A stretch of DNA of 64,000 nt from Saccharicrinis sp. (lineage in GTDB: Bacteria > Bacteroidota > Bacteroidia > Bacteroidales > Marinilabiliaceae). The notes under the pieces were generated by a model. It did not search any database and was not told the origin of the DNA. It saw nothing but the letters and a program-made list of their open reading frames with translations. The stretch covers positions 1-64,000 of the forward strand of contig JAGXIO010000114.1 in assembly GCA_024635555.1 (NCBI GenBank), given 5' to 3'. Positions 1-64,000 of the stretch are shown piece by piece. Numbering within the stretch: the stretch's first letter is position 1; every line of letters begins with the position of its first letter. The translations under genes were made by a program, and so were the position numbers.

Positions 1-88
1 CAAACACCTCCAATATATCCACCACGGTATACATCTTTGTTAAATTATCCCTACATTTATCCTGCCTAATTATCAAAAAATTTAATGG

Positions 89-1651
89 ATGAAACACCTA
101 TTTGTAAAGCCAATTGCTATGGTACTGCTACTTATTGTGGTGCCTTCTGCATTGCTTACTGTGTTTCAGCTAAGTTCGATTAATCAACAGGAGGATGCCT
201 TTGAAACAATATACGAGCGACAGTTAAAATCCGTCATCTTGTCGTTGAATATGTATGCCGACGATGTTGTTGGGCAATGGGCTTCTAAAGTGGCTTATCT
301 ATGGCAGGATACGAAGGATGGAAATGCCGAGTTAGTTGATTTCATAGAAGGGAACTCGCAAATTCAAGGTGCTGTACTTTATGCTTTTTCGGAAAAAGCA
401 GGATTGAGTAACCCAGTAGTGCTGGGTAATGTTACAAGCGATATTGCTGCCCAGGTTTTGGACTCGTGCAGTGCTAGCCAAAATAGTATCTCTCGTTTGT
501 TCACCTATTTACAGAGTAATTATCAAAAGGTAATATCGTTTAGTTTAGCAAAAGAACCAGAATCTAGTGTTTTTGTTTTTGCTATACTCAACAGTCAAGG
601 CGACAGATGGGTAGGTACACTGATAGTTAATACCGAAAAATTTTTGATAGACATCCTTGCTCCGCGCATTCAATCCACTGCACAACAGGATATGGCTATG
701 GCCGTTAAAAGCAGCCGGAACGGTAGTGTATTGTACGCCAATAATAAATCAACCGAGTTTAACGATAATGATATTCATGAAAAATTGTGGCAGTTGCCCA
801 ATTATTCTATCTACCTAAAACCCTTAGGAAATACTACAGAAGCTTTGATAAAGAAGCGAAGTCGAAACAATTTAAGTTTGCTGGTAGCGGTTGACGTATT
901 ATTGTTACTAGGCGCCATTCTAATTTACCGCAATGTTCGTAAGCAGCTTCATCTGGCCAAAATAAAAGCCGATTTTGTGTCTAACGTATCGCACGAAATA
1001 CGCACACCCTTGGCTTTGATTAGCATGTATGCCGAAAGCTTACAGTTAAATCGGGTGAGGGGAGAGGATAAGCTCCAGCGCTGCTATCTTATTATTTACA
1101 GGGAAGCAAAGCGCTTATCAGGTATAGTAAACAATATTCTGAACTTTTCGAAAATGGAAAGCGGGAAACGAAAATTTACCTTTGATGCTTTCGACTTAAA
1201 CGAAATTATTCGTAACGTGGTGGCTAGGTATCAATATGAAATGCAAACCAACCAAGTGGAATTTGTGCTTCATATCGACAAAAAAATACCCCAAGTTTGG
1301 GGCGACAAAGAAGCTATTGATGAAGCTTTGGTGAACTTAATAGATAATGCCATAAAATATAGTAAGGATCAAAAGTACGTTGAGATTGGAACAGGTGCCG
1401 AGGGTGATAAAATTTGGGTAGAAGTAAAGGATCATGGCATAGGAATTCAACGGAACGAACAGAACTTAATATTCGACCAGTTTTATAGGGTTACAGAGGG
1501 CAATTTGGCTCAAGATACCAAAGGGTCGGGTTTGGGTCTAAATATCGTAAAAAACATAACCAATGCCCACAGGGGCTCAATAACTGTTCAAAGTGAACCC
1601 GGAAAAGGAAGTGTTTTTAGATTGTGCCTGCCAAGGGCAAAGGAGTATTAA
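89..1651 (+). CDS. PhoR-like membrane sensor histidine kinase
   Basis: Sensor kinase of a two-component system; it should autophosphorylate on His and pass the phosphate to the response regulator encoded 129 nt downstream. A first membrane helix lies at about residues 7-30, then roughly 230 extracytoplasmic residues with no domain I recognise, a second helix at about 263-282, and HisKA plus HATPase_c domains. The H-box SHEIRTPL places the phospho-acceptor at His302. The N-box NLIDNAIKYS (about 418), DHGIGI (about 448) and GSGLGLN (about 480) are intact, so it should be active. No HAMP domain is obvious between the second helix and the H-box. The ligand is unknown. PhoR-like is inferred from the partner regulator and the PhoB-box-like sites after it. 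Confidence 0.9.
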   Translation: MKHLFVKPIAMVLLLIVVPSALLTVFQLSSINQQEDAFETIYERQLKSVILSLNMYADDVVGQWASKVAYLWQDTKDGNAELVDFIEGNSQIQGAVLYAFSEKAGLSNPVVLGNVTSDIAAQVLDSCSASQNSISRLFTYLQSNYQKVISFSLAKEPESSVFVFAILNSQGDRWVGTLIVNTEKFLIDILAPRIQSTAQQDMAMAVKSSRNGSVLYANNKSTEFNDNDIHEKLWQLPNYSIYLKPLGNTTEALIKKRSRNNLSLLVAVDVLLLLGAILIYRNVRKQLHLAKIKADFVSNVSHEIRTPLALISMYAESLQLNRVRGEDKLQRCYLIIYREAKRLSGIVNNILNFSKMESGKRKFTFDAFDLNEIIRNVVARYQYEMQTNQVEFVLHIDKKIPQVWGDKEAIDEALVNLIDNAIKYSKDQKYVEIGTGAEGDKIWVEVKDHGIGIQRNEQNLIFDQFYRVTEGNLAQDTKGSGLGLNIVKNITNAHRGSITVQSEPGKGSVFRLCLPRAKEY

Positions 1652-1780
1652 ATTATTTAACTATCTGAAACCAGCATCACCGCTTTCCTGGGAGTAAATA
1701 ATTAGTTCCAGAGGGAGAGTTCATTAAAAACTAGATTGACTATCAGGGTTTTGTTAATTATTATAGTGAGATAACATAGG

Positions 1781-2470
1781 ATGGAAAAAATTTTAATAGT
1801 GGAAGATGAGCCCGATATGGTTATGGGCTTAAAAGATAACTTGGAGTTTGAAGGCTACGAGGTGGATATAGCAATGGACGGTGAAGAGGGTTTATCCAGA
1901 ATGTTGACTTTGAAATACGATTTGGTGTTGTTGGATGTGATGCTCCCAAAGCTGTCGGGTTTTGATGTGTGCAAAAAAGCCCGCAAAAACAAAGTTCCAA
2001 CCCCCATTATTTTTCTATCGGCCAAAGGTGAGGAGCTCGATAAGGTTATTGGGCTGGAGTCTGGTGCCGATGATTATATCACCAAACCTTTTTCGCTGCG
2101 CGAACTATCGGCACGTATCAAGGCGGTTATCCGAAGATCGACGACACAGTTTTCGGGCAATGACGCTGATCAAGTCGTTATAGGCAAGCTAAAGGTCGAT
2201 TTTAATAATTACACTGCCTATGAAGGTTCTGAGCCTATCAAGTTGAGCTTAAAAGAGCATGAGATTCTTCATCACTTGTGGCGCAATAAAAACCGCACCG
2301 TAAGCCGTGATAACTTACTGGATTCAGTATGGGGTTATGATTTTCAGCCTACCACCCGTACAATAGATAATTTTATTTTAAAACTACGACAAAAAATAGA
2401 GGAAAATACCGATAATCCCGCACTTATCCTTACTGTTCATGGGGTAGGTTATAAGTTGGTGATGGGGTAA
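1781..2470 (+). CDS. OmpR/PhoB-family response regulator
   Basis: DNA-binding response regulator, the probable partner of the upstream kinase. The receiver domain spans residues 1-120 with the acidic pair Glu8/Asp9/Glu10, phospho-acceptor Asp52 in LLDVMLP and conserved Lys102 in TKPF. A winged-helix Trans_reg_C domain covers about 130-227 and ends with the usual GVGYKL. Its 229-residue length is normal for the family. Immediately downstream (2483-2529) lie four TGACA half-sites in two pairs with 11-bp spacing, the geometry bound by PhoB-type regulators, followed by a TAnnTTTG -7 element. The gene at 2602 is therefore its most likely local target. Confidence 0.92.
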   Translation: MEKILIVEDEPDMVMGLKDNLEFEGYEVDIAMDGEEGLSRMLTLKYDLVLLDVMLPKLSGFDVCKKARKNKVPTPIIFLSAKGEELDKVIGLESGADDYITKPFSLRELSARIKAVIRRSTTQFSGNDADQVVIGKLKVDFNNYTAYEGSEPIKLSLKEHEILHHLWRNKNRTVSRDNLLDSVWGYDFQPTTRTIDNFILKLRQKIEENTDNPALILTVHGVGYKLVMG

Positions 2471-2479
2471 ATAAGTTTT

Positions 2480-2557
2480 TGATGACATTTTGATGACAAC
2501 TTTTTACAAGGTGTGACAGCGTAATGACAGCCCTGTGTTATTGCCGCCATACATTTG
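2480..2557 (+). promoter_or_regulatory. PhoB-box-like direct repeats plus -7 element
   Basis: TGACA occurs at 2483, 2494, 2514 and 2525, i.e. two pairs each with 11-bp spacing and the pairs 31 bp apart. Read on the minus strand the second pair is CTGTCAT-TACG-CTGTCAC, very close to the known Pho box. TACATTTG at 2550-2557 matches the Bacteroidota -7 element TAnnTTTG, and the boxes end about 20 bp before it, where a -33 element would sit, as in activator-dependent promoters. The downstream ATG is at 2602. Confidence 0.65.
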
Positions 2558-2601
2558 TAGAGTAATTAATAAACATCAATCATCATCAAAAACTTATAAT
2601 C

Positions 2602-2970
2602 ATGAAAAAAGTAGTTTTTTTAGTAGCAGCAATGGTTTTATTTATGGGCAATGGTAATATCCAAGCCGCAAACCTGACTCAAAAAGAGGTGACCCAGCAA
2701 ATGGCGAAACAAATTAAAAAAGATCTCAAGCGTTCTTTATTAGATGAAGATATCAGCAGGCATGTCGAAAAGAATGGAAGAGCATCGATTTTATTAACAA
2801 TCAGGGTAGATAAGGACAGTAAAATTAAAGTGCTTAGCGCCGAAGGCTCATCAGAAGAAATTAGTAATTGGTTAATGGAGACTATCAATACCAATGAAGT
2901 TCAAACCGATGAAGCATCTAAATACCGCATGTTTCGTGTTCCTTTGACCCTAATATATAGAGAGAAGTAA
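2602..2970 (+). CDS. Small secreted protein of unknown function
   Basis: A 122-residue protein with a clear signal peptide (about residues 1-22, ending near IQAAN) and a mature part rich in Lys, Glu and Ser. The C-terminal half (ILLTIRVDKDSKIKVLSAEG, then MFRVPLTLIYREK) has the alternating beta pattern seen in small TonB-C-terminus-like periplasmic proteins, but I cannot assign a family. It follows the two-component system, has its own PhoB-box-like promoter and ends in a terminator hairpin at 2998-3033, so it is a single-gene unit probably controlled by that system. Confidence 0.75.
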   Translation: MKKVVFLVAAMVLFMGNGNIQAANLTQKEVTQQMAKQIKKDLKRSLLDEDISRHVEKNGRASILLTIRVDKDSKIKVLSAEGSSEEISNWLMETINTNEVQTDEASKYRMFRVPLTLIYREK

Positions 2971-2997
2971 ATGGATTTGTTGATCAATAGATTATAA

Positions 2998-3033
2998 TAA
3001 GGTTTTAATTCTTTTAGTTAAAGCCTTATTTTT
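2998..3033 (+). terminator. Rho-independent terminator
   Basis: An 11-bp stem, TAAGGTTTTAA (2998-3008) with TTAAAGCCTTA (3018-3028) and one G-T pair, is followed by a T-rich run. It lies 28 nt after the small secreted protein gene. Confidence 0.7.
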
Positions 3034-3062
3034 ATGCATATTATGTATATATTATTATTAAA

Positions 3063-4103
3063 ATGAGAGCGTTATTTTTTATAATATTATTCTTTTTGCT
3101 TAACGTCGGATTATCCGCACAAAAGTTGAAGCAGGTAAAATCCTTGCAAGGATACTGGAGCTTTAGCGTTGGCGACGACCTGAGTTGGCGATGGACTAAT
3201 CACGATTTTTCGGGCTGGGACAAAATATATTTGGGGAGCAGTTGGGAGAGTCAAGGATATGATGGTTATAATGGTTATGCGTGGTACAAAAGAAAGGTGG
3301 AGATGCCTCCAATTTCGTCAAATACAAAACTAATTCTCCAGATTGATCAGATTGATGATGCCGAAGAAGTGTATTTTAATGGAGTATTGATAGGTAGCAC
3401 GGGTAGCTTTCCACCCAATATGCAAACGGCTTATTCGCAGCTTAGGCGATATCCTGTGCCACCTAGCTTGATTGATCCTGATGGAAATAACGTGATTGCC
3501 GTTAGGATTTATGATGTGTACTTAAGCGGCGGAATTCTGGGGCAAGCAGGACTTTTTACCGATGTAGCTTCTACGTATTTGTTAAACGACCTCTCGGGCG
3601 CGTGGAAGTTTAAGCCTGGCAATAACGTGAATTTTAGCCAATTCAGCTATAACGACAAAGACTGGGACATACTGGATGTGCCACAAACATGGGAGTCGCA
3701 GGGTTATCCCAATCTCGACGGTTACGCATGGTACAGGAAAGAGTTTAATTGGGATAGGTCTACTCTTGGCGATGATGTGGTGATAGTTTTGGGCAGGATA
3801 GACGATAAGGATGTAGCCTATTTGAATGGTAAAAGAATAGGCTCTGTGGACGAAATAAAACAAGGTCCGTATTATGCAGGGAAACAGGATTATCAAACAC
3901 TCAGGGCTTACCGCATTTCTCGTACTATGCTTAACAGAGGTAAAAACATGCTGGCGGTACGAGTTTGGGACGATGGATTGGATGGAGGCATGTCCGATGG
4001 TCCCATTGGGATAATGACAGTGAAAGCTTTTGAGAGTTATTTTTCAGAACATGAAAAAAGTAATAATCTGTTTGAATATTTTTTAGATCAATTTTTAGAT
4101 TGA
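3063..4103 (+). CDS. Secreted tandem GH2-like sugar-binding-domain protein
   Basis: An exported 346-residue protein (signal peptide about 1-20, ending LSAQ) made of two homologous domains, about residues 22-172 and 175-332. Each repeats the series W-F-G-D-W, WESQG, GYAWYK/R, IDD-EV-FNG-IG, LR-Y and VRVYD/VRVWD with GG. This is the jelly-roll sugar-binding fold found at the N-terminus of family-2 glycoside hydrolases and in sialate O-acetylesterases. No catalytic TIM barrel follows, so it is probably a binding or structural protein rather than an enzyme. The next gene, 7 nt away, is a paralogue with the same two-domain layout, so the pair forms an operon. The ligand is unknown. Confidence 0.75.
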   Translation: MRALFFIILFFLLNVGLSAQKLKQVKSLQGYWSFSVGDDLSWRWTNHDFSGWDKIYLGSSWESQGYDGYNGYAWYKRKVEMPPISSNTKLILQIDQIDDAEEVYFNGVLIGSTGSFPPNMQTAYSQLRRYPVPPSLIDPDGNNVIAVRIYDVYLSGGILGQAGLFTDVASTYLLNDLSGAWKFKPGNNVNFSQFSYNDKDWDILDVPQTWESQGYPNLDGYAWYRKEFNWDRSTLGDDVVIVLGRIDDKDVAYLNGKRIGSVDEIKQGPYYAGKQDYQTLRAYRISRTMLNRGKNMLAVRVWDDGLDGGMSDGPIGIMTVKAFESYFSEHEKSNNLFEYFLDQFLD

Positions 4104-4110
4104 TAAGGGT

Positions 4111-5121
4111 ATGAAATTACAAATCATGTTTCTTTTGTTTTTCTGTTCGGCAGCCTTGCAAGGGCAAAAATACAAGAGCCTGATGAACATGGAAGAACAA
4201 TGGAAGTTTTCGTTGGGAAACCGCCCCGAGTGGAGCTCACCAACCTTCAATCATTCCGATTGGGACGAGGTTTACGTGCCATCCCCTTGGGAGGCGCAAG
4301 GCTTTAACGGATATGATGGGTTTGCGTGGTATCGAAAATTCATCACCATATCGGCAAATCACCAAAAAGAATCCTTAGTGCTTGAGTTAGGCTATATCGA
4401 CGATGTGGACGAGGTGTTTTTCAATGGAGAAAGAATAGGCGGCTCCGGACAATTTCCGCCCAATTTTGCCACAGCCTACACCGCTCGACGCATGTATCCT
4501 ATACCTGAAAAGCTCATTCATTACAATCGGGGCAACCTCATCGCCGTTAAGGTATATGACCAACAATTAGAAGGGGGGATTGTAAGAGGGGATGTGCGCT
4601 TGCTGGCCGAAATAAATCCCTTGAAAACTTTTTTAGATTTACAGGGCGAATGGAACTTTCGTACAGGCGATAATATGGATTGGCGATACTATACGGGCAG
4701 CGAAGAAGGATGGCGTAAAATATATGTGCCCGGTGCTTGGGAAAATCAAGGTTATAAAGGATACGATGGTTATGCATGGTACCAAAAAACTTTTGTAGCT
4801 AATGATAATTTCAAGTTAGATAGAGTGGTACTGCTTGTTGGCAAGATAGACGATTTAGACGAGGTGTTTGTTAATGGTATTAAAATTGGACAAACCGGGT
4901 TCATGGAGCCCGAACGTCAGCAGCAACATTATGCCGAGGCCTACAAGCAGTTACGCGCTTATCTGGTGCCCGAAGGATTAATAAAACTTAGCAAAACCAA
5001 CACGATACAGGTTAGAGTATCCGATTTTTATCAGGAGGGTGGCATTGTAGAAGGGCCAATAGGATTTATTAAACAGCGCGACTACATCGCGTACTGGCGT
5101 AATAAAAAAATGGATAGGTAA
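4111..5121 (+). CDS. Secreted tandem GH2-like sugar-binding-domain protein, paralogue
   Basis: A 336-residue exported protein with a short signal peptide (about 1-19) and two jelly-roll domains (about 22-170 and 172-328). Signature blocks include WEAQGFNGYDGFAWYRK, GYIDDVDEVFFNG, WENQGYKGYDGYAWYQK and GKIDDLDEVFVNG. It is clearly related to the preceding gene, and within each protein the two halves resemble each other, which implies an internal duplication plus a gene duplication. No catalytic domain is present. It is co-oriented and 7 nt behind its paralogue, so the two are very probably co-translated and may act together, for example in carbohydrate binding at the cell surface (inference). 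Confidence 0.75.
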   Translation: MKLQIMFLLFFCSAALQGQKYKSLMNMEEQWKFSLGNRPEWSSPTFNHSDWDEVYVPSPWEAQGFNGYDGFAWYRKFITISANHQKESLVLELGYIDDVDEVFFNGERIGGSGQFPPNFATAYTARRMYPIPEKLIHYNRGNLIAVKVYDQQLEGGIVRGDVRLLAEINPLKTFLDLQGEWNFRTGDNMDWRYYTGSEEGWRKIYVPGAWENQGYKGYDGYAWYQKTFVANDNFKLDRVVLLVGKIDDLDEVFVNGIKIGQTGFMEPERQQQHYAEAYKQLRAYLVPEGLIKLSKTNTIQVRVSDFYQEGGIVEGPIGFIKQRDYIAYWRNKKMDR

Positions 5122-5204
5122 GAGGTAAGGAACAGGGGGCTTGGCGCAGAGAGCGGAAAACGTTGAGTGAAAAGTGGAAAGACCAGATAGTAAAAAAATA
5201 AAAT

Positions 5205-5801
5205 TTATCCTCTTTTCAAACGCATCCACCGCATCATTCGGTGCTTTAATGTGTGCTTGATAGCGATAACAATTTCTCTCCTTTTTTGTATCAGATCCTT
5301 GAGTTCGAGCCACATATATTTATTTACTTCTTTTGCCATGGGGAGTACATATTTTTCTGTCTCATCTAAATAACTTGTTATCTTTTGTTCGGTGTGCGTG
5401 TCGCGGTGCAGGTCAGTCAGGTTACTGATGCGGTCGGCACATTTTAATACCTTGGCATTGTGCGAGCCCAAATCCAGTACCCGTTGCAAGTATTCGGGTT
5501 TAGTTTCGTGTGGTAAGCGGGTAACCTCCAAAACAAGTTCCACCACCTGGTTGCTTTCAAAATCAATCTGTCGTATCTCTTCCACCTTGGCTTCGGGCAG
5601 TTCTTCTAAAAAGTCGTGCAACAATGCCGCTTTCAGCAATACGCTATCGTTAATGTATTGATAGTCCAATAGTATTCCTAAAGTGGCAAAGCTGTGCCTA
5701 AACTGATTTCCGCCTACCTTTCGATGTACGTTTATCAGTGCCATGGCCTTAAGTATATAGGGTGCCAGTTCTAAGTTTCGTAACGAATCCAGATCGCTCA
5801 T
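5205..5801 (-). CDS. Stand-alone SpoT/MESH1-like HD-domain hydrolase
   Basis: A 198-residue HD-family phosphohydrolase without synthetase, TGS or ACT domains. The metal and catalytic set of RelA/SpoT hydrolases is visible: His36 (RHSF), His62-Asp63 with Glu66-Glu67 (LLHDFLEE, compare LLHDVIED in the full-length RSH at 37403-39625) and Asp123-Arg124 (KCADRISNL, compare KLADRLHNM). Length and motif order fit a small alarmone hydrolase that would degrade (p)ppGpp, but other nucleotide substrates are possible. The C-terminus is basic and Arg-rich. It stands alone, convergent with the GH2-like genes. A 16-bp direct repeat lies just ahead of its start. Confidence 0.7.
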   Translation of the reverse strand: MSDLDSLRNLELAPYILKAMALINVHRKVGGNQFRHSFATLGILLDYQYINDSVLLKAALLHDFLEELPEAKVEEIRQIDFESNQVVELVLEVTRLPHETKPEYLQRVLDLGSHNAKVLKCADRISNLTDLHRDTHTEQKITSYLDETEKYVLPMAKEVNKYMWLELKDLIQKRREIVIAIKHTLKHRMMRWMRLKRG

Positions 5802-5804
5802 ATT

Positions 5805-5836
5805 ATGCTCTTTATTATTTATGCTCTTTATTATTT
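5805..5836. repeat. Two exact 16-bp tandem copies
   Basis: ATGCTCTTTATTATTT occurs at 5805-5820 and again at 5821-5836, directly upstream of the HD-hydrolase start codon on the minus strand. It lies in that gene's 5' leader, so copy number could affect spacing to the start. Confidence 0.8.
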
Positions 5837-6135
5837 GTGATCTTATACTTCAATAAAATAAGATTTGTAAAAGTTATCAAAAGATATACCATTTCACAAA
5901 AACTTAAACGTGCATTTTTGGTTTAAATAAAACACGGGGTAAGAAATTAAAGCGATGAACCAAGTTTCTACAAAAAAAATTACTGGCAAAGGCCTCAGAA
6001 ATGCCATGTCTACTGTACATCGAACTCTGAACTTCAAAAAGCGCTGAAAATCTCCGAATACAAATGGTTTGCAACTATCAAAAGCATTGAATAACTTGCG
6101 AAACATTGTCTTAAATAAATCATAAAATAAACACC
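5837..6135. other. Intergenic spacer without recognised gene
   Basis: AT-rich spacer between divergent genes. The only open stretch on the plus strand is a 30-codon basic ORF (5955-6047) with no recognisable product and no convincing promoter. I see no hairpin terminator or clear -7 element for either flanking gene. Confidence 0.4.
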
Positions 6136-7131
6136 ATGACTTATATTGCATCAAAATCACGTTATCAGGAAATGCCCTACCGCCGATGTGGCCACAGTGG
6201 ACTAAAACTGTCTTCACTTTCTTTGGGACTATGGCATAATTTCGGCGATGTGGATGTCCGCTCAAACTATGAGCAGCTGTTGTTTACAGCTTTTGATTTG
6301 GGAATAACACATTTCGATTTGGCCAATAATTATGGACCTCCAGATGGAAGTGCCGAAAGTAATTTTGGTGATATTATGCATAAACACCTGCGCAAATATC
6401 GCGATGAATTGATTATTTCGTCAAAAGCGGGATATTATATGTGGGAAGGCCCTTACGGAGAATGGGGAAGTAAAAAAAGCCTGATGGCCAGTCTTCATCA
6501 AAGTCTAAAAAGGATGAGGTTGGACTACGTGGATATTTTTTACCATCATCGTCCCGATCCGGACACGCCTTTGTACGAAACCATGAGTGCGTTGGATTTG
6601 ATGGTGAGGCAAGGTAAAGCATTGTATGTGGGTTTGTCCAATTATCCTGCCGAAAGAGCAAAGGAAGCTTTTGATATCCTGCAGCAGCTGGGAACGCCCT
6701 GTTTGATACATCAACCCAAATACTCTATGTTTGAGCGTACGCCTGAGCAAGGTTTGTTGGATACTCTGGGAGAGAACGGCGTGGGCTGTATTCCTTTTTC
6801 GCCTCTGGCACAGGGCATGCTCACTAATAAGTATATTAAAGGTATACCCGAGGATTCCAGAGCGGCGCGAGCTCACTTTTTAAAGCCCGAGCACCTGACA
6901 GAAGAAAGACTGGCTACTATTAAAGCCTTAAACAACATGGCCACAGAACGCGGTGATACTTTGGCGCAGATGGCTATTAACTGGTTATTTAAAGATAACA
7001 GGGTAACGTCGGTATTGATTGGTGCCAGTAAAGTGGAGCAAATAAAAGATGCTGTTAAGGGCTTACAAAGCAAACCCTTTACCCAAGCTGAACTGGATAA
7101 AATAGAATCGATTTTATCAAAATTTGCGTAA
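6136..7131 (+). CDS. Aldo/keto reductase, YghZ/Kv-beta-like
   Basis: A cytosolic NADPH-dependent oxidoreductase of the aldo/keto reductase superfamily, 331 residues. The catalytic tetrad is visible: Asp and Tyr in FDLANNYG, Lys in ISSKAGY and His in FYHHRPD. The cofactor end IGASKVEQI is typical. The segment MWEGPYGEWGSKKSL resembles the YghZ (L-glyceraldehyde 3-phosphate reductase) and voltage-gated K+ channel beta-subunit subgroup, so a small aldehyde such as methylglyoxal or glyceraldehyde phosphate is a reasonable substrate guess. The start is preceded by an AT-rich leader without a clear Shine-Dalgarno, as is usual in this phylum. It appears to be a single-gene unit. Confidence 0.88.
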   Translation: MTYIASKSRYQEMPYRRCGHSGLKLSSLSLGLWHNFGDVDVRSNYEQLLFTAFDLGITHFDLANNYGPPDGSAESNFGDIMHKHLRKYRDELIISSKAGYYMWEGPYGEWGSKKSLMASLHQSLKRMRLDYVDIFYHHRPDPDTPLYETMSALDLMVRQGKALYVGLSNYPAERAKEAFDILQQLGTPCLIHQPKYSMFERTPEQGLLDTLGENGVGCIPFSPLAQGMLTNKYIKGIPEDSRAARAHFLKPEHLTEERLATIKALNNMATERGDTLAQMAINWLFKDNRVTSVLIGASKVEQIKDAVKGLQSKPFTQAELDKIESILSKFA

Positions 7132-7254
7132 TTGGAAACTAAGTTTTAAATTTCGCCTTTGTAAAATTGAAGAAAGGTGAAAGTTCAAACTTCAATTGAA
7201 AGCGAGAGCAGCTTAAGCTGATAAATTAGTAATAATCATTTAAAAGATACTATC

Positions 7255-7353
7255 ATGGCAAAAAGTCAAGACGCAAAGAAAAGCGTCAAAAAGGAACCTG
7301 CGAAGACGCCTAAAGAAAAAAAAGCAGAGAAGAGGGCGAAGAAGGCGAAGTAG
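7255..7353 (+). CDS. Conserved 32-residue Lys/Ala-rich small protein
   Basis: A short ORF starting MAKSQDAKKSVKKEPAKTP and ending in further Lys/Ala pairs before TAG. About 40% of residues are lysine, with hardly any hydrophobic residues, so the product would be soluble and strongly basic, perhaps nucleic-acid binding (inference). I recall near-identical tiny proteins annotated as hypothetical in many Bacteroidota; that is memory, not a search. A terminator hairpin at 7390-7420 follows 37 nt after the stop, supporting a real transcript. Confidence 0.65.
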   Translation: MAKSQDAKKSVKKEPAKTPKEKKAEKRAKKAK

Positions 7354-7389
7354 AGATAATACTTACCGATAAATGAATGAATAGAACAT

Positions 7390-7420
7390 GCAAGGCATAA
7401 AGGCCTTGCTTGTTTTTTTA
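7390..7420 (+). terminator. Rho-independent terminator
   Basis: Stem GCAAGGC (7390-7396) pairs with GCCTTGC (7403-7409) around a 6-nt loop, followed by TTGTTTTTTT. It ends the small basic protein transcript. Confidence 0.8.
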
Positions 7421-7446
7421 GTTGCCAACCATTAGCAAAAGGTGTT

Positions 7447-8337
7447 TTATACATTAGCCAATATTTTGTCTTTTTGATAGGAAAAGACAAGTCCTATAAT
7501 TAGTCCAAAAACCATCATTGATGATGTTGTTTCAATAAAATGAGATATTCTGACCATTTCAGGAAAAATAGGATTGGGTAAAATTATTTGAAACCCAAAT
7601 CCACCAAAAATTAGAGCTAATATTAGCAGCTTTTTATGTTTTGAACAATCAAGCAAGGTGTAAAATATGTAGCCTGATAATCCGAATAAAATTCCTCTGA
7701 TAAAATGTACAAGAATGAATTTTAAATCACTTAAGTTTTGAAATAGCATTGTAAAAAAACCTTTTAGCTCGGAATGACCAGTATAATAAATTCTTGTAGC
7801 TTCAAATTGCCAAGCAACAAAATATCCAAACAGATTATAAATAAGGATATAAACAACTGCTATAAAAAGAATCTTTTGACTAATTAATTTGTAATTAATC
7901 AATGTATTGTCATTTGTACTAACGGTATTATTTTTTTTAGAAATAATCGACAGATAAGCTGAAAATAATGTAAAAGTGATTAGAAAACGGAAAAAGATTC
8001 TTACAAATTCATTACTATCAACAACTTTTAGTGAATCTAACCAAAAAAGGGATTCGATAAATCCCATGAGTGGGTATAATATAAAATTTGCTAATGCTAA
8101 TTTTATAAAAATTAATATTTTACTCTGATTAGAGTTTTTAATCAGTAACCAATAAGCACTAGTGGTATATAGAGCCAAAAGTAGTAATAGTGGAAAAAAT
8201 ACTTTCATTTCATCGGGATTGATTTTATCCAGAAGTGATGGCGATACGGGTAATAAAACCGTTGGAATAATAAATAAGAAAATAAATATCAGAAACACTG
8301 ATAAATACTGAATTGAAGAAATTAATATAGTTTTCAT
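7447..8337 (-). CDS. Eight-helix membrane protein of unknown function
   Basis: A 296-residue, very hydrophobic protein with about eight predicted membrane helices (near residues 9-30, 45-66, 73-92, 110-130, 150-172, 205-225, 232-250 and 265-287). There are no motifs I recognise. It is more AT-rich than the flanking plus-strand genes and uses many AAA, ATT and TTT codons. It is the last gene of an all-minus block (7.4-11.8 kb) whose spacers resemble integron attC sites, so it may be a cassette-borne accessory gene. Confidence 0.6.
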   Translation of the reverse strand: MKTILISSIQYLSVFLIFIFLFIIPTVLLPVSPSLLDKINPDEMKVFFPLLLLLALYTTSAYWLLIKNSNQSKILIFIKLALANFILYPLMGFIESLFWLDSLKVVDSNEFVRIFFRFLITFTLFSAYLSIISKKNNTVSTNDNTLINYKLISQKILFIAVVYILIYNLFGYFVAWQFEATRIYYTGHSELKGFFTMLFQNLSDLKFILVHFIRGILFGLSGYIFYTLLDCSKHKKLLILALIFGGFGFQIILPNPIFPEMVRISHFIETTSSMMVFGLIIGLVFSYQKDKILANV

Positions 8338-8567
8338 AATGTATTGCTATTTTATCTTACGTTTTTTGCTAAAGTTTGATGTATTGAGTAGGTATAAGGA
8401 GTTAGACTTCGACGATTTTTGATTCACGCTAAGCCTCTCACAACTTGTTCCACCTTGGGAGATAACGAGACGATTTACTATCTGTTTAGATCAACTTTTA
8501 TTTGCGAGTTAGAAACATTCGGAAACCTCTGAAACCCGCAACCAATATGCCATGTTTTATATGTTTT
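8338..8567. other. 230-bp spacer, possible degenerate cassette junction
   Basis: No ORF. It contains direct GGTTTC-type repeats and a weak resemblance to the attC-like junctions upstream (the plus-strand text near 8361 reads TTACGTTTTTTGCTAAAG), but without a clean RYYYAAC/GTTRRRY pair. I would not call it an attC on this evidence. Confidence 0.3.
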
Positions 8568-9749
8568 TTAATGAAGTTGGAGTGCATAAATAATTCCATT
8601 CGCATCTGCAAAGTAAACAATTCCATTATTTATTATTGGTGTAGAAAGGATAGCACCTAAACTAAGTATTTTCCGTTCAGAAGCTTCTGTATCCTTTCCA
8701 TATAATTTAAAACTAGCTTTAAACTCATCGTTTTCACTGTAAATATCATTGTAGTTACTCTTGCTTCCATAGGTTTGAAAAATCTGTTCGATTTCACCAT
8801 TAGTATGATTCAAACTATATAATTTGCCATTAAAACATCCGAAAATTATTGAATTATTATACGAAACCGCTTCTCCATATACCCTCATATTTAATGGAAC
8901 AGACCATCTCTCATCGCCGTTTTGTGCATATAACCCACAAAATCTATGAGAGTCAGACGTTCCGAAATAAATAATATCATTAAATACCAAAGGAGTGGCA
9001 ATAATCCAGCTTCCTTTTTCTTTCATGTTCCATATACCACTTCCCGTTTCACTATTTAAAGAGTATATATTGAAGTCTCTGCTTCCAAAAATTACGGAGT
9101 TCTTGTAAATAGTTGCTCCTCTCTGAATTTCGCCTTTGGGGAAGTAGGCATCGCCTACTGTTTTAAATTTCCATATCAGATTACCTGTATGAATGCTTAA
9201 AGCATAAAAGAATCCATCAAAACTTCCGATGTAAACCCCTTCATTATTTACCAATGGAGTAGCATGAACAATCCCATCGGTTTCATACTTCCAGATTAGC
9301 CCTCCAGAATTAGGCTCTATGGCGTAAACATTGCCATCACCGCTACCCACAAATATCTTTCCTTGGCAGCAGACAGGAGATGAAAGATAATAATCCCATA
9401 TGTCATGCTTTTTTTCTCCACCCGTTTTGAATGTCCACTGCATATGCGCAGTATTCTTATCTATTGAATATATCAATCCATCAGTGCTATTAAAAATAAC
9501 ACAGCCTTTATACAGCAATGGTTTTGACTTAATCTCTCCATTTGTCTTAAATTTCCACTTCAATTTTCCGTCTTCCTTTTTTAAGGCATATAGACAAGAA
9601 TCATTACTACCAATATAAATAGTACTATCATCGCTTGTTGGTGAAGAAAATACTCCTGCTTCTGTTGAGAAATGCCAAATTAAAGAATCATGACCATAAG
9701 TACTTGAGCATGAGATCATAATTAATAAAAATATATTTATTTGTTTCAT
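8568..9749 (-). CDS. PQQ-type beta-propeller lipoprotein
   Basis: A 393-residue exported protein. The N-terminus MKQINIFLLIMISCSS looks like a lipoprotein signal with Cys14 as lipid site. A duplicated fragment at 11640-11693 has LSCSS at the same place, which supports that reading. The rest is seven to eight repeats of the pattern G-YIGS-DG-LYAL--TG---WKF-T-G, typical of PQQ-binding-like propellers such as BamB, without residues that would show real PQQ binding. It may be a surface or periplasmic scaffold. The start lies 13 nt downstream of an attC-like site (9763-9893). Confidence 0.75.
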   Translation of the reverse strand: MKQINIFLLIMISCSSTYGHDSLIWHFSTEAGVFSSPTSDDSTIYIGSNDSCLYALKKEDGKLKWKFKTNGEIKSKPLLYKGCVIFNSTDGLIYSIDKNTAHMQWTFKTGGEKKHDIWDYYLSSPVCCQGKIFVGSGDGNVYAIEPNSGGLIWKYETDGIVHATPLVNNEGVYIGSFDGFFYALSIHTGNLIWKFKTVGDAYFPKGEIQRGATIYKNSVIFGSRDFNIYSLNSETGSGIWNMKEKGSWIIATPLVFNDIIYFGTSDSHRFCGLYAQNGDERWSVPLNMRVYGEAVSYNNSIIFGCFNGKLYSLNHTNGEIEQIFQTYGSKSNYNDIYSENDEFKASFKLYGKDTEASERKILSLGAILSTPIINNGIVYFADANGIIYALQLH

Positions 9750-9801
9750 CTTTTTATTTTTTATTTAACGTTTAGCGGTATTAAATCGTTGGGGATTGCG
9801 G
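9701..9801 (-). repeat. 101-bp direct repeat, copy 1
   Basis: Covers the first codons of the PQQ-propeller gene and its upstream region. It aligns without gaps to 11645-11745, with about 16 mismatches by eye (about 84% identity). The two copies flank the rsgA-acetyltransferase segment in direct orientation. Confidence 0.85.
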
Positions 9802-9893
9802 GCTACTTTCCTGTCCAGTTACACCGAACTTGATGCGTGGCAGAATGCTTATATAATCATTTAAATATCAACGTTTTATGCCGCGTGTTGTGC
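9763..9893 (-). other. attC-like site
   Basis: On the plus strand it starts ATTTAAC (fits RYYYAAC) and ends GTTGTGC (6 of 7 to GTTRRRY), 131 bp apart. The arms pair: GCGG (9775-9778) with CCGC (9881-9884), and inside them CGTTG with CAACG, with unpaired bases on one arm as in attC hairpins. The right end abuts the rsgA stop codon exactly, and the PQQ gene begins 13 nt beyond the left end, which is the layout of integron cassettes. No integrase gene is in the window. Confidence 0.45.
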
Positions 9894-10961
9894 TTAGTAC
9901 TTATTTTTACTCGTGTCTTTTTTGTAATTCTTAATCATTTTTCCAAATTCTTTATCTTTCTTACGTCGTTCTTCAATTGTTGATTCAAAATGTTCTTTTT
10001 CTCTTTCCAATCGCAGGTAATTTTCATAGGAGCATTTTTCTATTTCTCCTTTATCGACAGCTTCGAGAACTGAACAATCAGTCTCATTGGTATGTGTACA
10101 ATCTTTGAATTTACACTTTTGAGAAAGACTAATTATTTTATCAAAGGTAGTTTCTAATCCAGTTGTTGTGTCTGCAATTCCTACTTCTCTCATCCCAGGA
10201 TTGTCAACCAGTATTCCACCATTTTCAAGAACAATTAATTCTCTATGGCTCGTAACATGTCGTCCTTTACTAGTACTTTGACTAATCAAATCCGTTTTCA
10301 TAATGTTTCTGCCAGAAAGATTATTTAATAAGGTTGATTTTCCAACTCCTGAAGAGCCAAGCATACAATAAGTCTTTCCTTTTTCAATTAGCTTTTTAAT
10401 TGTTTCGTATCCGATTTGAGTCTCGTTACTTATAGCAATAATTGGAACATCTTTAATCCGTATTTTAATACTTTCCAGTATCTCATTTATTTTTTGCTCA
10501 TCAACAAGGTCAGTTTTATTGAGCAAAATTATAGGGCTAACTTTTGATGAATAACAAATTGTCAAGTATCTTTCGAGTCTGTTTATATTAAAATCTCTAT
10601 CAGCAGCTTGAATTAAAAAAGCATAGTCAATATTTGTTGCTATTATTTGAATCTCTCCGAATTGACCAACTGCTTGTCGTTTAATAGTTGAGAATCTTGG
10701 TAATATTTTATGTATTATCGCAGAATCTGAATCATACGTTGTCAATGCAACCCAATCGCCTACTGCTGGAAAATCTTCCCGACTAATAGCAGAAAATCTT
10801 AAATTTCCAGTTATCTCAGCTTCCAATTCAGCTTTAATAGTTTTGACAATATATCTTTCTTTATGTTCTGCTATAACTCTTCCTATCTCAAAGTCACCCA
10901 GTTTTTGTTCCTTACTGTATTCTTCAAGTTTATTATAGTATCCTAATTCTTCTAGTGTCAT
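9894..10961 (-). CDS. rsgA: RsgA-like circularly permuted ribosome-assembly GTPase
   Basis: A GTPase that helps mature the small ribosomal subunit. Domain order is an N-terminal OB fold (about 20-90), a circularly permuted GTPase with NKTDLVDE (G4) before GSSGVGKST (G1, Lys208), DNPGMREVG (G3), and a C-terminal zinc finger CKFKDCTHTNETDC (about 270-285). Its 355 residues are normal for RsgA. It lies 5 nt after the acetyltransferase gene, so the two are co-transcribed. The stop codon abuts an attC-like site and the block is AT-rich, so this may be an extra, cassette-borne copy rather than the housekeeping gene; that needs the rest of the genome. Confidence 0.85.
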   Translation of the reverse strand: MTLEELGYYNKLEEYSKEQKLGDFEIGRVIAEHKERYIVKTIKAELEAEITGNLRFSAISREDFPAVGDWVALTTYDSDSAIIHKILPRFSTIKRQAVGQFGEIQIIATNIDYAFLIQAADRDFNINRLERYLTICYSSKVSPIILLNKTDLVDEQKINEILESIKIRIKDVPIIAISNETQIGYETIKKLIEKGKTYCMLGSSGVGKSTLLNNLSGRNIMKTDLISQSTSKGRHVTSHRELIVLENGGILVDNPGMREVGIADTTTGLETTFDKIISLSQKCKFKDCTHTNETDCSVLEAVDKGEIEKCSYENYLRLEREKEHFESTIEERRKKDKEFGKMIKNYKKDTSKNKY

Positions 10962-10966
10962 TTTTT

Positions 10967-11578
10967 CTAATGATTAATGTCAATTTTGGGTTTGCCTTTT
11001 TCTTTTTTTGGAAAAAGGTTTTCAAACTCATTGAGTTCTTCTTCATTGGTTTCAAATGCTTTATCTTCATAGAACTTTCCGCTCATAGCTGCCAAAGCAT
11101 TTGGATATAGTCCCAAAGCCATAAAAGGTTCAAAATTCATTCCTTCTTTTGTTGTAATTCCATAATTCTGCGCATTAACAAATCCAAAACGGTGATAATA
11201 ATCAGGGTGTCCAAATAGTATCATTACCGAATAGCCTAATTTTTTAGCAATAGCAATTGATTCATTTAAGAGTATGGTTCCTATACCTTTTTTTTGAAAC
11301 TCTGGATGCACCGAGATTGGCCCCACACATAACACTTGATGTTCTTTATTTTTAGTGTCTACAACTTTCGCATTGGTAATTATAATATGTCCTACTATTT
11401 TATTTTCCGATAGGGCAACTAAGTCAAGGTTTGATATATAACAATTACTTTTCCTTAGGTTATGTAAGACTAAATGTTCGTCGCAACCGGGTTTAAACAA
11501 ATTCCAAAATGTTTCGCGAGTAATGTTTTCTGTTATCAGAAAATCCTTTGGCTTTGTTTTTTGAATAAGTATTTTCAT
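10967..11578 (-). CDS. GNAT-family N-acetyltransferase
   Basis: A 203-residue acetyltransferase. The acetyl-CoA binding motif QKKGIGTILLNESI (about 114-127) and the following YSVMILFGHPDYYHRFGFV segment are characteristic of YhbS-type GNAT enzymes. The substrate is unknown. The Lys/Glu-rich tail (FENLFPKKEKGKPK) is likely disordered. It is translationally close to rsgA (5 nt gap). Upstream lies a truncated copy of the PQQ-lipoprotein start (11640-11693). Confidence 0.8.
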   Translation of the reverse strand: MKILIQKTKPKDFLITENITRETFWNLFKPGCDEHLVLHNLRKSNCYISNLDLVALSENKIVGHIIITNAKVVDTKNKEHQVLCVGPISVHPEFQKKGIGTILLNESIAIAKKLGYSVMILFGHPDYYHRFGFVNAQNYGITTKEGMNFEPFMALGLYPNALAAMSGKFYEDKAFETNEEELNEFENLFPKKEKGKPKIDINH

Positions 11579-11639
11579 AATTATGCTAATTTCTTTCTAT
11601 TTTTTCACTCTTTATCAATGTGCAGGACGTTTTTTAGTA

Positions 11640-11693
11640 TTAAGCACTTGAACATGAGAGTACAATGAATAAAAATATATTTAGTTGTTGCAT
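11640..11693 (-). pseudogene. Truncated copy of the PQQ-lipoprotein start
   Basis: A 17-codon ORF, MQQLNIFLFIVLSCSSA then TAA. It matches the first 16 residues of the propeller lipoprotein at 8568-9749 (MKQINIFLLIMISCSS), including the lipid-modified Cys. The DNA match continues upstream through the attC-like junction. It is either a remnant left by insertion or excision, or the start of a lost sibling gene. Confidence 0.7.
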
Positions 11694-11745
11694 CTTTTTA
11701 TTATTTACCTAACATTTAGCGGTATTAGATCGTTGCACATTGCGG
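11645..11745 (-). repeat. 101-bp direct repeat, copy 2
   Basis: Gap-free match to 9701-9801. It includes the truncated lipoprotein start and the conserved TTTAGCGGTATTA block of the attC-like junction. Confidence 0.85.
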
Positions 11746-11776
11746 TTCACAACCTTATCAACCCGCTATGTTGTCG
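11707..11776 (-). other. attC-like site
   Basis: Seventy bp. On the plus strand it begins ACCTAAC (perfect RYYYAAC; GTTAGGT on the other strand) and ends GTTGTCG (only the GTT core fits). Arms AACATTTAGCGG and CCGCTATGTT pair except for a two-base bulge (TT), GTTG/CAAC pair further in, and GGTT-GTG-AACC sits near the tip. The size and bulged stem resemble attC sites. Confidence 0.45.
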
Positions 11777-11864
11777 ATTAGATGTTAAATTGCTCAATTT
11801 AAACCCTTCCTATGCAATGTTATCGCTTATTACCAATGGGTGCTTTGAGTGATCATGCTCTGAA

Positions 11865-12629
11865 CTAATTATTTAACCATTTCTTAAAATCTGAGGCGCG
11901 GTCAATACTTACAATGGTCTCAAACTCATCGTCCGGTTTAGGCTTTATTTCGAGCTTAACACGTGATCGTGAGTAGGCTACCATATTAACAATAGATGTG
12001 ATGTTAATCAGGTATTTGCGATTTATTCTGAAGAATGCAACTGGGTTGAGCATCTTCTCCAATTTATCCAAAGTGAAATCAATATTGTATGAATTTCCTT
12101 GGAAAGTCCTTAGGTAAACGCCCTTATCGAATACAAAGAAATATGCAATTTCAGCCACCTCAACCATTTTTATTTTGGTTCCGATTGAAAATGAAAAACG
12201 TTCTCGATACGTTATATCTTTATTCGTAATCAGATTGTAAAGCGAATGCAAATCGACGGAATTGGTATTTAATCCAGTAAATTGCTGGTACTTTTTCAGT
12301 GCCGATGCCAGTTCTTCATGCACAATTGGTTTTAGGAGGTAATCGATACTCTTTAGCTTAAAAGCCTTAATGGCATATTCATCAAAAGCCGTTGTAAAGA
12401 TTACTGGGCTCGAGATGTTCACCTGCTCGAAGATGGCGAAACTAAGGTCGTCCTCAAGGTGAATATCCAGAAAAATCAAGTCGGGTTCGGGGTTTGATTT
12501 GAACCACTTCACAGATTCGGCAACCGATTCGAGTTCGGCCAGAATTTTAATCTCCGAATTAAAATCCAGAATCATTTTTTTTAATCTTATTGCCGCAAAG
12601 GCTTCGTCTTCTATAATTACAACTTTCAT
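11865..12629 (-). CDS. LytTR-family response regulator
   Basis: A 254-residue regulator with a receiver domain (residues 1-120; Glu7/Asp8/Glu9, phospho-acceptor Asp55 in FLDIHL, Lys near 101 in LLKPI) and a C-terminal LytTR DNA-binding domain (about 145-252, with RINRKYLINI and VSIDRASDFKKWL). It is 30 nt downstream of its sensor kinase gene. A close paralogue is at 24010-24765 and shares the C-terminal FETIVSIDR-DFKKWL. LytTR proteins bind pairs of direct repeats two helical turns apart; four such elements occur at 16771, 19409, 23844 and 26664. Confidence 0.92.
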   Translation of the reverse strand: MKVVIIEDEAFAAIRLKKMILDFNSEIKILAELESVAESVKWFKSNPEPDLIFLDIHLEDDLSFAIFEQVNISSPVIFTTAFDEYAIKAFKLKSIDYLLKPIVHEELASALKKYQQFTGLNTNSVDLHSLYNLITNKDITYRERFSFSIGTKIKMVEVAEIAYFFVFDKGVYLRTFQGNSYNIDFTLDKLEKMLNPVAFFRINRKYLINITSIVNMVAYSRSRVKLEIKPKPDDEFETIVSIDRASDFKKWLNN

Positions 12630-12659
12630 TTTTCAAATATTATTCATTTTCAAATATGC

Positions 12660-14204
12660 TTATTTCAGTAAAGGCAGCTTGGCAATAAATTGATTGTTGG
12701 TTTTGATGAACTCAGGTTTTAGGTCTGATACTAGTGCGTATCTTCGGTTTATATTCTCAAGCCCAACGCCTGTTGAAACAAGTTTTGTTTCACGCAAATT
12801 AAGGTTGTTTACTATGTTTAATCGCAGTTGATCATCAACAAAAATGTCAATTTTAAGTGGTTGAACCTTTGAGAATATATTGTGTTTAATAGCATTTTCA
12901 ATAATTAGCTGAATTGCAATGGGAAGTATCTGATAATCGTAAAAAGAATTGTCAATTTTAAAATTGATAAATAGTTTCTTCATGAATCTTATTTCAAGAA
13001 GGAAAAGATATGAGTTCAAGAATTCTAATTCGGTACTAAGTGAAACAAGGTCCTTTTCCTTGTTTTCCAAAACATATCGATATACTTTAGACAGTTGTTC
13101 GGTGAAAGATTCAGCCAAATCGGGATCAATCTTTATAAGTGAGGTAAGTACATTTAAGCTGTTGAAAAGAAAATGTGGATTTACCTGTTGTTTAAGCACT
13201 TCGAATTGCGATTGCAGATTCTCCTTTTGAACTTTAAGCAGCTGCGTGTTTGTTTCAGTAAGTTGCTTTGTGCGCTCTGCAACACTTTGCTCTAGGGTGT
13301 TATTTATCCGTTCCAATTCTTCTTTTGCTTTTAGTAGTTTTTCCTCTTGCTTTTTCATTTCGGATATATCAATGATAATTCCTCTGCGACCAATAACCTT
13401 ATTGTTACGAAATATGGGAGAGCCAAATATCATAACCGGGCAAAGTGTACCATCGGTTTTTTTTACTGTGTACTCATTAGGCAAAGTCTTAATTGCCTTA
13501 TTTGATTTTTTTATATTCTCAATAACCCTTGGAATATCCTCATCGATAAAGAAATTAAGTGCCGACAGTTTCTTATTAGATTTTTCGGGGTCTTCGAGAC
13601 CGAAAAATTCCTGTCCTGCTTTATTATTAAACAGAATGTTTCCTTCAATATCCAACTCAAAAACTGGTTGAGGAAGAAAGTGCATTAACTCTTTATAGTT
13701 TCTTTCACTTTCAGCAGCGGCAAATTCAGCTTCTTTTCTTCGTGTAATATCAACTATTATTCCGTCCAGGTATGCATGCTCTTCCTTGTCGTTATATATT
13801 CCCTTGCCATTTTCGCTTACCCAAACAACCAGTCCGTTTTTATGCATAAGCCTGTACTCAAACTCATAATGTCTTTTCTCTTTGGTGGCATTAATAATAC
13901 TATTCCTGCAAAAGTCCCGATCGTCCGGGTGAATTATTGAGGCGAAAGTTTTCTCCGCATTTTCAATGAATTCGGATGCGTGGTACCCAGAAATATCAAA
14001 TATTTTTTCGCTAATATACTTCATTGTGTAATGCTCGTCGAGATGGCATCGATAGGCTGCACCGGGAAGGTTTTCCAATATGCTTTTCAGCAACACACGT
14101 TGCTCCTGTAGCTCCCAGGTAACAAGTTCACTTTTTTTTATCTCCGCCTCCAAACGACGGGTTAAATTCATTTCATTTTCGGCTCTGCTTTTTTCTAAAT
14201 CCAT
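12660..14204 (-). CDS. Soluble PAS-PAS LytS-type sensor histidine kinase
   Basis: A 514-residue kinase without membrane helices. Residues 1-35 are helical, then two PAS/PAC units (about 38-155 and 165-290; FEYRLMHKNGLVVWVSE and GRRGIIIDISEMKK mark the PAC ends). A coiled-coil linker (about 290-335) precedes the His_kinase domain with QVNPHFLFNSLN (His344) and a HATPase region IIENAIKHNIF. The architecture implies cytosolic sensing, for example redox or a small molecule, in contrast to the membrane-bound paralogue at 24746. It forms an operon with the LytTR regulator. Confidence 0.9.
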   Translation of the reverse strand: MDLEKSRAENEMNLTRRLEAEIKKSELVTWELQEQRVLLKSILENLPGAAYRCHLDEHYTMKYISEKIFDISGYHASEFIENAEKTFASIIHPDDRDFCRNSIINATKEKRHYEFEYRLMHKNGLVVWVSENGKGIYNDKEEHAYLDGIIVDITRRKEAEFAAAESERNYKELMHFLPQPVFELDIEGNILFNNKAGQEFFGLEDPEKSNKKLSALNFFIDEDIPRVIENIKKSNKAIKTLPNEYTVKKTDGTLCPVMIFGSPIFRNNKVIGRRGIIIDISEMKKQEEKLLKAKEELERINNTLEQSVAERTKQLTETNTQLLKVQKENLQSQFEVLKQQVNPHFLFNSLNVLTSLIKIDPDLAESFTEQLSKVYRYVLENKEKDLVSLSTELEFLNSYLFLLEIRFMKKLFINFKIDNSFYDYQILPIAIQLIIENAIKHNIFSKVQPLKIDIFVDDQLRLNIVNNLNLRETKLVSTGVGLENINRRYALVSDLKPEFIKTNNQFIAKLPLLK

Positions 14205-14289
14205 GGTGATAGTTTTATTCCTTTGTATTGCGAATTTATGAAAGAAAATGATTCAGCGACTTCATAAAAGATAAAAACACTGTTCAATA

Positions 14290-16704
14290 TTATTTCCCAC
14301 TTCTACTTTCTTCCTCACTTGAAGACGTAGAGCGGTTTGCACGGGTTTTGAATTCATTTTTGCCAAAACGATAGCTAAATGAGATATTGAACCTTCGGCT
14401 TTCCCATTCATTTTTCACATCCAGATCCACATTTTCATATTTTGTATATGCACCACCTGTGCCTGTATTAAAAACATCACTCAACGAGACTTTTATAAGC
14501 CCTTTGTCTTTTAGTATTCTTTTTTGAACTCCTAAGTCAATTGAATATTTAGACTTAAACGTGAAGTTACCGTGGAGTTGTTTTGACAAATATAACCCGC
14601 TCACTTCTGCAGCCATTTTATGAGGAAGTGTAAAGCTATTGCTAGCGTTTATCATATAGCTCCATTGACTGAACTGTATGCCCGATGGTAAGTTTGAATT
14701 CACCTCTTTATACATCCCGGTTACTGTGCTATTAATTCGCCACCACCGCTGAATTTCAAATTGCAAGGTTTCCGATAAATTTAAATCTATCGCTGTACCA
14801 AAATTATCATAAGTTTGATAAATAACTCTTGTTTCATCATTTTGATTAATTATTTGAGTGTATATATCGTTGGTGAAATTGTACCCAACGCTTGTCATAA
14901 ACATACTTTTATAATTATGATTTAGTGAAAGTGCATGGGTGTATTGTGGATTGAGGTTAGGATTTCCCAAGTTATAGGTATATGGATCCAGCATCCATAC
15001 AAATGGATTTAAATTGTGATAATTTGGACGCCCAACCCGATAGCTGTATCTTAGGCCAATGTTTTGATTGGGTGTTAATTTTTGCTGAACAAAAACCGAG
15101 GGGAATAACTGCGTATAACTTTTCTTGTCTATTTGATTTATTGAAACAGAATTACCTTTTGATAGGGTATTCTCCATTCTCAATCCAACTTGAATAGTAG
15201 TTTTTTCAAATTGTGCCTTGCCACTTGCATAGACAGCCTGAATGTTTTCGTCGTATAAAAATTTGTCATTCTGATTGAAAAAGCCCACCATGGAGGCTTT
15301 GTTATTAGTTTTTACCCAGCTGCTTTTAAGCCCCGCTTCAAAAGAATAGATTTTATTAATTGGATGACCATAATCCACTTTGGCCGAAAAAATATCAATA
15401 TCACTATTTTGAAGACTTAGCAAATTAATTGTTTTGTATAAATTATTTTCGTTAGCATCAAAATAGTTGCTTGTTTGATTGCCATTTGATTTAAATCCCA
15501 AATTAGCGTAATCGGCATCAACAATAATAAAACGGCCAAGTGTATCAATATCCCATTTGTAATTTATATTAAAAGTATTTTGGTTCCAATTGAATTCGCG
15601 ATCAGCATTATTTATCAAAGAAGAATCAACTGTACCATTGCTGTTAATAAATTGTGTGGTTCCATCATCTTCTACATCGTTAAACCCCGAATTTCCTTTT
15701 ATCATTATACTTAAGACATGGTTTTTTGCCAAATAATAATCTGCGCCTGTCTTATAATTGTGGGCATTTCCTTCGTTATTGTTTTCATTTTTTGAAATCT
15801 GCACAACACCGTTCATTTCTTGGCTTAAAAATCGACGTTTGGCTTCCATACTGTTCCAACCTGTCCAATCATAAAATGAATAATCACCATACACATTTAG
15901 TTTTCCTTGATTAAAATTTAAATTCAATCCTGCATTTTCACCCACCGATCGTGTAAAAGTTAAACCAGTATTTACATTGCCATTAAAACCGGGGGCTCGG
16001 TTATGGTTTGTTTTAATATTAATAATCCCGGCATTCCCTTCTGCATCAAAACGGGCCGATGGGCTTTCTATAATCTCAATATTCTTAACATCTTTTCCCA
16101 ACATCCCTTTAAGCATACTTGCTAGCTCTTTTGAAGAAACCTGGGTGGGTTTATCATCAATCATAATCACAATTCCTGCTTTCCCTTTCAGAGATATATT
16201 ATCGTCGTTATCAATAACAACGCCTGGAACCTTTTTAAGAATTTCATACACATTTTCAGAGGCTGTTGTTATGGATGCATTTGGGTTAATAACGGTTTTA
16301 TCAACCGATTGCTCTATAAATTCTATCTTGGCAGCCACCACTACTTCATCAATCTGTTGATTTGACTCTTTTAAAAATACAACTTTTTCGATGGTTTGGT
16401 TTTTGCCATCAATAGTAAGATATTCTTTTTCATTGGTTTCATAACCTATCATCCGCACCGAAAGATGATATTCACCGGCAGTAACTTTATCAATTCTATA
16501 TTCTCCTTTTTCATTGCAAACCGTCCCTTTTTCAATATTGCCGGTTTTGGAATCCAAGAGTGCAACGGTAGAAAATGCGATTGGTTTTTTTTCAGTATCC
16601 AAAACGCGCCCTTTTACAATAAATGTTGCGCTTTCTGCATAAACAAAAACAGGTACAAGGACAAAAACTGCCACTAACAGATAATGAGAAAAATTTGCTT
16701 TCAT
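14290..16704 (-). CDS. TonB-dependent receptor-like outer-membrane beta-barrel protein
   Basis: An 804-residue outer-membrane protein: signal peptide (about 1-23, ending VYAES), CarboxypepD_reg-like domain (about 27-115), plug-like domain (about 135-230, with LKKVPGVVIDNDDNISLKGK and IEIIESPSARFDAEGNAGIINI), then a long beta-barrel ending in FNISFSYRFGK. It belongs to the outer-membrane beta-barrel family (OMP_b-brl_3) common in Bacteroidota; the cargo is unknown. The C-terminal tail is unusual in running past the barrel with a Ser/Glu-rich stretch. Its promoter region is about 85% identical to that of the next receptor (19342) and carries the LytTR-like site. Confidence 0.88.
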   Translation of the reverse strand: MKANFSHYLLVAVFVLVPVFVYAESATFIVKGRVLDTEKKPIAFSTVALLDSKTGNIEKGTVCNEKGEYRIDKVTAGEYHLSVRMIGYETNEKEYLTIDGKNQTIEKVVFLKESNQQIDEVVVAAKIEFIEQSVDKTVINPNASITTASENVYEILKKVPGVVIDNDDNISLKGKAGIVIMIDDKPTQVSSKELASMLKGMLGKDVKNIEIIESPSARFDAEGNAGIINIKTNHNRAPGFNGNVNTGLTFTRSVGENAGLNLNFNQGKLNVYGDYSFYDWTGWNSMEAKRRFLSQEMNGVVQISKNENNNEGNAHNYKTGADYYLAKNHVLSIMIKGNSGFNDVEDDGTTQFINSNGTVDSSLINNADREFNWNQNTFNINYKWDIDTLGRFIIVDADYANLGFKSNGNQTSNYFDANENNLYKTINLLSLQNSDIDIFSAKVDYGHPINKIYSFEAGLKSSWVKTNNKASMVGFFNQNDKFLYDENIQAVYASGKAQFEKTTIQVGLRMENTLSKGNSVSINQIDKKSYTQLFPSVFVQQKLTPNQNIGLRYSYRVGRPNYHNLNPFVWMLDPYTYNLGNPNLNPQYTHALSLNHNYKSMFMTSVGYNFTNDIYTQIINQNDETRVIYQTYDNFGTAIDLNLSETLQFEIQRWWRINSTVTGMYKEVNSNLPSGIQFSQWSYMINASNSFTLPHKMAAEVSGLYLSKQLHGNFTFKSKYSIDLGVQKRILKDKGLIKVSLSDVFNTGTGGAYTKYENVDLDVKNEWESRRFNISFSYRFGKNEFKTRANRSTSSSEEESRSGK

Positions 16705-16730
16705 TTTTTTTTTGTTTTAGTTTATGAAAG

Positions 16731-16804
16731 CAAATTTATATGGATGCTACCTGTTAGGAAATATAAAAATGCTGAGGGTGTTTATTTGCAAGTTGAATGA
16801 CTTG
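16731..16804 (-). promoter_or_regulatory. LytTR-like direct-repeat site and -7 element
   Basis: On the minus strand, half-site CAAGTCATTCAAC (16804-16792) and half-site AAACACCCTCAGC (16783-16771) are 21 bp apart. The -7 element TAAATTTG (16738-16731) begins 45 nt after the start of the proximal half-site. The ATG follows at 16704. Spacing is identical in three other promoters in the window. Confidence 0.65.
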
Positions 16805-16939
16805 ATTCAGACCTTAAAAGGAAATGTGGCATTTCACTGGACGGTATTAAGGAGCCAAGTTTAAACTTAAATATCTTTGGATATCATGTTCTTTTTAAAA
16901 TTCAACCGTGAAAAATTAACAAATTTGAATGCTTAAGTT

Positions 16940-19342
16940 CTAAAACTCAATCTTGTAACCAATTGAGGGGAAAGGCATTTTCATTTTATCGATTATTACG
17001 TCCTTTGTAATGAAGTCGTAGTAAGGATCACCATAATCAGGCTGTAGTAGCGCATTTTTTATCATAAAATACCAAACTCCAGTATAGTTCTTTTTGTTAA
17101 CCCTATACGTTATTGACAAATCTACACCTGTCGAAGAGGGGAACTGGTTTACGAATGCTTTTGAATTATCAGGTTTATACATTTGAGCGGCTATAGATTC
17201 TTCGTACAAAGCCGGGGTATACCTCAATCCTCCCATATAAGTTACTTTTGCACTTATTCCCAGTACATTTTTGTTTTTTATCATCCATTCTTTTCCTGCA
17301 AGCAGGTTAACAACATGTCCTCTATTAAAGGCAGTATTATGTTCTGTCCCATCGCCACCTGCATATTTTGAGTCAAATAAAGTTGCTGTGAATAGGTAAT
17401 AATAGCCGTCTTTAAGAAAACGCTCCACAGTAACATCAACACCATAATTTTTTCCTGTTCCGACGTTTTCCAATTTACGGTTAATTGCCCAGTTGGAAGT
17501 AATATTTATAATTGAAAACGAACCGTTTGCATATACCGGAATATCCTCTAATATTTGGTAATATGGTTCTATTTTAATTCGCATTACATCACTCAATTTT
17601 CGGCTGTATCCCAGAACAAAATGATGTGATTTCATAAAATCAAGATTTTTGTTTGGCATTTCAATCGTGCCGTTATTGTTTACTTGCGAATAGTAAGTGC
17701 GTAGCTCTTCCATTTGAGAATGCAGACCATAAGCAAAACTCAATTCATCGTTTTGTGAAGTGTTCCAGCTTAAACCTGCTCTTGGTTCAAAAGAGGCTTT
17801 CTCGTTCACATCAAGATACATTGAATGAAAACCAATATTTGTTGATAGGCTAGGTAAAAGGTCTATTTTGAATTGGGTAAACGCTTGGGCAGAAAATTCT
17901 GTGCCACTATTATTAACAAAAGTTATCATTTCCTCTGGGTTATCCCTGAATGCTTTATCAAGCCTGTTATCGAAGAATAAGCTATTGAGTGTAATACCTG
18001 TTCGCGAGCTTACCCGTTGGCTAAATTTATGGTTCACTGTTGACCTGAAAGTATATTTTCCCTCAGTACTTTTAATATTATCGGTTGGAAGTAATCGTGA
18101 ATCAAATGTGTATTCTTTTTTGTCCATTCCATATCTCATGCCATCGGCACTAATTGTTGTGTGCAGGTATGTTTTTGTTCCAACAGAAATACGGTGCGAA
18201 AGTCCAACTGCCCCAAAGCGGTTGAAATAATCTTGCCCTGTACGATCATAGTCGGTTTTCCAATTTAAGGTTTCAGAATCAGCTTCTTTTTTATTCGTAT
18301 CATCAGCTCCCATAGCCCAAAATGAGAATGTTCCGGAACGCGTTCTAGGAAAATCGAACTTGAATGTTAAATCCTGAAAAGTTGGTAAATTTGGGAAATT
18401 TGTCAACTTGCCCAAAAGTGCAAGGGTTGAGTAACGATAATTGAATAGGTATGTTGATTTTTTACCTTTTGCAAATGGTCCTTCAGCAGAGAAATCAATA
18501 CCACTTGTTCCTATTCCAGCAGTGTATTCTCTTTTTTCCGAGTTTCCAGTTCGCATTTTAATATCAAACACTCCAGAGACGGCATTCCCATATTCAGCCG
18601 GAAATGCTCCTGTATAGAAATCAGAATTTCGGAGCATTTGGTTGCTTAATACTGTATAACCACCACCCCCAATAAAATCGACATTTGGAAAGTGAAAAGC
18701 AGCAGGAATATCTACTCCTTCGAACCGCCATAAAACCCCTCTTGGTGAATTCCCTCTGATAATAATAGCATTATTTGTTGTTTGAGTAGTGGCAACTCCG
18801 GCAAAGGCTGATGCCAAACGAGCGGGGTCATCCATCCCTCCGGCATAACGACTGGTTTCTTCAACACTAAAAGTTCGTGCACTCAATGTTGCCATTGAAT
18901 TTACAGGCTTATCTTTGTTCGTATTAGCTCTAGCTACTACTTCATTTAGCAATAACGACGACTCATTTAATTCAATATTCAGCACCACTTCTTTTCCTGA
19001 ACTTACAAGAATTTCTGAGGCTGTGAAAGGTTCATATCCAATATAACTTATTTTAAAGTTATGCCTTCCAACAGGAACCCCTTCCAGACGGAAATTCCCA
19101 TCAAGGCCGGTGATTGTTCCTTTAATGGGTTGAAAACCATCAACAATGATAGTTGCCCCAATAAGTGGGGTCTTTGAGTCGGCATCCATAATTTCACCTC
19201 TAACGGTTTGAGTTAATGATTGCGAATACAAACCTGAGTGAATTGTTAAAACTGCAATTAAAAATATTACAATTTTTTTCATCATTTGTTGCAAACCAAA
19301 TTGCTTATAAATGCCTGTATTTGTTTTGTTTAAAGCTTTCAT
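16940..19342 (-). CDS. TonB-dependent receptor with CarboxypepD_reg-like domain
   Basis: An 800-residue outer-membrane receptor. A hydrophobic export signal lies at residues 21-40 (MKKIVIFLIAVLTIH), so translation may start at Met20 or Met21 (19285/19282). The upstream ATG at 19342 is kept because ATGAAAGC there is conserved with the start of the 14290 receptor. Then follow a CarboxypepD_reg-like domain (about 45-135), a plug domain (about 150-260, with RGNSPRGVLWRFEGVDIPA and NAVSGVFDIKMRTG) and a barrel ending IGYKIEF. The substrate is unknown. The shared promoter with its neighbour suggests common LytTR control. Confidence 0.9.
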   Translation of the reverse strand: MKALNKTNTGIYKQFGLQQMMKKIVIFLIAVLTIHSGLYSQSLTQTVRGEIMDADSKTPLIGATIIVDGFQPIKGTITGLDGNFRLEGVPVGRHNFKISYIGYEPFTASEILVSSGKEVVLNIELNESSLLLNEVVARANTNKDKPVNSMATLSARTFSVEETSRYAGGMDDPARLASAFAGVATTQTTNNAIIIRGNSPRGVLWRFEGVDIPAAFHFPNVDFIGGGGYTVLSNQMLRNSDFYTGAFPAEYGNAVSGVFDIKMRTGNSEKREYTAGIGTSGIDFSAEGPFAKGKKSTYLFNYRYSTLALLGKLTNFPNLPTFQDLTFKFDFPRTRSGTFSFWAMGADDTNKKEADSETLNWKTDYDRTGQDYFNRFGAVGLSHRISVGTKTYLHTTISADGMRYGMDKKEYTFDSRLLPTDNIKSTEGKYTFRSTVNHKFSQRVSSRTGITLNSLFFDNRLDKAFRDNPEEMITFVNNSGTEFSAQAFTQFKIDLLPSLSTNIGFHSMYLDVNEKASFEPRAGLSWNTSQNDELSFAYGLHSQMEELRTYYSQVNNNGTIEMPNKNLDFMKSHHFVLGYSRKLSDVMRIKIEPYYQILEDIPVYANGSFSIINITSNWAINRKLENVGTGKNYGVDVTVERFLKDGYYYLFTATLFDSKYAGGDGTEHNTAFNRGHVVNLLAGKEWMIKNKNVLGISAKVTYMGGLRYTPALYEESIAAQMYKPDNSKAFVNQFPSSTGVDLSITYRVNKKNYTGVWYFMIKNALLQPDYGDPYYDFITKDVIIDKMKMPFPSIGYKIEF

Positions 19343-19368
19343 TTTTTTTTGATTTCATATTATGAAAG

Positions 19369-19442
19369 CAAATCTATATGGATGCAAGCTGTTGGGAAAT
19401 TTAAAAATGCTAAAAGTGTTTATTTGCTGGTTGAATGACTTG
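19369..19442 (-). promoter_or_regulatory. LytTR-like direct-repeat site and -7 element
   Basis: Minus strand: CAAGTCATTCAAC (19442-19430), AAACACTTTTAGC (19421-19409), -7 element TAGATTTG (19376-19369). Half-site spacing (21 bp) and distance to the -7 element (45 nt) equal those at 16731-16804. Confidence 0.65.
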
Positions 19443-19777
19443 TTTTAAACCTTAAATGAATTGGAAAAGTTGTCAGAAGCTTTTTCTGAAAGGGATCTAA
19501 GACAAATTCGTATATTTATTGTTTCCCCTTTTATTTCGAATGAGTGTCCAGTTGAATATTGAGCTTGGTTTTGATTGTTGGACGTTTGGTTTTCTCTCAA
19601 TCACTCCAGTTTCAAGGAATTTTGTTTTTCGTGCAGTAATTTCAATCTTTCCTCCGGAAGTAGGTATTTCATGAATTCTACAAAAAGAAAGCAGTTCAGT
19701 TTTTAGCTAATAAAAACTTTGAAAACTACCAAGCGAAATAGTACTGTGAAGTTCTGGTCGTTTCATGCTTAGTTTGT
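19443..19777. other. Intergenic spacer without recognised gene
   Basis: No ORF of note. On the minus strand two frames are partly open for 20-60 codons, but neither gives a recognisable protein. It could hold decayed coding sequence; I cannot assign it. Confidence 0.3.
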
Positions 19778-20695
19778 TTAATGTATTGTTACCGAAGCAA
19801 ATGTTCTTTTTACTCCTTTCTTGTATTTTATTGCAGGATAACCAAATGCCACAAATAAGCCTTCGCGTGAAGTAAACTTAATGCCATATTTTTCCCTAAA
19901 TATACGAGCTTTACTTCCATTCTGAATCAATGGATGAACTGCACCAAGCATACAGGTTCCGAGACCCAGAGATTCAGCGGCAATCATGGCATATGTGGCA
20001 GCAATAATTGGATCAGCAGGGTCTGTATAGGGTGAACCATAAAAATACATGGCCAATGGGGCATCGTAATTAACTACGTTTATATTTTGCTTCATTTTTT
20101 CGGGATACACTTTGAAAAGAGGTCTGACAAACCCCTTAAACATTTCATCGTTCGCTTTGCCCCAGAATGGACGCATAAGAGCCAGAAACCAAGCAGAGAC
20201 AAACCATTTCATATTTTCCAAATATTTACAAAAATCTTTCGCAAAAGCCCTTATTTTCTCCTTACTATCGAGCACTAAAACATTAACATCCGATGGAGGC
20301 AGTCCCATTGGTGCTGTTTTAGCTGCCAGCAAAATTTTATCAATAACTGCTGGTTCAATAGCTCTGTCCTGAAATTTTCGAATACTTCGCCTTCTATTAA
20401 ATAGCGACAAAATTTGGCTGTAGTCGGCAGCGCTTTCCTTTGGAGGTAAATCGAATAAATCGTCGGGGCTAATAGTTCTGCCAAATATTTCAATTGCCTC
20501 TGTGGGGCAAATTGCCATACAGTGGCCACAACCAATACATCCAAAAATGGAGGTTTCACTTTTGCAGGCTTTTCCGTTTTGCAATTTCAGACATAAATCG
20601 CTGCAAACATTCACACACGATCCGCAACCAGTGCATTTTTCACGGTTAATTTGGATATCAGCAGCGTCTTTTGCTCTTGATGTTGGTATGGCCAT
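19778..20695 (-). CDS. Ferredoxin-nitroreductase fusion protein
   Basis: A 305-residue protein with an N-terminal 2x[4Fe-4S] ferredoxin domain (about 12-70; CTGCGSCVNVCSDLC and CIGCGHCMAICP) fused to an FMN-dependent nitroreductase domain (about 88-300; RRSIRKF start, AAESLGLGTCMLG). Such fusions use reduced ferredoxin to drive FMN reductions in anaerobes; the physiological substrate is unknown. It stands alone between the TonB receptor and the DUF6544 gene, separated by more than 150 nt on each side. Confidence 0.88.
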   Translation of the reverse strand: MAIPTSRAKDAADIQINREKCTGCGSCVNVCSDLCLKLQNGKACKSETSIFGCIGCGHCMAICPTEAIEIFGRTISPDDLFDLPPKESAADYSQILSLFNRRRSIRKFQDRAIEPAVIDKILLAAKTAPMGLPPSDVNVLVLDSKEKIRAFAKDFCKYLENMKWFVSAWFLALMRPFWGKANDEMFKGFVRPLFKVYPEKMKQNINVVNYDAPLAMYFYGSPYTDPADPIIAATYAMIAAESLGLGTCMLGAVHPLIQNGSKARIFREKYGIKFTSREGLFVAFGYPAIKYKKGVKRTFASVTIH

Positions 20696-20870
20696 ATTGA
20701 TTGGTTTATATATTTTTAAAACTAAGATGTTTTATTGGTTTTTGGTAGAAGCACATTACCGCACGTTAGTCCTCGACGGAAAGCAAAATGAGGTATAGAA
20801 ATGTAACAGACCACTAATGGCTGAAATTCCTTAGAGTATATGAATAGTCTTGAAATTAGGGTACTCACTA

Positions 20871-21974
20871 TTAGTCCTCAAATTTTATCAAATTATACTT
20901 CACACTTTTGTATTCTAATTCGCCGTAGGTAAAATCTCCATCAGGTTTCTGATAGATTAGTTTTGCTTTGCCTGGCAAAAAGTATCCGTTTATGATGCGG
21001 TAGTTTGTAACTGGGGTCGCCCAGGGATAATTGTCATATTTTTTACCGTCGGTGTCGTATCGGTCGTTACTTATAAAGTTCACAAGTTCACCTTCTGCAT
21101 TAAAATAGAGTGCAGCACTTACGCTGATGCTTCCATTTTTAAATATTGCGTTGACAGTTGTGTCGTCAATGACTTCCCATTTTATTCTTCTGTCAATTAA
21201 TGTTGCAGGAGCAATAAAACACATATCGTTTAGCAGCGTAACCGTTTCTGCCTGATTCATTTTATCTCCTTTAGCATCTACAACTTTAAACCAGTTTAAA
21301 AGCCTGACCTCAAAGGTGGCAATTTCGTTTTGATAAAGATGCAGACCAGTTGCTGGCAGTCCCATTTTGCTCGCTGTCATATAAAAATAACGTGATGGTT
21401 TCCGGTAGAAGTTGTATTGAACTGATTGGAGCTTCATATATGCGTCTTCGGGCTTAGAGCGCATTCCTCCGACGAATTCTGCCCTGAAATTTGTTATTTT
21501 TGGTTGTCCTACCGACTTGGTATAGTAAAGATACTTTTGCACTATCGGCGGTAAATTCGCCATGTCGTTTTCAGTTAATATATCTGTAGAAAGCGTATTG
21601 TTTTCTGAAAAATCCTTTTTCACACGACTTGTAAACTCACTCTGTAACAAATACGAACCAAGGCCCACCAATGCAACTGAAAGAATAATCAGATTGGGAA
21701 ATGTTCCAAATTTGGCATCTTTCCAAAAGTAAATGATGAGTATCTGGGATACTATAACAGCAACAAGTCCAACAAGCCAAGCATATTTGTTACCCAAAAA
21801 ATAAAGTGTGCCATAAAGCAGAAATAATCCAGTTACAATCAGCCACACTATTCCTGTTGGTTTTGAAATGGAAAGAGTTAACTCTTTAGCTTCCTGAAAG
21901 CCGAAAGCTTTTACAAATCCAAGTAAATGGATAAGTCCGTGTAGTGATACAATTATTAAAAAAATTATTCTCAT
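20871..21974 (-). CDS. DUF6544-like membrane protein
   Basis: A 367-residue protein. About four membrane helices occupy the first 115 residues (near 2-22, 40-60, 67-85 and 92-112), followed by a soluble beta-rich domain containing NLPPIVQKYLYYTKSVG and YPWATPVTNYRIINGYFLPG, which I recall from DUF6544/DUF6920 proteins. Function unknown. It lies 12 nt after the alpha/beta hydrolase gene and is probably in the operon that starts at the LytTR-like promoter near 23811. Confidence 0.65.
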   Translation of the reverse strand: MRIIFLIIVSLHGLIHLLGFVKAFGFQEAKELTLSISKPTGIVWLIVTGLFLLYGTLYFLGNKYAWLVGLVAVIVSQILIIYFWKDAKFGTFPNLIILSVALVGLGSYLLQSEFTSRVKKDFSENNTLSTDILTENDMANLPPIVQKYLYYTKSVGQPKITNFRAEFVGGMRSKPEDAYMKLQSVQYNFYRKPSRYFYMTASKMGLPATGLHLYQNEIATFEVRLLNWFKVVDAKGDKMNQAETVTLLNDMCFIAPATLIDRRIKWEVIDDTTVNAIFKNGSISVSAALYFNAEGELVNFISNDRYDTDGKKYDNYPWATPVTNYRIINGYFLPGKAKLIYQKPDGDFTYGELEYKSVKYNLIKFED

Positions 21975-21986
21975 AGTTTTTGTATG

Positions 21987-23087
21987 TTATTTGTTATCCG
22001 CTAAAGTATGATTTCCCGTCATAACATCTGTCAGTAATATTTTCGCGACTTTTTCACGTTCCTCAAAAATCGGACTATGGGCTGAATTTTCAAATGTGTA
22101 AAACCCTTTTACGGGAGCCTTTATCTTGTTGAAATAGTCCTTTGCCAGATCATACGAAACGGTGTAATCATAGATGCCGTGAAAAAAATAGACCGGAATT
22201 TTAAGTTCAGGAACTTGTTTAGCTAAATTAGTTGCCAGAATCGTATCCCACAGCGGGTGAACACCAGCCTTGGCTTTAGCTCGCCACAAATTAATTTTCT
22301 CAGTAAATGTGTAATCCCTGCATGTAATCGATGGAAAAAAAATACCGGTTATTATTGAATTCATATTACGTGTTGTACCAATTCCAAGACTGTGCATTGT
22401 CTGGTCGCGCAGTTTGAGGTATCCATCAGGAATAACATCTGTAACCGGTACAGCCTCCAGTTTTCGTACCATTTTCCTGTTCCCTGCAACCCTGTATTTC
22501 TCAAGCATATATTCGTAAGCCAATCTTTCTGATTTTAAGTGGTCCGACATCTGGCCAACCCCGATGTAAGCAAAATATAGCTCCGGTGTCCTTGCTGCTG
22601 CCTGGATGCCAAAGAAGGTTCCCCCTGAACGCCCCATGAGGTAAATCTTTTCCTTCCCAAAACGGGTACGGAGGTAATTTGTTAGCTCTTTTGTGTCGGT
22701 TATAATTTGAACCAAGTTCATGGGGTCAGCCGGTATGCTGGAGTTGTACGATAGTCCTGAGCCACGCTGTTCCCACCACACCACGGTGAAATAATCTTCA
22801 AGCCCGGTAGGGTACTTCTGAGTGAGAAAATAATCGGGTATGCCACCGTGAAGGTAAAGCAGAACGGGATTTTCCTGGTTTTTACTCTTGATAAACATTC
22901 CCTGTCGTACGCCTCCTATTGTAATAAATATTTTTTCGGAAATGCTTCCTTTTAAGGTCGTTCCATTTTTATCTTTAAACGGCACAGGCTTTCCGGGACT
23001 AAATAGAAGTAAAGTTACTGTCATAATAAGTAGTATCCCAAATAAAATTACAAACATGTATTTTAAAGTTTTAATCAATTCTTTCAT
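21987..23087 (-). CDS. Membrane-anchored alpha/beta hydrolase
   Basis: A 366-residue hydrolase with an N-terminal membrane anchor (about 9-29). The oxyanion region YLHGGIP, WWEQRGSGLS, nucleophile elbow GRSGG (Ser in place of the usual GHSWG context), acid in GIYDYTV and catalytic His in ENSAHSP are all present, so it should be active. The layout resembles prolyl-aminopeptidase-like hydrolases, but substrate cannot be inferred. It is 25 nt downstream of the beta-barrel gene at 23113 and 12 nt upstream of the DUF6544 gene. Confidence 0.8.
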   Translation of the reverse strand: MKELIKTLKYMFVILFGILLIMTVTLLLFSPGKPVPFKDKNGTTLKGSISEKIFITIGGVRQGMFIKSKNQENPVLLYLHGGIPDYFLTQKYPTGLEDYFTVVWWEQRGSGLSYNSSIPADPMNLVQIITDTKELTNYLRTRFGKEKIYLMGRSGGTFFGIQAAARTPELYFAYIGVGQMSDHLKSERLAYEYMLEKYRVAGNRKMVRKLEAVPVTDVIPDGYLKLRDQTMHSLGIGTTRNMNSIITGIFFPSITCRDYTFTEKINLWRAKAKAGVHPLWDTILATNLAKQVPELKIPVYFFHGIYDYTVSYDLAKDYFNKIKAPVKGFYTFENSAHSPIFEEREKVAKILLTDVMTGNHTLADNK

Positions 23088-23112
23088 GATTGAATTGTTC
23101 TATAATTAATTT

Positions 23113-23760
23113 TCAGCTATCGCAATTACAAGTACTTACAAGAATAGCAATATAGCAGGAGAAACCATTTAGTTTTTTGTTGCTCAAATAAGAGAAATTT
23201 ACCGGACTTACATGACGATATGTTAACCCAAAATCAAGCTTGATTAACTTACCTAATGAAATCTGGCTGTATATTGAGGGTTCAAGAATGGGAAACATTT
23301 TAAAATCACCGTTTTTTGTTTTAGGCACAGTTTCTTTAAAGCCAGCCCCACATCCAACCAATAAATTAGTTCCAAATTTAATTTTATCCCCAGGGTATAA
23401 AATATAGCCAAATTCAAGACCGCCATAGCCCATTTTAAAAAATTCATAAATACCTTCTTCGCTACTCTCAAGTTCAATGCCCTTTGGCATTCCCCAACCA
23501 CCACCTCCAAAAGTATAGCGATTATTAAAGGTTGCAGAACCCCTTCCTCCTGTCATTAAAGTAAATTGATTGTTTACGTTCGTAAATAGCAAACCTGCGC
23601 CACCGAAAGCCAATGAGGTCATTTTAAAAGTTCTTGTTTTTAGAGGTAAGCCATTTCTATGTAATGAATCTAACTGACCTTTGTCCTGTGCGTTTAAGGC
23701 ATGGTAGAAGAATAAAAGTGTTGTAATTGAAATTATTATTGATTTTCTAAAAATTTTCAT
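23113..23760 (-). CDS. Small secreted, likely outer-membrane protein
   Basis: A 215-residue protein with a signal peptide (about 1-24, ending LNAQ). The mature part is rich in Gly and aromatic residues with alternating beta strands (FGGAGLLF, MGYGGLEFGYILYPG, IKLDFGLTYRHV), suggesting an 8- to 10-strand barrel or surface beta protein. The C-terminus ends in CNCDS rather than a terminal aromatic residue, which is atypical for a barrel. It is the first gene of a three-gene unit with the hydrolase and DUF6544 genes, behind the LytTR-like promoter. Confidence 0.65.
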   Translation of the reverse strand: MKIFRKSIIISITTLLFFYHALNAQDKGQLDSLHRNGLPLKTRTFKMTSLAFGGAGLLFTNVNNQFTLMTGGRGSATFNNRYTFGGGGWGMPKGIELESSEEGIYEFFKMGYGGLEFGYILYPGDKIKFGTNLLVGCGAGFKETVPKTKNGDFKMFPILEPSIYSQISLGKLIKLDFGLTYRHVSPVNFSYLSNKKLNGFSCYIAILVSTCNCDS

Positions 23761-23803
23761 AACATTCAGTATTAGTGAAATGATTCATTTAATTAATTTA
23801 TAT

Positions 23804-23877
23804 CAAAACTAATATTTGCCATGAGCCTAATAAAATTAAAGATTATGGGAGTGTATTTTTAAAATGTGTAAGTGGTT
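23804..23877 (-). promoter_or_regulatory. LytTR-like direct-repeat site and -7 element
   Basis: Minus strand: half-sites AACCACTTACACA (23877-23865) and ATACACTCCCATA (23856-23844), sharing A--CACT--CA-A, 21 bp apart. The -7 element TAGTTTTG (23811-23804) begins 45 nt after the proximal half-site start. Outside these elements the sequence is not similar to the other three promoters, so the match is not recent duplication. Confidence 0.6.
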
Positions 23878-24009
23878 TTTGAAAGGTTGAACACGAAACA
23901 AAATAGTCAGATTATATAGAGTGTTTGATTTTAGATTTCTTAGTTATTCTGTTTCAATGCAATCTGTTCTATTCAATTCAAATCCATCTAAAATATTTAA
24001 GGATAAAAC

Positions 24010-24765
24010 TTAATCGGATAACCACTTTTTAAAATCGCCAGAACGGTCGATGCTAACAATAGTTTCAAACTCATCATCGGCCTTGGGTTTTAGTTCTAAT
24101 TTCACGCGCCCTCTGGAATAGGCAACCATTTTTGAAATGGATTCCATGTTTACCAAAAATTTTCGGTTAATGCGGAAAAATGAAGCGGGATTAAGCAAGG
24201 TTTCCAATTTATCAAGTGTAAACTCCACCGGATATAATTTTCCTTCAAAAGTTTTCAGATAAATCATTTTTTCTAAAACAAAGAAGTAAGCAATTGCGGT
24301 CACTTCAATTTTTCTTATTTTCTCACCAATCTGAATTAAAAACCTTTTTTTAAATTCAGGCTCTTTCCCTTGAATGTTTGCTAAAATCGATTCAAAATCG
24401 ATTTGAAAAGCAGATTTTAACGATTGAAGTTTATTGAGGCTTTCTGTTAAATCGCTAATACGAATAGGTTTTAGCAAATATGCGATACTGTTAAGTTGAA
24501 ACGAGCGAATTGCATACTGATCGTAAGCCGTTGTAAAAATTACGGGGGTATTCACCGAAACCTGATCGAAAATGCTGAAACTAATCCCATCGGACAATTG
24601 AATGTCGAGAAAGATTAAATCGGCTGTGTTTTGAAGCAACCATTTTGTAGATTCAGTAATGGATCCCAGTTTTGCTAGTATATTGATTTTTGGATCTATT
24701 TCATGCAGCATATCCTCTAATTTCTCGGCTGCAAATTTTTCGTCTTCAATTATTAGTACGTTCAT
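24010..24765 (-). CDS. LytTR-family response regulator, second copy
   Basis: A receiver domain with phospho-acceptor Asp54 (IFLDIQL) plus a C-terminal LytTR domain (RINRKFLVNM, FETIVSIDRSGDFKKWL), paralogous to 11865-12629. I chose the ATG at 24765 (MNVLIIEDE) because it begins the receiver fold exactly; the in-frame ATG at 24816 would add 17 residues inside the kinase gene. With this start the gene overlaps the kinase gene end by 20 nt, implying translational coupling. Confidence 0.92.
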   Translation of the reverse strand: MNVLIIEDEKFAAEKLEDMLHEIDPKINILAKLGSITESTKWLLQNTADLIFLDIQLSDGISFSIFDQVSVNTPVIFTTAYDQYAIRSFQLNSIAYLLKPIRISDLTESLNKLQSLKSAFQIDFESILANIQGKEPEFKKRFLIQIGEKIRKIEVTAIAYFFVLEKMIYLKTFEGKLYPVEFTLDKLETLLNPASFFRINRKFLVNMESISKMVAYSRGRVKLELKPKADDEFETIVSIDRSGDFKKWLSD

Positions 24766-25831
24766 CGTTTTCCGGATTAATAAGGGGTAGTTTTGCGATA
24801 TAATGATTGGTTTCAATCAAAAAAACAGGTTCTTTATCTGAAATCATTGAGTAGCGTTTGACTAAGTTTTTTAATCCCAGTCCTGTTGAATTGCCTTTTG
24901 ATATTCTTGGTTGAATATTGTTTTTTATAAGCAGAATTTGGCCTTCATTATATATTTCAATTCGAAGTGGTTTTGATTCGTTAACAATGTTATGCTTAGT
25001 TGCATTTTCCAAGACCACTTGAAGCGATAGGGGAGGAAGCAATAAATTAAGTAAATCAGCAGGGATATTTATAGTGTAGCTCAAATCATTTCCATAACGA
25101 ATTTGTTGAAGAAAAAGATAGGATCTTGTAAAATCGAGTTCTTTACCTATGGTTGCCACCGGCTGTTCAATGGTTTCCAAAACATAGCGATAGATGTGCG
25201 AAAACTCATCGATAAATTGTTGTGCTTTTTTAACGTCCTTATTTATTAATCCCGACAATACGTTTAAGCTATTGAACATGAAATGAGGGTTGATTTGACT
25301 TTTTAGCACTTCAAACTTTATTTGTGATAGCTCGGTCTGTAAATCATCGGCAATTTGTTTGGTGTACCTGCTTTCATTAAAAGCAATCCAACCTTCGAGG
25401 ATTGCCATGACAAAAATATTTACCACCGAAAAAATTAGTGCGTTGTTCACAAGTACGTTCACTAAGTCACGTTCATAAGCATTTATTGAATGGGCAAAGA
25501 GTGTAAAAAGTATTGAAACAATGACAGCTAAAATGATTGAAAAAACCAACTGGAAAGAAATTCGTTGTACAATTTTTCGCCCCCAGGGACAGGTTTTATT
25601 TAAATACTGAATCATGAATAAATCGGGGTAGGCAATTAAAAAGCTGGCCAACAAGCTGAGCACTGTCCCTCTCATTAAACGCAAAAGGAAATGTTGCACA
25701 TTTTCGAGGATATAATATCCGCTTAGGTGATTGTAACTAATCACAATGATTTGTATGCACACCGAAAGACAGAACAACAAAATCAGTAATTTTTTAAAGG
25801 AGAAAAAATGGTGTATTTGTTGAAATATCAT
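24746..25831 (-). CDS. LytS/YpdB-partner-type membrane sensor histidine kinase
   Basis: A 361-residue kinase with about four N-terminal membrane helices (near 14-33, 45-70, 88-112 and 124-146) and almost no extracellular loops, then the His_kinase motif QINPHFMFNSLN with His183, followed by VVLENATKHNIV (N-box) and STGLGLKNL (G-box). Partner of the overlapping LytTR regulator. The minimal loops suggest it senses the membrane or a co-receptor rather than a soluble periplasmic ligand. Confidence 0.9.
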   Translation of the reverse strand: MIFQQIHHFFSFKKLLILLFCLSVCIQIIVISYNHLSGYYILENVQHFLLRLMRGTVLSLLASFLIAYPDLFMIQYLNKTCPWGRKIVQRISFQLVFSIILAVIVSILFTLFAHSINAYERDLVNVLVNNALIFSVVNIFVMAILEGWIAFNESRYTKQIADDLQTELSQIKFEVLKSQINPHFMFNSLNVLSGLINKDVKKAQQFIDEFSHIYRYVLETIEQPVATIGKELDFTRSYLFLQQIRYGNDLSYTINIPADLLNLLLPPLSLQVVLENATKHNIVNESKPLRIEIYNEGQILLIKNNIQPRISKGNSTGLGLKNLVKRYSMISDKEPVFLIETNHYIAKLPLINPENDERTNN

Positions 25832-25898
25832 GGCTCAAAATTTAAACATTAAATATAACAGATTTATTGACCCCGTGTGTGTGCGTTATTATTAGAAT

Positions 25899-25929
25899 TT
25901 CACCCGCTGACTTTCCTTCAGCGGGTGAA
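25899..25929. repeat. 12-bp perfect hairpin with nearby CGGGTGAA copies
   Basis: TTCACCCGCTGA (25899-25910) pairs perfectly with TCAGCGGGTGAA (25918-25929) around a 7-nt loop. CGGGTGAA recurs at 25960-25967, and a close copy CGGTGAATAA lies at 25980-25989. There is no T-run on either strand, so it is a poor terminator. It lies between the small beta-barrel gene and the LytS kinase gene. Confidence 0.7.
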
Positions 25930-25995
25930 TAAAACCGAAAAGTCCTGCAAGTCATTCATCGGGTGAACTGAAAGTTACTCGGTGAATAATGAAGA

Positions 25996-26583
25996 TTAGA
26001 ATTTTTTAAGAAGTCCAATCCTTAGTTGGAGATAATTCAAATTGAGCGGCACATTAACTCCTTCGTTTTCAACCTCTCTGTTTAGTGAGTTGAATTTTAC
26101 GCCAGGAGTCAAACTCCAGTTTTTTCCTAATTTAAAATCAAATCCGCCAGCTAGTTGCCAACCTAATCCATGTCCACTATCATGCGTGATGTCACCATCA
26201 GAATTTTCAATTTCGATGTGATTATTCAAACCTCCTGCCCGCAAATAATAAGATGTTTTGCTTTGTCCAATCGGGTGTTTGAATTGAAGTCCGAAAACAT
26301 ATCCCGTTTCTTCGAAACATACATCGTTTCCTGCAAAAGAGTAGTCTGCTCCAAATTTGTTCCAACCCCATCCAGCATAAACTCCGATATGTGGCATAAA
26401 GCGGTAATGAAAGATGCCTTCGAAACCAAATCCCGGATTTAAAGTTGACCCTTCTAGTTTTTTTGCGGCAACAGATGCACCTGTGCTAAGTTCAAATCCA
26501 TAACATTTTGAGTTATCCTGAGCTAACGTATTAATAGAGAATAGGATAACTAATGCGATGCTTAAAAATGCTTTTGTTTTCAT
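25996..26583 (-). CDS. Small outer-membrane beta-barrel protein
   Basis: A 195-residue porin-like barrel: signal peptide (about 1-21, ending NTLAQ), alternating amphipathic strands (GFEGIFHYRF, GVYAGWGWNKFG, YYLRAGGLNN, LGWQLAGGFDFKL) and a C-terminal Phe (LLKKF), the classic barrel end signal. I place the start at 26583 (MKTKAF), not at the in-frame ATG 26634, because the -7 element at 26624-26631 would make the longer form lie upstream of the transcript start. A LytTR-like site controls it. Confidence 0.82.
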   Translation of the reverse strand: MKTKAFLSIALVILFSINTLAQDNSKCYGFELSTGASVAAKKLEGSTLNPGFGFEGIFHYRFMPHIGVYAGWGWNKFGADYSFAGNDVCFEETGYVFGLQFKHPIGQSKTSYYLRAGGLNNHIEIENSDGDITHDSGHGLGWQLAGGFDFKLGKNWSLTPGVKFNSLNREVENEGVNVPLNLNYLQLRIGLLKKF

Positions 26584-26623
26584 AGTCTTAATTTTTAAAT
26601 GCTTTTTTGAAAAAATTACGAAA

Positions 26624-26697
26624 CAAAAGTACATGCGGATACTTCCCGAAAAGAATAATTGTTGTTGAGGGTGTTTTTAGAATAGATGAAAGTGAGT
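26624..26697 (-). promoter_or_regulatory. LytTR-like direct-repeat site and -7 element
   Basis: Minus strand: ACTCACTTTCATC (26697-26685) and AAACACCCTCAAC (26676-26664) agree at 8 of 13 positions and are 21 bp apart. The -7 element TACTTTTG (26631-26624) begins 45 nt after the proximal half-site start, as in the other three promoters. Confidence 0.65.
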
Positions 26698-26772
26698 TTA
26701 CATGTATTGAATGTGTAGTTTCAAAACCCAAAGATTGCCCTAGGTCATACCCAAAGTGCTCTTTCAAAGGGA

Positions 26773-26788
26773 TCCGGCAGCTGCCGGA
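26773..26788. repeat. 16-bp perfect GC-rich palindrome
   Basis: TCCGGCAG followed by its exact complement CTGCCGGA, in an otherwise AT-rich spacer. It could be a protein-binding dyad or a REP-like element; nothing else marks it. Confidence 0.75.
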
Positions 26789-26815
26789 GAGTTGGAGTGT
26801 CTTCTAAAATCATGA

Positions 26816-26847
26816 AAGCCGCTGTCAAAATTAATTGACAGCGGCTT
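26816..26847. repeat. 13-bp stem hairpin
   Basis: AAGCCGCTGTCAA (26816-26828) pairs with TTGACAGCGGCTT (26835-26847), loop AATTAA. On the minus strand it is followed by a weak T-rich stretch and could terminate the DUF3078 transcript. On the plus strand it precedes the leader-like ORF. Confidence 0.7.
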
Positions 26848-26877
26848 CCAACCTTTAACCAAACCTAACCCTAAACT

Positions 26878-26925
26878 ATGAGAAAATTTAAGTCTTTAAA
26901 TATTTTTAACAACCGTGATGGTTGA
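26878..26925 (+). CDS. 15-codon leader-like ORF
   Basis: MRKFKSLNIFNNRDG then TGA, preceded by AACC-rich text (AACCTTTAACCAAACC) of the kind I associate with leaders ahead of SusC-type receptor genes. It is followed by a short hairpin with a T-run (27006-27030). No plus-strand gene follows, so it may be an orphan leader left by a lost receptor locus. Coding status is doubtful. Confidence 0.2.
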   Translation: MRKFKSLNIFNNRDG

Positions 26926-27005
26926 TTGTGTTATCCATATAATTACGATTACAAATATATAATCCATTTTTAAAACCACAAAATAAAAAACGATAAAAAT
27001 GTGTT

Positions 27006-27030
27006 AAAATACGTTAATCGTATTTTTTTT
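27006..27030 (+). terminator. Short terminator-like hairpin
   Basis: AAAATACG (27006-27013) pairs with CGTATTTT (27019-27026), loop TTAAT, followed by TTTT. A second dyad ATCAATCA/TGATTGAT follows at 27031-27053. Confidence 0.45.
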
Positions 27031-27059
27031 ATCAATCATTAGATTTGATTGATGAACGC

Positions 27060-28478
27060 TTAGAATTTATAGCTGAAGTTAATGGCGAAGTGTTCCCTAA
27101 ATTGAATCTTGTCTGACTCGTTGCTAAAATATCTCAATTGGGTGTTAAGTCTTGTCGAAAGATATTGGTTAATCCTCATATCGAATATCAACTCCCAGTC
27201 AACCTGCTTGGTAGGATCTTTATCGAAATACCCCACAAAAACATCCAACTTGTATCGCAGGTTCAATTCTGTGGATATTTTCCAGTTAAAATTATTGGTT
27301 AACGATGCTCCGGTACTGAAAGCTGATTTTCTATCAGGGTCTATCTTATAATTGGTCTGATCTACCTTAGCAGTGTCTTTTACGTAGGTAATTTTTGAAG
27401 TTAAAGGCGATAGTAGCAAAGTAAAGTTTGGGCTCTGCTTAAAGTCCATACCTAAAGCGAAGGTAAAGTAAGCGGGCGACATAAAACCGGAAATGATGGT
27501 TTCGCGTTTTTTATTGTTGAAGCCATTAAAAAGCTGCGAGTTAAAATCGAAAACAAAACTATAATACCATTTTTTTGATGCTCTTAAACCGTACTTGCTG
27601 TTGGCTATTATATTATCCGTATTTATTTGTACGGGGTAACTCTCGGAGTTTAAAATGCCCACTTTATGTCGAGCATAGTTTTCCCACTCTATTTTGTCCA
27701 TTTTATAGTAAGCTCTAACCAATAAGTCGCTTTGTAAGGCAATGGAATTTTCTCCACCTTTCGTCCAGTTTGATAGGTAGGCTTGCGATAGCTGAATGTT
27801 TTCGATACCACTGTAAGTCCATGGCCCGTTTTCCTTAATTGTTTTGTTCAGTTTGCTGGGAGAATCAATCCTGTCAGACAGTAAGCGGGATAGGCCCTCC
27901 TCTGCGGACCGTTTATTAAGATGTATTCTGTCTGTAATCAGGCGATGTGGTTCAGGTATTGTTTTCAAAACATGTTTTACCAGGTACGGCTTATTAATGA
28001 AAAATGATTCATTGCGTTTAGTCATATTAAATACTTCACCCACGGAATCATTAAAAATGCTGCCGGTCGACATAATATCCAAATATCCCTTATGATCATA
28101 AAGCAGCTTTGAGCGCACAAGGGTAGGCTCATATTTAATGTTTAAATCCTTAGCCGGATAAAATTTCAGGCTCATAACGTACTCCTTATACTCCCGGTTA
28201 GAGGTATTTAAGGTCATCACTTGGTTTCTGCGAAACGTTATGGTATCCAATATAAAAAACTTATGATCCAAGTTAAAGGAAGTCCAATAGTTTGTCCGTT
28301 TATTGATGTCATCGCTTAAAGTGACGCTATTTATTTTGCCTGCATTAGTAAAATATCCCATTGTGGGATAGACCGTTTTTGACCATGATTGAGCCTTGGT
28401 GGAATGGAAACAAAATACGAAAACAGCAATGGGAACGAGTATGCCTATGTTTGAATGGCGGATGTGCTTAATGTTCAT
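27060..28478 (-). CDS. DUF3078-containing outer-membrane protein
   Basis: A 472-residue exported protein with a signal peptide (about 1-29, ending STKAQ). The segment about 230-290 (LSQAYLSNWTKGGENSIALQ) is the hallmark of the DUF3078 family, which is restricted to Bacteroidota. The remainder has beta-barrel strand periodicity and ends in FAINFSYKF, a proper barrel terminus. About 190 extra residues precede the DUF3078 part, so it is longer than the usual family member. Function unknown. A -7 element TATATTTG (28533-28526) lies upstream. Confidence 0.75.
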   Translation of the reverse strand: MNIKHIRHSNIGILVPIAVFVFCFHSTKAQSWSKTVYPTMGYFTNAGKINSVTLSDDINKRTNYWTSFNLDHKFFILDTITFRRNQVMTLNTSNREYKEYVMSLKFYPAKDLNIKYEPTLVRSKLLYDHKGYLDIMSTGSIFNDSVGEVFNMTKRNESFFINKPYLVKHVLKTIPEPHRLITDRIHLNKRSAEEGLSRLLSDRIDSPSKLNKTIKENGPWTYSGIENIQLSQAYLSNWTKGGENSIALQSDLLVRAYYKMDKIEWENYARHKVGILNSESYPVQINTDNIIANSKYGLRASKKWYYSFVFDFNSQLFNGFNNKKRETIISGFMSPAYFTFALGMDFKQSPNFTLLLSPLTSKITYVKDTAKVDQTNYKIDPDRKSAFSTGASLTNNFNWKISTELNLRYKLDVFVGYFDKDPTKQVDWELIFDMRINQYLSTRLNTQLRYFSNESDKIQFREHFAINFSYKF

Positions 28479-28525
28479 TGTTGAAAATACAGCTTTAAAA
28501 TATTATTTAAATGGTGTTACTACCA

Positions 28526-28533
28526 CAAATATA
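28526..28533 (-). promoter_or_regulatory. -7 element for the DUF3078 gene
   Basis: TATATTTG on the minus strand fits TAnnTTTG exactly, 47 nt before the ATG at 28478. The rest of the 28479-28793 spacer holds the msrB terminator and no other gene. Confidence 0.5.
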
Positions 28534-28710
28534 AGTACTTAATGTGGCCATTAGTTGATTTGTGATACAACGTTTGACCGAATAAATAACCGAAAAATTT
28601 GAATCCGCAAATATACAAAAGCTTATCGTGGGAAAATCATGCCAAGAATGGTAAAAATAAACTGTTTTCTATTTTTGTAATGATTATTTTTTTCTGGATT
28701 AAATATAAAA

Positions 28711-28748
28711 TAGCCCCATTGTATCCATTTGTGGATACGATGGGGCTA
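28711..28748 (-). terminator. Rho-independent terminator of msrB
   Basis: A 16-bp stem: TAGCCCCAT with ATGGGGCTA at the base, one G-T pair, then GTATCC with GGATAC, loop ATTTGT. On the minus strand a T-rich run follows. It lies 45 nt after the msrB stop. Confidence 0.8.
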
Positions 28749-28793
28749 ATGTCCAGTGACTTTTTTCTGATATCCTAAACCCAGCTTTCCTCC

Positions 28794-29246
28794 CTATTTT
28801 TTATCTTTACTATCTTTTGTTTTTTCCTCGGGCACAAAAATCATCGATATCGAATTAACGCAATGTCGGGTATTTTTAGGTGTTAAACCCTCCCCTAAAA
28901 ATACGTGTCCCAAATGCCCTTTGCAATGGTTGCATATAATTTCAGTTCTTCGTCCATCGGCATCAGGCACACGTTTTACAGCACCTTCTATTTCATCATC
29001 AAAACTAGGCCATCCACAGTCCGATTCAAACTTACTGTTCGATTTATACAAAGGAGCCTCGCATTGTTTGCATAGATAGGTACCTTTTTGTTTATTATTG
29101 GTGTATTCACCAACAAATGGCCTTTCGGTGCCTTTGTTCAGGATTACTCTTTTTTCTTCAGACGATAATTCGTTGTAATTCTTTTTTTGCGCTTCCATAT
29201 TAAACAGTGCTGTGCTGAGTATAGCGATTAGTAATAAAATCTTCAT
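28794..29246 (-). CDS. msrB: Exported peptide-methionine (R)-S-oxide reductase
   Basis: Reduces the R form of methionine sulfoxide in proteins. Start chosen at 29246 ([10 protein letters not shown]) because this gives a signal peptide (about 1-20, ending MEAQ); the ATG at 29291 would put 15 residues before it. The MsrB domain has zinc ligands CKQC and CNHC, the CGWPSF signature, GHLGHVF and catalytic Cys in RHCVNSIS. The export signal means it repairs envelope proteins. Single-gene unit with a terminator at 28711-28748. Confidence 0.92.
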
Positions 29247-29572
29247 AATTATAAAAATGATGGTTTGTCCTGTTATTAAAACAGAAGCCAATGTCTTTTG
29301 TTTTATCTCCTTATAAATAGTTTAGAATTTTTCTAAATAAAGCAAATAATGCCTTTGGTATTTGTGAGTGTTTTTAGCGATAAAAGCACTAGGTATGCAA
29401 TTACCAGCATGTACATTGTAATGACGAATAGGTTTAGCCATGACGGGTCTATATCTTTGCTAAATTATAAGCGTTCTAATTTAACCTTCAACTGGTTGCT
29501 AATATCATTGGTTTTTTTAAATTTGCTGGCCATTCAAAATGAAATTTAGTAACTAATAAAATAATAATAAAA
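29247..29572. other. Divergent spacer between msrB and etfB
   Basis: Holds a -7 element TATCTTTG (29452-29459) about 114 nt before the etfB start, so that transcript would have a leader of about 107 nt. A 66-codon plus ORF at 29349-29549 has no recognisable product and overlaps this promoter; I do not call it. No clear msrB promoter was seen. Confidence 0.45.
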
Positions 29573-30445
29573 ATGGGATTAAAGATTATTGTCCTTGCCA
29601 AGCAGGTTCCTGATACGCGAAACGTGGGAAAAGATGCAATGAAGGCAGATGGAACGGTAAACCGTGCTGCGTTAGCGGCTATTTTCAACCCCGAAGATCT
29701 TAATGCCTTGGAGCAGGCATTACGCCTAAAAGATCGTTATCCGGGATCGGAGATAACCATTTTAACGATGGGGCCGGGCCGTGCAGCCGATATTATTCGC
29801 GAAGGTCTGTACCGTGGTGCCGATAAGGGTTATTTATTGACGGACAGAGCTTTTGCCGGATCAGATACCTTGGCCACCTCCTACGCTATTGCCTGTGCCA
29901 TTCGTAAAATAAAAAATTTCGACCTTATCGTGGCAGGACGTCAAGCTATTGATGGCGATACGGCGCAAGTAGGTCCGCAGGTTGCCGAAAAGCTACACCT
30001 ACCACAAATTACCTATGCACAGGAAGTTAAGTCGGCCGAGAATGGTAAGATTACCGTGGTGCGAAGGTTGGAGAGGGGCGTAGAAACAGTTGAAGCACCG
30101 CTACCATGCGTAATTACTGTAAATTCTTCGGCTCCCGATTGCCGCCCGCGCAATGCGAAAAGAGTGATGAAATATAAACATGCAAAAACAGTTACCGAAT
30201 CGCAAGCACAAAGCGAAGACTATATCGATTTGTCAACCGACAGGCCATACCTTAATATTGAGGAGTGGAGTGTAAACGATATCGAAACCGATATGAAATG
30301 GCTAGGTCTAGGTGGTTCTCCTACTAAAGTTAAAAAGATTGAGAACGTGGTATTTCAGGCAAAGGAATCCAAGCGCATCACAAACAACGAGGAAGAATTG
30401 GAAGCCATGATTGTGGAACTTATCGAAAACCACACTATCGGTTAA
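29573..30445 (+). CDS. etfB: Electron transfer flavoprotein beta subunit
   Basis: The 290-residue beta subunit of ETF (FixA family), which carries electrons between flavin dehydrogenases and the quinone pool or ferredoxin. Signatures: LAKQVPDTRNV at the N-terminus, NPEDLNALEQALRLKD, LIVAGRQAIDGDTAQVGPQVAE and PLPCVITVNSSAPDCRPRN. It is followed by etfA (130 nt later) and an acyl-CoA dehydrogenase, a standard fatty-acid or butyryl-CoA redox module. Confidence 0.92.
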   Translation: MGLKIIVLAKQVPDTRNVGKDAMKADGTVNRAALAAIFNPEDLNALEQALRLKDRYPGSEITILTMGPGRAADIIREGLYRGADKGYLLTDRAFAGSDTLATSYAIACAIRKIKNFDLIVAGRQAIDGDTAQVGPQVAEKLHLPQITYAQEVKSAENGKITVVRRLERGVETVEAPLPCVITVNSSAPDCRPRNAKRVMKYKHAKTVTESQAQSEDYIDLSTDRPYLNIEEWSVNDIETDMKWLGLGGSPTKVKKIENVVFQAKESKRITNNEEELEAMIVELIENHTIG

Positions 30446-30575
30446 TTAAAGCTTTGTTTAACAAATTGATTTTAAGGAGGAGATGATTTTTAGCCTAAGA
30501 AGCCAGATTCTGCGCTAAATCACTTCGACGCTCGAGGAAAATCTCCAGTGTAAATTAATTTCACCAATAAAAAAA

Positions 30576-31595
30576 ATGGGTAACTTATTTGTAATTTGCG
30601 AAATAGAAGAGGGCAAGATAGCCGATGTAAGCCTTGAGTTGCTTACCAAAGGGCGCTCACTTGCCAACGACCTTAGCTGCAAGCTCGAAGCTGTAGTTTT
30701 AGGTCATCAATTAAAAGGAATAGAAAAACAGGTGTTCCCGTTCGGGGTAGATGTGCTTCATGTGGCCGACAGCAAGGACTTGGATATATATACTACTTTG
30801 CCGTTCACTGCGGTTATTGTTGACCTTTTTAAACAGGAAAAACCGGAGATTTGTCTGCTCGGGGCCACCACTTTAGGACGCGACCTTGGACCTCGTATTT
30901 CATCTGCTTTGCAGAGTGGATTAACGGCCGATTGTACATCATTGGAAATTGGCGATCACGAAGATAAAAAAGCCGGTAAAAACTATAAGAATCTTTTGTA
31001 CCAAATCCGTCCTGCTTTTGGGGGTAATATTGTAGCCACTATCATCAACCCCGATTGCCGTCCTCAAATGGCTACTGTGCGCGAGGGGGTGATGAAAATG
31101 GAGATTTATAACGAGAGTCATAAAGGGAAAGTGAAAACCATAGAGGTGGACAAAATACTTAAACCCGAAGACTTGGTGGTGAAAGTGATAGAACGCCACA
31201 TGGAAAAATCAAAAGTCAATATTAAAAATTCATCTATCATTGTGGCAGGAGGTTACGGGATGGGCTCTAGGGAGGGTTTCAATCAGTTGTTTCAGCTGGC
31301 CGAGGTGCTTAGTGCCGAGGTGGGTGCTTCAAGGGCTGCCGTGGATGCTGGTTATGCCGACCATGAGCGTCAGATAGGACAGACTGGCGTAACGGTTCGA
31401 CCTAAACTTTACATCGCATGCGGTATCTCAGGCCAAATACAACATACCGCTGGTATGGAGGAGTCGGCCATGATTATTGCCATTAATAACGATTCGAATG
31501 CACCTATCAATAAAATTGCCGACTATGTGATTAATGGGGAGGTAAACGATATTGTGGCAAAGCTCATTAAGTTATACAAGAAAAATTCGAAATAG
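30576..31595 (+). CDS. etfA: Electron transfer flavoprotein alpha subunit
   Basis: The 339-residue FAD-binding alpha subunit of ETF. An N-terminal domain (about 1-205) is followed by the C-terminal FAD domain with IIVAGGYGMGSREGF, GASRAAVDAGYADHERQIGQ, LYIACGISGQIQHTAGM and IIAINNDSNAPI, all canonical. It forms a heterodimer with the product of 29573-30445. The 148-nt gap to the acyl-CoA dehydrogenase contains a four-copy 15-bp tandem repeat. Confidence 0.94.
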   Translation: MGNLFVICEIEEGKIADVSLELLTKGRSLANDLSCKLEAVVLGHQLKGIEKQVFPFGVDVLHVADSKDLDIYTTLPFTAVIVDLFKQEKPEICLLGATTLGRDLGPRISSALQSGLTADCTSLEIGDHEDKKAGKNYKNLLYQIRPAFGGNIVATIINPDCRPQMATVREGVMKMEIYNESHKGKVKTIEVDKILKPEDLVVKVIERHMEKSKVNIKNSSIIVAGGYGMGSREGFNQLFQLAEVLSAEVGASRAAVDAGYADHERQIGQTGVTVRPKLYIACGISGQIQHTAGMEESAMIIAINNDSNAPINKIADYVINGEVNDIVAKLIKLYKKNSK

Positions 31596-31663
31596 ATTAA
31601 GAGACTATTAGATTACGAGACAAAAGACAAAATGATAAGAGACAAAAGGACAAAATTCTAATA

Positions 31664-31723
31664 TCTCAAAATTTCTTATCTCAAAGTCTCTTATTTCAAA
31701 ATCTCTTATCTCACAGTCTATTA
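31664..31723. repeat. Four-copy 15-bp tandem repeat
   Basis: Units TCTCAAAATTTCTTA, TCTCAAAGTCTCTTA, TTTCAAAATCTCTTA and TCTCACAGTCTATTA follow one another without gaps. Just upstream (31599-31650) inverted relatives such as TAAGAGACTATTAGA occur, so the whole can fold back. A related array lies at 58576-58635. Confidence 0.85.
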
Positions 31724-31743
31724 TCTAAAAAAAACATGAAATA

Positions 31744-33450
31744 ATGGCTAATTTTTTTACAGATAACCCCGATTTAAAATTCCACCTTACCCATCCTATG
31801 ATGGAAAAGATTGTGGCATTAAAGGAGCGTAACTTCGCTGATAAAGATACTTTTGATTATGCGCCGATGGATTTTGAAGATGCCATGGATAGCTACGACA
31901 AGGTATTGGAAATTGTTGGCGAAATTTGTGGCGACATCATAGCGCCCAATGCCGAAAGCGTGGATCAGGAAGGACCAAAAATTGTTAATAACGAAGTGGT
32001 ATATGCCAAAGGTACGCAGGAAAACCTGGATGCTTTGGTAGAAGCCGGATTGATGGGTATTACCCTGCCGCGCAAGTACGAAGGACTTAACTTTCCGATT
32101 GTTCCTTACATTATGGCTGCCGATATTGTTTCGCGTGCCGATGCAGGTTTTGTGAATATATGGGGATTACAGGATTGCGCCGAAACCATTAACGAATTTG
32201 GCGATGAGGATCAGAAAGCCCGCTTTTTGCCCCGTATCTCAAACGGCGAAACTGCCGCCATGGACCTCACCGAGCCCGATGCAGGCTCCGATTTGCAAGC
32301 TGTTCAGTTAAAAGCATCTTTTAATGAAAAAGATGGTAAGTGGTACCTAAACGGTGTAAAACGTTTTATTACCAATGGCGATGGTCATGTTGCTCTAGTG
32401 CTGGCTCGTTCAGAAGAGGCTACGCAAGATGGTCGCGGATTGTCCATGTTTATCTACGATAGAAATAGTAAGGCGGTCATCGTTCGACGCCTCGAAAACA
32501 AGATGGGGATTAAAGGTTCGCCAACGTGCGAGCTGGTATTTAAAAATGCACCAGCCGAACTGGTAGGTTCGCGCAAAATGGGGCTTATTAAATATGTGAT
32601 GGCGCTGATGAACGGTGCCCGCTTGGGTATTGGTGCACAGTCCGTGGGTATTTCGGAGGCTGCCTATCGCGAGGGGCTCAATTATGCCAAGGAGCGCCAG
32701 CAGTTTGGTAAAGCTATTATTAAATTCCCGGCTGTGTACGAATTGCTTTCTACCATGAAAGCCAAACTCGATGCTTCGCGCACCTTGTTATACGAAACAT
32801 CGCGCATGGTGGATGTGTACAAAACCTACATGCACATTAGCGAGGAACGCAAACTGGAACCCCAAGAGCGTGACGAAATGAAGCGCTACCAAAAAATGGC
32901 AGATTACTTTACGCCACTTCTTAAAGGTATGACCAGTGAATACTGTAACCAACTGGCCTACGATTCGTTGCAAATCCATGGTGGATCCGGATTTATGAAG
33001 GACTATCCCATTGAGCGGATTTATCGCGATGCTCGTATAACCACAATTTATGAGGGTACCACTCAATTACAAGTGGTAGCTGCTATCCGTGGGGTTACTA
33101 CAGGTGGTTATTTGGATAGGATACGTGAGTACGAAGCGATGGAATTACGTCCTGAGCTACACGGTTTCCGTCGCACATTAATTGGCATGACCGAAGAGTA
33201 TGTTCATGCGGCTAAAACGGTGGTAGATGTAAAGGATAACGAATACGTCGATTTTCATGCACGTCGTTTGGTTGAAATGGCCGGACATATCGTGATGGGA
33301 TACCTGTTGTTATTGGATACCCAGCGCAACGAAATGTTTAAAAATTCAACAGAAATTTATATTCATATGGGCAAAGCCGAAAATACTTCCAGAGCAGAGT
33401 TTATCCATAACTTTACGCTCGACGATTTAGGCGTGTATAAGCTTGTTTAA
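31744..33450 (+). CDS. Acyl-CoA dehydrogenase
   Basis: A 568-residue flavoenzyme that oxidises acyl-CoA to enoyl-CoA and passes electrons to ETF. N-terminal helical domain, then AAMDLTEPDAGSDLQ and RFITNGDGHVALVLAR (flavin and substrate region), RQQFGKAIIKFPAV, and IYEGTTQLQVVAA, which carries the usual catalytic Glu. It is longer than the classic 380-residue enzymes because of an extra C-terminal helical region, as in Bacteroidota members linked to butyrate or amino-acid fermentation. The position directly after etfBA supports ETF as its acceptor. Confidence 0.92.
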   Translation: MANFFTDNPDLKFHLTHPMMEKIVALKERNFADKDTFDYAPMDFEDAMDSYDKVLEIVGEICGDIIAPNAESVDQEGPKIVNNEVVYAKGTQENLDALVEAGLMGITLPRKYEGLNFPIVPYIMAADIVSRADAGFVNIWGLQDCAETINEFGDEDQKARFLPRISNGETAAMDLTEPDAGSDLQAVQLKASFNEKDGKWYLNGVKRFITNGDGHVALVLARSEEATQDGRGLSMFIYDRNSKAVIVRRLENKMGIKGSPTCELVFKNAPAELVGSRKMGLIKYVMALMNGARLGIGAQSVGISEAAYREGLNYAKERQQFGKAIIKFPAVYELLSTMKAKLDASRTLLYETSRMVDVYKTYMHISEERKLEPQERDEMKRYQKMADYFTPLLKGMTSEYCNQLAYDSLQIHGGSGFMKDYPIERIYRDARITTIYEGTTQLQVVAAIRGVTTGGYLDRIREYEAMELRPELHGFRRTLIGMTEEYVHAAKTVVDVKDNEYVDFHARRLVEMAGHIVMGYLLLLDTQRNEMFKNSTEIYIHMGKAENTSRAEFIHNFTLDDLGVYKLV

Positions 33451-33473
33451 TAAGTAAATATTCCCATACTTTA

Positions 33474-33505
33474 ATGGCCGAATCTATCGATTCGGCCATT
33501 TTTAT
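33474..33505 (+). terminator. Rho-independent terminator
   Basis: ATGGCCGAATC (33474-33484) pairs perfectly with GATTCGGCCAT (33489-33499), loop TATC, followed by a T-run. It ends the etf-acyl-CoA dehydrogenase unit. Confidence 0.9.
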
Positions 33506-33539
33506 TAATAATATACTTCATCAAGCCATCGAAAAACTT

Positions 33540-33547
33540 TACTTTTG
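33540..33547 (+). promoter_or_regulatory. -7 element for the cysteate-synthase-like gene
   Basis: TACTTTTG fits TAnnTTTG, 36 nt before the ATG at 33583 and after the terminator, so the gene has its own promoter. No convincing -33 element. Confidence 0.5.
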
Positions 33548-33582
33548 CAGCTCAAATAACATAAGTCAAATATAAAAGCAAG

Positions 33583-34878
33583 ATGACAAAATATATCGAG
33601 CCCACATCGTACGTATTGGAGTGCGTTAAAAGCGGCAAGCAATTTAGCGATAAAGGTTGGTCCTTAGATTCGGAATTTGAGAAGGATCCTACTTTGATAA
33701 GGGCGATTTATGCGAAAAAGCAAATTGAGGTCAAAGATTCTTCCTATGGTGTTTTTCGGTTTGCCGATTGGTTGCCTGTATATAAGATGTTGCAAGGCTC
33801 GTCGGCACCTGTAACTTATAAAAGTGAGGGGCTCGCCAATTATCTTGGGCTAAGTAATTTGTATATCACCTTTAGCGGCTATTGGCCCGAGAGGGGAGCT
33901 AACTTTCGCACCTGCTCCTTCAAGGAAACAGAAGCCTTCGCCGTTGGAGGTCGTTTGAAATCCGATAATGGAGCGGTACTGGTGGTTGCTTCCGCCGGCA
34001 ACACAGCGCGGGCCTTTGCGCGTGTATGTTCCGATAATAATATCCCCTTGCTGTTATGCGTACCCGAAGATAATATTGATGCCTTATGGTTTGATGAGCC
34101 CATTAAGGACAATGTTAAGCTGGTGGTAACTAAAAAGGGCAGCGACTATTTTGATGCCATTCACTTATCAAACCTTGCCTGTCAGCTTAAAGGATTTATA
34201 GCCGAAGGGGGAGCGAAAAATGTGGCGCGCCGCGATGGGATGGGTACAACAACCCTTTCGGCAGTAACCGAAATTGGACAAATCCCCGATTATTATTTTC
34301 AAGCTATTGGCAGCGGCACGGGTGCTATTGCCGCATGGGAGGCCAATTTGCGATTAATAGAGGATGGCCGTTTTGGAAATAATTTGATGAAACTGATGGT
34401 TTCACAAAATGCACCTTTTTTGCCTATACACGATGCATGGAAAGCCAATTCGAGGGCTATGTTGCCTTTGGACGATGATGTGGCACGCAAGCAAGTGGAA
34501 GAGATTGATGCCAAGGTGTTATCGAACCGTAAGCCTCCTTATCCTATTTTTGGTGGTTTGTTCGATGCCATGAGCCATGCTGGGGGTGATGTTTTGTGTG
34601 CTACCAATGCAGAGTCAATACAAGCAGCAAATATTTTTGCGGAAACGGAAGGTAACGATATACATCCGGCAGCATCGGTTGCAACTGCCACTTTAATTAA
34701 AGCCGTAAAGCAAGGTTTGGTAAAAAAAGACGATTGCATTATGCTTAACATTACAGGCGGCGGCGAGGAACGCTTTAAAAAGGAAAAGGAAATTGTATAT
34801 CTAAAACCGGCTCATGTTTTCAGCATAGATCCTCCGCTGCATGTGGTGCAGGAAGTTTTAACGGAGCTTTTTAAGTAG
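33583..34878 (+). CDS. PLP-dependent cysteate synthase-like enzyme
   Basis: A 431-residue fold-type II PLP enzyme related to threonine synthase. The internal-aldimine Lys is most likely in FRTCSFKETEAF; VVASAGNTARAFA (phosphate/carboxylate binding), GSGTGAIAAWEA and NITGGGEERF (PLP ring contact) follow. The sequence style (VLECVKSGKQFSDKGWSL at the start, PVYKMLQGSSAPVTYKSEGL) matches proteins I know as cysteate synthase, which makes L-cysteate from O-phosphoserine and sulfite. In Bacteroidota that is the entry step to sulfonolipids (capnine, sulfobacin). A divergent threonine synthase is the alternative. No other sulfonolipid gene is in the window. Confidence 0.6.
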   Translation: MTKYIEPTSYVLECVKSGKQFSDKGWSLDSEFEKDPTLIRAIYAKKQIEVKDSSYGVFRFADWLPVYKMLQGSSAPVTYKSEGLANYLGLSNLYITFSGYWPERGANFRTCSFKETEAFAVGGRLKSDNGAVLVVASAGNTARAFARVCSDNNIPLLLCVPEDNIDALWFDEPIKDNVKLVVTKKGSDYFDAIHLSNLACQLKGFIAEGGAKNVARRDGMGTTTLSAVTEIGQIPDYYFQAIGSGTGAIAAWEANLRLIEDGRFGNNLMKLMVSQNAPFLPIHDAWKANSRAMLPLDDDVARKQVEEIDAKVLSNRKPPYPIFGGLFDAMSHAGGDVLCATNAESIQAANIFAETEGNDIHPAASVATATLIKAVKQGLVKKDDCIMLNITGGGEERFKKEKEIVYLKPAHVFSIDPPLHVVQEVLTELFK

Positions 34879-34908
34879 CCCTATCCCAAAAACAAAACAT
34901 ATCCCACC

Positions 34909-34946
34909 AAAAGAGCCCAGTTAACATTTGTTAGCTGGGCTCTTTT
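34909..34946. terminator. Bidirectional terminator
   Basis: AAAAGAGCCCAG (34909-34920) pairs perfectly with CTGGGCTCTTTT (34935-34946). A-run and T-run on the two sides let it act for both convergent genes (cysteate-synthase-like and purA). Confidence 0.85.
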
Positions 34947-34972
34947 CTTATTTGTGATTATCTCTTTTGACC

Positions 34973-36241
34973 TTAATTCTCTCCTCTCAAAATTGTCTGT
35001 TCTCTGTCAGGACCTACCGAAATAATAGTGATGGGTATTTCCAGTTCGGTTTCGAGGTAAGAGATGTAGTTGTTCAATTCTTCCGGGAACTCATCTTCCG
35101 ATTTCATTCCTGTTAAATCTTCGTTCCATCCCGGTAATTCGGTATAGATAACCTCCATATTTTCAGGCAGTTCATATGGAAATTCCTCGGTCTCTACGCC
35201 ATTTATTTTATAAGATGTAGCCACCTTAATGGTTTCAAAGGTGCTTAATACATCGCTCTTGGTCATGATAAGTTGCGTTACGCCGTTAATCATGACTGAG
35301 TATTTTAAGGCTACTAAATCCATCCATCCACATCTGCGCGGACGACCTGTTGTAGCACCAAACTCATGTCCGGCCTTGCGCAATGCTTCTCCCGTTTCAT
35401 TTTCCAGCTCGGTAGGGAAGGGACCGCTACCCACACGGGTGCAGTAGGCTTTAAAAATGCCATATACCTCGCCAACTTTATTGGGTGCAATACCCATTCC
35501 GGTACAAGCGCCGGCGCAAATAGTGTTGGAAGAAGTTACAAAAGGATAGGAGCCAAAGTCGATATCCAACAAAGTGCCCTGGGCACCTTCGGCCAAAACG
35601 CTTTTTCCTTGTTTTAGATAGTCGTTAATACGATGCTCACTGTCGATGATGGTGAATTTTTTGATACACTCAATGCCCTCTGCCAATCCTTTTTCAAACT
35701 CTGCAATATTGTACTCAAAGTCGTATATTGTGAGCAACTGTTGGTGCTTCTTTTTTAGGTCGCTATATTTTTTATCAAAATCATTTAATATATCACCAAC
35801 ACGTAAGCCATTTCTTCCCGTTTTATCCATATAGGTTGGCCCAATTCCTTTAAGTGTAGAACCAATTTTGGTGATACCTTTTGAAGCCTCGGAGGCTGCA
35901 TCTAAAATGCGGTGTGTGGGTAATATAAGATGGGCTTTCTTCGATATCATCAAGTTACGCGTCAAGTCCATTCCCATGGCTTCCAGTTTATCTACTTCTT
36001 GCTTAAAGCTTATGGGATCCAAAACCACCCCATTACCTATGATATTCATCTTGTCGGGATGGAAAATGCCCGAAGGAATATTGTGCAATACGTGTTTTAT
36101 GTTGTTAAATTCGAGTGTGTGGCCGGCATTGGGGCCACCCTGAAATCGGGTAATTACATCATACTTTGGGGTCAGTACGTCCACAACTTTACCTTTACCC
36201 TCGTCTCCCCATTGAAGACCAAGAAGAACATCTACTTTCAT
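34973..36241 (-). CDS. purA: Adenylosuccinate synthetase
   Basis: Catalyses GTP-dependent formation of adenylosuccinate from IMP and aspartate, the first committed step to AMP. The 422-residue protein starts LGLQWGDEGKGKVVDVL (catalytic Asp and P-loop), followed by FQGGPNAGHT (catalytic His), GSTLKGIGPTYMDK, VLAEGAQGTLLDIDFG and TGRPRRCGW. Length and motifs are canonical. It lies 192 nt after fur on the same strand; order rsh-fur-purA is common in Bacteroidales as I recall it. Confidence 0.97.
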   Translation of the reverse strand: MKVDVLLGLQWGDEGKGKVVDVLTPKYDVITRFQGGPNAGHTLEFNNIKHVLHNIPSGIFHPDKMNIIGNGVVLDPISFKQEVDKLEAMGMDLTRNLMISKKAHLILPTHRILDAASEASKGITKIGSTLKGIGPTYMDKTGRNGLRVGDILNDFDKKYSDLKKKHQQLLTIYDFEYNIAEFEKGLAEGIECIKKFTIIDSEHRINDYLKQGKSVLAEGAQGTLLDIDFGSYPFVTSSNTICAGACTGMGIAPNKVGEVYGIFKAYCTRVGSGPFPTELENETGEALRKAGHEFGATTGRPRRCGWMDLVALKYSVMINGVTQLIMTKSDVLSTFETIKVATSYKINGVETEEFPYELPENMEVIYTELPGWNEDLTGMKSEDEFPEELNNYISYLETELEIPITIISVGPDREQTILRGEN

Positions 36242-36433
36242 TTGTTAAAGTATTTATATTTTAACTGCTTACACACTTGTTTACCGGTTTCGATATTCAT
36301 CGGTCAAATGAACAATAGAAGTTTGCCCAATGTTGCGAAATGGTTTTTTGAGCGGATGACGTATCGCCATACCACTATATTTGCAATCAACAAAAATAGG
36401 TATTAATAATATTAAAATATAATGGTTTTTGGT

Positions 36434-36883
36434 TTATTTTTGCGAACATTCGTGGCAGATACCGTAAATGTAAAGCGAATGGTGCGATGTTTGAAAATTC
36501 ATTGTTTCGGCGGCATTGTTGAGCACCAATTGTATGCTAGGATCGCAAAACTCTATTACTTTGCTACATTTTATACAGATAAGATGGTCGTGCTGTTTGG
36601 ATTCATAGGCTTTTTCGAATTGGGCAATGTTTTTGCCAAACTGGTGCTTGATAACCATCTTGCATTCCAACAGTAAATCGATGGTGTTGTAGATGGTGGC
36701 TCGGCTTACCCTGTAGTTTTTATTTTTCATATAAATATATAGCGTTTCAACGTCGAAGTGACCTTGGCGCGAATATATCTCATCTAATATTGCAAAACGT
36801 TCAGGCGTTTTCCGGTGTCCGTTTTTTTGCAGAAACTCGGTGAATATTTTTTTTACCTCGTCCTTAGCTTTCACCTTATCCAT
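36434..36883 (-). CDS. Fur-family transcriptional regulator
   Basis: A 149-residue metal-responsive repressor. Winged-helix domain at about 1-85 ([33 protein letters not shown]), then the dimerisation domain with [15 protein letters not shown] and a C-terminal second Cys pair IYGICHEC, giving the structural zinc site. I cannot tell Fur from PerR or Zur by eye, so no symbol is given. It lies between the lgt remnant and purA. Confidence 0.9.
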
Positions 36884-37060
36884 ATTTAAATCAGTTAAAA
36901 ATAATAGCTAAAGATAGATATTTAGATAAAATAAAGAAATGATTGTTTAGACTAAATTAAAATAAGATATAAAAAAGAGGTAAAGGGGTCGTATTGACGA
37001 GGATTGCAGGTGTGAAATAAATTAAGAAATGCATTCATCTACTTTGCAGTTTTGATTATT
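36884..37060. other. Spacer upstream of fur
   Basis: Very AT-rich, no ORF. A near -7 element TATCTTTA (36919-36912, minus strand) stands about 29 nt before the fur start. No hairpin. Confidence 0.35.
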
Positions 37061-37332
37061 CTACTTTTGTGTGCCGAATATTCTATTTGTCTTTCGTATT
37101 CCATAGATTATAAATGCAATTACAATTAGTATATACGGAACACTTAAAATATGACCCATATCCAATTTTAAGTGTGCTTCATAAGCAACTTGTCTTTCTT
37201 AAAAATCCCTCAGAGAATATAAATACAGAGAATTAGTCCCGCTACGAAAAGTAAACCATAGTAACGAATTGAGATTCCAAAAACATTAATTATTTCAGGG
37301 TCAATATTCCAATGTATATAATTCAATTTCAT
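37061..37332 (-). pseudogene. lgt: Internally deleted, stop-containing lgt remnant
   Basis: Remnant of prolipoprotein diacylglyceryl transferase. From ATG 37332 the minus strand reads 40 codons containing [10 protein letters not shown] and [14 protein letters not shown], the Lgt N-terminus, then an in-frame TGA (37212-37210) followed by GIFKKDK, which continues the family sequence. In another frame, from 37168, KLDMGHILSVPYILIVIA and 17 further residues to TAG (37063-37061) match the Lgt C-terminus (usual MGQILSIPFI). About 200 central residues, including the HGG and catalytic region, are absent. The gene is dead here; lipoprotein genes in the window imply a working lgt elsewhere. Confidence 0.8.
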
Positions 37333-37402
37333 ATACTAAGTTTCAATTTTGTAGTTTGTTCTTCTTGCTTAGCAAACGCCTACTTGTTTTAGGCAGAGTT
37401 AA

Positions 37403-39625
37403 TTAGGTAGGTTGTATTCGGTCCTGACGGGTGACAGTATGTATACCTTTTAATTTCATGAGCTTGTAAATAAGATTGTTTAAATCCTTCACGCTGTGTA
37501 TGTAGAGGTACAGAGAGCCTTCAAAGATGCCATCGTGGCTCTCCACGTTAATGGCTCGCATATTTATGTTTGAATCGTCGGCAATAATCTTAGTCATTTT
37601 GTAAACGATGCCAACCTGGTCTATGCCGGTAAGGTTTACAATAGCCAAAAAGGAAAAGAGTTTATGGGTAGTCCATTGTGCAGATACCAACTGGTGCCCT
37701 TGACTTGACATGAGTTTGATGGCCACAGGACATTTACGATTGTGCAAAACCACTTTTTCTTCATTGTCTACATACCCAACCACATCATCGCCGGGAATGG
37801 GGTTGCAGCAACTTGCAATAATAAAACTGGCTTGGTCAGTTTCGTCATTTAAAACAATAGGTTTGCCCTTGTCTATCTTTGTGTCGGCTATCGGTTTGTC
37901 TTTTTTTCCACCAAACGACAAGCCCCAGTATTTTATCCATTTTTTAGAAGTTTTTTCGATAAGTATTTTATCTAAATCTTTTAGGCCGATGGATTTTTTT
38001 CCCAATTGAAAATAAAGCTCATCCTTTTTTTCAATTTGAAAATGACGGAGAAGTTTGTTTAAAATTCGGTTATTGGTGGTCAGTTTTCTTTTGTTCAGGG
38101 CATCTTCCACAATTTTTTCGCCGATGGCAATATGTTCCTTGCGCTCTTTTTTAAAAGCATCTTTAATGGCCGTTTTGGCTTTGGCCGTGGTAACTATATC
38201 AATCCATTCGTATTTTGGTTCTTGTTTTTCTGCCGTTAAAATTTCTACTTGGTCGCCACTCTTAAGTTCATAGCTGGCCGGCACTAACTTATAGTTTACT
38301 TTGGCTCCAATGCACTTATAGCCTAAGTGCGTATGTATATCAAAAGCAAAATCGAGTGCGGTTGCACCTTTGGGCATAATAATTACCCGCCCTTTGGGTG
38401 TAAAAATCATTATTTCGGAGGCAAAAAGGTTGAGTTTAAAATCATCCAAAAACTCTAGTGAATCCGCAACAGGGTTTTCGAGCATGTCGCGTATGCGTTG
38501 CAGCCAGTTGTCCAGCTCCGATTCCTTTTCGTTAACACCCTTGTACTTATAGTGAGCCGCAAAACCGCGTTCCGCTATTTCGTCCATCCGTTCGCTGCGT
38601 ATCTGAATCTCGACCCATTTGCCTGCAGGACCCATAACGGTGGCATGTAGCGCTTCGTAGCCATTTGCCTTAGGCGTACTTACCCAATCGCGCAGTCTAT
38701 CGGGCTTTGGTTTATATAAATCGGTAATGAGCGAATATATATTCCAGCATTGCGTTTTTTCTGGTGTTAACATATTGTTTTTAAAGACAATACGGATGGC
38801 CAGTACATCGTATATTTCATCTACCTCAATATTTTTTTTCTGCATTTTTATCCAGGTAGAATAAATTGATTTTGGGCGCGATATTAACTCAAAGTCAATG
38901 CCAGCATTTTCAAGCGAGGTTTTGATGGGCGCAACAAAGTTCTCAAGTAGGTCTTTGTTTTTAAGTTGTTTGGTTTCTATTTTATCACTGATATCCTGAT
39001 AGATGGTCGGGTGCTCATACTTTAAGCTCAAGTCTTCCAGTTCGGTTTTTAAGGCATACAAGCCCAGACGATGGGCCAAGGGTGCATATATAAATAAGGT
39101 TTCGCCGGATATCTTAAGCCTTTTGTGCTCTGGCATAGAGTCGAGCGTACGCATATTATGGAGGCGGTCGGCTAATTTAATGATGATTACCCTTACATCC
39201 TCAACCATTGTGAGTAATAGCTTTCTGAAATTTTCGGCTTGCGATGATTGATTTTTGTCGAAAACACCACCCAGTTTGGTGAGGCCTTCTACGATAGAAG
39301 CTACTTTTATACCAAATATAGCCTCCAGATCCTCGTAGGTGTAATCTGTATCTTCTATTACATCGTGCAACAGTGAAGCTGCCACACCGGTGCTTCCTAA
39401 TCCTAATTCATGAGCAACAATGCGGGCAACGGCCAGTGGATGCATAATATAGGGCTCGCCCGATTTGCGGTACACACCCTTATGGGCATCACGAGCCAGC
39501 TCAAAAGCCTTGTTGACAAGCTTGAGTCCATTCTCAGTTCTACACTTGGGGCAGACGCTTATTAATTCGTCAAATGCCTTTCGTACGAGTTCTTTTTCTT
39601 CTATGTCGGATAGGGAGTTGTTCAT
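37403..39625 (-). CDS. RelA/SpoT-family bifunctional (p)ppGpp synthetase/hydrolase
   Basis: A 740-residue stringent-response enzyme. HD hydrolase domain at about 25-180 (MHPLAVARI, LLHDVIEDT, KLADRLHNM), synthetase domain at about 235-360 (RPKSIYSTW, IYDVLAIRIVF, GYEALHATVMGP, WVEIQIRSERMDEIAERG), TGS at about 400-460 (IMIFTPKGRVIIMPKGATAL), then a helical region and a C-terminal ACT domain (FLAIVNLTGIDQVG). The hydrolase motifs are intact, so it should both make and destroy (p)ppGpp. It is 61 nt after the M16 gene pair on the same strand. A stand-alone hydrolase occurs at 5205-5801. Confidence 0.95.
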   Translation of the reverse strand: MNNSLSDIEEKELVRKAFDELISVCPKCRTENGLKLVNKAFELARDAHKGVYRKSGEPYIMHPLAVARIVAHELGLGSTGVAASLLHDVIEDTDYTYEDLEAIFGIKVASIVEGLTKLGGVFDKNQSSQAENFRKLLLTMVEDVRVIIIKLADRLHNMRTLDSMPEHKRLKISGETLFIYAPLAHRLGLYALKTELEDLSLKYEHPTIYQDISDKIETKQLKNKDLLENFVAPIKTSLENAGIDFELISRPKSIYSTWIKMQKKNIEVDEIYDVLAIRIVFKNNMLTPEKTQCWNIYSLITDLYKPKPDRLRDWVSTPKANGYEALHATVMGPAGKWVEIQIRSERMDEIAERGFAAHYKYKGVNEKESELDNWLQRIRDMLENPVADSLEFLDDFKLNLFASEIMIFTPKGRVIIMPKGATALDFAFDIHTHLGYKCIGAKVNYKLVPASYELKSGDQVEILTAEKQEPKYEWIDIVTTAKAKTAIKDAFKKERKEHIAIGEKIVEDALNKRKLTTNNRILNKLLRHFQIEKKDELYFQLGKKSIGLKDLDKILIEKTSKKWIKYWGLSFGGKKDKPIADTKIDKGKPIVLNDETDQASFIIASCCNPIPGDDVVGYVDNEEKVVLHNRKCPVAIKLMSSQGHQLVSAQWTTHKLFSFLAIVNLTGIDQVGIVYKMTKIIADDSNINMRAINVESHDGIFEGSLYLYIHSVKDLNNLIYKLMKLKGIHTVTRQDRIQPT

Positions 39626-39686
39626 TCAGAATTATTTGTACATCAACGTTTTTACTCACAACGCAAACAATAATACTAAAAAAATG

Positions 39687-40964
39687 CTATTTACCTGCAA
39701 CCACTACGTAAAAATCATCCTGTACGAAATATTTATTGGCCAAATCTTTTAGTTTCGACGATGTCATTTCCTGGATGGTTTGCTCAAAGGAGGTAAAATA
39801 ATCAAAGTCAAGGTCAAAGCCTAACAGACCCCGGAATGCATCGGATACAGCAAAAGGGCCGTCCAGATTGCGCATTAAATCACCCAACATATAGTTTTTA
39901 ACACGAGTAAGTTCTTCTTCTTCAACGTCATGGTCGCGTAGTTTAGCCATTTCGTTGAAAATTTCGGTAACGGCTAATTCTCTTTGATCCACCATTACTT
40001 CGGTAGCAATGCCAAATATTCCGGCTTTTAAAAAAGAAACCATGTACGAGTTGATGCCGTAGGTAAGTCCCTTTTCCTCGCGAAGGTTATTCATCAGCCG
40101 GGAACCAAAATATCCGCCAAACAAAGTATTTAGTAACAGCAACGGAAGATAGTCGGGGTTTTCCTTGGTTACGCACGGTCTAACTATTCGTATAGCGGAC
40201 TGTATGGCATTTTCTTTTTCTTCGAGATGGAAGGGCTCTGAAGTGGCAATAACCTCCGGAACATCTTGAACATCTGGGGTTGAATTGCTCCAATCGTTGC
40301 CGCCAAAATGAATGTTGAGCGATGCTAAAAAGTTGTTGCCCGGCTGCCCCGAAACAATAATAGTGCACAGGTTGGAGGCATATTGAGCTTGGTGAAATGA
40401 TTTAACGTCGGACAATGAAATCTCGTCGAAATGATTTAGTTTGGCTACTCTGCCGTAGGGATGATTATTACCAAAGAGTACTTCTTGCGATTTTCGATAG
40501 GCCAGATTTTTCACCTTTTCGGAATCCACCAAATAATCCTGTCTTTTTTTAGCCAAAAGAACATCAAATTCATGTTGGCTTAGTGCTGGTTTTTTAATAA
40601 TCTGTTCTATAATGGGAAGCAACTCGGGCAGGTATCGGGATAGTGTATATAACGTAAGCTGCGCATGATGATAATTGGTAGCTTGTCCCAAGTAAGCCCC
40701 AAAGAAATCTATTTTTTCGGCCACTTCAAACGACGACATAAACTCGGTGCCTTCCTGCAAAAGCGTGTTGGTCATTGAGGCTACCAACGGTTTATTCGAT
40801 TGCACTACGCCAGCCGAAAAAATAAAATCGAGTTTAGTCACTTCTTGTGTGCCGCCATGTATAAAATGCACAGAAACGCCATTGTTTAGCTTCAGTTCCT
40901 GTTGTTCTAATATAGTTAATCCCGTAGGTAAAGCGTATGCGGGCACCTCTTTTCTTTCTAACAT
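39687..40964 (-). CDS. M16-family peptidase, non-catalytic partner
   Basis: A 425-residue M16 (insulinase/processing-peptidase) fold protein. Where active members have HxxEH it reads MTNTLLQEGTEF, so the zinc site is missing. The C-terminal substrate-binding part has the RP/Y-type region LREEKGLTYGINSY. It probably forms a dimer with the catalytic M16 protein encoded immediately upstream, whose stop codon it overlaps by 7 nt, like the alpha/beta subunits of processing peptidases. Confidence 0.88.
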   Translation of the reverse strand: MLERKEVPAYALPTGLTILEQQELKLNNGVSVHFIHGGTQEVTKLDFIFSAGVVQSNKPLVASMTNTLLQEGTEFMSSFEVAEKIDFFGAYLGQATNYHHAQLTLYTLSRYLPELLPIIEQIIKKPALSQHEFDVLLAKKRQDYLVDSEKVKNLAYRKSQEVLFGNNHPYGRVAKLNHFDEISLSDVKSFHQAQYASNLCTIIVSGQPGNNFLASLNIHFGGNDWSNSTPDVQDVPEVIATSEPFHLEEKENAIQSAIRIVRPCVTKENPDYLPLLLLNTLFGGYFGSRLMNNLREEKGLTYGINSYMVSFLKAGIFGIATEVMVDQRELAVTEIFNEMAKLRDHDVEEEELTRVKNYMLGDLMRNLDGPFAVSDAFRGLLGFDLDFDYFTSFEQTIQEMTSSKLKDLANKYFVQDDFYVVVAGK

Positions 40965-42214
40965 TCTACCTGTTTTTTATTTTTTGATAAATAAAATAAT
41001 TTGGAGCAGTTTTGCTCCGTAAAGATGTGTTGCGCATATTTTTGTATATCCCGGGCCGTCACCATGTTGTATTTTTCAACTTCAAGGTTTAAGTCCTCGG
41101 CTTGACTCAATAATTCGAACTGAGCCAGGTTCATGGCTTTGTTCAAAAAGTTTATCTCGGCAAACATCATCGACGACTCTATTTTGTTTTTAACTTTTTG
41201 TAATTCGTATTCACTTACCAAAGTTGATTTTATCCTTTCTATTTCTTTCCAAATAGCTTTTTCGGCATCATAAATACTCACGTTATCGGATATGTTACCT
41301 GCAAAAGTAAACAATCCTTTTTCTACATCGCCGGTGATATAGGCGTGCAAATCGGTAAATAACTTTTGTTCCTTTACCAAACTTTGGAATATTCTGGCAC
41401 TTGTTCCGCTCGACAGTATGTCCGATAGTAAATCGGTAGCATAAAATTCCGCATCTGTTCGGGCACACATATGAAAAACCAATTGCAGTATATCCGTGGG
41501 CACATCTTTAACAACGGTTAGCTCGCGCATTTCGGTTTGTATTGGTTCGCGTGGCAGTTCTCGTTTTTTAACTTCCCTTGCGGGTATACTTCCAAACCAT
41601 TTTTTCACTTTTTCAAAAACATCATCGGGCTCTACGTTTCCGGTAACACAAAGTACTGCATTGTTGGGTGCGTAGTGCGCATAAAAAAAGCTTTTCACTT
41701 CGTCGAGTGTAGCATCTTCAATATGTTTAATATCGGCACCAATAGTAGGCCATTTGTAAGGATGAGTTGTATAGGCTAATGGTCTAATCAGTAGTGGTAT
41801 ATCGCCATAAGGCTGGTTTAAATAGCGCTGTTTAAACTCTTCTATAACTACTTTTTTTTGCACGTCGAGTGATTTTTGCGAAAAGTCGAGAGATAACATG
41901 CGGTCCGATTCGAGCCAAAGTCCTGTTTCGAGGTTTGAGGCTGGCAGCGTTAAGTAGTAGTTGGTAAAGTCGTTGCTGGTCCATGCGTTGTTGTCGCCAC
42001 CGGCATTTTGCAAAGGCATATCGTACGATGGGATATTAATGCTGCCTCCAAACATCAGGTGCTCAAATAAATGGGCAAAACCGGTTTTGCTTTCGTCCTC
42101 ATCCTTTGCCCCAACATTGTATAGTACATTTACGGCAGCTAATGGAGTGGTTTTATCTTGATGCACCACAAGGCGCAGTCCGTTGTCAAGCTTATATTTT
42201 TGTATTTCTATCAT
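40958..42214 (-). CDS. M16-family zinc metallopeptidase, catalytic partner
   Basis: A 418-residue peptidase with the inverted zinc motif His48-x-x-Glu51-His52 (AHLFEHLMF) and a downstream Glu in KKVVIEEFKQ as third ligand. No signal peptide, so probably cytosolic or exported by another route; the substrate is unknown, perhaps peptides. It begins 4 nt after the nitronate monooxygenase gene and overlaps the non-catalytic M16 gene by 7 nt, giving a tight three-gene operon. Confidence 0.92.
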   Translation of the reverse strand: MIEIQKYKLDNGLRLVVHQDKTTPLAAVNVLYNVGAKDEDESKTGFAHLFEHLMFGGSINIPSYDMPLQNAGGDNNAWTSNDFTNYYLTLPASNLETGLWLESDRMLSLDFSQKSLDVQKKVVIEEFKQRYLNQPYGDIPLLIRPLAYTTHPYKWPTIGADIKHIEDATLDEVKSFFYAHYAPNNAVLCVTGNVEPDDVFEKVKKWFGSIPAREVKKRELPREPIQTEMRELTVVKDVPTDILQLVFHMCARTDAEFYATDLLSDILSSGTSARIFQSLVKEQKLFTDLHAYITGDVEKGLFTFAGNISDNVSIYDAEKAIWKEIERIKSTLVSEYELQKVKNKIESSMMFAEINFLNKAMNLAQFELLSQAEDLNLEVEKYNMVTARDIQKYAQHIFTEQNCSKLFYLSKNKKQVEC

Positions 42215-42218
42215 TTGT

Positions 42219-43172
42219 TTAAAATTGAAATGCTGGGCCGCAAAGGTTTTTTATGGTGTTGCGGTACTCCGACAATAAATCAGTCATAATTTCTTTTACA
42301 GGTTTCACTTCATCTATTAATGACGAAACTTGGCCAATTTCCAGTTCACCTTCGTCCATATCGCCCAGGAACATACCTTTTTTGGCTCGTCCTTTACCCA
42401 ATAGGTCTCTTAATTCCTCCATAGTAGCACCTTTGCTCTGCAATTCTTCTACGGTATCCGAAAACTTATTATGTATCAATCGTACGGGAGCCAGTTTTTT
42501 AAGGGTTAAAACGGTACCTCCTTCGGTGGCTTCCACAATTTTTTGTAAAAATGCGGGATGGGCCGAAGATTCTTCACTGGCTGCAAAGCGCGATCCTATC
42601 TGCACGCCATCGGCACCTAAGGCCATGGCCGCTGCCATAGCTCTTCCGGTACCTATTCCTCCTGCGGCAATAAGTGGTAGAGTGCTTGCTCTGTGTATTT
42701 GAGGAATCAATACCATGGTTGTGGTCTCCTCGCGGCTGTTGTGCCCACCTGCCTCAAAACCCTCAGCCACCAAAACATCAACACCGCTGTCTTCGCATTT
42801 TTTTGCAAAACGGCTGTTGGCAATTACATGTGCAACGATAATGCCGTGTGCTTTTAGTTTGGCGGTATATTTGGCAGGACTGCCGGCACTAGTAAAAACA
42901 ATCTTAACATCCTCTTCTATTACCAAATCGATAAGTTTATCTATCTCTGGATAAAGTAAAGGTATGTTAACGCCCCACGGTTTGTCGGTTGCCTTTTTTA
43001 TTTTGGTGATATGTTCATTTAAAACCTCCGAATGCATTGAGCCGGCTCCTAATAGCCCCAATCCACCTTGGTTACTTACCGCTGCAGCAAGCTTCCAGCC
43101 ACTACACCAAACCATACCCGCCTGTATAATGGGGTATTTTATATTAAATATTTGTGTTATTTTATTTTCCAT
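42219..43172 (-). CDS. Nitronate monooxygenase / FabK-like flavoprotein
   Basis: A 317-residue FMN-dependent TIM-barrel enzyme: IIQAGMVWCSGWKLAAAVS at the N-terminus, FEAGGHNSREETTTMVLIP and IAAGGIGTGRAMAAAMALGADGVQIGSRF at the FMN phosphate site. The family covers nitronate monooxygenases and FabK enoyl-ACP reductases; motifs alone do not separate them well, though the GGHN motif favours the nitronate monooxygenase side. First gene of the M16 operon, with a TAnnTTTG -7 element upstream. Confidence 0.85.
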   Translation of the reverse strand: MENKITQIFNIKYPIIQAGMVWCSGWKLAAAVSNQGGLGLLGAGSMHSEVLNEHITKIKKATDKPWGVNIPLLYPEIDKLIDLVIEEDVKIVFTSAGSPAKYTAKLKAHGIIVAHVIANSRFAKKCEDSGVDVLVAEGFEAGGHNSREETTTMVLIPQIHRASTLPLIAAGGIGTGRAMAAAMALGADGVQIGSRFAASEESSAHPAFLQKIVEATEGGTVLTLKKLAPVRLIHNKFSDTVEELQSKGATMEELRDLLGKGRAKKGMFLGDMDEGELEIGQVSSLIDEVKPVKEIMTDLLSEYRNTIKNLCGPAFQF

Positions 43173-43197
43173 TTTGCATCTAAATTTAAACAGCCTG

Positions 43198-43205
43198 CAA
43201 AGATA
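43198..43205 (-). promoter_or_regulatory. -7 element for the nitronate monooxygenase-M16 operon
   Basis: TATCTTTG on the minus strand, 26 nt before the ATG at 43172. No convincing -33 element. Confidence 0.5.
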
Positions 43206-43277
43206 GAATTTTTTAAGGGTGAATTGTGTTTTTGGGTATTTAAAGCCCCATCAATCCGCCCGATAGGGGAAGTAAAA

Positions 43278-43298
43278 AAAGCGAACTGGGTTCGCTTT
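43278..43298 (-). terminator. Terminator of the 43460-45868 receptor gene
   Basis: AAAGCGAA/TTCGCTTT stem with loop CTGGG. On the minus strand it is followed by a run of T. It lies about 160 nt after the receptor stop; the spacer between holds no gene. Confidence 0.8.
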
Positions 43299-43459
43299 GG
43301 GTATGACTGCAAATAAATAGAGAGTTTATCTTGTAGATTATATTCAGAATTGTAAAGAATGAACGGAATCTCAATTCACCTATCAGCAACCACCAATCAC
43401 CTATTTTAATTTGCTTAGCTCTCCAAATTAATATACAGACACAACTTTTATAAGCTATT

Positions 43460-45868
43460 TTAAAACTCAACAATTATCCCCAAGGTTGGTAGCACGGTTC
43501 CGTTTTCGGTAAATATCCTGTCAAATTCGTAGCGCTGTTGACTTTCGTCCGCATCAGGATTTGCAATTTTTGGCGAGCCATTGGAATCAAGCTTCTGAAC
43601 AAATTTAACGGGATCGGCAATTTTATAACCGTATAGGTTTTGGATGTCGAGATACACTTCGAGTGACCATTTGTTAAACACATATCGTTTGTCGATTCGT
43701 ACATCCAACTGATGGAAATTCTCCAATCGGCGGGTGTTAAACTTGCTGAAATCCAGGTATTCCTTTCCTGTGGCGTTCCATGCTTGCACCAGGGTGGTGG
43801 TGTTTTCGTCTACGGGTGTGTAGGGCAATCCACCTAAAAATCGCCATTTTACACCAAGGTCCCAATTATTTTTGAGCGATTTGTTGATGGTAGCAGTAAA
43901 CAAGTGTTTGCTATCCCACGAACTAGGTATGTATTGCCCCATTAGGTTGGTAAATTCGCTTCGTACAAAGGTGTAAGCAGCAATAAAGCTATATCCTTTG
44001 GGCGATCTTTGACGAGCCATTATTTCAAAACCATAGGCTTTTCCGCTACCTGTGGATATTACCTCTTCGTCGCCCACTACGCCAAAATCACCTCCTTTGC
44101 TGGCTATGGAAATAGAGTCTTTGACCGATATCGGGTAATCGCCATAGTCTTTAAAAAATCCTTCTAAGGTAATTTTAGAATAATTATTGGGTCGAAACTC
44201 CAGGCCAGCAACATAATGATCGGCATAAATGTAACGTAGGTCGTTTTGTTTGTTTACGAGTGCTCCCTGCGTATTGCGATAGCCCATGGTGGTAAATGAG
44301 GGGAGTTGATAATATCTGCCTACATTAAAGTTAAAGAAAAAGAGAGGAGCCAATTGAACGGAGGCCGCAAAGCGCGGGCTGATTTGATCTAATAGGTTAT
44401 TCATACTATTAGAGTAGGACGTGGCATCGGCGCGCAAGCCAATCGAAAGGTTAACCCTGTCGCCCAAAACGGGAAGACCTGCCGAGGCAAAAAGCCCATA
44501 TTTAATAAAATCCAGTTCCGAATTATATTTTATTTCAGAGGGTATCGAATTCAGAAAGTCTAATCGATAGGTAGAATTAGAATAATGAGCAGCATCCAAC
44601 GAAACACCCGTGTTAAAACGAATATTGCCGGCTTTTGTGTCTAATTCTGCCCTAAATTTATTTTCAACTTCCTGCGATTGGTAATCTAAGATCAGGTTTT
44701 CGCTACTTTCTATATTGTCGCGATATTTAATGGCCTCGTTGTTCAAATGGCTGCGACTGGCTACGAGGGTTAGAAAACTCTTACCAAAAAAATGTTTGTA
44801 GTTGGTTCCTATGGTATAATTCCATTGCTTATTTACAGGAAGATACGATAGGATGTATTGATTGTCGGCTGTTTCGCTGGCTTTGCCGATCAGTTTAAAA
44901 TTATCGATAGCGCCAAAACCGAGAAAAGAAATTTCATTTTTTTCGTTTATCCGTGTTTTTGTTTTAAACTGAAAATCGGTAAAAGTGGGTAAAAAAGGCA
45001 AATCTAATGCCTGAAACAAAAATTGGAGATAGGAGCGGCGCACAGAAGCAAAAGCAGTGGTTTTTTCCGACAGTGGACCTGAAGCCGAAAAAGCCAACTC
45101 GCTGGCACCTAATACAGCTTTAAAGTCGGCTTTGTCGTTGCTGCCGTCTTTTTGCTTAAACTCCATAATTGAGCTAAGGGCGTTTCCCCTTGCCGAGGGA
45201 AAAGCACTGGAATAAAAATCCACTTCGCGTATAAAATCCACATTGAGTATTCCTACTGGCCCCCCGGAAGCACCTTGGGTGGAGAAGTGGTTAATGGTGG
45301 GAATCTCAATGCCATCGATGTAAAATTTATTTTCGGAAGGGCCGCCCCCACGTACAATAATGTCGTTGCGGAACGAAACTGTACTGCCAACACCGGGAAA
45401 CGACTGAATAACCTTAGATATATCGCGGTTGGCACCTGCACTTTTTTCAATTTGGTCGATGCCGATGCGTCGCAAGGAAACCGGACTTTCTATTTTTTGA
45501 GCAAAAGGCGCAGATTTTACCGTAATTTCAGATAGGGTTTCGGTAGTTGGTTCCATCAGTATTTCAATGTAATTGGACCGGATTTTAGAAATCATTATTT
45601 CCTCGGTTACCAAGCTTTTATATCCTACGAAGGAAAGTTGAAGCCTGACAAATTCCTGGTTGTTTATTTCTATTTCAAATTGACCTTCGGCGTTGGAGGC
45701 AGTACCATTGGTTGTGTTGTAAACCACCATATTTACAAAAGGTAAGGGTGCATTGGAGTATGCATCCTTAACCAAACCCTTTAAAACCGGGTTTTGAGAT
45801 AATAATGCAGTGGAGAATGCGAAGAGACTGACTAAAATGTAATATTTTAGGCTTAAAAATCGTGTCAT
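43460..45868 (-). CDS. TonB-dependent receptor
   Basis: An 802-residue outer-membrane receptor: signal peptide (about 1-24, ending LLSQ), CarboxypepD_reg-like domain (about 28-115), plug (about 125-235, with VIQSFPGVGSTVSFRNDIIV and FYIDGIEIPTINHF), beta-barrel to the C-terminal LGIIVEF. It is of the same broad type as the 16940 receptor. The cargo is unknown. It is transcribed divergently from the ClC gene across a 128-bp spacer, which suggests a possible shared control region, though I see no site there. Confidence 0.9.
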   Translation of the reverse strand: MTRFLSLKYYILVSLFAFSTALLSQNPVLKGLVKDAYSNAPLPFVNMVVYNTTNGTASNAEGQFEIEINNQEFVRLQLSFVGYKSLVTEEIMISKIRSNYIEILMEPTTETLSEITVKSAPFAQKIESPVSLRRIGIDQIEKSAGANRDISKVIQSFPGVGSTVSFRNDIIVRGGGPSENKFYIDGIEIPTINHFSTQGASGGPVGILNVDFIREVDFYSSAFPSARGNALSSIMEFKQKDGSNDKADFKAVLGASELAFSASGPLSEKTTAFASVRRSYLQFLFQALDLPFLPTFTDFQFKTKTRINEKNEISFLGFGAIDNFKLIGKASETADNQYILSYLPVNKQWNYTIGTNYKHFFGKSFLTLVASRSHLNNEAIKYRDNIESSENLILDYQSQEVENKFRAELDTKAGNIRFNTGVSLDAAHYSNSTYRLDFLNSIPSEIKYNSELDFIKYGLFASAGLPVLGDRVNLSIGLRADATSYSNSMNNLLDQISPRFAASVQLAPLFFFNFNVGRYYQLPSFTTMGYRNTQGALVNKQNDLRYIYADHYVAGLEFRPNNYSKITLEGFFKDYGDYPISVKDSISIASKGGDFGVVGDEEVISTGSGKAYGFEIMARQRSPKGYSFIAAYTFVRSEFTNLMGQYIPSSWDSKHLFTATINKSLKNNWDLGVKWRFLGGLPYTPVDENTTTLVQAWNATGKEYLDFSKFNTRRLENFHQLDVRIDKRYVFNKWSLEVYLDIQNLYGYKIADPVKFVQKLDSNGSPKIANPDADESQQRYEFDRIFTENGTVLPTLGIIVEF

Positions 45869-45996
45869 TGTTTAATTATTAATTCAAAAGTTTAAACGTA
45901 AATTCATTAAGAAAGTTCAATTATTGAATATGGGCTTATTTCGTTGAGAAATAAAAAATTTATAAATTGAGCAACCATAAAAGGGGTGCAATATAA

Positions 45997-47775
45997 ATGG
46001 AAAAAGGAACACTTATTAAAAATTTTTTAGCCTGGCGTATGAGATATGTCAGCAATCGGCAGTTTATGATGATATTAAGTGTCATTGTGGGAATTGCAGC
46101 TGGGCTTGCTGCGGTAATTATTAAAAAGTCGGTAGGGTTTATTCACCACTTGGTGCAAGGGGTGATTACTATGGAAGGCTATGAATGGTTATATTTGATA
46201 GCTCCCGGGGTGGGTATTCTATTAACGGTTTTGTTTATCAAATATGTTATTCGTAGGCCGGTAAGGCACGGTATACCCAATGTGCTTTACTCCATCTCCA
46301 AAAATAAGGGCGAAATGAATAGGCATAATATGGTGTCGTCCATTATAGCCAGTTCTTTGACCGTAGGTTTTGGTGGTTCCGTAGGTTTGGAGGGGCCAAC
46401 TGTTTCAACAGGGGCAGCAATAGGGGCCAATTTAGGTAAAGCCTTACATCTTAATTATCGACAACTTACCTTATTGCTTGGTTGTGCCTGTGCCGGTGCG
46501 ATGTCGGCCATTTTTAAGGCACCCATTGCCGGTATTGTTTTTGCGCTCGAAGTTATTATGCTTGATTTAACACTGGCCTCGTTGGTGCCTTTGCTTTTGT
46601 GCTCTGCTTCGGCGGTGGTGGTGTCCTATCTTCTTTTGGGTCAAGAAGTGGTTTATCCTTTTGATATTGAGCATACTTATACACTTAAGGAGCTCATATT
46701 TTATGTATTGCTGGGCTTGGGTTGCGGACTGGTGGCCACCTATTTTACACGCATGTACAAGTATATCGAAATACTTTTTGAGAAGATACAAAACGGATGG
46801 ACTCGGCTGATTTTTGGAGCACTTACCCTAGGTGTTCTAATGATTTTTTTTCCGCATTTGTTTGGTGAGGGCTACGAAGTAATTAACGGAGCTTTAAGGG
46901 GCGATTTATATTACCTGCACGATTTGGGCATCTTTGCGCACCTGGACGATACCTTTCTTAATTTTGTAATTATCATGGTATTTACCATTGGCGTTAAGGT
47001 AATTGCCACCTCGGTTACTTTTGGTGCAGGGGGAGTAGGCGGTATTTTTGCGCCTACCTTGTTTATGGGTGCCAATACGGGGGTTCTGTTCGCCACGCTT
47101 ATCAATCGCTTGGGCTGGGTGGAGTTGCCGGTGAAAAACTTTGCTCTTATTGGTATGGCGGGTCTTATTGCCGGGGTTTTGCATGCTCCTTTAACGGGCT
47201 TGTTTCTTATTGCTGACCTTTCAGGTGGATATAGCATGTTTTTGCCATTGATGATTACCGCAACAATTAGTTATGCTACCGCTAAATCTTTTGAAGAACA
47301 TTCGGTTTATACACATCTTTTGGCCAAACGTAAAGAACTTCTCACCCATGATAAAGACCAGAATGTGATGACCATGATGGACTTAAGCAAATTGATTGAA
47401 ACCGATTTTGCCGTTATACCTCCCGAGGCTATGCTGGGTGATTTAGTAAAGGTTATTTCTACTGCGCATCGTAATCTGTTTCCGGTGGTGGATAGTCAAG
47501 GTATGTTGAAAGGTATGGTTAAGATGGACGATATAAGAGAAATTATTTTTATGCCCGAAAAATACAAGGAAGTAAAAGTTAAGGATTTAATGTACATGCC
47601 CGAATACTTTATCAGCCCCGACGACGCCATGGAAGATTTGGTGGAGATATTCCGTAAATCGTCGCGTTTTAATGTGGCAGTAATTGATAAAGGTAAATAT
47701 CTGGGATTTATTTCCCGTGCTAATGCTTTTACGGCCTACCGTAATCATTTAAAAATGTTCTCTTCGGGTTATTAG
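45997..47775 (+). CDS. ClC-family chloride channel/transporter with CBS domains
   Basis: A 592-residue membrane protein with about ten to twelve ClC helices. GSVGLEGPTVSTGAAIG (about 125-141) carries the gating Glu and Cl- site, and GVGGIFAPTLFMGAN (about 346-360) the second ion-coordinating loop. Two cytosolic CBS domains follow (about 460-585; LFPVVDSQGMLKGMVKMDDI, VKDLMYMPEYFISPDDAMEDL), which may bind adenosine nucleotides. The gating Glu is compatible with Cl-/H+ exchange. Confidence 0.92.
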   Translation: MEKGTLIKNFLAWRMRYVSNRQFMMILSVIVGIAAGLAAVIIKKSVGFIHHLVQGVITMEGYEWLYLIAPGVGILLTVLFIKYVIRRPVRHGIPNVLYSISKNKGEMNRHNMVSSIIASSLTVGFGGSVGLEGPTVSTGAAIGANLGKALHLNYRQLTLLLGCACAGAMSAIFKAPIAGIVFALEVIMLDLTLASLVPLLLCSASAVVVSYLLLGQEVVYPFDIEHTYTLKELIFYVLLGLGCGLVATYFTRMYKYIEILFEKIQNGWTRLIFGALTLGVLMIFFPHLFGEGYEVINGALRGDLYYLHDLGIFAHLDDTFLNFVIIMVFTIGVKVIATSVTFGAGGVGGIFAPTLFMGANTGVLFATLINRLGWVELPVKNFALIGMAGLIAGVLHAPLTGLFLIADLSGGYSMFLPLMITATISYATAKSFEEHSVYTHLLAKRKELLTHDKDQNVMTMMDLSKLIETDFAVIPPEAMLGDLVKVISTAHRNLFPVVDSQGMLKGMVKMDDIREIIFMPEKYKEVKVKDLMYMPEYFISPDDAMEDLVEIFRKSSRFNVAVIDKGKYLGFISRANAFTAYRNHLKMFSSGY

Positions 47776-48267
47776 GGTTGCAGTTTTAAACAGCATTACT
47801 ATTTAGGAGATTATCAAACTAAAATAAGGTTGTCATTTCTAACTAAAAAATGACGGTTTTGGCCTTATTAACTCCGTTCTGGCCTTTAAATTGACAAAGC
47901 CACAAGCATATCAATAAAAACACGAATTATTCGGTAACTCCTTGAAATTCAATAGTTGATTATTTAAAACCCTGACATTGCGGGTATTAAGGTATGCTAA
48001 TGCTTTAATGTGAGGATGAAAAAAAATGAAAAAAAATGATTTTTGTCTTCGTTTTAAAAAGAGGGTACGTGGTTTTAAAAATATGGTATTTCATATGAAA
48101 AAGGCAATCGAATTTTGTTAAGTATGTACTGCGGATCACCTTGGATACGGCTGTATATTTGGCTCGCATGTGAAATAAAATTATTTTTGTCGTGTTAAAA
48201 AAATGTCATTGAAGTTTAGCTAAAACAAAAATATACCTCCCTAAACCAAATAGTTCTAAACTATTTT
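47776..48267. other. 492-bp AT-rich spacer, possible small-RNA locus
   Basis: No ORF of note. TATATTTG at 48154-48161 fits the -7 element and would start a transcript of about 135-140 nt that ends at the strong terminator 48272-48308. A dyad AAATAGTT/AACTATTT (48249-48266) sits just before it. GTCATTT/AAATGAC at 47829-47853 might end the ClC transcript. No sequence match to a known RNA family is apparent. Confidence 0.3.
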
Positions 48268-48271
48268 TAAG

Positions 48272-48308
48272 AGACTGTCGCAATACCAAACCGCGACAGT
48301 CTTTTTTA
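48272..48308 (+). terminator. Strong Rho-independent terminator upstream of ilvA
   Basis: AGACTGTCGC (48272-48281) pairs with GCGACAGTCT (48293-48302), then a T-run. It lies more than 490 nt after the ClC stop and immediately before the ilvA promoter, so it terminates either a long ClC 3' end or an unannotated short transcript. Confidence 0.9.
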
Positions 48309-48343
48309 TTTGGTCACATTGGTTTCAATTTATCATACCTTTG
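48309..48343 (+). promoter_or_regulatory. ilvA promoter (-33 TTTG, -7 TAnnTTTG)
   Basis: TTTG at 48309-48312 and TACCTTTG at 48336-48343, 23 bp apart, are close to the Bacteroidota -33/-7 pair. The start codon at 48358 follows 14 nt later, which excludes the earlier in-frame ATG at 48310. Confidence 0.7.
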
Positions 48344-48357
48344 CAAAAAAAATAAAT

Positions 48358-49617
48358 ATGAGTCTCAAATCCATATATTTTCCTCAAATCAAAGATATAA
48401 TTGCAGCTTCTGAAAGGCTAAAGGGTATAATACGCCAAACACCTTTAGAGTTAAATTCGACCTATTCCGAAAAATATGAGGCTAACATTTATTTTAAGCG
48501 CGAGGACCAGCAAGTGGTGCGTTCCTATAAAATACGAGGTGCATATAATAAGATGGCTTCTATGCCTTTGCAGGATATTAGGGGTGGTATAGTTTGTGCC
48601 AGTGCGGGCAATCATGCCCAAGGTGTAGCTTTGTCGTGTTTTATTTTAAAGGTAAAGGGAACCATATTTATGCCCACTACAACACCCTCGCAAAAGATAA
48701 AAAGGGTAAAAACACTGGGTAAGGAGTGGGTTGAGGTGGTGTTGGTTGGCGATACCTTCGACGATGCCAATAGCGAAGCATTATCGTACTGTGCACAGAA
48801 TCAATTGCCATTTATTCCACCTTTCGACGATAAAAAGGTGATTGAAGGGCAAGGAACCATTGGTATTGAAATTATGGAGGATTTACCTGAGGTGGATTTT
48901 GTGTTTATACCTATTGGCGGTGGTGGACTTACAGCGGGATTGAGTACATACATCAAACAAACTTCGCCAAAAGTAAAATTGATTGGAGTTGAGCCGGAAG
49001 GAGCGGCAGCCATGAAAGAATCGCTGGAAAAGGGTGAAATTGTCACCCTATCCGAGATAGACAATTTTGTGGATGGAGCAGCTGTGCGGCGACCGGGGGA
49101 ATACACCTTTCCGATATGTAAAAAATATCTCGATGATATTACAACAGTGCCCGAAGGCAAGATTTGTACCAAAATATTGGAACTTTATAACAACGAGGCC
49201 ATCGTTGCCGAGCCGGCTGGTGTTTTATCGGTGGCGGCACTAGAGCAGTATAAAGAGGAGATAAAAGGTAAAAATGTGGTGTGCATCATTAGTGGTGGCA
49301 ATAACGACATTACCCGTACGGAGGAGATTAAAGAGCGCTCACTGTTGTACGAAGGCTTGAAACATTATTTTATCGTCCGTTTTCCGCAGCGTGCAGGCGC
49401 CTTAAAGGATTTTGTGAACGACATTTTGGGACCCAACGATAATATCGTTCATTTTGAATATTCAAAAAAAATAAACCGTGAAAAAGGCCCTGCGCTTGTT
49501 GGTATAGAGCTAAAAGACCCCGCCGATTTTGAGCCGCTAATGGAAAGGATGAAAGCCCGTAACTTCTTTGGGGAATACCTGAATAATAACTTTAATTTAT
49601 TTGAGTATTTGATGTGA
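48358..49617 (+). CDS. ilvA: Threonine dehydratase
   Basis: A PLP enzyme that deaminates threonine to 2-oxobutanoate, the entry to isoleucine synthesis. Starting at 48358 it has 419 residues. The PLP Lys58 is in RSYKIRGAYNK, followed by CASAGNHAQGVA, IPIGGGGLTAGLS and CIISGGNND. The C-terminal ACT-like domain (about 330-419; YFIVRFPQRAGALKDFV) indicates feedback regulation. The in-frame ATG at 48310 is rejected because it lies in the promoter. Single-gene unit. Confidence 0.93.
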   Translation: MSLKSIYFPQIKDIIAASERLKGIIRQTPLELNSTYSEKYEANIYFKREDQQVVRSYKIRGAYNKMASMPLQDIRGGIVCASAGNHAQGVALSCFILKVKGTIFMPTTTPSQKIKRVKTLGKEWVEVVLVGDTFDDANSEALSYCAQNQLPFIPPFDDKKVIEGQGTIGIEIMEDLPEVDFVFIPIGGGGLTAGLSTYIKQTSPKVKLIGVEPEGAAAMKESLEKGEIVTLSEIDNFVDGAAVRRPGEYTFPICKKYLDDITTVPEGKICTKILELYNNEAIVAEPAGVLSVAALEQYKEEIKGKNVVCIISGGNNDITRTEEIKERSLLYEGLKHYFIVRFPQRAGALKDFVNDILGPNDNIVHFEYSKKINREKGPALVGIELKDPADFEPLMERMKARNFFGEYLNNNFNLFEYLM

Positions 49618-49627
49618 TAGTTTTTCA

Positions 49628-49752
49628 CTTTTCGCTTATAATAGCGAAAAGCCAAAAAAGTTTAAGAAAACTTTTTCCCAGGGTTAACCCTCGATTCAGA
49701 TCAGGCTGAATCGTTCTTCGGTGTCTTATTCATAAATTTTATGAATAAGACA
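49628..49752. repeat. Series of five palindromes
   Basis: In 125 bp: CTTTTCGCT/AGCGAAAAG (49628-49651), AAAAAGTTT/AAACTTTTT (49655-49676), GGGTTAACCC (49681-49690), CGATTCAG/CTGAATCG (49692-49713) and a 15+15-bp dyad TGTCTTATTCATAAA/TTTATGAATAAGACA (49722-49752). The first could terminate ilvA; the rest have no obvious role. Confidence 0.85.
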
Positions 49753-49852
49753 GGTTAAAAATCCCTCTGAAAAAAAAATTATTGGTTTACGTTTCGTTTT
49801 TTTTATTAACATTGTTTAAATTCGGTTTCCTTTTAACACATATCACTACATA

Positions 49853-50458
49853 ATGAATTTAACACATATTTTAAAGTTTGCACGGTTTTATCAACTTTAC
49901 CAATGGTTGGTAGGCGCGCATAAATATCAGCATCTATTTAACCATGAATACATCTGTTATCAATCGGATGAAAAAGTTTTGGATATTGGTTGCGGGCCAG
50001 CTGATATTTTGAATATTTTACCACCAAGTGTCGATTATACTGGTATTGATATCAGTGAAGATTACATACAGAAAGCCAGACAGACCTGGCCAGATAAGAC
50101 CTTTATTCAGGGTGATATTGCCGACAGTAAATTTCCAGTGGAGGATAATTCCTTTGACACTGTTTTTTTTATTGGCGTACAGCACCATTTGCCCGACGAG
50201 GTGGTAAGTGAAATGCTGCGCTTTGCTTACCGAAAACTCAAAAAAGGAGGCAGAATGTTGTCGCTTGAACCAGTTTATACTGAAAAGCAGGGAATTTTGG
50301 AACGTTTTATCATGCGCAGCGACAGGGGAAAATTTATTCGCACAGCTGATGAATACCAAAAGTTGACCAAACGGGTATTCAGTGATAACCGTTATGAGAT
50401 TATTCGCGGAACCATGAATATTCCATTTACGATAATGATTACAGAAGCAGAGAAGTAG
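49853..50458 (+). CDS. Class I SAM-dependent methyltransferase
   Basis: A 201-residue Rossmann methyltransferase: motif I VLDIGCGPADIL (about 44-55), acidic YTGIDISEDYI, QGDIADSKFP, and post-motif NSFDTVFFIGVQHHLPDE. The substrate is unknown; the ISLEPVYTEKQG-like region after motif IV resembles methyltransferases of small lipids or sugars only loosely. It is convergent with the glycosyltransferase pair and follows the palindrome cluster. Confidence 0.85.
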   Translation: MNLTHILKFARFYQLYQWLVGAHKYQHLFNHEYICYQSDEKVLDIGCGPADILNILPPSVDYTGIDISEDYIQKARQTWPDKTFIQGDIADSKFPVEDNSFDTVFFIGVQHHLPDEVVSEMLRFAYRKLKKGGRMLSLEPVYTEKQGILERFIMRSDRGKFIRTADEYQKLTKRVFSDNRYEIIRGTMNIPFTIMITEAEK

Positions 50459-50551
50459 AGATGAGTAGAACAGGCTTTTGAGGTAATGGGTAGGCGTAAT
50501 GGTTCATTTTTTTGCGCCTCAAAACAACTGGAGCTAACACCTTTTAATAAT

Positions 50552-51523
50552 TTACCCCTGTTGTTTTCTTTCTGTCTCCTCCTCAATTATAAAGCGAGGT
50601 CTCTGCTTCACCTCCAGAAATATTTTGCCCACGTACTCGCCAATGAGTCCCAAGCTTATCATGTTTATACCCGAGAATAAAGAGGTGATGAGAAGCAGAG
50701 AAGCCCAGCCCTGTACTGCGTTTCCACTGATGTAGGCGATAAGTACCCACAACGCCGTGAGCATTGAAAGGATAAACATGACTACGCCTGTAATTGTTAC
50801 CAATCTTAGCAAAGAGGTATTAAACGAGGTGATACCTTGCCAGGCAAAGCTCATCATTTTTCGGAAAGGATATTTAGTGTTACCTAGTTTTCGGTCGGCA
50901 CGGGAGTAATAAACGATATCACTTTTAAAACCCATGAGCGGAAAAATACCGCGTAAGAAGAGGTTCACCTCGTTAAATCGTTCTAGGTTTTGGATTACCT
51001 GACGACTGGCTAAGCGGAAATCGGCATGGTTATAAATAGTCTTGATACCCATGCGGATTAGGAGTTTGTAGTACCATTGAGCACTGCTTCGTTTCAGAAA
51101 AGTATCTTTTTCACGATTGCTTCGCACTCCATATACGATTTTATTTCCTGCGGCAAATTTGTCTATCATCTGTTCTATTACAGTCACATCGTCCTGCAGG
51201 TCAGCATCTATGGTTATTAGGCAGTCGGCATGGTTTTTTTCGCTAAAAAGACCAGCCAAAAGCGCATTTTGATGTCCAAAGTTAGCCGAGAGATGAATGC
51301 CTTTCACTCGTGAATTATTTTTTGAAAGTTGCTTTATAATTTCCCATGTTGTGTCACTGCTTCCGTCGTCTGTTAAGCATAGGTAACTTTCTGCATCTAC
51401 TTTATGGGCGACAATCAGTATCTCAAGTTGACTTAGAAGTTCGTGAACCGAAACAGAAAGTACGGCCTCTTCGTTGTAACAGGGTACAATTATAGACAGG
51501 ATAGGACGGGAAATAGATGTCAT
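50552..51523 (-). CDS. Family-2 glycosyltransferase, GtrB/DPM1-like
   Basis: A 323-residue glycosyltransferase with an N-terminal GT-A domain (SIIVPCYNEEAVL, TDDGSSDTTW, TIDADLQDD with the DxD metal site) and two C-terminal membrane helices (about 232-255 and 268-292). Such enzymes load a sugar onto polyprenyl phosphate for use on the outer face of the membrane. It lies 60 nt downstream of a polytopic GT-C-like protein, so the pair may make and transfer the lipid-linked sugar. Confidence 0.9.
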   Translation of the reverse strand: MTSISRPILSIIVPCYNEEAVLSVSVHELLSQLEILIVAHKVDAESYLCLTDDGSSDTTWEIIKQLSKNNSRVKGIHLSANFGHQNALLAGLFSEKNHADCLITIDADLQDDVTVIEQMIDKFAAGNKIVYGVRSNREKDTFLKRSSAQWYYKLLIRMGIKTIYNHADFRLASRQVIQNLERFNEVNLFLRGIFPLMGFKSDIVYYSRADRKLGNTKYPFRKMMSFAWQGITSFNTSLLRLVTITGVVMFILSMLTALWVLIAYISGNAVQGWASLLLITSLFSGINMISLGLIGEYVGKIFLEVKQRPRFIIEEETERKQQG

Positions 51524-51583
51524 CGTTATCTAAACTTAAATATTAATGGATTATTTGCGTATTATTCTTTGGTGCTGTACTAA

Positions 51584-53053
51584 TTATTTTTTTTCAAAAA
51601 TAACGATTTCTACAAACCCTTTTTTAAAGGTTTTTATTTCTTTCCATTTTCCTGAGAACTGCAATTCTTCTATGAATTCATCATCTAGGTTAGAAATATT
51701 GGAGTAAATAAAAAATTGTTCGTTCGTGTTGTTTGAGATGTGAAGATCCCGGTTTTTTAAATCGATATATCGTTGGTTGCCGGAAAGGCAAAAGCCACCA
51801 GAAACCTTGCTAAAATCAAAATGGTTATCGTGCATATATTCAAAGCAATTCTTGCGCAATTCGTACCAAGGTAAATGTGCCAACGTAGCATCCCAAGCTT
51901 TGGATATTTTGTCGGGGTAGATCCAAAAGTTACCGCTAAGTAAAAAAACAAGCGAAACTATAGCTATTTTCTTAACCAAACGAGCAGTAAAGAGCATGGC
52001 AAGAATACGAAAAGTAACAATGCTAAATACCAGAAAAAGCCCCATGTAATATCTTGATACTATAACGATACGGGTGGTAACAGCAAAGTAAAAGAAAAGT
52101 GCAAACAATAAAAATACAAATAAAAGTAACGCTCCATTAATGGAGTGGAGTTGTTTCTTTAATTTTCCGCTTTTCCAGAGCTTATAGAGTGCAAATAGTC
52201 CGGTAGCATAAATAAACACCCGTCCGTTTTCGGCTAATCGCAGAAAAAAAGCTAATATATTTTTCGCAATACTCTTGATTCCAGTAGGAGGAAGCCATCC
52301 TTCAGCCCAAGGTGAATCTGGGTTGCTGAAGAACCAACCCCTGTGAATGAAATAATAGACTAAGTAGGCTACCATCATCAGAAAAGCCGGCAGAAATGGA
52401 AGAAGGGAGTCCGCTAACTTTTTTAGTGTTATTTTTTCTGACTGTACGATAAATAGGAAGAAAAGATAAAATATAAAAACGAATGCACCAGTGAACATAC
52501 CCCGTCCGTTAATTAACACCAAAAAAAGAAGCGAAATGGCCAATAGCCACTTGTTTCCTTTCATGATATAACGTATGGACGCAACAAGGGCAGTTAGGAG
52601 TACAATATCGGGTGAAGCCATGGCAATTTGTGCTAGCACCGTTGAATCGAGCAAAAGTAATGGCAATACAAAAGCGGCAATATTTTCAGGAAATAAAATC
52701 TGCATGAGCTTATAGGTTTGCCAAGCCAGAACAAAGGCCCACAAAACGATAAAAAAGTGCGATACCCATAGGTGCATGCCAAAAATATTCCATAGCAGAG
52801 CAGTAATTATACCCATTAGCGGGGGGTGATAACCTGTGCCAACAATTTCCGAACCATCGGAAAAATCGGGCAATAGCAAAGAGGAAAAGTTATTGTTGTA
52901 AAACCAGTACGCCTCTTTAGAGGTCTGTTGAATGTTATCCCAAAAATACACATACTCAGAACTAAACAAGAACAGAACGCCATAAATCAAAACAACAATG
53001 AATAGTGAGAGTTGGGCGGGGGAGAGAAATCGGTTTGACAGTTGCTTTATCAT
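51584..53053 (-). CDS. GT-C-type membrane glycosyltransferase
   Basis: A 489-residue polytopic protein with about 10-12 membrane helices. YFWDNIQQTSKEAYW early in the first loop provides the acidic residue expected in PMT/ArnT-like (GT39/GT83) enzymes, which transfer sugars from polyprenyl phosphate. The C-terminal about 110 residues are soluble. Acceptor unknown. Co-transcribed with the GtrB-like gene. Confidence 0.78.
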   Translation of the reverse strand: MIKQLSNRFLSPAQLSLFIVVLIYGVLFLFSSEYVYFWDNIQQTSKEAYWFYNNNFSSLLLPDFSDGSEIVGTGYHPPLMGIITALLWNIFGMHLWVSHFFIVLWAFVLAWQTYKLMQILFPENIAAFVLPLLLLDSTVLAQIAMASPDIVLLTALVASIRYIMKGNKWLLAISLLFLVLINGRGMFTGAFVFIFYLFFLFIVQSEKITLKKLADSLLPFLPAFLMMVAYLVYYFIHRGWFFSNPDSPWAEGWLPPTGIKSIAKNILAFFLRLAENGRVFIYATGLFALYKLWKSGKLKKQLHSINGALLLFVFLLFALFFYFAVTTRIVIVSRYYMGLFLVFSIVTFRILAMLFTARLVKKIAIVSLVFLLSGNFWIYPDKISKAWDATLAHLPWYELRKNCFEYMHDNHFDFSKVSGGFCLSGNQRYIDLKNRDLHISNNTNEQFFIYSNISNLDDEFIEELQFSGKWKEIKTFKKGFVEIVIFEKK

Positions 53054-53095
53054 TGAATAACTATTTGTTTATCATTGCTCAGTAATTTTTACCTA

Positions 53096-53130
53096 CAACG
53101 TCAAAAAAGATTATGCTTTTTTTGACGTTG
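53096..53130. repeat. 13-bp perfect hairpin
   Basis: CAACGTCAAAAAA (53096-53108) pairs perfectly with TTTTTTGACGTTG (53118-53130). It lies 43 nt upstream of the GT-C gene start; an A/T-run is inside the stem. It may be a bidirectional terminator or an operator. Confidence 0.7.
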
Positions 53131-53168
53131 CAAGATAGGAAAAAAGGTGAAACGTACACTTGTTTTGT

Positions 53169-53330
53169 TTACAGATTGGGGGATAATAATGTCAGTAAAA
53201 TGCAGATGTAGCAAAAATATGGCAGCATGGCGTTGGCCAAAGAAAAAATAAACATACGTATTATTTTGTCGGGCGCATCAACGGTGGCCAGCTGTTTTAT
53301 GATAGCTCCTGCCGATAGGGATGCTGCCAT
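53169..53330 (-). CDS. 53-residue hydrophobic ORF
   Basis: MAASLSAGAIIKQLATVDAP is followed by a membrane-type segment (LANAMLPYFCYICILLTLL, about residues 31-49) and ends PNL. The base composition resembles coding DNA of this genome, but I recognise no family, and it has no clear promoter. It could be a small membrane protein or the C-terminal stump of a lost membrane protein. Confidence 0.3.
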   Translation of the reverse strand: MAASLSAGAIIKQLATVDAPDKIIRMFIFSLANAMLPYFCYICILLTLLSPNL

Positions 53331-53360
53331 TAAAGCTATTCACCTCGAGTTTTTTGATTG

Positions 53361-53480
53361 AAGTCCTACGTAAAAATGTTTATTGTCACAAAAAGTCATT
53401 TGGTAAAGTGTGTCGCGAAACAAAAAGTCCTTTGTAAAAATGTAAAAGTCCGCATAAAGTCTATTGCTAAAATGTTTCGC
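53361..53480. repeat. Degenerate 32-bp period repeat, four units
   Basis: AAGTC starts units at 53361, 53393, 53425 and 53457, exactly 32 bp apart. Consensus of the first part is AAGTCyTwyGTAAAAATGT, and units 1 and 2 end in CACAAA and AACAAA. There are no unique spacers, so it is not a CRISPR. It ends at the 3' end of the YoaP-like gene. Confidence 0.75.
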
Positions 53481-54248
53481 TTATTTTTTCTCCATCACCT
53501 TATCAAACCTTGTGTCCATGCAAGCGCTCAAGTCCGTAGTTATAAACTTCCCGTTATAAAATAAACTAAAAATAGTTGCTGGAGTAGGGGCTGATTGAGC
53601 TTGTTCCATGGTTTCCAATTTGATTATTTTCAGAGGTAGCTTTCTTTTTTCGGCCGTTTCGGTCAATGAGGTGCGCACATGGTACTCGGTAAACGGACAG
53701 CGGTTGGAATAATAGACCACCAATCCTTCTTTATCCTCGCATTCGCCACTTAGCACCGTATCCATAAATATTGGGCTTGCAGCCTCTCTGTTTATTTTTT
53801 TTACCAGTAGACTAAACCCCGATGGTAATTCCTGGCAGGTTTCAAATCCTTGCTTTAGCAACCATTTGGTATCGCTCATAAAATGAAATTTTTTAGTGCC
53901 TACTACCGTTACCAGTCCATTTTTTCCTTGTGCGCTGGCATCTTCCATGGCCATCCGAAGTAATTCTTTGCCATATCCTTTTTCCTTGTATTGTCCCGAA
54001 ACCCAAAAGCAGTTTATGAGCAAATAGTTTGGTGCATGCACCGGAGCCCAGCCTTTTTCTGCTGGCCCATATTCTATAAAAACTTTGGCGCGGGCATCTA
54101 AGCGCCGGAATACATATCCATTGTCAAACTCATTTTTGAGCCAATCTTTTTTTAGCTGATAGCCTTCACCACATTTTTTATCCGAAATAGCACAGCATAT
54201 ATGTTCGCTATCTATGTTGTTGGGCGATAGTTGTAGTATATTTTCCAT
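53481..54248 (-). CDS. YoaP-like GNAT acetyltransferase
   Basis: A 255-residue protein. An N-terminal GNAT domain (about 1-150; YKEKGYGKELLRMAMEDA as the acetyl-CoA loop) is fused to a C-terminal YoaP-type, thioredoxin-like domain (about 165-250; VVYYSNRCPFTEYHV with a lone Cys, TPATIFSLFYNGKFIT). This two-domain layout is that of Bacillus YoaP. Substrate unknown. It is followed on the minus strand by the 32-bp repeats and lies 11 nt after the NmrA-like gene. Confidence 0.8.
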   Translation of the reverse strand: MENILQLSPNNIDSEHICCAISDKKCGEGYQLKKDWLKNEFDNGYVFRRLDARAKVFIEYGPAEKGWAPVHAPNYLLINCFWVSGQYKEKGYGKELLRMAMEDASAQGKNGLVTVVGTKKFHFMSDTKWLLKQGFETCQELPSGFSLLVKKINREAASPIFMDTVLSGECEDKEGLVVYYSNRCPFTEYHVRTSLTETAEKRKLPLKIIKLETMEQAQSAPTPATIFSLFYNGKFITTDLSACMDTRFDKVMEKK

Positions 54249-54259
54249 GGGAGATTGAT

Positions 54260-55201
54260 TTATGTTTGTTGTAATTTGTGTTTCGTTATTTTTTCTTTTT
54301 CTCTTTCAATAAATTCTTTTAGCGTGGTTGTTTTTTTTCCTGTAATTACACTAAAATCGTCCGAAATTCTAGGTTCTTTTTGAAGCCTGGGTAGGAAATG
54401 AAGTATGGTCATCACAACCGCAAAACCTTTTAGCACGCCTTCCTTCCTCTTCTTAAAGTAGAAACTGATGGGGTTGATGGGCTTGAAGCTGAATTTAATT
54501 CCGGCAATTTTGCTCATCAATTCGGTTACTTCTTTAAAGCTTTTGTTCTCAGTACCTGTGATTTCGTATGCTTTATTTTGATATTTCTCAAACGATTTTA
54601 TCAATATTGCCGCGACTTCTCCGATGTTTTTAATGTCTATCCAATTAAATTTGGCCTTACCCGCAGGCAGCGTGATGGTTTTATTTTTTAGTATTTCGGG
54701 CAGTAAGGTGGTTGTTAGGTTCTGCATAAAATAGCTTGGGCGCACAAAAATGTAGTTGAATCCCATTTGTATTATTAACTGCTCTATTTTATGGTGAGGA
54801 ATCACTTTGCTTTTCTCAACCCCTTGCACAGATAGGAATATAACTTTCTCAATTCCATTTTCTTTGGCAGACGCCAAAAGCGGTTTAAAAAATTTATCCA
54901 CTTGTGAAATATGCGGCGGACGAAGCAGAAAAAGCACGTCTATATTTTTAAATGCAGTGTTAAACGAATTCTCATCTTCAAAGTCAAACCGTTTAAGCAG
55001 TAGGTTCGGAAAGTTAGGAAACGATTTTTTTGCGCTATCGATATTTCGGACAGCCGCAATTATTTCCGATTCGTTGTCACGTTCCTTTAGGTAGTAAATT
55101 ACCTCTGTTCCTACATTTCCTGTTGCTCCCGTAATAAGTATCCGCTTCATTTTTTCACTATCCAATTTGGTTTTTCTAAACTTGATTTCTAAACTACTCA
55201 T
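54260..55201 (-). CDS. NmrA/atypical-SDR NAD(P)-binding protein
   Basis: A Rossmann-fold protein with TGATGNVG dinucleotide motif near the N-terminus, ERDNESEIIAAVRN, DVLFLLRPPHIS and FVRPSYFMQNL, as in NmrA-like and NAD(P)H:quinone-sensor SDRs. Two starts are possible: the ATG at 55201, which overlaps the pbpC stop by 8 nt and suggests coupling, or 55150 (MKRILITGATGN), which gives the usual length. I keep the first, without strong preference. Confidence 0.82.
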   Translation of the reverse strand: MSSLEIKFRKTKLDSEKMKRILITGATGNVGTEVIYYLKERDNESEIIAAVRNIDSAKKSFPNFPNLLLKRFDFEDENSFNTAFKNIDVLFLLRPPHISQVDKFFKPLLASAKENGIEKVIFLSVQGVEKSKVIPHHKIEQLIIQMGFNYIFVRPSYFMQNLTTTLLPEILKNKTITLPAGKAKFNWIDIKNIGEVAAILIKSFEKYQNKAYEITGTENKSFKEVTELMSKIAGIKFSFKPINPISFYFKKRKEGVLKGFAVVMTILHFLPRLQKEPRISDDFSVITGKKTTTLKEFIEREKEKITKHKLQQT

Positions 55202-57560
55202 CGCCCCTTCCCACGCATACTATGTTTTTTTGCAATATGTTACCTTCTTCATCTATCAGCGTTATCTGATGCCGGCCAATGGTGGGTTCTATGGCCATTT
55301 GGTGTACAAAACTTGTTTCGCCCAGATACGCATTGTCCATATGCCAAAAAATGGTGGACGAAGAGCTACGATGGGCGACTTTTAAAATTACCGCCTGCGT
55401 TTGCCTGTCAATGCCCACCGGCAAAAATAGTTTGTTGGTATTTTGGGGATATATAAACTCCATTACCTGCACTTGCAACGGATTACAATCCTTATGCATG
55501 GGCGGAATTTTTTGGTACAGCGGATGGTTTTGGCGATAATACCACTCCATCACCGGAGGCAGTATAAACCATTTTACATGTTTCATTTTTGAGATGGGAT
55601 AGCAATCAGAATGCACCCTGAATCGTGCTGTTTCGTCCAAATGAATTAATTGGTGATAAGGACAGATATCTGATTTTTGGCCTTGGACGGGAATGTACAT
55701 CGAATCTATCGGGCAGTTGGGTCCGGCCTTGTAGCCAGATAAAAGGCAGACAGCAGTTTTTAGCATATCGTCGTAGGGAGGCTCAAACCAAGAAGTTCGC
55801 GGCAGGTGCCTAAAAATATCGAATAAGATAGGGCCAGCTGTTGAGCCGCCTACAATACCTGGCCTACCTTCGCCGGTGGCATTTCCTACCCAAACCCCTA
55901 CCACATATTCGGGCGTTATGCCAATAGCCCAGGCATCGCGGTAGCCAAAGCTGGTTCCGGTTTTCCAAGCTATTTTCCTGCTCGATGAAAACATCTTCCA
56001 GCCTGTCTCTTCATCCGGGCGGTTAACGTCGGTCAGCGCTTCAAAGGTGTGATAGATGGCAGCCGCACCATAGGCCGGATAAAAGTCGGAAAGACTTCCT
56101 CTTGTTAGGTTCTCCTCACTAAATAAAATAGGATTTTGAAACTCGTTAGAATAATACTGGCTGTTGTTTTTTGTATAGCCGATTAAGGCCCGCGACATGG
56201 AGGCATATGCACCCGTAAGCTCAAACAAAGTAGCCTCTGCTCCGCCCAGTATCAGTGAAAGACCGTAATAATCGGGGTCATTTTTAACCGTTGTTAGACC
56301 TGCTTTTTGAAGCATGTTGCAAAAGCGGCCTATGTCGTATTGCTCCAACATTTTTACGGCTGGCACGTTCAGCGAGCGGCTCAAAGCCTCATTGGCCGAC
56401 ACGGCTCCTGAGTAGGTACGGTTATAATTTTTGGGTGCGAAATTTTTGTAATAGGTAGGTATATCGGCTACCAATGAGGTGGGCAGTAAAATGCCATCTT
56501 GCAAGCAGGCAGCATACAAAAAGGGCTTTAAAATACTGCCCGTGCTCCTTGAAGCCTGAATGATATCTACATGGTTTTGCTGAAATTGTTGTTTTATAGG
56601 CTCTGTGTTTCCGCAGTACGCCAATACTTTGCCGTTTTTTACATCTACCACAATGGCTGCTGCATTATGAATTTCGTTTAAACGCAATTTACGATGGTGC
56701 ATATCAATCGTGCGGTTAACCCGCTGTTGTAAAGTGTTTTCAATGCTAAGATGGTAAATTTTTCCTTCTTGTTTTTTTCGACATAAATCCAAAACGTGAG
56801 GGGCGAGTTGAGGCAGGGCATAGGGATGGTTGGGTATGGCTTCGTCAACCGATAGGGAAAAGGTCAATGAATCGATTTTGTTATTGTCCAAGAGCTTTTT
56901 GAGCAGGCGGTTGCGCTTTTTAAAAAGTAGCTCACGGTTTTTTCCGGTATGTATCAAGCCCGGTGCATTGGGTAATACGGCCAGCATGGCGCTCTCGGCC
57001 CATGAAAGTTGATGCGGTGCACGCTGAAAATATCGCCACGATGCGGCTTCTAACCCTACCACGTTGCCGCCAAAAGGGGCATGGGTTGCATAAAGCGATA
57101 GTACTTCGGCTTTGGAATGCGTTATTTCCAGACGCAAGGCCTGCACGCTCTCTACTGCTTTATTCCAAATAGTCCGCCTTCGTTGGGTGGACAAACGTAC
57201 CACCTGCATAGTAACCGTGCTGCCCCCGCTCACCACTTCACCTCGCGATATGTTTTGCCATAATGCCCTAGCCATCGAAACAGGGTTTACGCCCGGATGA
57301 CGGTAAAAATAGGCATCCTCAAACTGTAGCAAGCTAACAGCAAATTTGGTAGGAACAGAGTCGCCTTCAGGAAAACGCCATTGGTCGTCGGTGGCAATAT
57401 GCGCTCCTAGTAAGTTGTCGCTGTTGTCGTAGATAACCGTTGAATAACCCACTTTGAAAAGAGGGAATGAAACGGAAAACCAAAATAAAATGGCAGTAAG
57501 ACCTAATGCAGCAACTAGATATATTCTTTTATTTGCAAGTTTCTTAAGTTTCCATCTCAT
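55194..57560 (-). CDS. pbpC: Penicillin-binding protein 1C
   Basis: A 788-residue bifunctional peptidoglycan synthase. One membrane anchor (about 12-32), a GT51 transglycosylase domain (about 60-230; FEDAYFYRHPGVNPVS with catalytic Glu, GGSTVTMQVVRL), a transpeptidase domain (about 300-560; STGSILKP with nucleophile Ser, RSLN, KTGTSFGYRDAWAIG) and a PBP1C C-terminal domain (about 690-785, with the DxCPYHQLIHLDE linker before it). In enterobacteria pbpC sits beside an alpha-2-macroglobulin gene; none is next to it here. Confidence 0.95.
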   Translation of the reverse strand: MRWKLKKLANKRIYLVAALGLTAILFWFSVSFPLFKVGYSTVIYDNSDNLLGAHIATDDQWRFPEGDSVPTKFAVSLLQFEDAYFYRHPGVNPVSMARALWQNISRGEVVSGGSTVTMQVVRLSTQRRRTIWNKAVESVQALRLEITHSKAEVLSLYATHAPFGGNVVGLEAASWRYFQRAPHQLSWAESAMLAVLPNAPGLIHTGKNRELLFKKRNRLLKKLLDNNKIDSLTFSLSVDEAIPNHPYALPQLAPHVLDLCRKKQEGKIYHLSIENTLQQRVNRTIDMHHRKLRLNEIHNAAAIVVDVKNGKVLAYCGNTEPIKQQFQQNHVDIIQASRSTGSILKPFLYAACLQDGILLPTSLVADIPTYYKNFAPKNYNRTYSGAVSANEALSRSLNVPAVKMLEQYDIGRFCNMLQKAGLTTVKNDPDYYGLSLILGGAEATLFELTGAYASMSRALIGYTKNNSQYYSNEFQNPILFSEENLTRGSLSDFYPAYGAAAIYHTFEALTDVNRPDEETGWKMFSSSRKIAWKTGTSFGYRDAWAIGITPEYVVGVWVGNATGEGRPGIVGGSTAGPILFDIFRHLPRTSWFEPPYDDMLKTAVCLLSGYKAGPNCPIDSMYIPVQGQKSDICPYHQLIHLDETARFRVHSDCYPISKMKHVKWFILPPVMEWYYRQNHPLYQKIPPMHKDCNPLQVQVMEFIYPQNTNKLFLPVGIDRQTQAVILKVAHRSSSSTIFWHMDNAYLGETSFVHQMAIEPTIGRHQITLIDEEGNILQKNIVCVGRGDE

Positions 57561-57580
57561 TACAATGATTTATTTTTTTA

Positions 57581-57617
57581 CAAAAATAAAAATTAAATAA
57601 TGAAGCGATGTCAAATA
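57581..57617 (-). promoter_or_regulatory. pbpC promoter candidate
   Basis: Minus strand TATTTTTG (57588-57581) fits TAnnTTTG, with a TTTG about 22-23 bp upstream. The ATG is at 57560. Confidence 0.5.
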
Positions 57618-57642
57618 TCATTATATTCGAAATCAAAAAATA

Positions 57643-58038
57643 ATGAACTTTTTTGGCAACTTTATTTGGCTCCTATTCGGTGGTTTTATGATTGCACTCG
57701 AATATTTGGTGGCGAGTATAATATTAATGATTACCATTGTGGGTATACCCTTTGGGGTGCAAACCCTAAAATTGGCCAGCTTGGCTCTATGGCCTTTCGG
57801 GAGGGAGGCGGTGCCAGGTTATCGTGCATCAGGTTGTTTATATACACTCATGAATATAATTTGGATTTTTACAGGTGGAATTTGGATTGCCCTGTCGCAT
57901 TTATTTTGGGGGCTGGTTTTGTGTCTCACTATTATCGGTATTCCTTTTGGGATGCAACATTTTAAAATGGCATCCGTAGCATTAACACCGTTTGGAAGAG
58001 ACGTGAGAAATAAATATGGAAAACAAATAATTATATGA
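57643..58038 (+). CDS. yccF: YccF-domain inner-membrane protein
   Basis: A 131-residue membrane protein made of two YccF repeats, each with a hydrophobic helix pair followed by ITIVGIPFGVQTLKLASLAL/WPFG and LTIIGIPFGMQHFKMASVAL/TPFG. It is conserved but of unknown function. The overlapping plus-strand frame from 57600 is a shadow. Divergent from pbpC. Confidence 0.9.
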   Translation: MNFFGNFIWLLFGGFMIALEYLVASIILMITIVGIPFGVQTLKLASLALWPFGREAVPGYRASGCLYTLMNIIWIFTGGIWIALSHLFWGLVLCLTIIGIPFGMQHFKMASVALTPFGRDVRNKYGKQIII

Positions 58039-58127
58039 AACGAGCCATAAGAATTATTCACACACAGGGGAGGTCATTATTGGCGAGTTCCATCGAATAC
58101 TAATAAAGAACAAATATTTATAATGAG

Positions 58128-58568
58128 ATGAAAAATTTTATCAATAAGCTGTTTAAAGCCTCGGGAGTGTTTATTTTACGCTATGGCCTAGGGTTAGTTA
58201 TAATTTGGTTGGGATTTTTAAAGTTTAAAAATTCCGAAGCGGATTATACATATCAACTGATTTCGGGAGGTTATCTGTCGTGGATACTACAATATTTAAC
58301 GCCCTATGCTCTAAACCAAATTGTGGCCTATTTGCAGATAATAATTGGCTTGCTTATCATGCTCAAACCTATTTCGCGTTCGCTTTCATTTTGGGGTGGT
58401 TTGGCAGCAGTCATCATGCTGTTATTCAGTATTTCACTGCTTTTTACCAGTAATGTGGTTTGGCAAACAGGTTATGGTTTTCCTGAATTGTCGAAAGTTG
58501 GGCAAACTATTTTAAAAGATTTTGTGTTGTTTGGTGCAGCAGCCTGGTGCGTGGGAGATAGTATATGA
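58128..58568 (+). CDS. DUF417/YkgB-like membrane protein
   Basis: A 146-residue protein with four membrane helices (about 10-30, 66-84, 92-112 and 122-140). FILRYGLGLVIIWLGFLKF and TGYGFPELSKVGQTILKD match the DUF417 family (E. coli YkgB/RclC type), which in E. coli is linked to reactive chlorine response. Function here unknown. A four-copy 15-bp tandem repeat begins 8 nt after its stop. Confidence 0.82.
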   Translation: MKNFINKLFKASGVFILRYGLGLVIIWLGFLKFKNSEADYTYQLISGGYLSWILQYLTPYALNQIVAYLQIIIGLLIMLKPISRSLSFWGGLAAVIMLLFSISLLFTSNVVWQTGYGFPELSKVGQTILKDFVLFGAAAWCVGDSI

Positions 58569-58575
58569 TTTCCTA

Positions 58576-58635
58576 TCTAACAATCTATCATCTAACAATC
58601 TATCATCTAACAGTCTATTATCTAACAGTCTAATA
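58576..58635. repeat. Four-copy 15-bp tandem repeat
   Basis: TCTAACAATCTATCA twice, then TCTAACAGTCTATTA and TCTAACAGTCTAATA, gap-free, followed by a partial TCTATTTT. Same period and core as the array at 31664-31723 (TCTCACAGTCTATTA). Confidence 0.9.
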
Positions 58636-58649
58636 TCTATTTTAAAAGA

Positions 58650-59228
58650 ATGAAAAGAGCATGTATATTTTGCGCTTCTAGCAAGCAAACCGAAAAAATT
58701 TATAGGGATGCAGCAGCCCAATTAGGTGAGGTGTTGGTTAGCAATGATTGGGGTATTAACTATGGTGGAGGAGCCGTGGGTTTAATGGGTGCAATTGCCG
58801 ATAGTATGTTGGTTCGGGGAGGAGATGTAAAGGGAATTATACCCCGCTTTATGGTAGAAGTGGAGTGGGAGCACAAGGGCGTTAGTAATATGGTGCATGT
58901 GGATACCATGGCACAGCGTAAGGCACTCCTGATTAAAGATGTGGATGCAGTTATAGCCATGCCAGGAAGTATAGGTACATTGGAAGAATTGTTTGAAGTA
59001 CTCTCCAACAAAAAGTTGGGGTTATTTGATAAGCCTGTTATATTACTGAATACCAATGGTTTTTTTGATCCATTGATAGAGATGCTCAATAAAATGATAG
59101 ATGAACGATTTATGCGGCCTCAGCATGGCGAGCTCTGGGTTGTGGTAGAGAATCCCGAAAATGTAATCCAAGCCATTGAAGCCTGTAAAATATGGAACAA
59201 TAATCCTTTAAACTTGGCTGTATTGTAA
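58650..59228 (+). CDS. LOG-family nucleotide 5'-phosphoribohydrolase
   Basis: A 192-residue protein of the TIGR00730/LOG family, with FCASSKQTEK at the N-terminus, NYGGGAVGLMGAIAD and the active-site MPGSIGTLEELFEVLS (equivalent of PGGxGTxxE). Members release the base from nucleoside 5'-monophosphates, cytokinin-type or others. It starts 14 nt after the 15-bp repeat array. Confidence 0.92.
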   Translation: MKRACIFCASSKQTEKIYRDAAAQLGEVLVSNDWGINYGGGAVGLMGAIADSMLVRGGDVKGIIPRFMVEVEWEHKGVSNMVHVDTMAQRKALLIKDVDAVIAMPGSIGTLEELFEVLSNKKLGLFDKPVILLNTNGFFDPLIEMLNKMIDERFMRPQHGELWVVVENPENVIQAIEACKIWNNNPLNLAVL

Positions 59229-59257
59229 CCTTATGTGGCTTAAACCAAACTAATTAT

Positions 59258-59265
59258 TATTTTTG
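59258..59265 (+). promoter_or_regulatory. -7 element for the DUF4271-hemD unit
   Basis: TATTTTTG fits TAnnTTTG, 24 nt before the ATG at 59289. Confidence 0.5.
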
Positions 59266-59288
59266 CAACAAAGTACAAAAGGGATTCA

Positions 59289-60446
59289 ATGGATCGAACG
59301 GGTATAAGCGAACTAATACAGAGCCAAGACACGGTAAAGATTAATCAACAAAGCATTTTGATAACGATGCCTAAAGTGGATAGGCTTCAATTGGATGCTC
59401 CGAAGGCTATTATGGCCATTCCGGATGTGCCCGAGCGTTTTCAAAAACCAAAAGTACGTTTTAAGACTCCTGAAAAGCTTTTTGTTCCCTCAACGGAAGA
59501 TTCCCTTCAATTTAATCTTAAAATAAGCAATACTCCCGAGCAAAGTATAATTAAAAATACTTTGGCTCACGATTTTCTGCAAGCTGTTCCCGACAGCAGT
59601 ACTAAAAGCTTTATGCAAGATTCCTTGCTGGTAGCCGTGCCGGAAGGTATAGCGGATACCTCGCTTACTATTGGCAAAGCGGACACCTTGTATATAATGG
59701 GTGATTTGCCTACAAACGCAGAAGTGAATCCACTAGACAGCTCACAGCAAAGTATATTGCTATTGGAGAACGAACTGCCGCTAAAGGGAACAGAGTATTC
59801 TAAAGATATTTTGACGATTTTATTGCTTTTGTCTGTTGCTGTTACCGGCATAATCCGACTGACTAATTTTAAGTATTTGCAAGAGATATTCTCCTCTGCT
59901 ATTTCTGGCCAAAAAGCCCGAAATATGATAAAAACAGATAGTGTTAGAAACCGCAATGCCAGTTTTGTATTAAATGCTTTGTTTTTGTTCAATACATCCC
60001 TGTTTATTTATACGTATATCCATTTTAAAAATATTGAAACTACTTGGGGCGAAAGCATGCTTTTGATACCCGTTTTTATGGCCTTTTTATTGGTGTTTGT
60101 TGTGATAAAGATGCTGTTATACCGTTTTGTGAGTTTTGTTTTTGAGTGTGAACAGGAGACTAGAGAATATATGTTTTACAGCACGCTCACAAATAAAATT
60201 TTTGGGCTGTGTATTTTACCTATTATCTTGTTTGTACCTTATGTTGAGGAGAGTGCGCATACGCTTCTTTTTAATATTGGTCTGGGAATGTTTATTCTGA
60301 TATACATAATTCAGGTGTTTCGTGGATTTTCAATTATTTTGAGAGATGTGGCTTCTTTGTTTTACTTGTTTTTGTATCTTTGTGCGCTAGAAATTTTGCC
60401 TTTTGTAATTGTATATAGCGCAATTGTTCATTTACAGTGGGCATAA
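59289..60446 (+). CDS. DUF4271 membrane protein
   Basis: A 385-residue protein with a soluble, Ser/Asp-rich N-terminal half (about 1-175) and about six membrane helices in the C-terminal half (the DUF4271 domain, about 180-380; LSVAVTGIIRLTNFKYLQEIF). It is usually found directly upstream of hemD in Bacteroidota, as here (21-nt gap). Function unknown. Confidence 0.78.
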   Translation: MDRTGISELIQSQDTVKINQQSILITMPKVDRLQLDAPKAIMAIPDVPERFQKPKVRFKTPEKLFVPSTEDSLQFNLKISNTPEQSIIKNTLAHDFLQAVPDSSTKSFMQDSLLVAVPEGIADTSLTIGKADTLYIMGDLPTNAEVNPLDSSQQSILLLENELPLKGTEYSKDILTILLLLSVAVTGIIRLTNFKYLQEIFSSAISGQKARNMIKTDSVRNRNASFVLNALFLFNTSLFIYTYIHFKNIETTWGESMLLIPVFMAFLLVFVVIKMLLYRFVSFVFECEQETREYMFYSTLTNKIFGLCILPIILFVPYVEESAHTLLFNIGLGMFILIYIIQVFRGFSIILRDVASLFYLFLYLCALEILPFVIVYSAIVHLQWA

Positions 60447-60467
60447 AGTTAACTAATAACCTACGTC

Positions 60468-61220
60468 TTGAAAATTAAACGAATATTGGTTTCTCAGCCA
60501 AAACCTGCAACAGAAAAATCTCCGTATTTTGAATTAGCAGATAAAAACAATGTTAAAATTGATTTTCGTCCGTTCATTCAAGTTGAGAGCATTCCTACTA
60601 AAGAATTTCGCACCCAAAAGATTAACCTGCTCGACCACACTGCGGTAGTATTTACCAGCAGAACGGCAATAGACAATTACTTTAGGGTGGCTGAAGAATT
60701 AAGGGTAGTTGTACCCGACTCGATGAAGTATTTTTGTATTTCGGAAGCTACCGCTTATTATTTGCAAAAATATATTGTTTATCGAAAAAGAAAAATCTTC
60801 CATTCAACCGGAAAATTTAGTGATTTGGTAGACGTAGTTAAAAAACATAAAGAGGAAAATTATCTGGTACCTCTTTCTGATATTCACAAGCAGGAAATAC
60901 CTGAATTGTTGGATAAAAACAAAATTAATTATACAAAAGCTATTTTGTACCGAACCGTAAGCAGCGATTTAAGCGACTTACTAGCTTTCGATTATGATAT
61001 ATTGGTGTTTTTTAGTCCCTCGGGCATAGCCAGTTTGTTACAAAACTTTCCCGGTTGGGATCAAAAGGAAACTATAATAGCATCCTTCGGACCGGCAACG
61101 GCAAAGGCTGTTACCGAGGCGGGTTACCGACTCGATATTCAGGCGCCTATGCCTCAGGCACCTTCCATGACTATGGCGCTTGAACTATTTATCAAAAAGC
61201 ACAATAAAATCAACAAGTAG
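60468..61220 (+). CDS. hemD: Uroporphyrinogen-III synthase
   Basis: A 250-residue enzyme that cyclises hydroxymethylbilane to uroporphyrinogen III. Two-domain HemD fold: NLLDHTAVVFTSRTAIDNYF, YFCISEATAYYL, DILVFFSPSGIASLLQNF and IASFGPATAKAVTEAGYRLD are the typical segments. It follows the DUF4271 gene and ends in a terminator at 61240-61271. Confidence 0.9.
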   Translation: MKIKRILVSQPKPATEKSPYFELADKNNVKIDFRPFIQVESIPTKEFRTQKINLLDHTAVVFTSRTAIDNYFRVAEELRVVVPDSMKYFCISEATAYYLQKYIVYRKRKIFHSTGKFSDLVDVVKKHKEENYLVPLSDIHKQEIPELLDKNKINYTKAILYRTVSSDLSDLLAFDYDILVFFSPSGIASLLQNFPGWDQKETIIASFGPATAKAVTEAGYRLDIQAPMPQAPSMTMALELFIKKHNKINK

Positions 61221-61239
61221 GTTGCCAAACTGAAAAATA

Positions 61240-61271
61240 AAAAAAAGGGCATTATTAAATGCCCTTTTTTT
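61240..61271 (+). terminator. Rho-independent terminator after hemD
   Basis: An A-run then GGGCAT (61247-61252) pairs with ATGCCC (61259-61264) followed by T7; the A- and T-runs extend the stem. Could act in both directions. Confidence 0.9.
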
Positions 61272-61291
61272 CGCCTTACAAACAGCACATC

Positions 61292-61711
61292 ATGCCCCAC
61301 GAATTGTTTATCTTTCCTAAAAACGAAAAATTATGCAGCCATACGGTCATTGAACTGTTGTTTGCAGAAGGGGCTTCTTTTGTTAGCTATCCATTCAGAG
61401 TTATCTACCTGCCAACCCAATTACCACAGGATGTGCCTGTGCAGGTAATGTTCAGTATTTCGAAAAAGAGATTTAAACGAGCCGTCCATCGTAATTTACT
61501 CAAGCGCCGATGCAGAGAGGCATACCGCTTAAACCGGAAACAATTTATGGAAGTGCAGCGCCAAAGTGATCAACAAATTGCGTTTGCCATGGTTTATATT
61601 TCAAGCGAACAGTTACCTTATTCAAAAATCTGTAAGGGCATGATAAAATCTTTGAGTAAATTAAACCAGCAACTTCGCCAAAATAAAAATGGTAATGAAA
61701 CTGTGGAGTAA
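61292..61711 (+). CDS. rnpA: Ribonuclease P protein component
   Basis: Protein subunit of RNase P, needed for tRNA 5' maturation. Basic, with the RNR motif [19 protein letters not shown] and SISKK before it. I place the start at 61292 ([10 protein letters not shown]) rather than the in-frame ATG at 61259, because the latter lies inside the terminator stem of hemD. The 3' end overlaps yidD by 23 nt. Unlike the common order, rpmH and dnaA are not adjacent. Confidence 0.93.
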
Positions 61712-61946
61712 AATATTCGGTTTTTTAAAGGCAGTAATTATTTTCGTTTTAATTATGCCTATAAAGCTCTATCAATATACCTTATCACCTATGCTGGGTG
61801 CATCGTGCCGTTATACGCCAACATGTTCTGCTTATAGCATTCAGGCACTCAAAAAGCATGGTCCAATTAAGGGAAGCTATCTGGCCATAAAAAGGATATT
61901 AAGTTGTAATCCATGGGGAGGCCATGGGCATGATCCCGTTCCGTAG
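61689..61946 (+). CDS. yidD: Membrane protein insertion efficiency factor
   Basis: An 85-residue protein with one amphipathic/hydrophobic N-terminal segment (about 8-28) and the signature [19 protein letters not shown], then [16 protein letters not shown]. It assists YidC-dependent membrane insertion. Overlaps rnpA by 23 nt, or by 17 nt if the second ATG at 61695 is used. Confidence 0.95.
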
Positions 61947-62127
61947 GTGGAAGTTGCAACCGGTCAATCACACGGTACCCGCCTGTTGACATGTTGCTGT
62001 AATATAAATACCATCTTTCATAATCATCATGAGCCAAAACTCATGCTATCTTTTTTCATATTTTCAACAAAATAGGCTTAGTTAAAGTTAAAAAGCTTAT
62101 TTTCGTGGGTTAAACAATACGATTACA

Positions 62128-62469
62128 ATGGATTCGACAAGACAAAACAAAATATCGAGATTGCTGCTACGTGAAATAAGCGAAATGCTAATGCGCGAAG
62201 CTAAACAATGGACCTTAGGTACAATGGTTTCGGTTTCTAAAGTGAACATATCTCCGGATTTGGCGGTGGCAAGGGCTTATATCAGTATATTTCCATCCGA
62301 TAAAAAAGAGGAGGTGTACAAAGAAATCAATGACAATATATCCGGAATGCGCCGTTTCCTTGGCTTTCGAATAGGTAAACAGATGCGTATTGTGCCCCAC
62401 TTACAATTTTTCATCGACGACTCGTTGGATTACATCGATAATATTGACCGCCTTTTAAAAGACTCCTAA
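62128..62469 (+). CDS. rbfA: Ribosome-binding factor A
   Basis: A 113-residue KH-fold protein for 30S maturation (16S 5' end). NKISRLLLREISEML, VNISPDLAVARAYISIF, RRFLGFRIGKQMRIVPHL and FFIDDSLDY are canonical. Its stop TAA overlaps the following ATG by one base (62469), so translation is coupled to the methyltransferase. Confidence 0.95.
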   Translation: MDSTRQNKISRLLLREISEMLMREAKQWTLGTMVSVSKVNISPDLAVARAYISIFPSDKKEEVYKEINDNISGMRRFLGFRIGKQMRIVPHLQFFIDDSLDYIDNIDRLLKDS

Positions 62470-63293
62470 TGCAATACGATCCTATTAAAAAAAGTTTGGG
62501 TAAGGTATTCAATGTATCGCCTTGGTCCCGTATTTTGTTCTATAAATTATTGGACTTGCTATTGCTGCGCTCTTGGCATATTCGTAAAGAAATCAGAGTC
62601 TGGAGTAAAAAAGTGAGTGGTGACCTAAAAATATTGGATGCCGGTTCTGGTTTTGGACAGTACGTGTACTATCTGTCGTCGAAAAACAAAAAATGGGATA
62701 TTACTGGTCTCGATGTTAAAACAGAGCAGATAGCGGATTGTAATGCCTTTTTTGCCAGGATAAATCGCAGTAACCGCGTTAGGTTTGCTTATGCCGATTT
62801 AACTAAACTTGATCAAGAAGAAATGTACGACTTGGTTGTTTCGGTGGATGTGATGGAGCATATCGAAGACGACGAAGGGGTTTTTCGGAATGTATACAAA
62901 GCCATGAACCCTGGCGGTATGATGCTTATTTCCACCCCTAGTGATCAGGGAGGTTCTGATGCCCAGCATGAAGAGGAGCATGAGGACGGAGTAACAGGAT
63001 TTATCGACGAGCATGTGCGCGATGGATATAATATGCAGGAGATTATCCAAAAACTTAAAAAAGCCGGCTTCAAAGATGTGGATGCACGATATTCCTATGG
63101 CTGCCCCGGAAGTATATCATGGAAATTGTCGATGAAATATCCCATCACGATGCTTAATGCGTCCAAAGTCTTTTTTATCCTGCTGCCAATATATTATCTG
63201 CTTACTTTCCCTATTTCTATCGTTTTAAATATGATGGATGTGCGGGGTCATCATAAAAAAGGTACAGGGTTGATAGTGAAGGCTTTTAAGTGA
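62469..63293 (+). CDS. SAM-dependent methyltransferase
   Basis: A 274-residue Rossmann methyltransferase: ILDAGSGFGQYVYYL (motif I, about 56-70), ITGLDVKTEQI, DLVVSVDVMEHIEDDEGVF and NPGGMMLISTP. Its C-terminal 50 residues are hydrophobic (VFFILLPIYYLLTFPISIVL), suggesting membrane association, which would fit a lipid or quinone substrate. Starts within the rbfA stop codon. Confidence 0.88.
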   Translation: MQYDPIKKSLGKVFNVSPWSRILFYKLLDLLLLRSWHIRKEIRVWSKKVSGDLKILDAGSGFGQYVYYLSSKNKKWDITGLDVKTEQIADCNAFFARINRSNRVRFAYADLTKLDQEEMYDLVVSVDVMEHIEDDEGVFRNVYKAMNPGGMMLISTPSDQGGSDAQHEEEHEDGVTGFIDEHVRDGYNMQEIIQKLKKAGFKDVDARYSYGCPGSISWKLSMKYPITMLNASKVFFILLPIYYLLTFPISIVLNMMDVRGHHKKGTGLIVKAFK

Positions 63294-63340
63294 TTTATAT
63301 CATCATAAAATGCAATTTGTAATGTATATGGCATAAATCT

Positions 63341-64000
63341 ATGAAACTTATCCTACAAATAGCGCTCAAGTTTCTTTTTGGTAAAAAATCGAAGGGAATC
63401 ATCAATACCATCTCTACTATTTCTATAGTTGGGGTAGGTGTGGGTTCGCTTGCCTTGCTGATTGTACTTTCAGTTTTTAATGGCCTACACGGATTAATAG
63501 GTAGTTTGTACGGCTCCTTCGATCCCGACTTTAAAGTAATAGCAGCCCAAGGAAAGTTTTTTTCTATAGATTCCCTTGATATTCAAGAAATCCGAAAATT
63601 GGAGGATGTTCTTCAGGTTTCGCCGGTGGTGCAGGATAATGCCCTACTAAAATATAACCAGCGCAGGGTAACGGGTATAGTGATGGGTGTGGATACTACC
63701 TTTTCGCAGGTAAGCCGTTTGGATTCTATCATGGTTGATGGTAAGTTTAACATCAAAGATGATTTTGGTTATGGTGGAGCCATCGGTTTTGAGCTTGCCG
63801 ATCAGCTGAACGTGAGGCCTACTTTTATGACTCCCTTGGTTATTTATGTTCCGCAACGAAATAAAAAAATTAGTCTTAGTAGGCCCGATGAGGCTTTTAA
63901 CACCCATTATGTGCATCCCAAAGGCATTTTTATGGTCAAGCAAAAAGAATATGATTCGCAATATTTAATCATTGACATTGAGCTGGCTCGTAAACTGTTC
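63341..64000 (+). CDS. LolC/E-type ABC transporter permease, cut by window edge
   Basis: The first 220 codons of a FtsX-like permease: MKLILQIALKFLFGKKSKG, a membrane helix (IVGVGVGSLALLIVLSVFNG, about 29-48) and a MacB-type periplasmic domain (VVQDNALLKYNQRRVTGIV). The reading frame is open to the window edge. Follows rbfA and the methyltransferase on the same strand, the usual Bacteroidota order as I recall it. It probably releases lipoproteins or other envelope cargo; the ATPase is not seen. Confidence 0.85.
   Translation, partial: MKLILQIALKFLFGKKSKGIINTISTISIVGVGVGSLALLIVLSVFNGLHGLIGSLYGSFDPDFKVIAAQGKFFSIDSLDIQEIRKLEDVLQVSPVVQDNALLKYNQRRVTGIVMGVDTTFSQVSRLDSIMVDGKFNIKDDFGYGGAIGFELADQLNVRPTFMTPLVIYVPQRNKKISLSRPDEAFNTHYVHPKGIFMVKQKEYDSQYLIIDIELARKLF

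Follow-up and report, generated by a model that had tools for sequence, protein, structure and literature searches.

Operator-like arrays in four promoters

Do separate outer-membrane genes in one region of a Saccharicrinis sp. genome answer to a common regulator? This question was raised by a first-pass annotation of the 64,000-nt stretch of DNA analyzed here (the window), which proposed a LytTR regulon for the genes starting at 16704, 19342, 23760, and 26583. Re-scanning with a pattern confirmed that two half-sites lie 21 bp apart upstream of all four genes and that their distance to the TAnnTTTG -7 element is fixed, the proximal 13-mer starting 45 nt and the distal 13-mer 66 nt before it in every case. 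Against the eight scored letters of the original consensus, the distal and proximal copies scored 8 and 8 at 26583, 5 and 8 at 16704, 5 and 7 at 19342, and 6 and 6 at 23760. When the motif was reduced to a 9-bp core, ACnCnnTCA, the proximal copy was found 43 nt before TAnnTTTG in all four promoters, which are on the minus strand.

The array often contains three copies rather than the two first described. The overlooked third core precedes the distal copy by 21 bp and is perfect at 26583 (6/6 letters), but weaker at 23760 and 19342 (4/6 each) and at 16704 (3/6). The sites are as follows.

26708..26716, minus strand: third (outermost) half-site ACACATTCA of the 26583 promoter; same place conserved in orthologue promoters
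26687..26695, minus strand: distal half-site TCACTTTCA of the 26583 promoter (pattern scan)
26666..26674, minus strand: proximal half-site ACACCCTCA of the 26583 promoter (pattern scan)
26624..26631, minus strand: -7 element TACTTTTG of the 26583 promoter; TAnnTTTG in 41/45 orthologue loci
23888..23896, minus strand: weak third half-site TCGTGTTCA of the 23760 promoter
23867..23875, minus strand: distal half-site CCACTTACA of the 23760 promoter (pattern scan)
23846..23854, minus strand: proximal half-site ACACTCCCA of the 23760 promoter (pattern scan; fourth match of model R3)
23804..23811, minus strand: -7 element TAGTTTTG of the 23760 promoter (pattern scan)
19453..19461, minus strand: weak third half-site ATTCATTTA of the 19342 promoter
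19432..19440, minus strand: distal half-site AGTCATTCA of the 19342 promoter (pattern scan)
19411..19419, minus strand: proximal half-site ACACTTTTA of the 19342 promoter (pattern scan)
19369..19376, minus strand: -7 element TAGATTTG of the 19342 promoter (pattern scan)
16815-16823, minus strand: weak third half-site of the 16704 promoter
16794..16802, minus strand: distal half-site AGTCATTCA of the 16704 promoter (pattern scan)
16773..16781, minus strand: proximal half-site ACACCCTCA of the 16704 promoter (pattern scan; third match of model R3)
16731..16738, minus strand: -7 element TAAATTTG of the 16704 promoter (pattern scan)

The four promoters had been called otherwise dissimilar, which is wrong for 16704 and 19342: these are 85% identical over about 110 bp (82% in a global alignment). 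Being near-duplicates, they leave the window with three independent promoters, not four. The promoters of 16704, of a site on contig C72 of the same genome, and of the relative G005 share 79-85% identity with that of 19342 across about 97-112 bp; the 26583 and 23760 promoters fall outside this family.

Target genes and neighboring regulators

The genes concerned are listed below.

25996..26583, minus strand: outer-membrane beta-barrel protein, 195 aa (OMP_b-brl, E 2.6e-10 with the longer ORF); start set at 26583 rather than the ORF start 26634
24746..25831, minus strand: HK1, His_kinase-type histidine kinase (PF06580, E 1.5e-24)
24010..24816, minus strand: RR1, response regulator with a LytTR domain (PF04397, PF00072; first in-frame ATG at 24765)
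23113..23760, minus strand: 215-aa protein, probably exported, the 23760 target
16940..19342, minus strand: TonB-dependent-receptor-like outer-membrane protein, the 19342 target (PF13715, PF13620; Plug below cut-off)
14290..16704, minus strand: OMP_b-brl_3/CarboxypepD outer-membrane protein, the 16704 target (PF14905, E 4.7e-101)
12660..14204, minus strand: HK2, histidine kinase with PAS domains (PF06580, PF08447, PF13426)
11865..12629, minus strand: RR2, LytTR response regulator and RR1 paralogue

The suggestion that all targets are exported or outer-membrane proteins is borne out by domains in three of them: OMP_b-brl at 26583, OMP_b-brl_3 at 16704, and CarboxypepD with a sub-cut-off TonB plug at 19342. 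The 23760 product gave no match in the Pfam search and was called exported from a reading of its N-terminus alone. Both LytTR regulators had been placed in the promoter-bearing stretch from 16731 to 26697; RR1 is inside it and RR2 is outside. PF04397 and PF00072 are above cut-off in both regulators. Their LytTR domains are 65% identical to each other and at most 38% identical to the six other LytTR domains of this genome that were compared (9 LytTR matches in the genome). A solved-structure search with RR1 alone matched mainly receiver domains. The two kinases differ, one having PAS domains and the other none. The window had no Rfam match at gathering thresholds.

Specificity of the array within the genome

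TAnnTTTG occurs 106 times in the window (55 on the plus and 51 on the minus strand). Five of these sites stand out with a pair score of 12-16 vs 8 for the next best; they comprise the four promoters and a weaker site at 26959 that precedes no evident gene. A window scan with the core and the -7 element, with no more than one mismatch in the latter and displacement by at most 1 nt, also yielded five matches with the four promoters on top, the fifth and lower match (8011) being within the gene 7447-8337.

The genome-wide scan that had been proposed as a check, run with two cores and the -7 element, was favorable at up to two mismatches, where four matches (16704, 26583, 19342, and the C72 site) stood against none for the controls. 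At up to three mismatches it was less so (13 vs 7 for the reversed-pattern control), and 23760, which has three mismatches, is therefore not separable from chance by pattern alone. Across 61 genomes, 41 matches vs 19 controls were obtained at two mismatches and seven matches at up to one, of which the five inspected precede outer-membrane-type genes, the other two being G011:C28 and G038:C15. A looser pattern of one half-site with a variable gap to the -7 element was uninformative (56 matches vs 55 controls).

Profile models were also trained on the promoters. Model R3 was built from 35 promoters of the 26583 orthologue group only, including that of the window; L247, L250, L252, and L257 were left out because their array at the exact offsets was missing, weak, or displaced by 1 nt. 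Its search of the own genome scored 150 of the 5009 candidates from a first look. There 26583, itself a training sequence, was followed by the C72 site (1.5e-7), 16704 (6.7e-7), 23760 (9.7e-7), a coding false positive (3.7e-5), and 19342 (7.0e-5). Thus R3, blind to 16704, 23760, and 19342, ranked them third, fourth, and sixth, with E-values that are loose, the coding match C239 standing above 19342. Model R1, built from six promoters, placed 19342 only 24th; its second-ranked match was the same C239, rejected as a false positive in coding sequence whose period is 18 bp. The inspected matches C100, G088:C15, G082:C130, G072:C56, and G062:C14 were not accepted either. Some model match at E 0.01 or better was found in 51 of 100 relatives, and a minority of these matches were inspected.

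Conservation in orthologous promoters

Forty-five loci related to 26583 were found by protein similarity in genome contigs. Five are apparently the same records as the five orthologues of a smaller set, which came from seven genomes besides our own after two of these with weak matches (G015, G070) were set aside. TAnnTTTG lies 25-75 nt before the ATG in 41 of the 45 loci. Removal of four loci with no TAnnTTTG in range (L258, L262-L264) and three near-duplicates (L235, L239, L245) left 38 promoters. In the alignment of orthologue promoters the invariance of TAnnTTTG is by selection of sequences.

In these 38 promoters the motif stands out at -43, -64, and -85 from the -7 element only, with mean core scores (maximum 6) of 4.24, 4.66, and 3.87, respectively, vs 1.52 (SD 0.36, highest 2.39) at other offsets. 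The three copies summed to at least 10/18 at the array offsets in 37 of the 45 loci, compared with 0.9% at other offsets of the same promoters. Base identity calculated without a consensus was 0.495 at lag 21 vs 0.20-0.32 at every other lag between 8 and 39. Within a promoter, the distal and proximal copies are more alike than copies taken from different promoters: they shared 227 of 342 letters, compared with 182 ± 6.9 after shuffling, a likeness reached in 0 of 20,000 shuffles with relatedness uncorrected. What the orthologues keep is mainly the half-sites, the -33 T-tract, and the -7 element, with variable spacers; the G (fourth letter) of the -33 TTTG is not conserved. The promoter of one relative carries a perfect 9-bp repeat. 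A terminator search behind the outer-membrane gene was positive in 11 of 36 sequences (shuffled control, 4/108) and negative in the window.

Co-occurrence with RR1/RR2-type regulators

A LytTR regulator of the same clade as RR1 and RR2 was present in 34 of the 45 orthologue loci, and in a 35th on a longer stretch of apparently the same contig (L336). Among the stretches fetched from relatives, loci with RR1 and loci with RR2 have the same array. Three Salinimicrobium homologues had no array, and the 12.4-12.6 kb fetched around them encoded no such regulator. At L252, the fetched stretch contained no regulator and the array was not significant. L258 encodes a regulator and shows a free array (14/18) with no TAnnTTTG in range, and the arrays of L227, L255, and L260, near LytTR genes, are weak (10/18 each).

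For the other targets, arrays at the same spacing precede the 16704 orthologue in G207 and the 23760 orthologue in G188, the latter with no RR1/RR2-type regulator within the 18.5 kb fetched. Among 19342 homologues, that of G009 has the array if the gene starts at an internal ATG, and that of G043 has it shifted by 1 nt. Two others are near LytTR genes: that of G011 (L071) has a weak array or none by eye and no scan match, and that of G050 has a pair score of 6/12. G005 carries a 16704-type promoter, which may be a relic; its best match to RR1 reaches only 41% identity (genome 90% complete). The array also recurs before other genes in other genera. A search for residue-to-base covariation over 31 regulator/site pairs, for which a regulator was obtained at 30 of the 38 loci and relatedness was uncorrected, gave no convincing specificity code.

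Comparison with known LytTR systems

PMC6193735 describes LytTR sites as pairs of 9-bp direct repeats, mostly separated by 12 bp and strongly biased toward a position 10 bp upstream of -35. The arrays here agree, having 9-bp direct repeats with a 12-bp gap (period 21), within the 10-13 bp typical of LytTR operators. Measured to the first base of TAnnTTTG, the distance is 35 nt from the end of the proximal core and 23 nt from the start of a TTT tract, leaving 11 bp between array and -33 element. The sites of HdrRM and BrsRM are alike in repeat length, spacing, and position upstream of the promoter element, but comprise two repeats where the array here often has three copies, and their regulators lack a receiver and are held by a membrane inhibitor (PMC6193735). 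Here, receiver-LytTR proteins occur with histidine kinases, unlike in LytTR Regulatory Systems (LRS). The autoregulatory positive feedback described for LRS in the same source is a feature that the proposed circuit would share.

A search of open-licence papers found no defined LytTR regulon for Bacteroidales, and its only Bacteroidota LytTR sites were predictions of two LRS-like promoters, one in Bacteroides thetaiotaomicron and one in B. ovatus (PMC6193735). In these predictions, 11-bp repeats ending in TCA lie 11 bp upstream of a -33 motif, followed by 19 bp and TATCTTTG, so that the distance from proximal start to -7 sums to the 45 nt seen here. They differ in their period (22 vs 21), their two copies, and their regulator, which has transmembrane segments and is partnered by NfeD/DUF2154. 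The array with its third copy at -85 resembles the RcoM1 and CoxC operators (PMC11347149), in which LytTR domains bind three direct repeats spaced by about two helical turns; those repeats are 8 bp (TTCNNGCA or TTNNNGCN) rather than 9 bp long. According to the same source, RcoM1 and CoxC, of Paraburkholderia and Afipia, respond to CO through their own sensor domain, and CoxC is a repressor; the one-component architecture differs from the receiver-LytTR architecture here. The promoters themselves resemble the Sigma-ABfr type, with -7 TAnnTTTG and -33 TTTG (PMC7366714). Counted back from the first base of TAnnTTTG, a TTT tract spans the positions 23 to 21 nt upstream, but the G that would follow is not conserved.

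Alternative explanations

Duplication of promoters with no regulatory site would account for the likeness within the 19342 family. It has a negligible probability as a general explanation, given that 26583 and 23760 are outside the family, that orthologues vary in their spacers while keeping mainly the half-sites, the -33 T-tract, and the -7 element, and that the array is found before other genes in other genera. A chance motif in AT-rich promoters could be suspected from the three-mismatch scan, at whose level 23760 just stands; this is contradicted by the offset conservation, the lag-21 identity, and the R3 ranking, and is hardly credible.

The arrays might be LytTR sites that act as repressor operators, with the outer-membrane genes held off and freed on signal, as CoxC is a known LytTR repressor on three direct repeats (PMC11347149). 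We regard this as improbable: the CoxC operator overlaps the -35 box, whereas the array here ends upstream of the -33 T-tract, as is the case for most LytTR activators according to PMC11347149 and PMC6193735. It is likewise improbable that a different regulator, or one of the other LytTR regulators in this genome, uses the repeats and is co-conserved by happenstance. The nine LytTR matches, the G005 promoter lacking a close RR1/RR2 orthologue, and the isolated G188 array would fit such a case, but the regulator in 34 orthologue loci, the joint absence in Salinimicrobium, and the LytTR-type length and spacing of the half-sites argue against it.

Proposed mechanism and significance

The LytTR regulon originally proposed is thus supported by geometry of the published type, co-occurrence with the regulator clade, and the R3 ranks. 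It is very likely that the paralogues RR1 and RR2 bind the arrays and activate the outer-membrane genes, probably along with their own operons. What can be read directly from the DNA is the set of arrays with their spacing and conservation, and the fact that they co-occur with the regulator clade; from these we infer binding, activation rather than repression, autoregulation, a signal, and the assignment of regulators to promoters. The arrays would serve as operators for RR1 (with HK1) and RR2 (with HK2), one LytTR domain occupying each half-site (core ACACnTTCA, usually then n-C). As half-sites 21 bp apart are separated by two helical turns, two or three regulator subunits would lie on one DNA face, just upstream of the -33 T-tract of the TAnnTTTG promoter, where they may recruit RNA polymerase. 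On a signal from the kinases, the regulators would turn on the genes at 26583, 23760, 19342, and 16704, and probably drive their own expression because the target genes precede or flank the kinase-regulator genes.

A bolder proposal, which we hold tentatively and with some doubt, is that the two kinase/LytTR pairs converge on shared three-subunit arrays to form an interlocked, self-amplifying local outer-membrane switch, conserved across Bacteroidales, for which either pair is sufficient. Judged from sequence, the locus very probably represents a gene-control circuit of a known general kind, well-supported but unproven. If true, it would provide operators resolved to the base, whose placement relative to the -33 and -7 elements is conserved across dozens of genomes. 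It would also supply regulator sequences paired with their sites, useful for work on LytTR specificity, and a circuit testable in the relative whose promoter has the perfect 9-bp repeat.

Array layout in the window

Two paralogous LytTR response regulators (RR1 and RR2), both receiver-LytTR proteins, and their kinases (HK1 and HK2), both of the His_kinase type, are encoded in the window (G + C content, 38.6%) in the following order, where single numbers are gene starts.

26583, minus strand: outer-membrane barrel gene, array promoter
24746-25831: HK1
24010-24816: RR1
23760, minus strand: gene with array promoter
next in order: alpha/beta hydrolase
next in order: DUF6544 gene
next in order: ferredoxin-nitroreductase gene
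19342, minus strand: gene with array promoter
16704, minus strand: gene with array promoter
12660-14204: HK2
11865-12629: RR2

The LytTR domains of RR1 and RR2 share 65% identity, and those of the other LytTR proteins in the genome (5.33 Mb, 259 contigs, 9 LytTR matches) were at most 38% identical to either (6 of the remaining 7 proteins compared).

The first-pass annotation had described pairs of half-sites 21 bp apart upstream of 16704, 19342, 23760, and 26583 on the minus strand, at a constant distance from a -7 element, TAnnTTTG, and the coordinates confirmed this layout. The 9-bp core ACnCnnTCA, scored on six letters, corresponds to positions 3-11 of the 13-mer originally described; counted back from the -7 element, the proximal core begins at 43 nt and the distal one at 64 nt. 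When the window was scanned on both strands for two cores plus the -7 element, the four promoters were the four top combinations, and the fifth match, with a lower score, lay inside a gene. A third core, another 21 bp upstream, was perfect before 26583 and matched in 4/6, 4/6, and 3/6 letters before 23760, 19342, and 16704, respectively. The description of the promoters as otherwise dissimilar does not hold for 16704 and 19342, whose promoters are near-duplicates.

A weaker fifth array-like site was observed on the minus strand in the 26790-26960 region (cores ATACGATTA/ACATTTTTA, TATATTTG at 26959), with no evident gene behind it. A strong inverted repeat, read by eye from the sequence, lies nearby at about 26800-26845, a possible small RNA; Rfam at gathering thresholds gave no match for this region.

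Genome-wide occurrence of the pattern

Genome-wide, two cores plus the -7 element with up to two mismatches gave four matches, compared with none for the reversed pattern. These were three window promoters and one site on another contig, C72. At three mismatches, the pattern came near its reversed control (13 vs. 7 matches), and the 23760 promoter therefore requires other evidence.

Promoter model R3, trained only on promoters of the 26583 orthologue group and therefore independent of the other three window promoters, ranked its top matches in this genome as 26583, C72, 16704, 23760, C239, and 19342 (150 of 5009 first-look candidates scored); the match on contig C239 was rejected as a coding false positive. 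R3 also matched at an E value of 0.01 or better in 51 of 100 relatives, mostly raw matches, which count against the specificity of the pattern.

Conservation of the array before 26583 orthologues

The first footprinting set comprised five same-family orthologues of the 26583 protein, picked by protein similarity independently of the motif, with two weaker matches omitted. All five promoters had cores at identical positions, with 6+6, 6+6, 6+6, 5+5, and 4+4 letters of six. The promoter in relative G071 carries three nearly identical core copies, and orthologues of HK2 (71%) and RR2 (81%) lie behind its outer-membrane gene.

A contig scan with these proteins yielded 45 loci, apparently including the five orthologues, mostly from Bacteroidales/Bacteroidetes; exceptions included three Salinimicrobium, one MAG labelled Phaeodactylibacter, and one labelled Ignavibacteriales. 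TAnnTTTG was in range in 41 of the 45. Core scores peaked only at -64, -43, and -85 (38 non-redundant promoters), and an array sum of at least 10/18 was reached at exactly those offsets in 37/45 loci, compared with 0.9% at other offsets. In a consensus-free test spanning the interval from 90 to 30 nt upstream of the -7 element, identity was 49.5% at lag 21 and 20–32% at other lags. The 35 model promoters, whose shared TAnnTTTG frame was a selection condition, aligned without gaps over 93 columns, with the consensus ACACnTTCA - 12 - ACACnTTCA - 12 - ACACnTTCA - 34 - TACTTTTG; a T tract occupied the stretch from 23 to 21 nt upstream of the -7 element. Core copies were more alike within than between promoters (relatedness uncorrected), as expected if one protein were to read all copies.

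An RR1- or RR2-type regulator is encoded in 34 of the 45 loci, and a 35th has RR2 on L336, a longer stretch of apparently the same contig. The three Salinimicrobium homologues (38–45% identical) lacked an array, and the stretch fetched for each contained no such regulator. Two loci were unusual: L252 had no regulator in the fetched stretch and no significant array, and L258 had both the regulator and a free array, although TAnnTTTG was missing from the range searched.

The hairpin observed by eye within 25832-25995, between the 26583 gene and HK1, is a possible terminator or attenuator; a hairpin with a T tract followed the outer-membrane gene in 11 of the 36 sequences examined, and the window copy was negative. 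HK2 has 514 aa in the window and 698–708 aa in G071, G266, and G207, where an extra segment 44–48% identical to HK1 precedes the HK2-matching part. The window HK2 thus seems to be without the HK1-like segment of its orthologues.

Arrays before other genes

The G207 orthologue of 16704 (60% protein identity) is preceded by an array, TCATCTTAA/TCTCCCTCA/TCACCTTCA, with unchanged spacing, and the locus continues with a 23760 orthologue, a hydrolase, HK2 (76%), and RR2 (87%). The spacing is also unchanged before the G188 orthologue of 23760. Homologues of 19342 in G009 and G043 lie directly before a LytTR kinase-regulator pair, with arrays present; the G043 array is shifted by 1 nt. In G009, the longest reading frame extends over the -7 element, so the array there counts only if translation of the gene begins at an internal ATG.

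Across 612,149 bases (window and fetched loci), 15 matches had at least 12/18 core letters and a perfect -7 element. Each lies before an outer-membrane-type gene, before the gene of an exported protein next to HK1/RR1 homologues, or before the orthologue of window gene 7447-8337. Since the loci were chosen for a LytTR gene or site, this result informs specificity, not abundance.

Several arrays were noted separately. A three-copy array (L217:2965-3054, G071) precedes a 56% orthologue of gene 7447-8337; the window's own copy of that gene had none in the window scan. Another, CCTCGTTCA/ACACATTCA/ACACCTTCA (L219:854-908, G043), lies beside a distant kinase-regulator pair whose regulator is 26% identical to RR2, suggesting that this architecture may extend beyond the RR1/RR2 clade. 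Behind the 16704-family promoter of C72 and G005 (L106:8762-8854 and L153 near 9969-10120) is another TonB-type gene. Directly downstream of the promoter in G005 lies a 36-residue fragment with 64% identity to the 16704 protein, and the promoter may therefore have been left behind when a 16704-like gene was lost.

Proposed regulation and relation to known systems

In the standard LytTR site, which lies upstream of the promoter, 9-bp direct repeats are separated by 12 bp (PMC6193735, PMC11347149). Together with the way LytTR proteins are described as acting in these papers, the array position and two-turn period point to a LytTR activator that would be brought in immediately upstream of the -33 element. 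The main mechanistic rival is that the array works in repression, but overlap with the promoter would then be expected.

Predicted Bacteroides promoters resembling the LytTR Regulatory System (LRS) have nearly the same layout, with the same 45 nt from the proximal repeat to the -7 element, but a period of 22 rather than 21 (PMC6193735). Triple LytTR repeats are already known for RcoM1 and CoxC (PMC11347149). As judged against the open-licence papers searched, the proposed regulon, the combination of a three-copy array with a kinase-linked regulator, and the depth of conservation are taken to be new.

The activator would also act on its own genes: positive feedback is likely because arrays precede genes that lead into or flank kinase-regulator genes, and weaker arrays also occur near HK2 in G071 and G207. 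The window and G207 loci mix outer-membrane barrels, a nitroreductase, a ferredoxin-flavodoxin-like protein, a hydrolase, and small proteins, a gene content that tentatively suggests an envelope or redox role.
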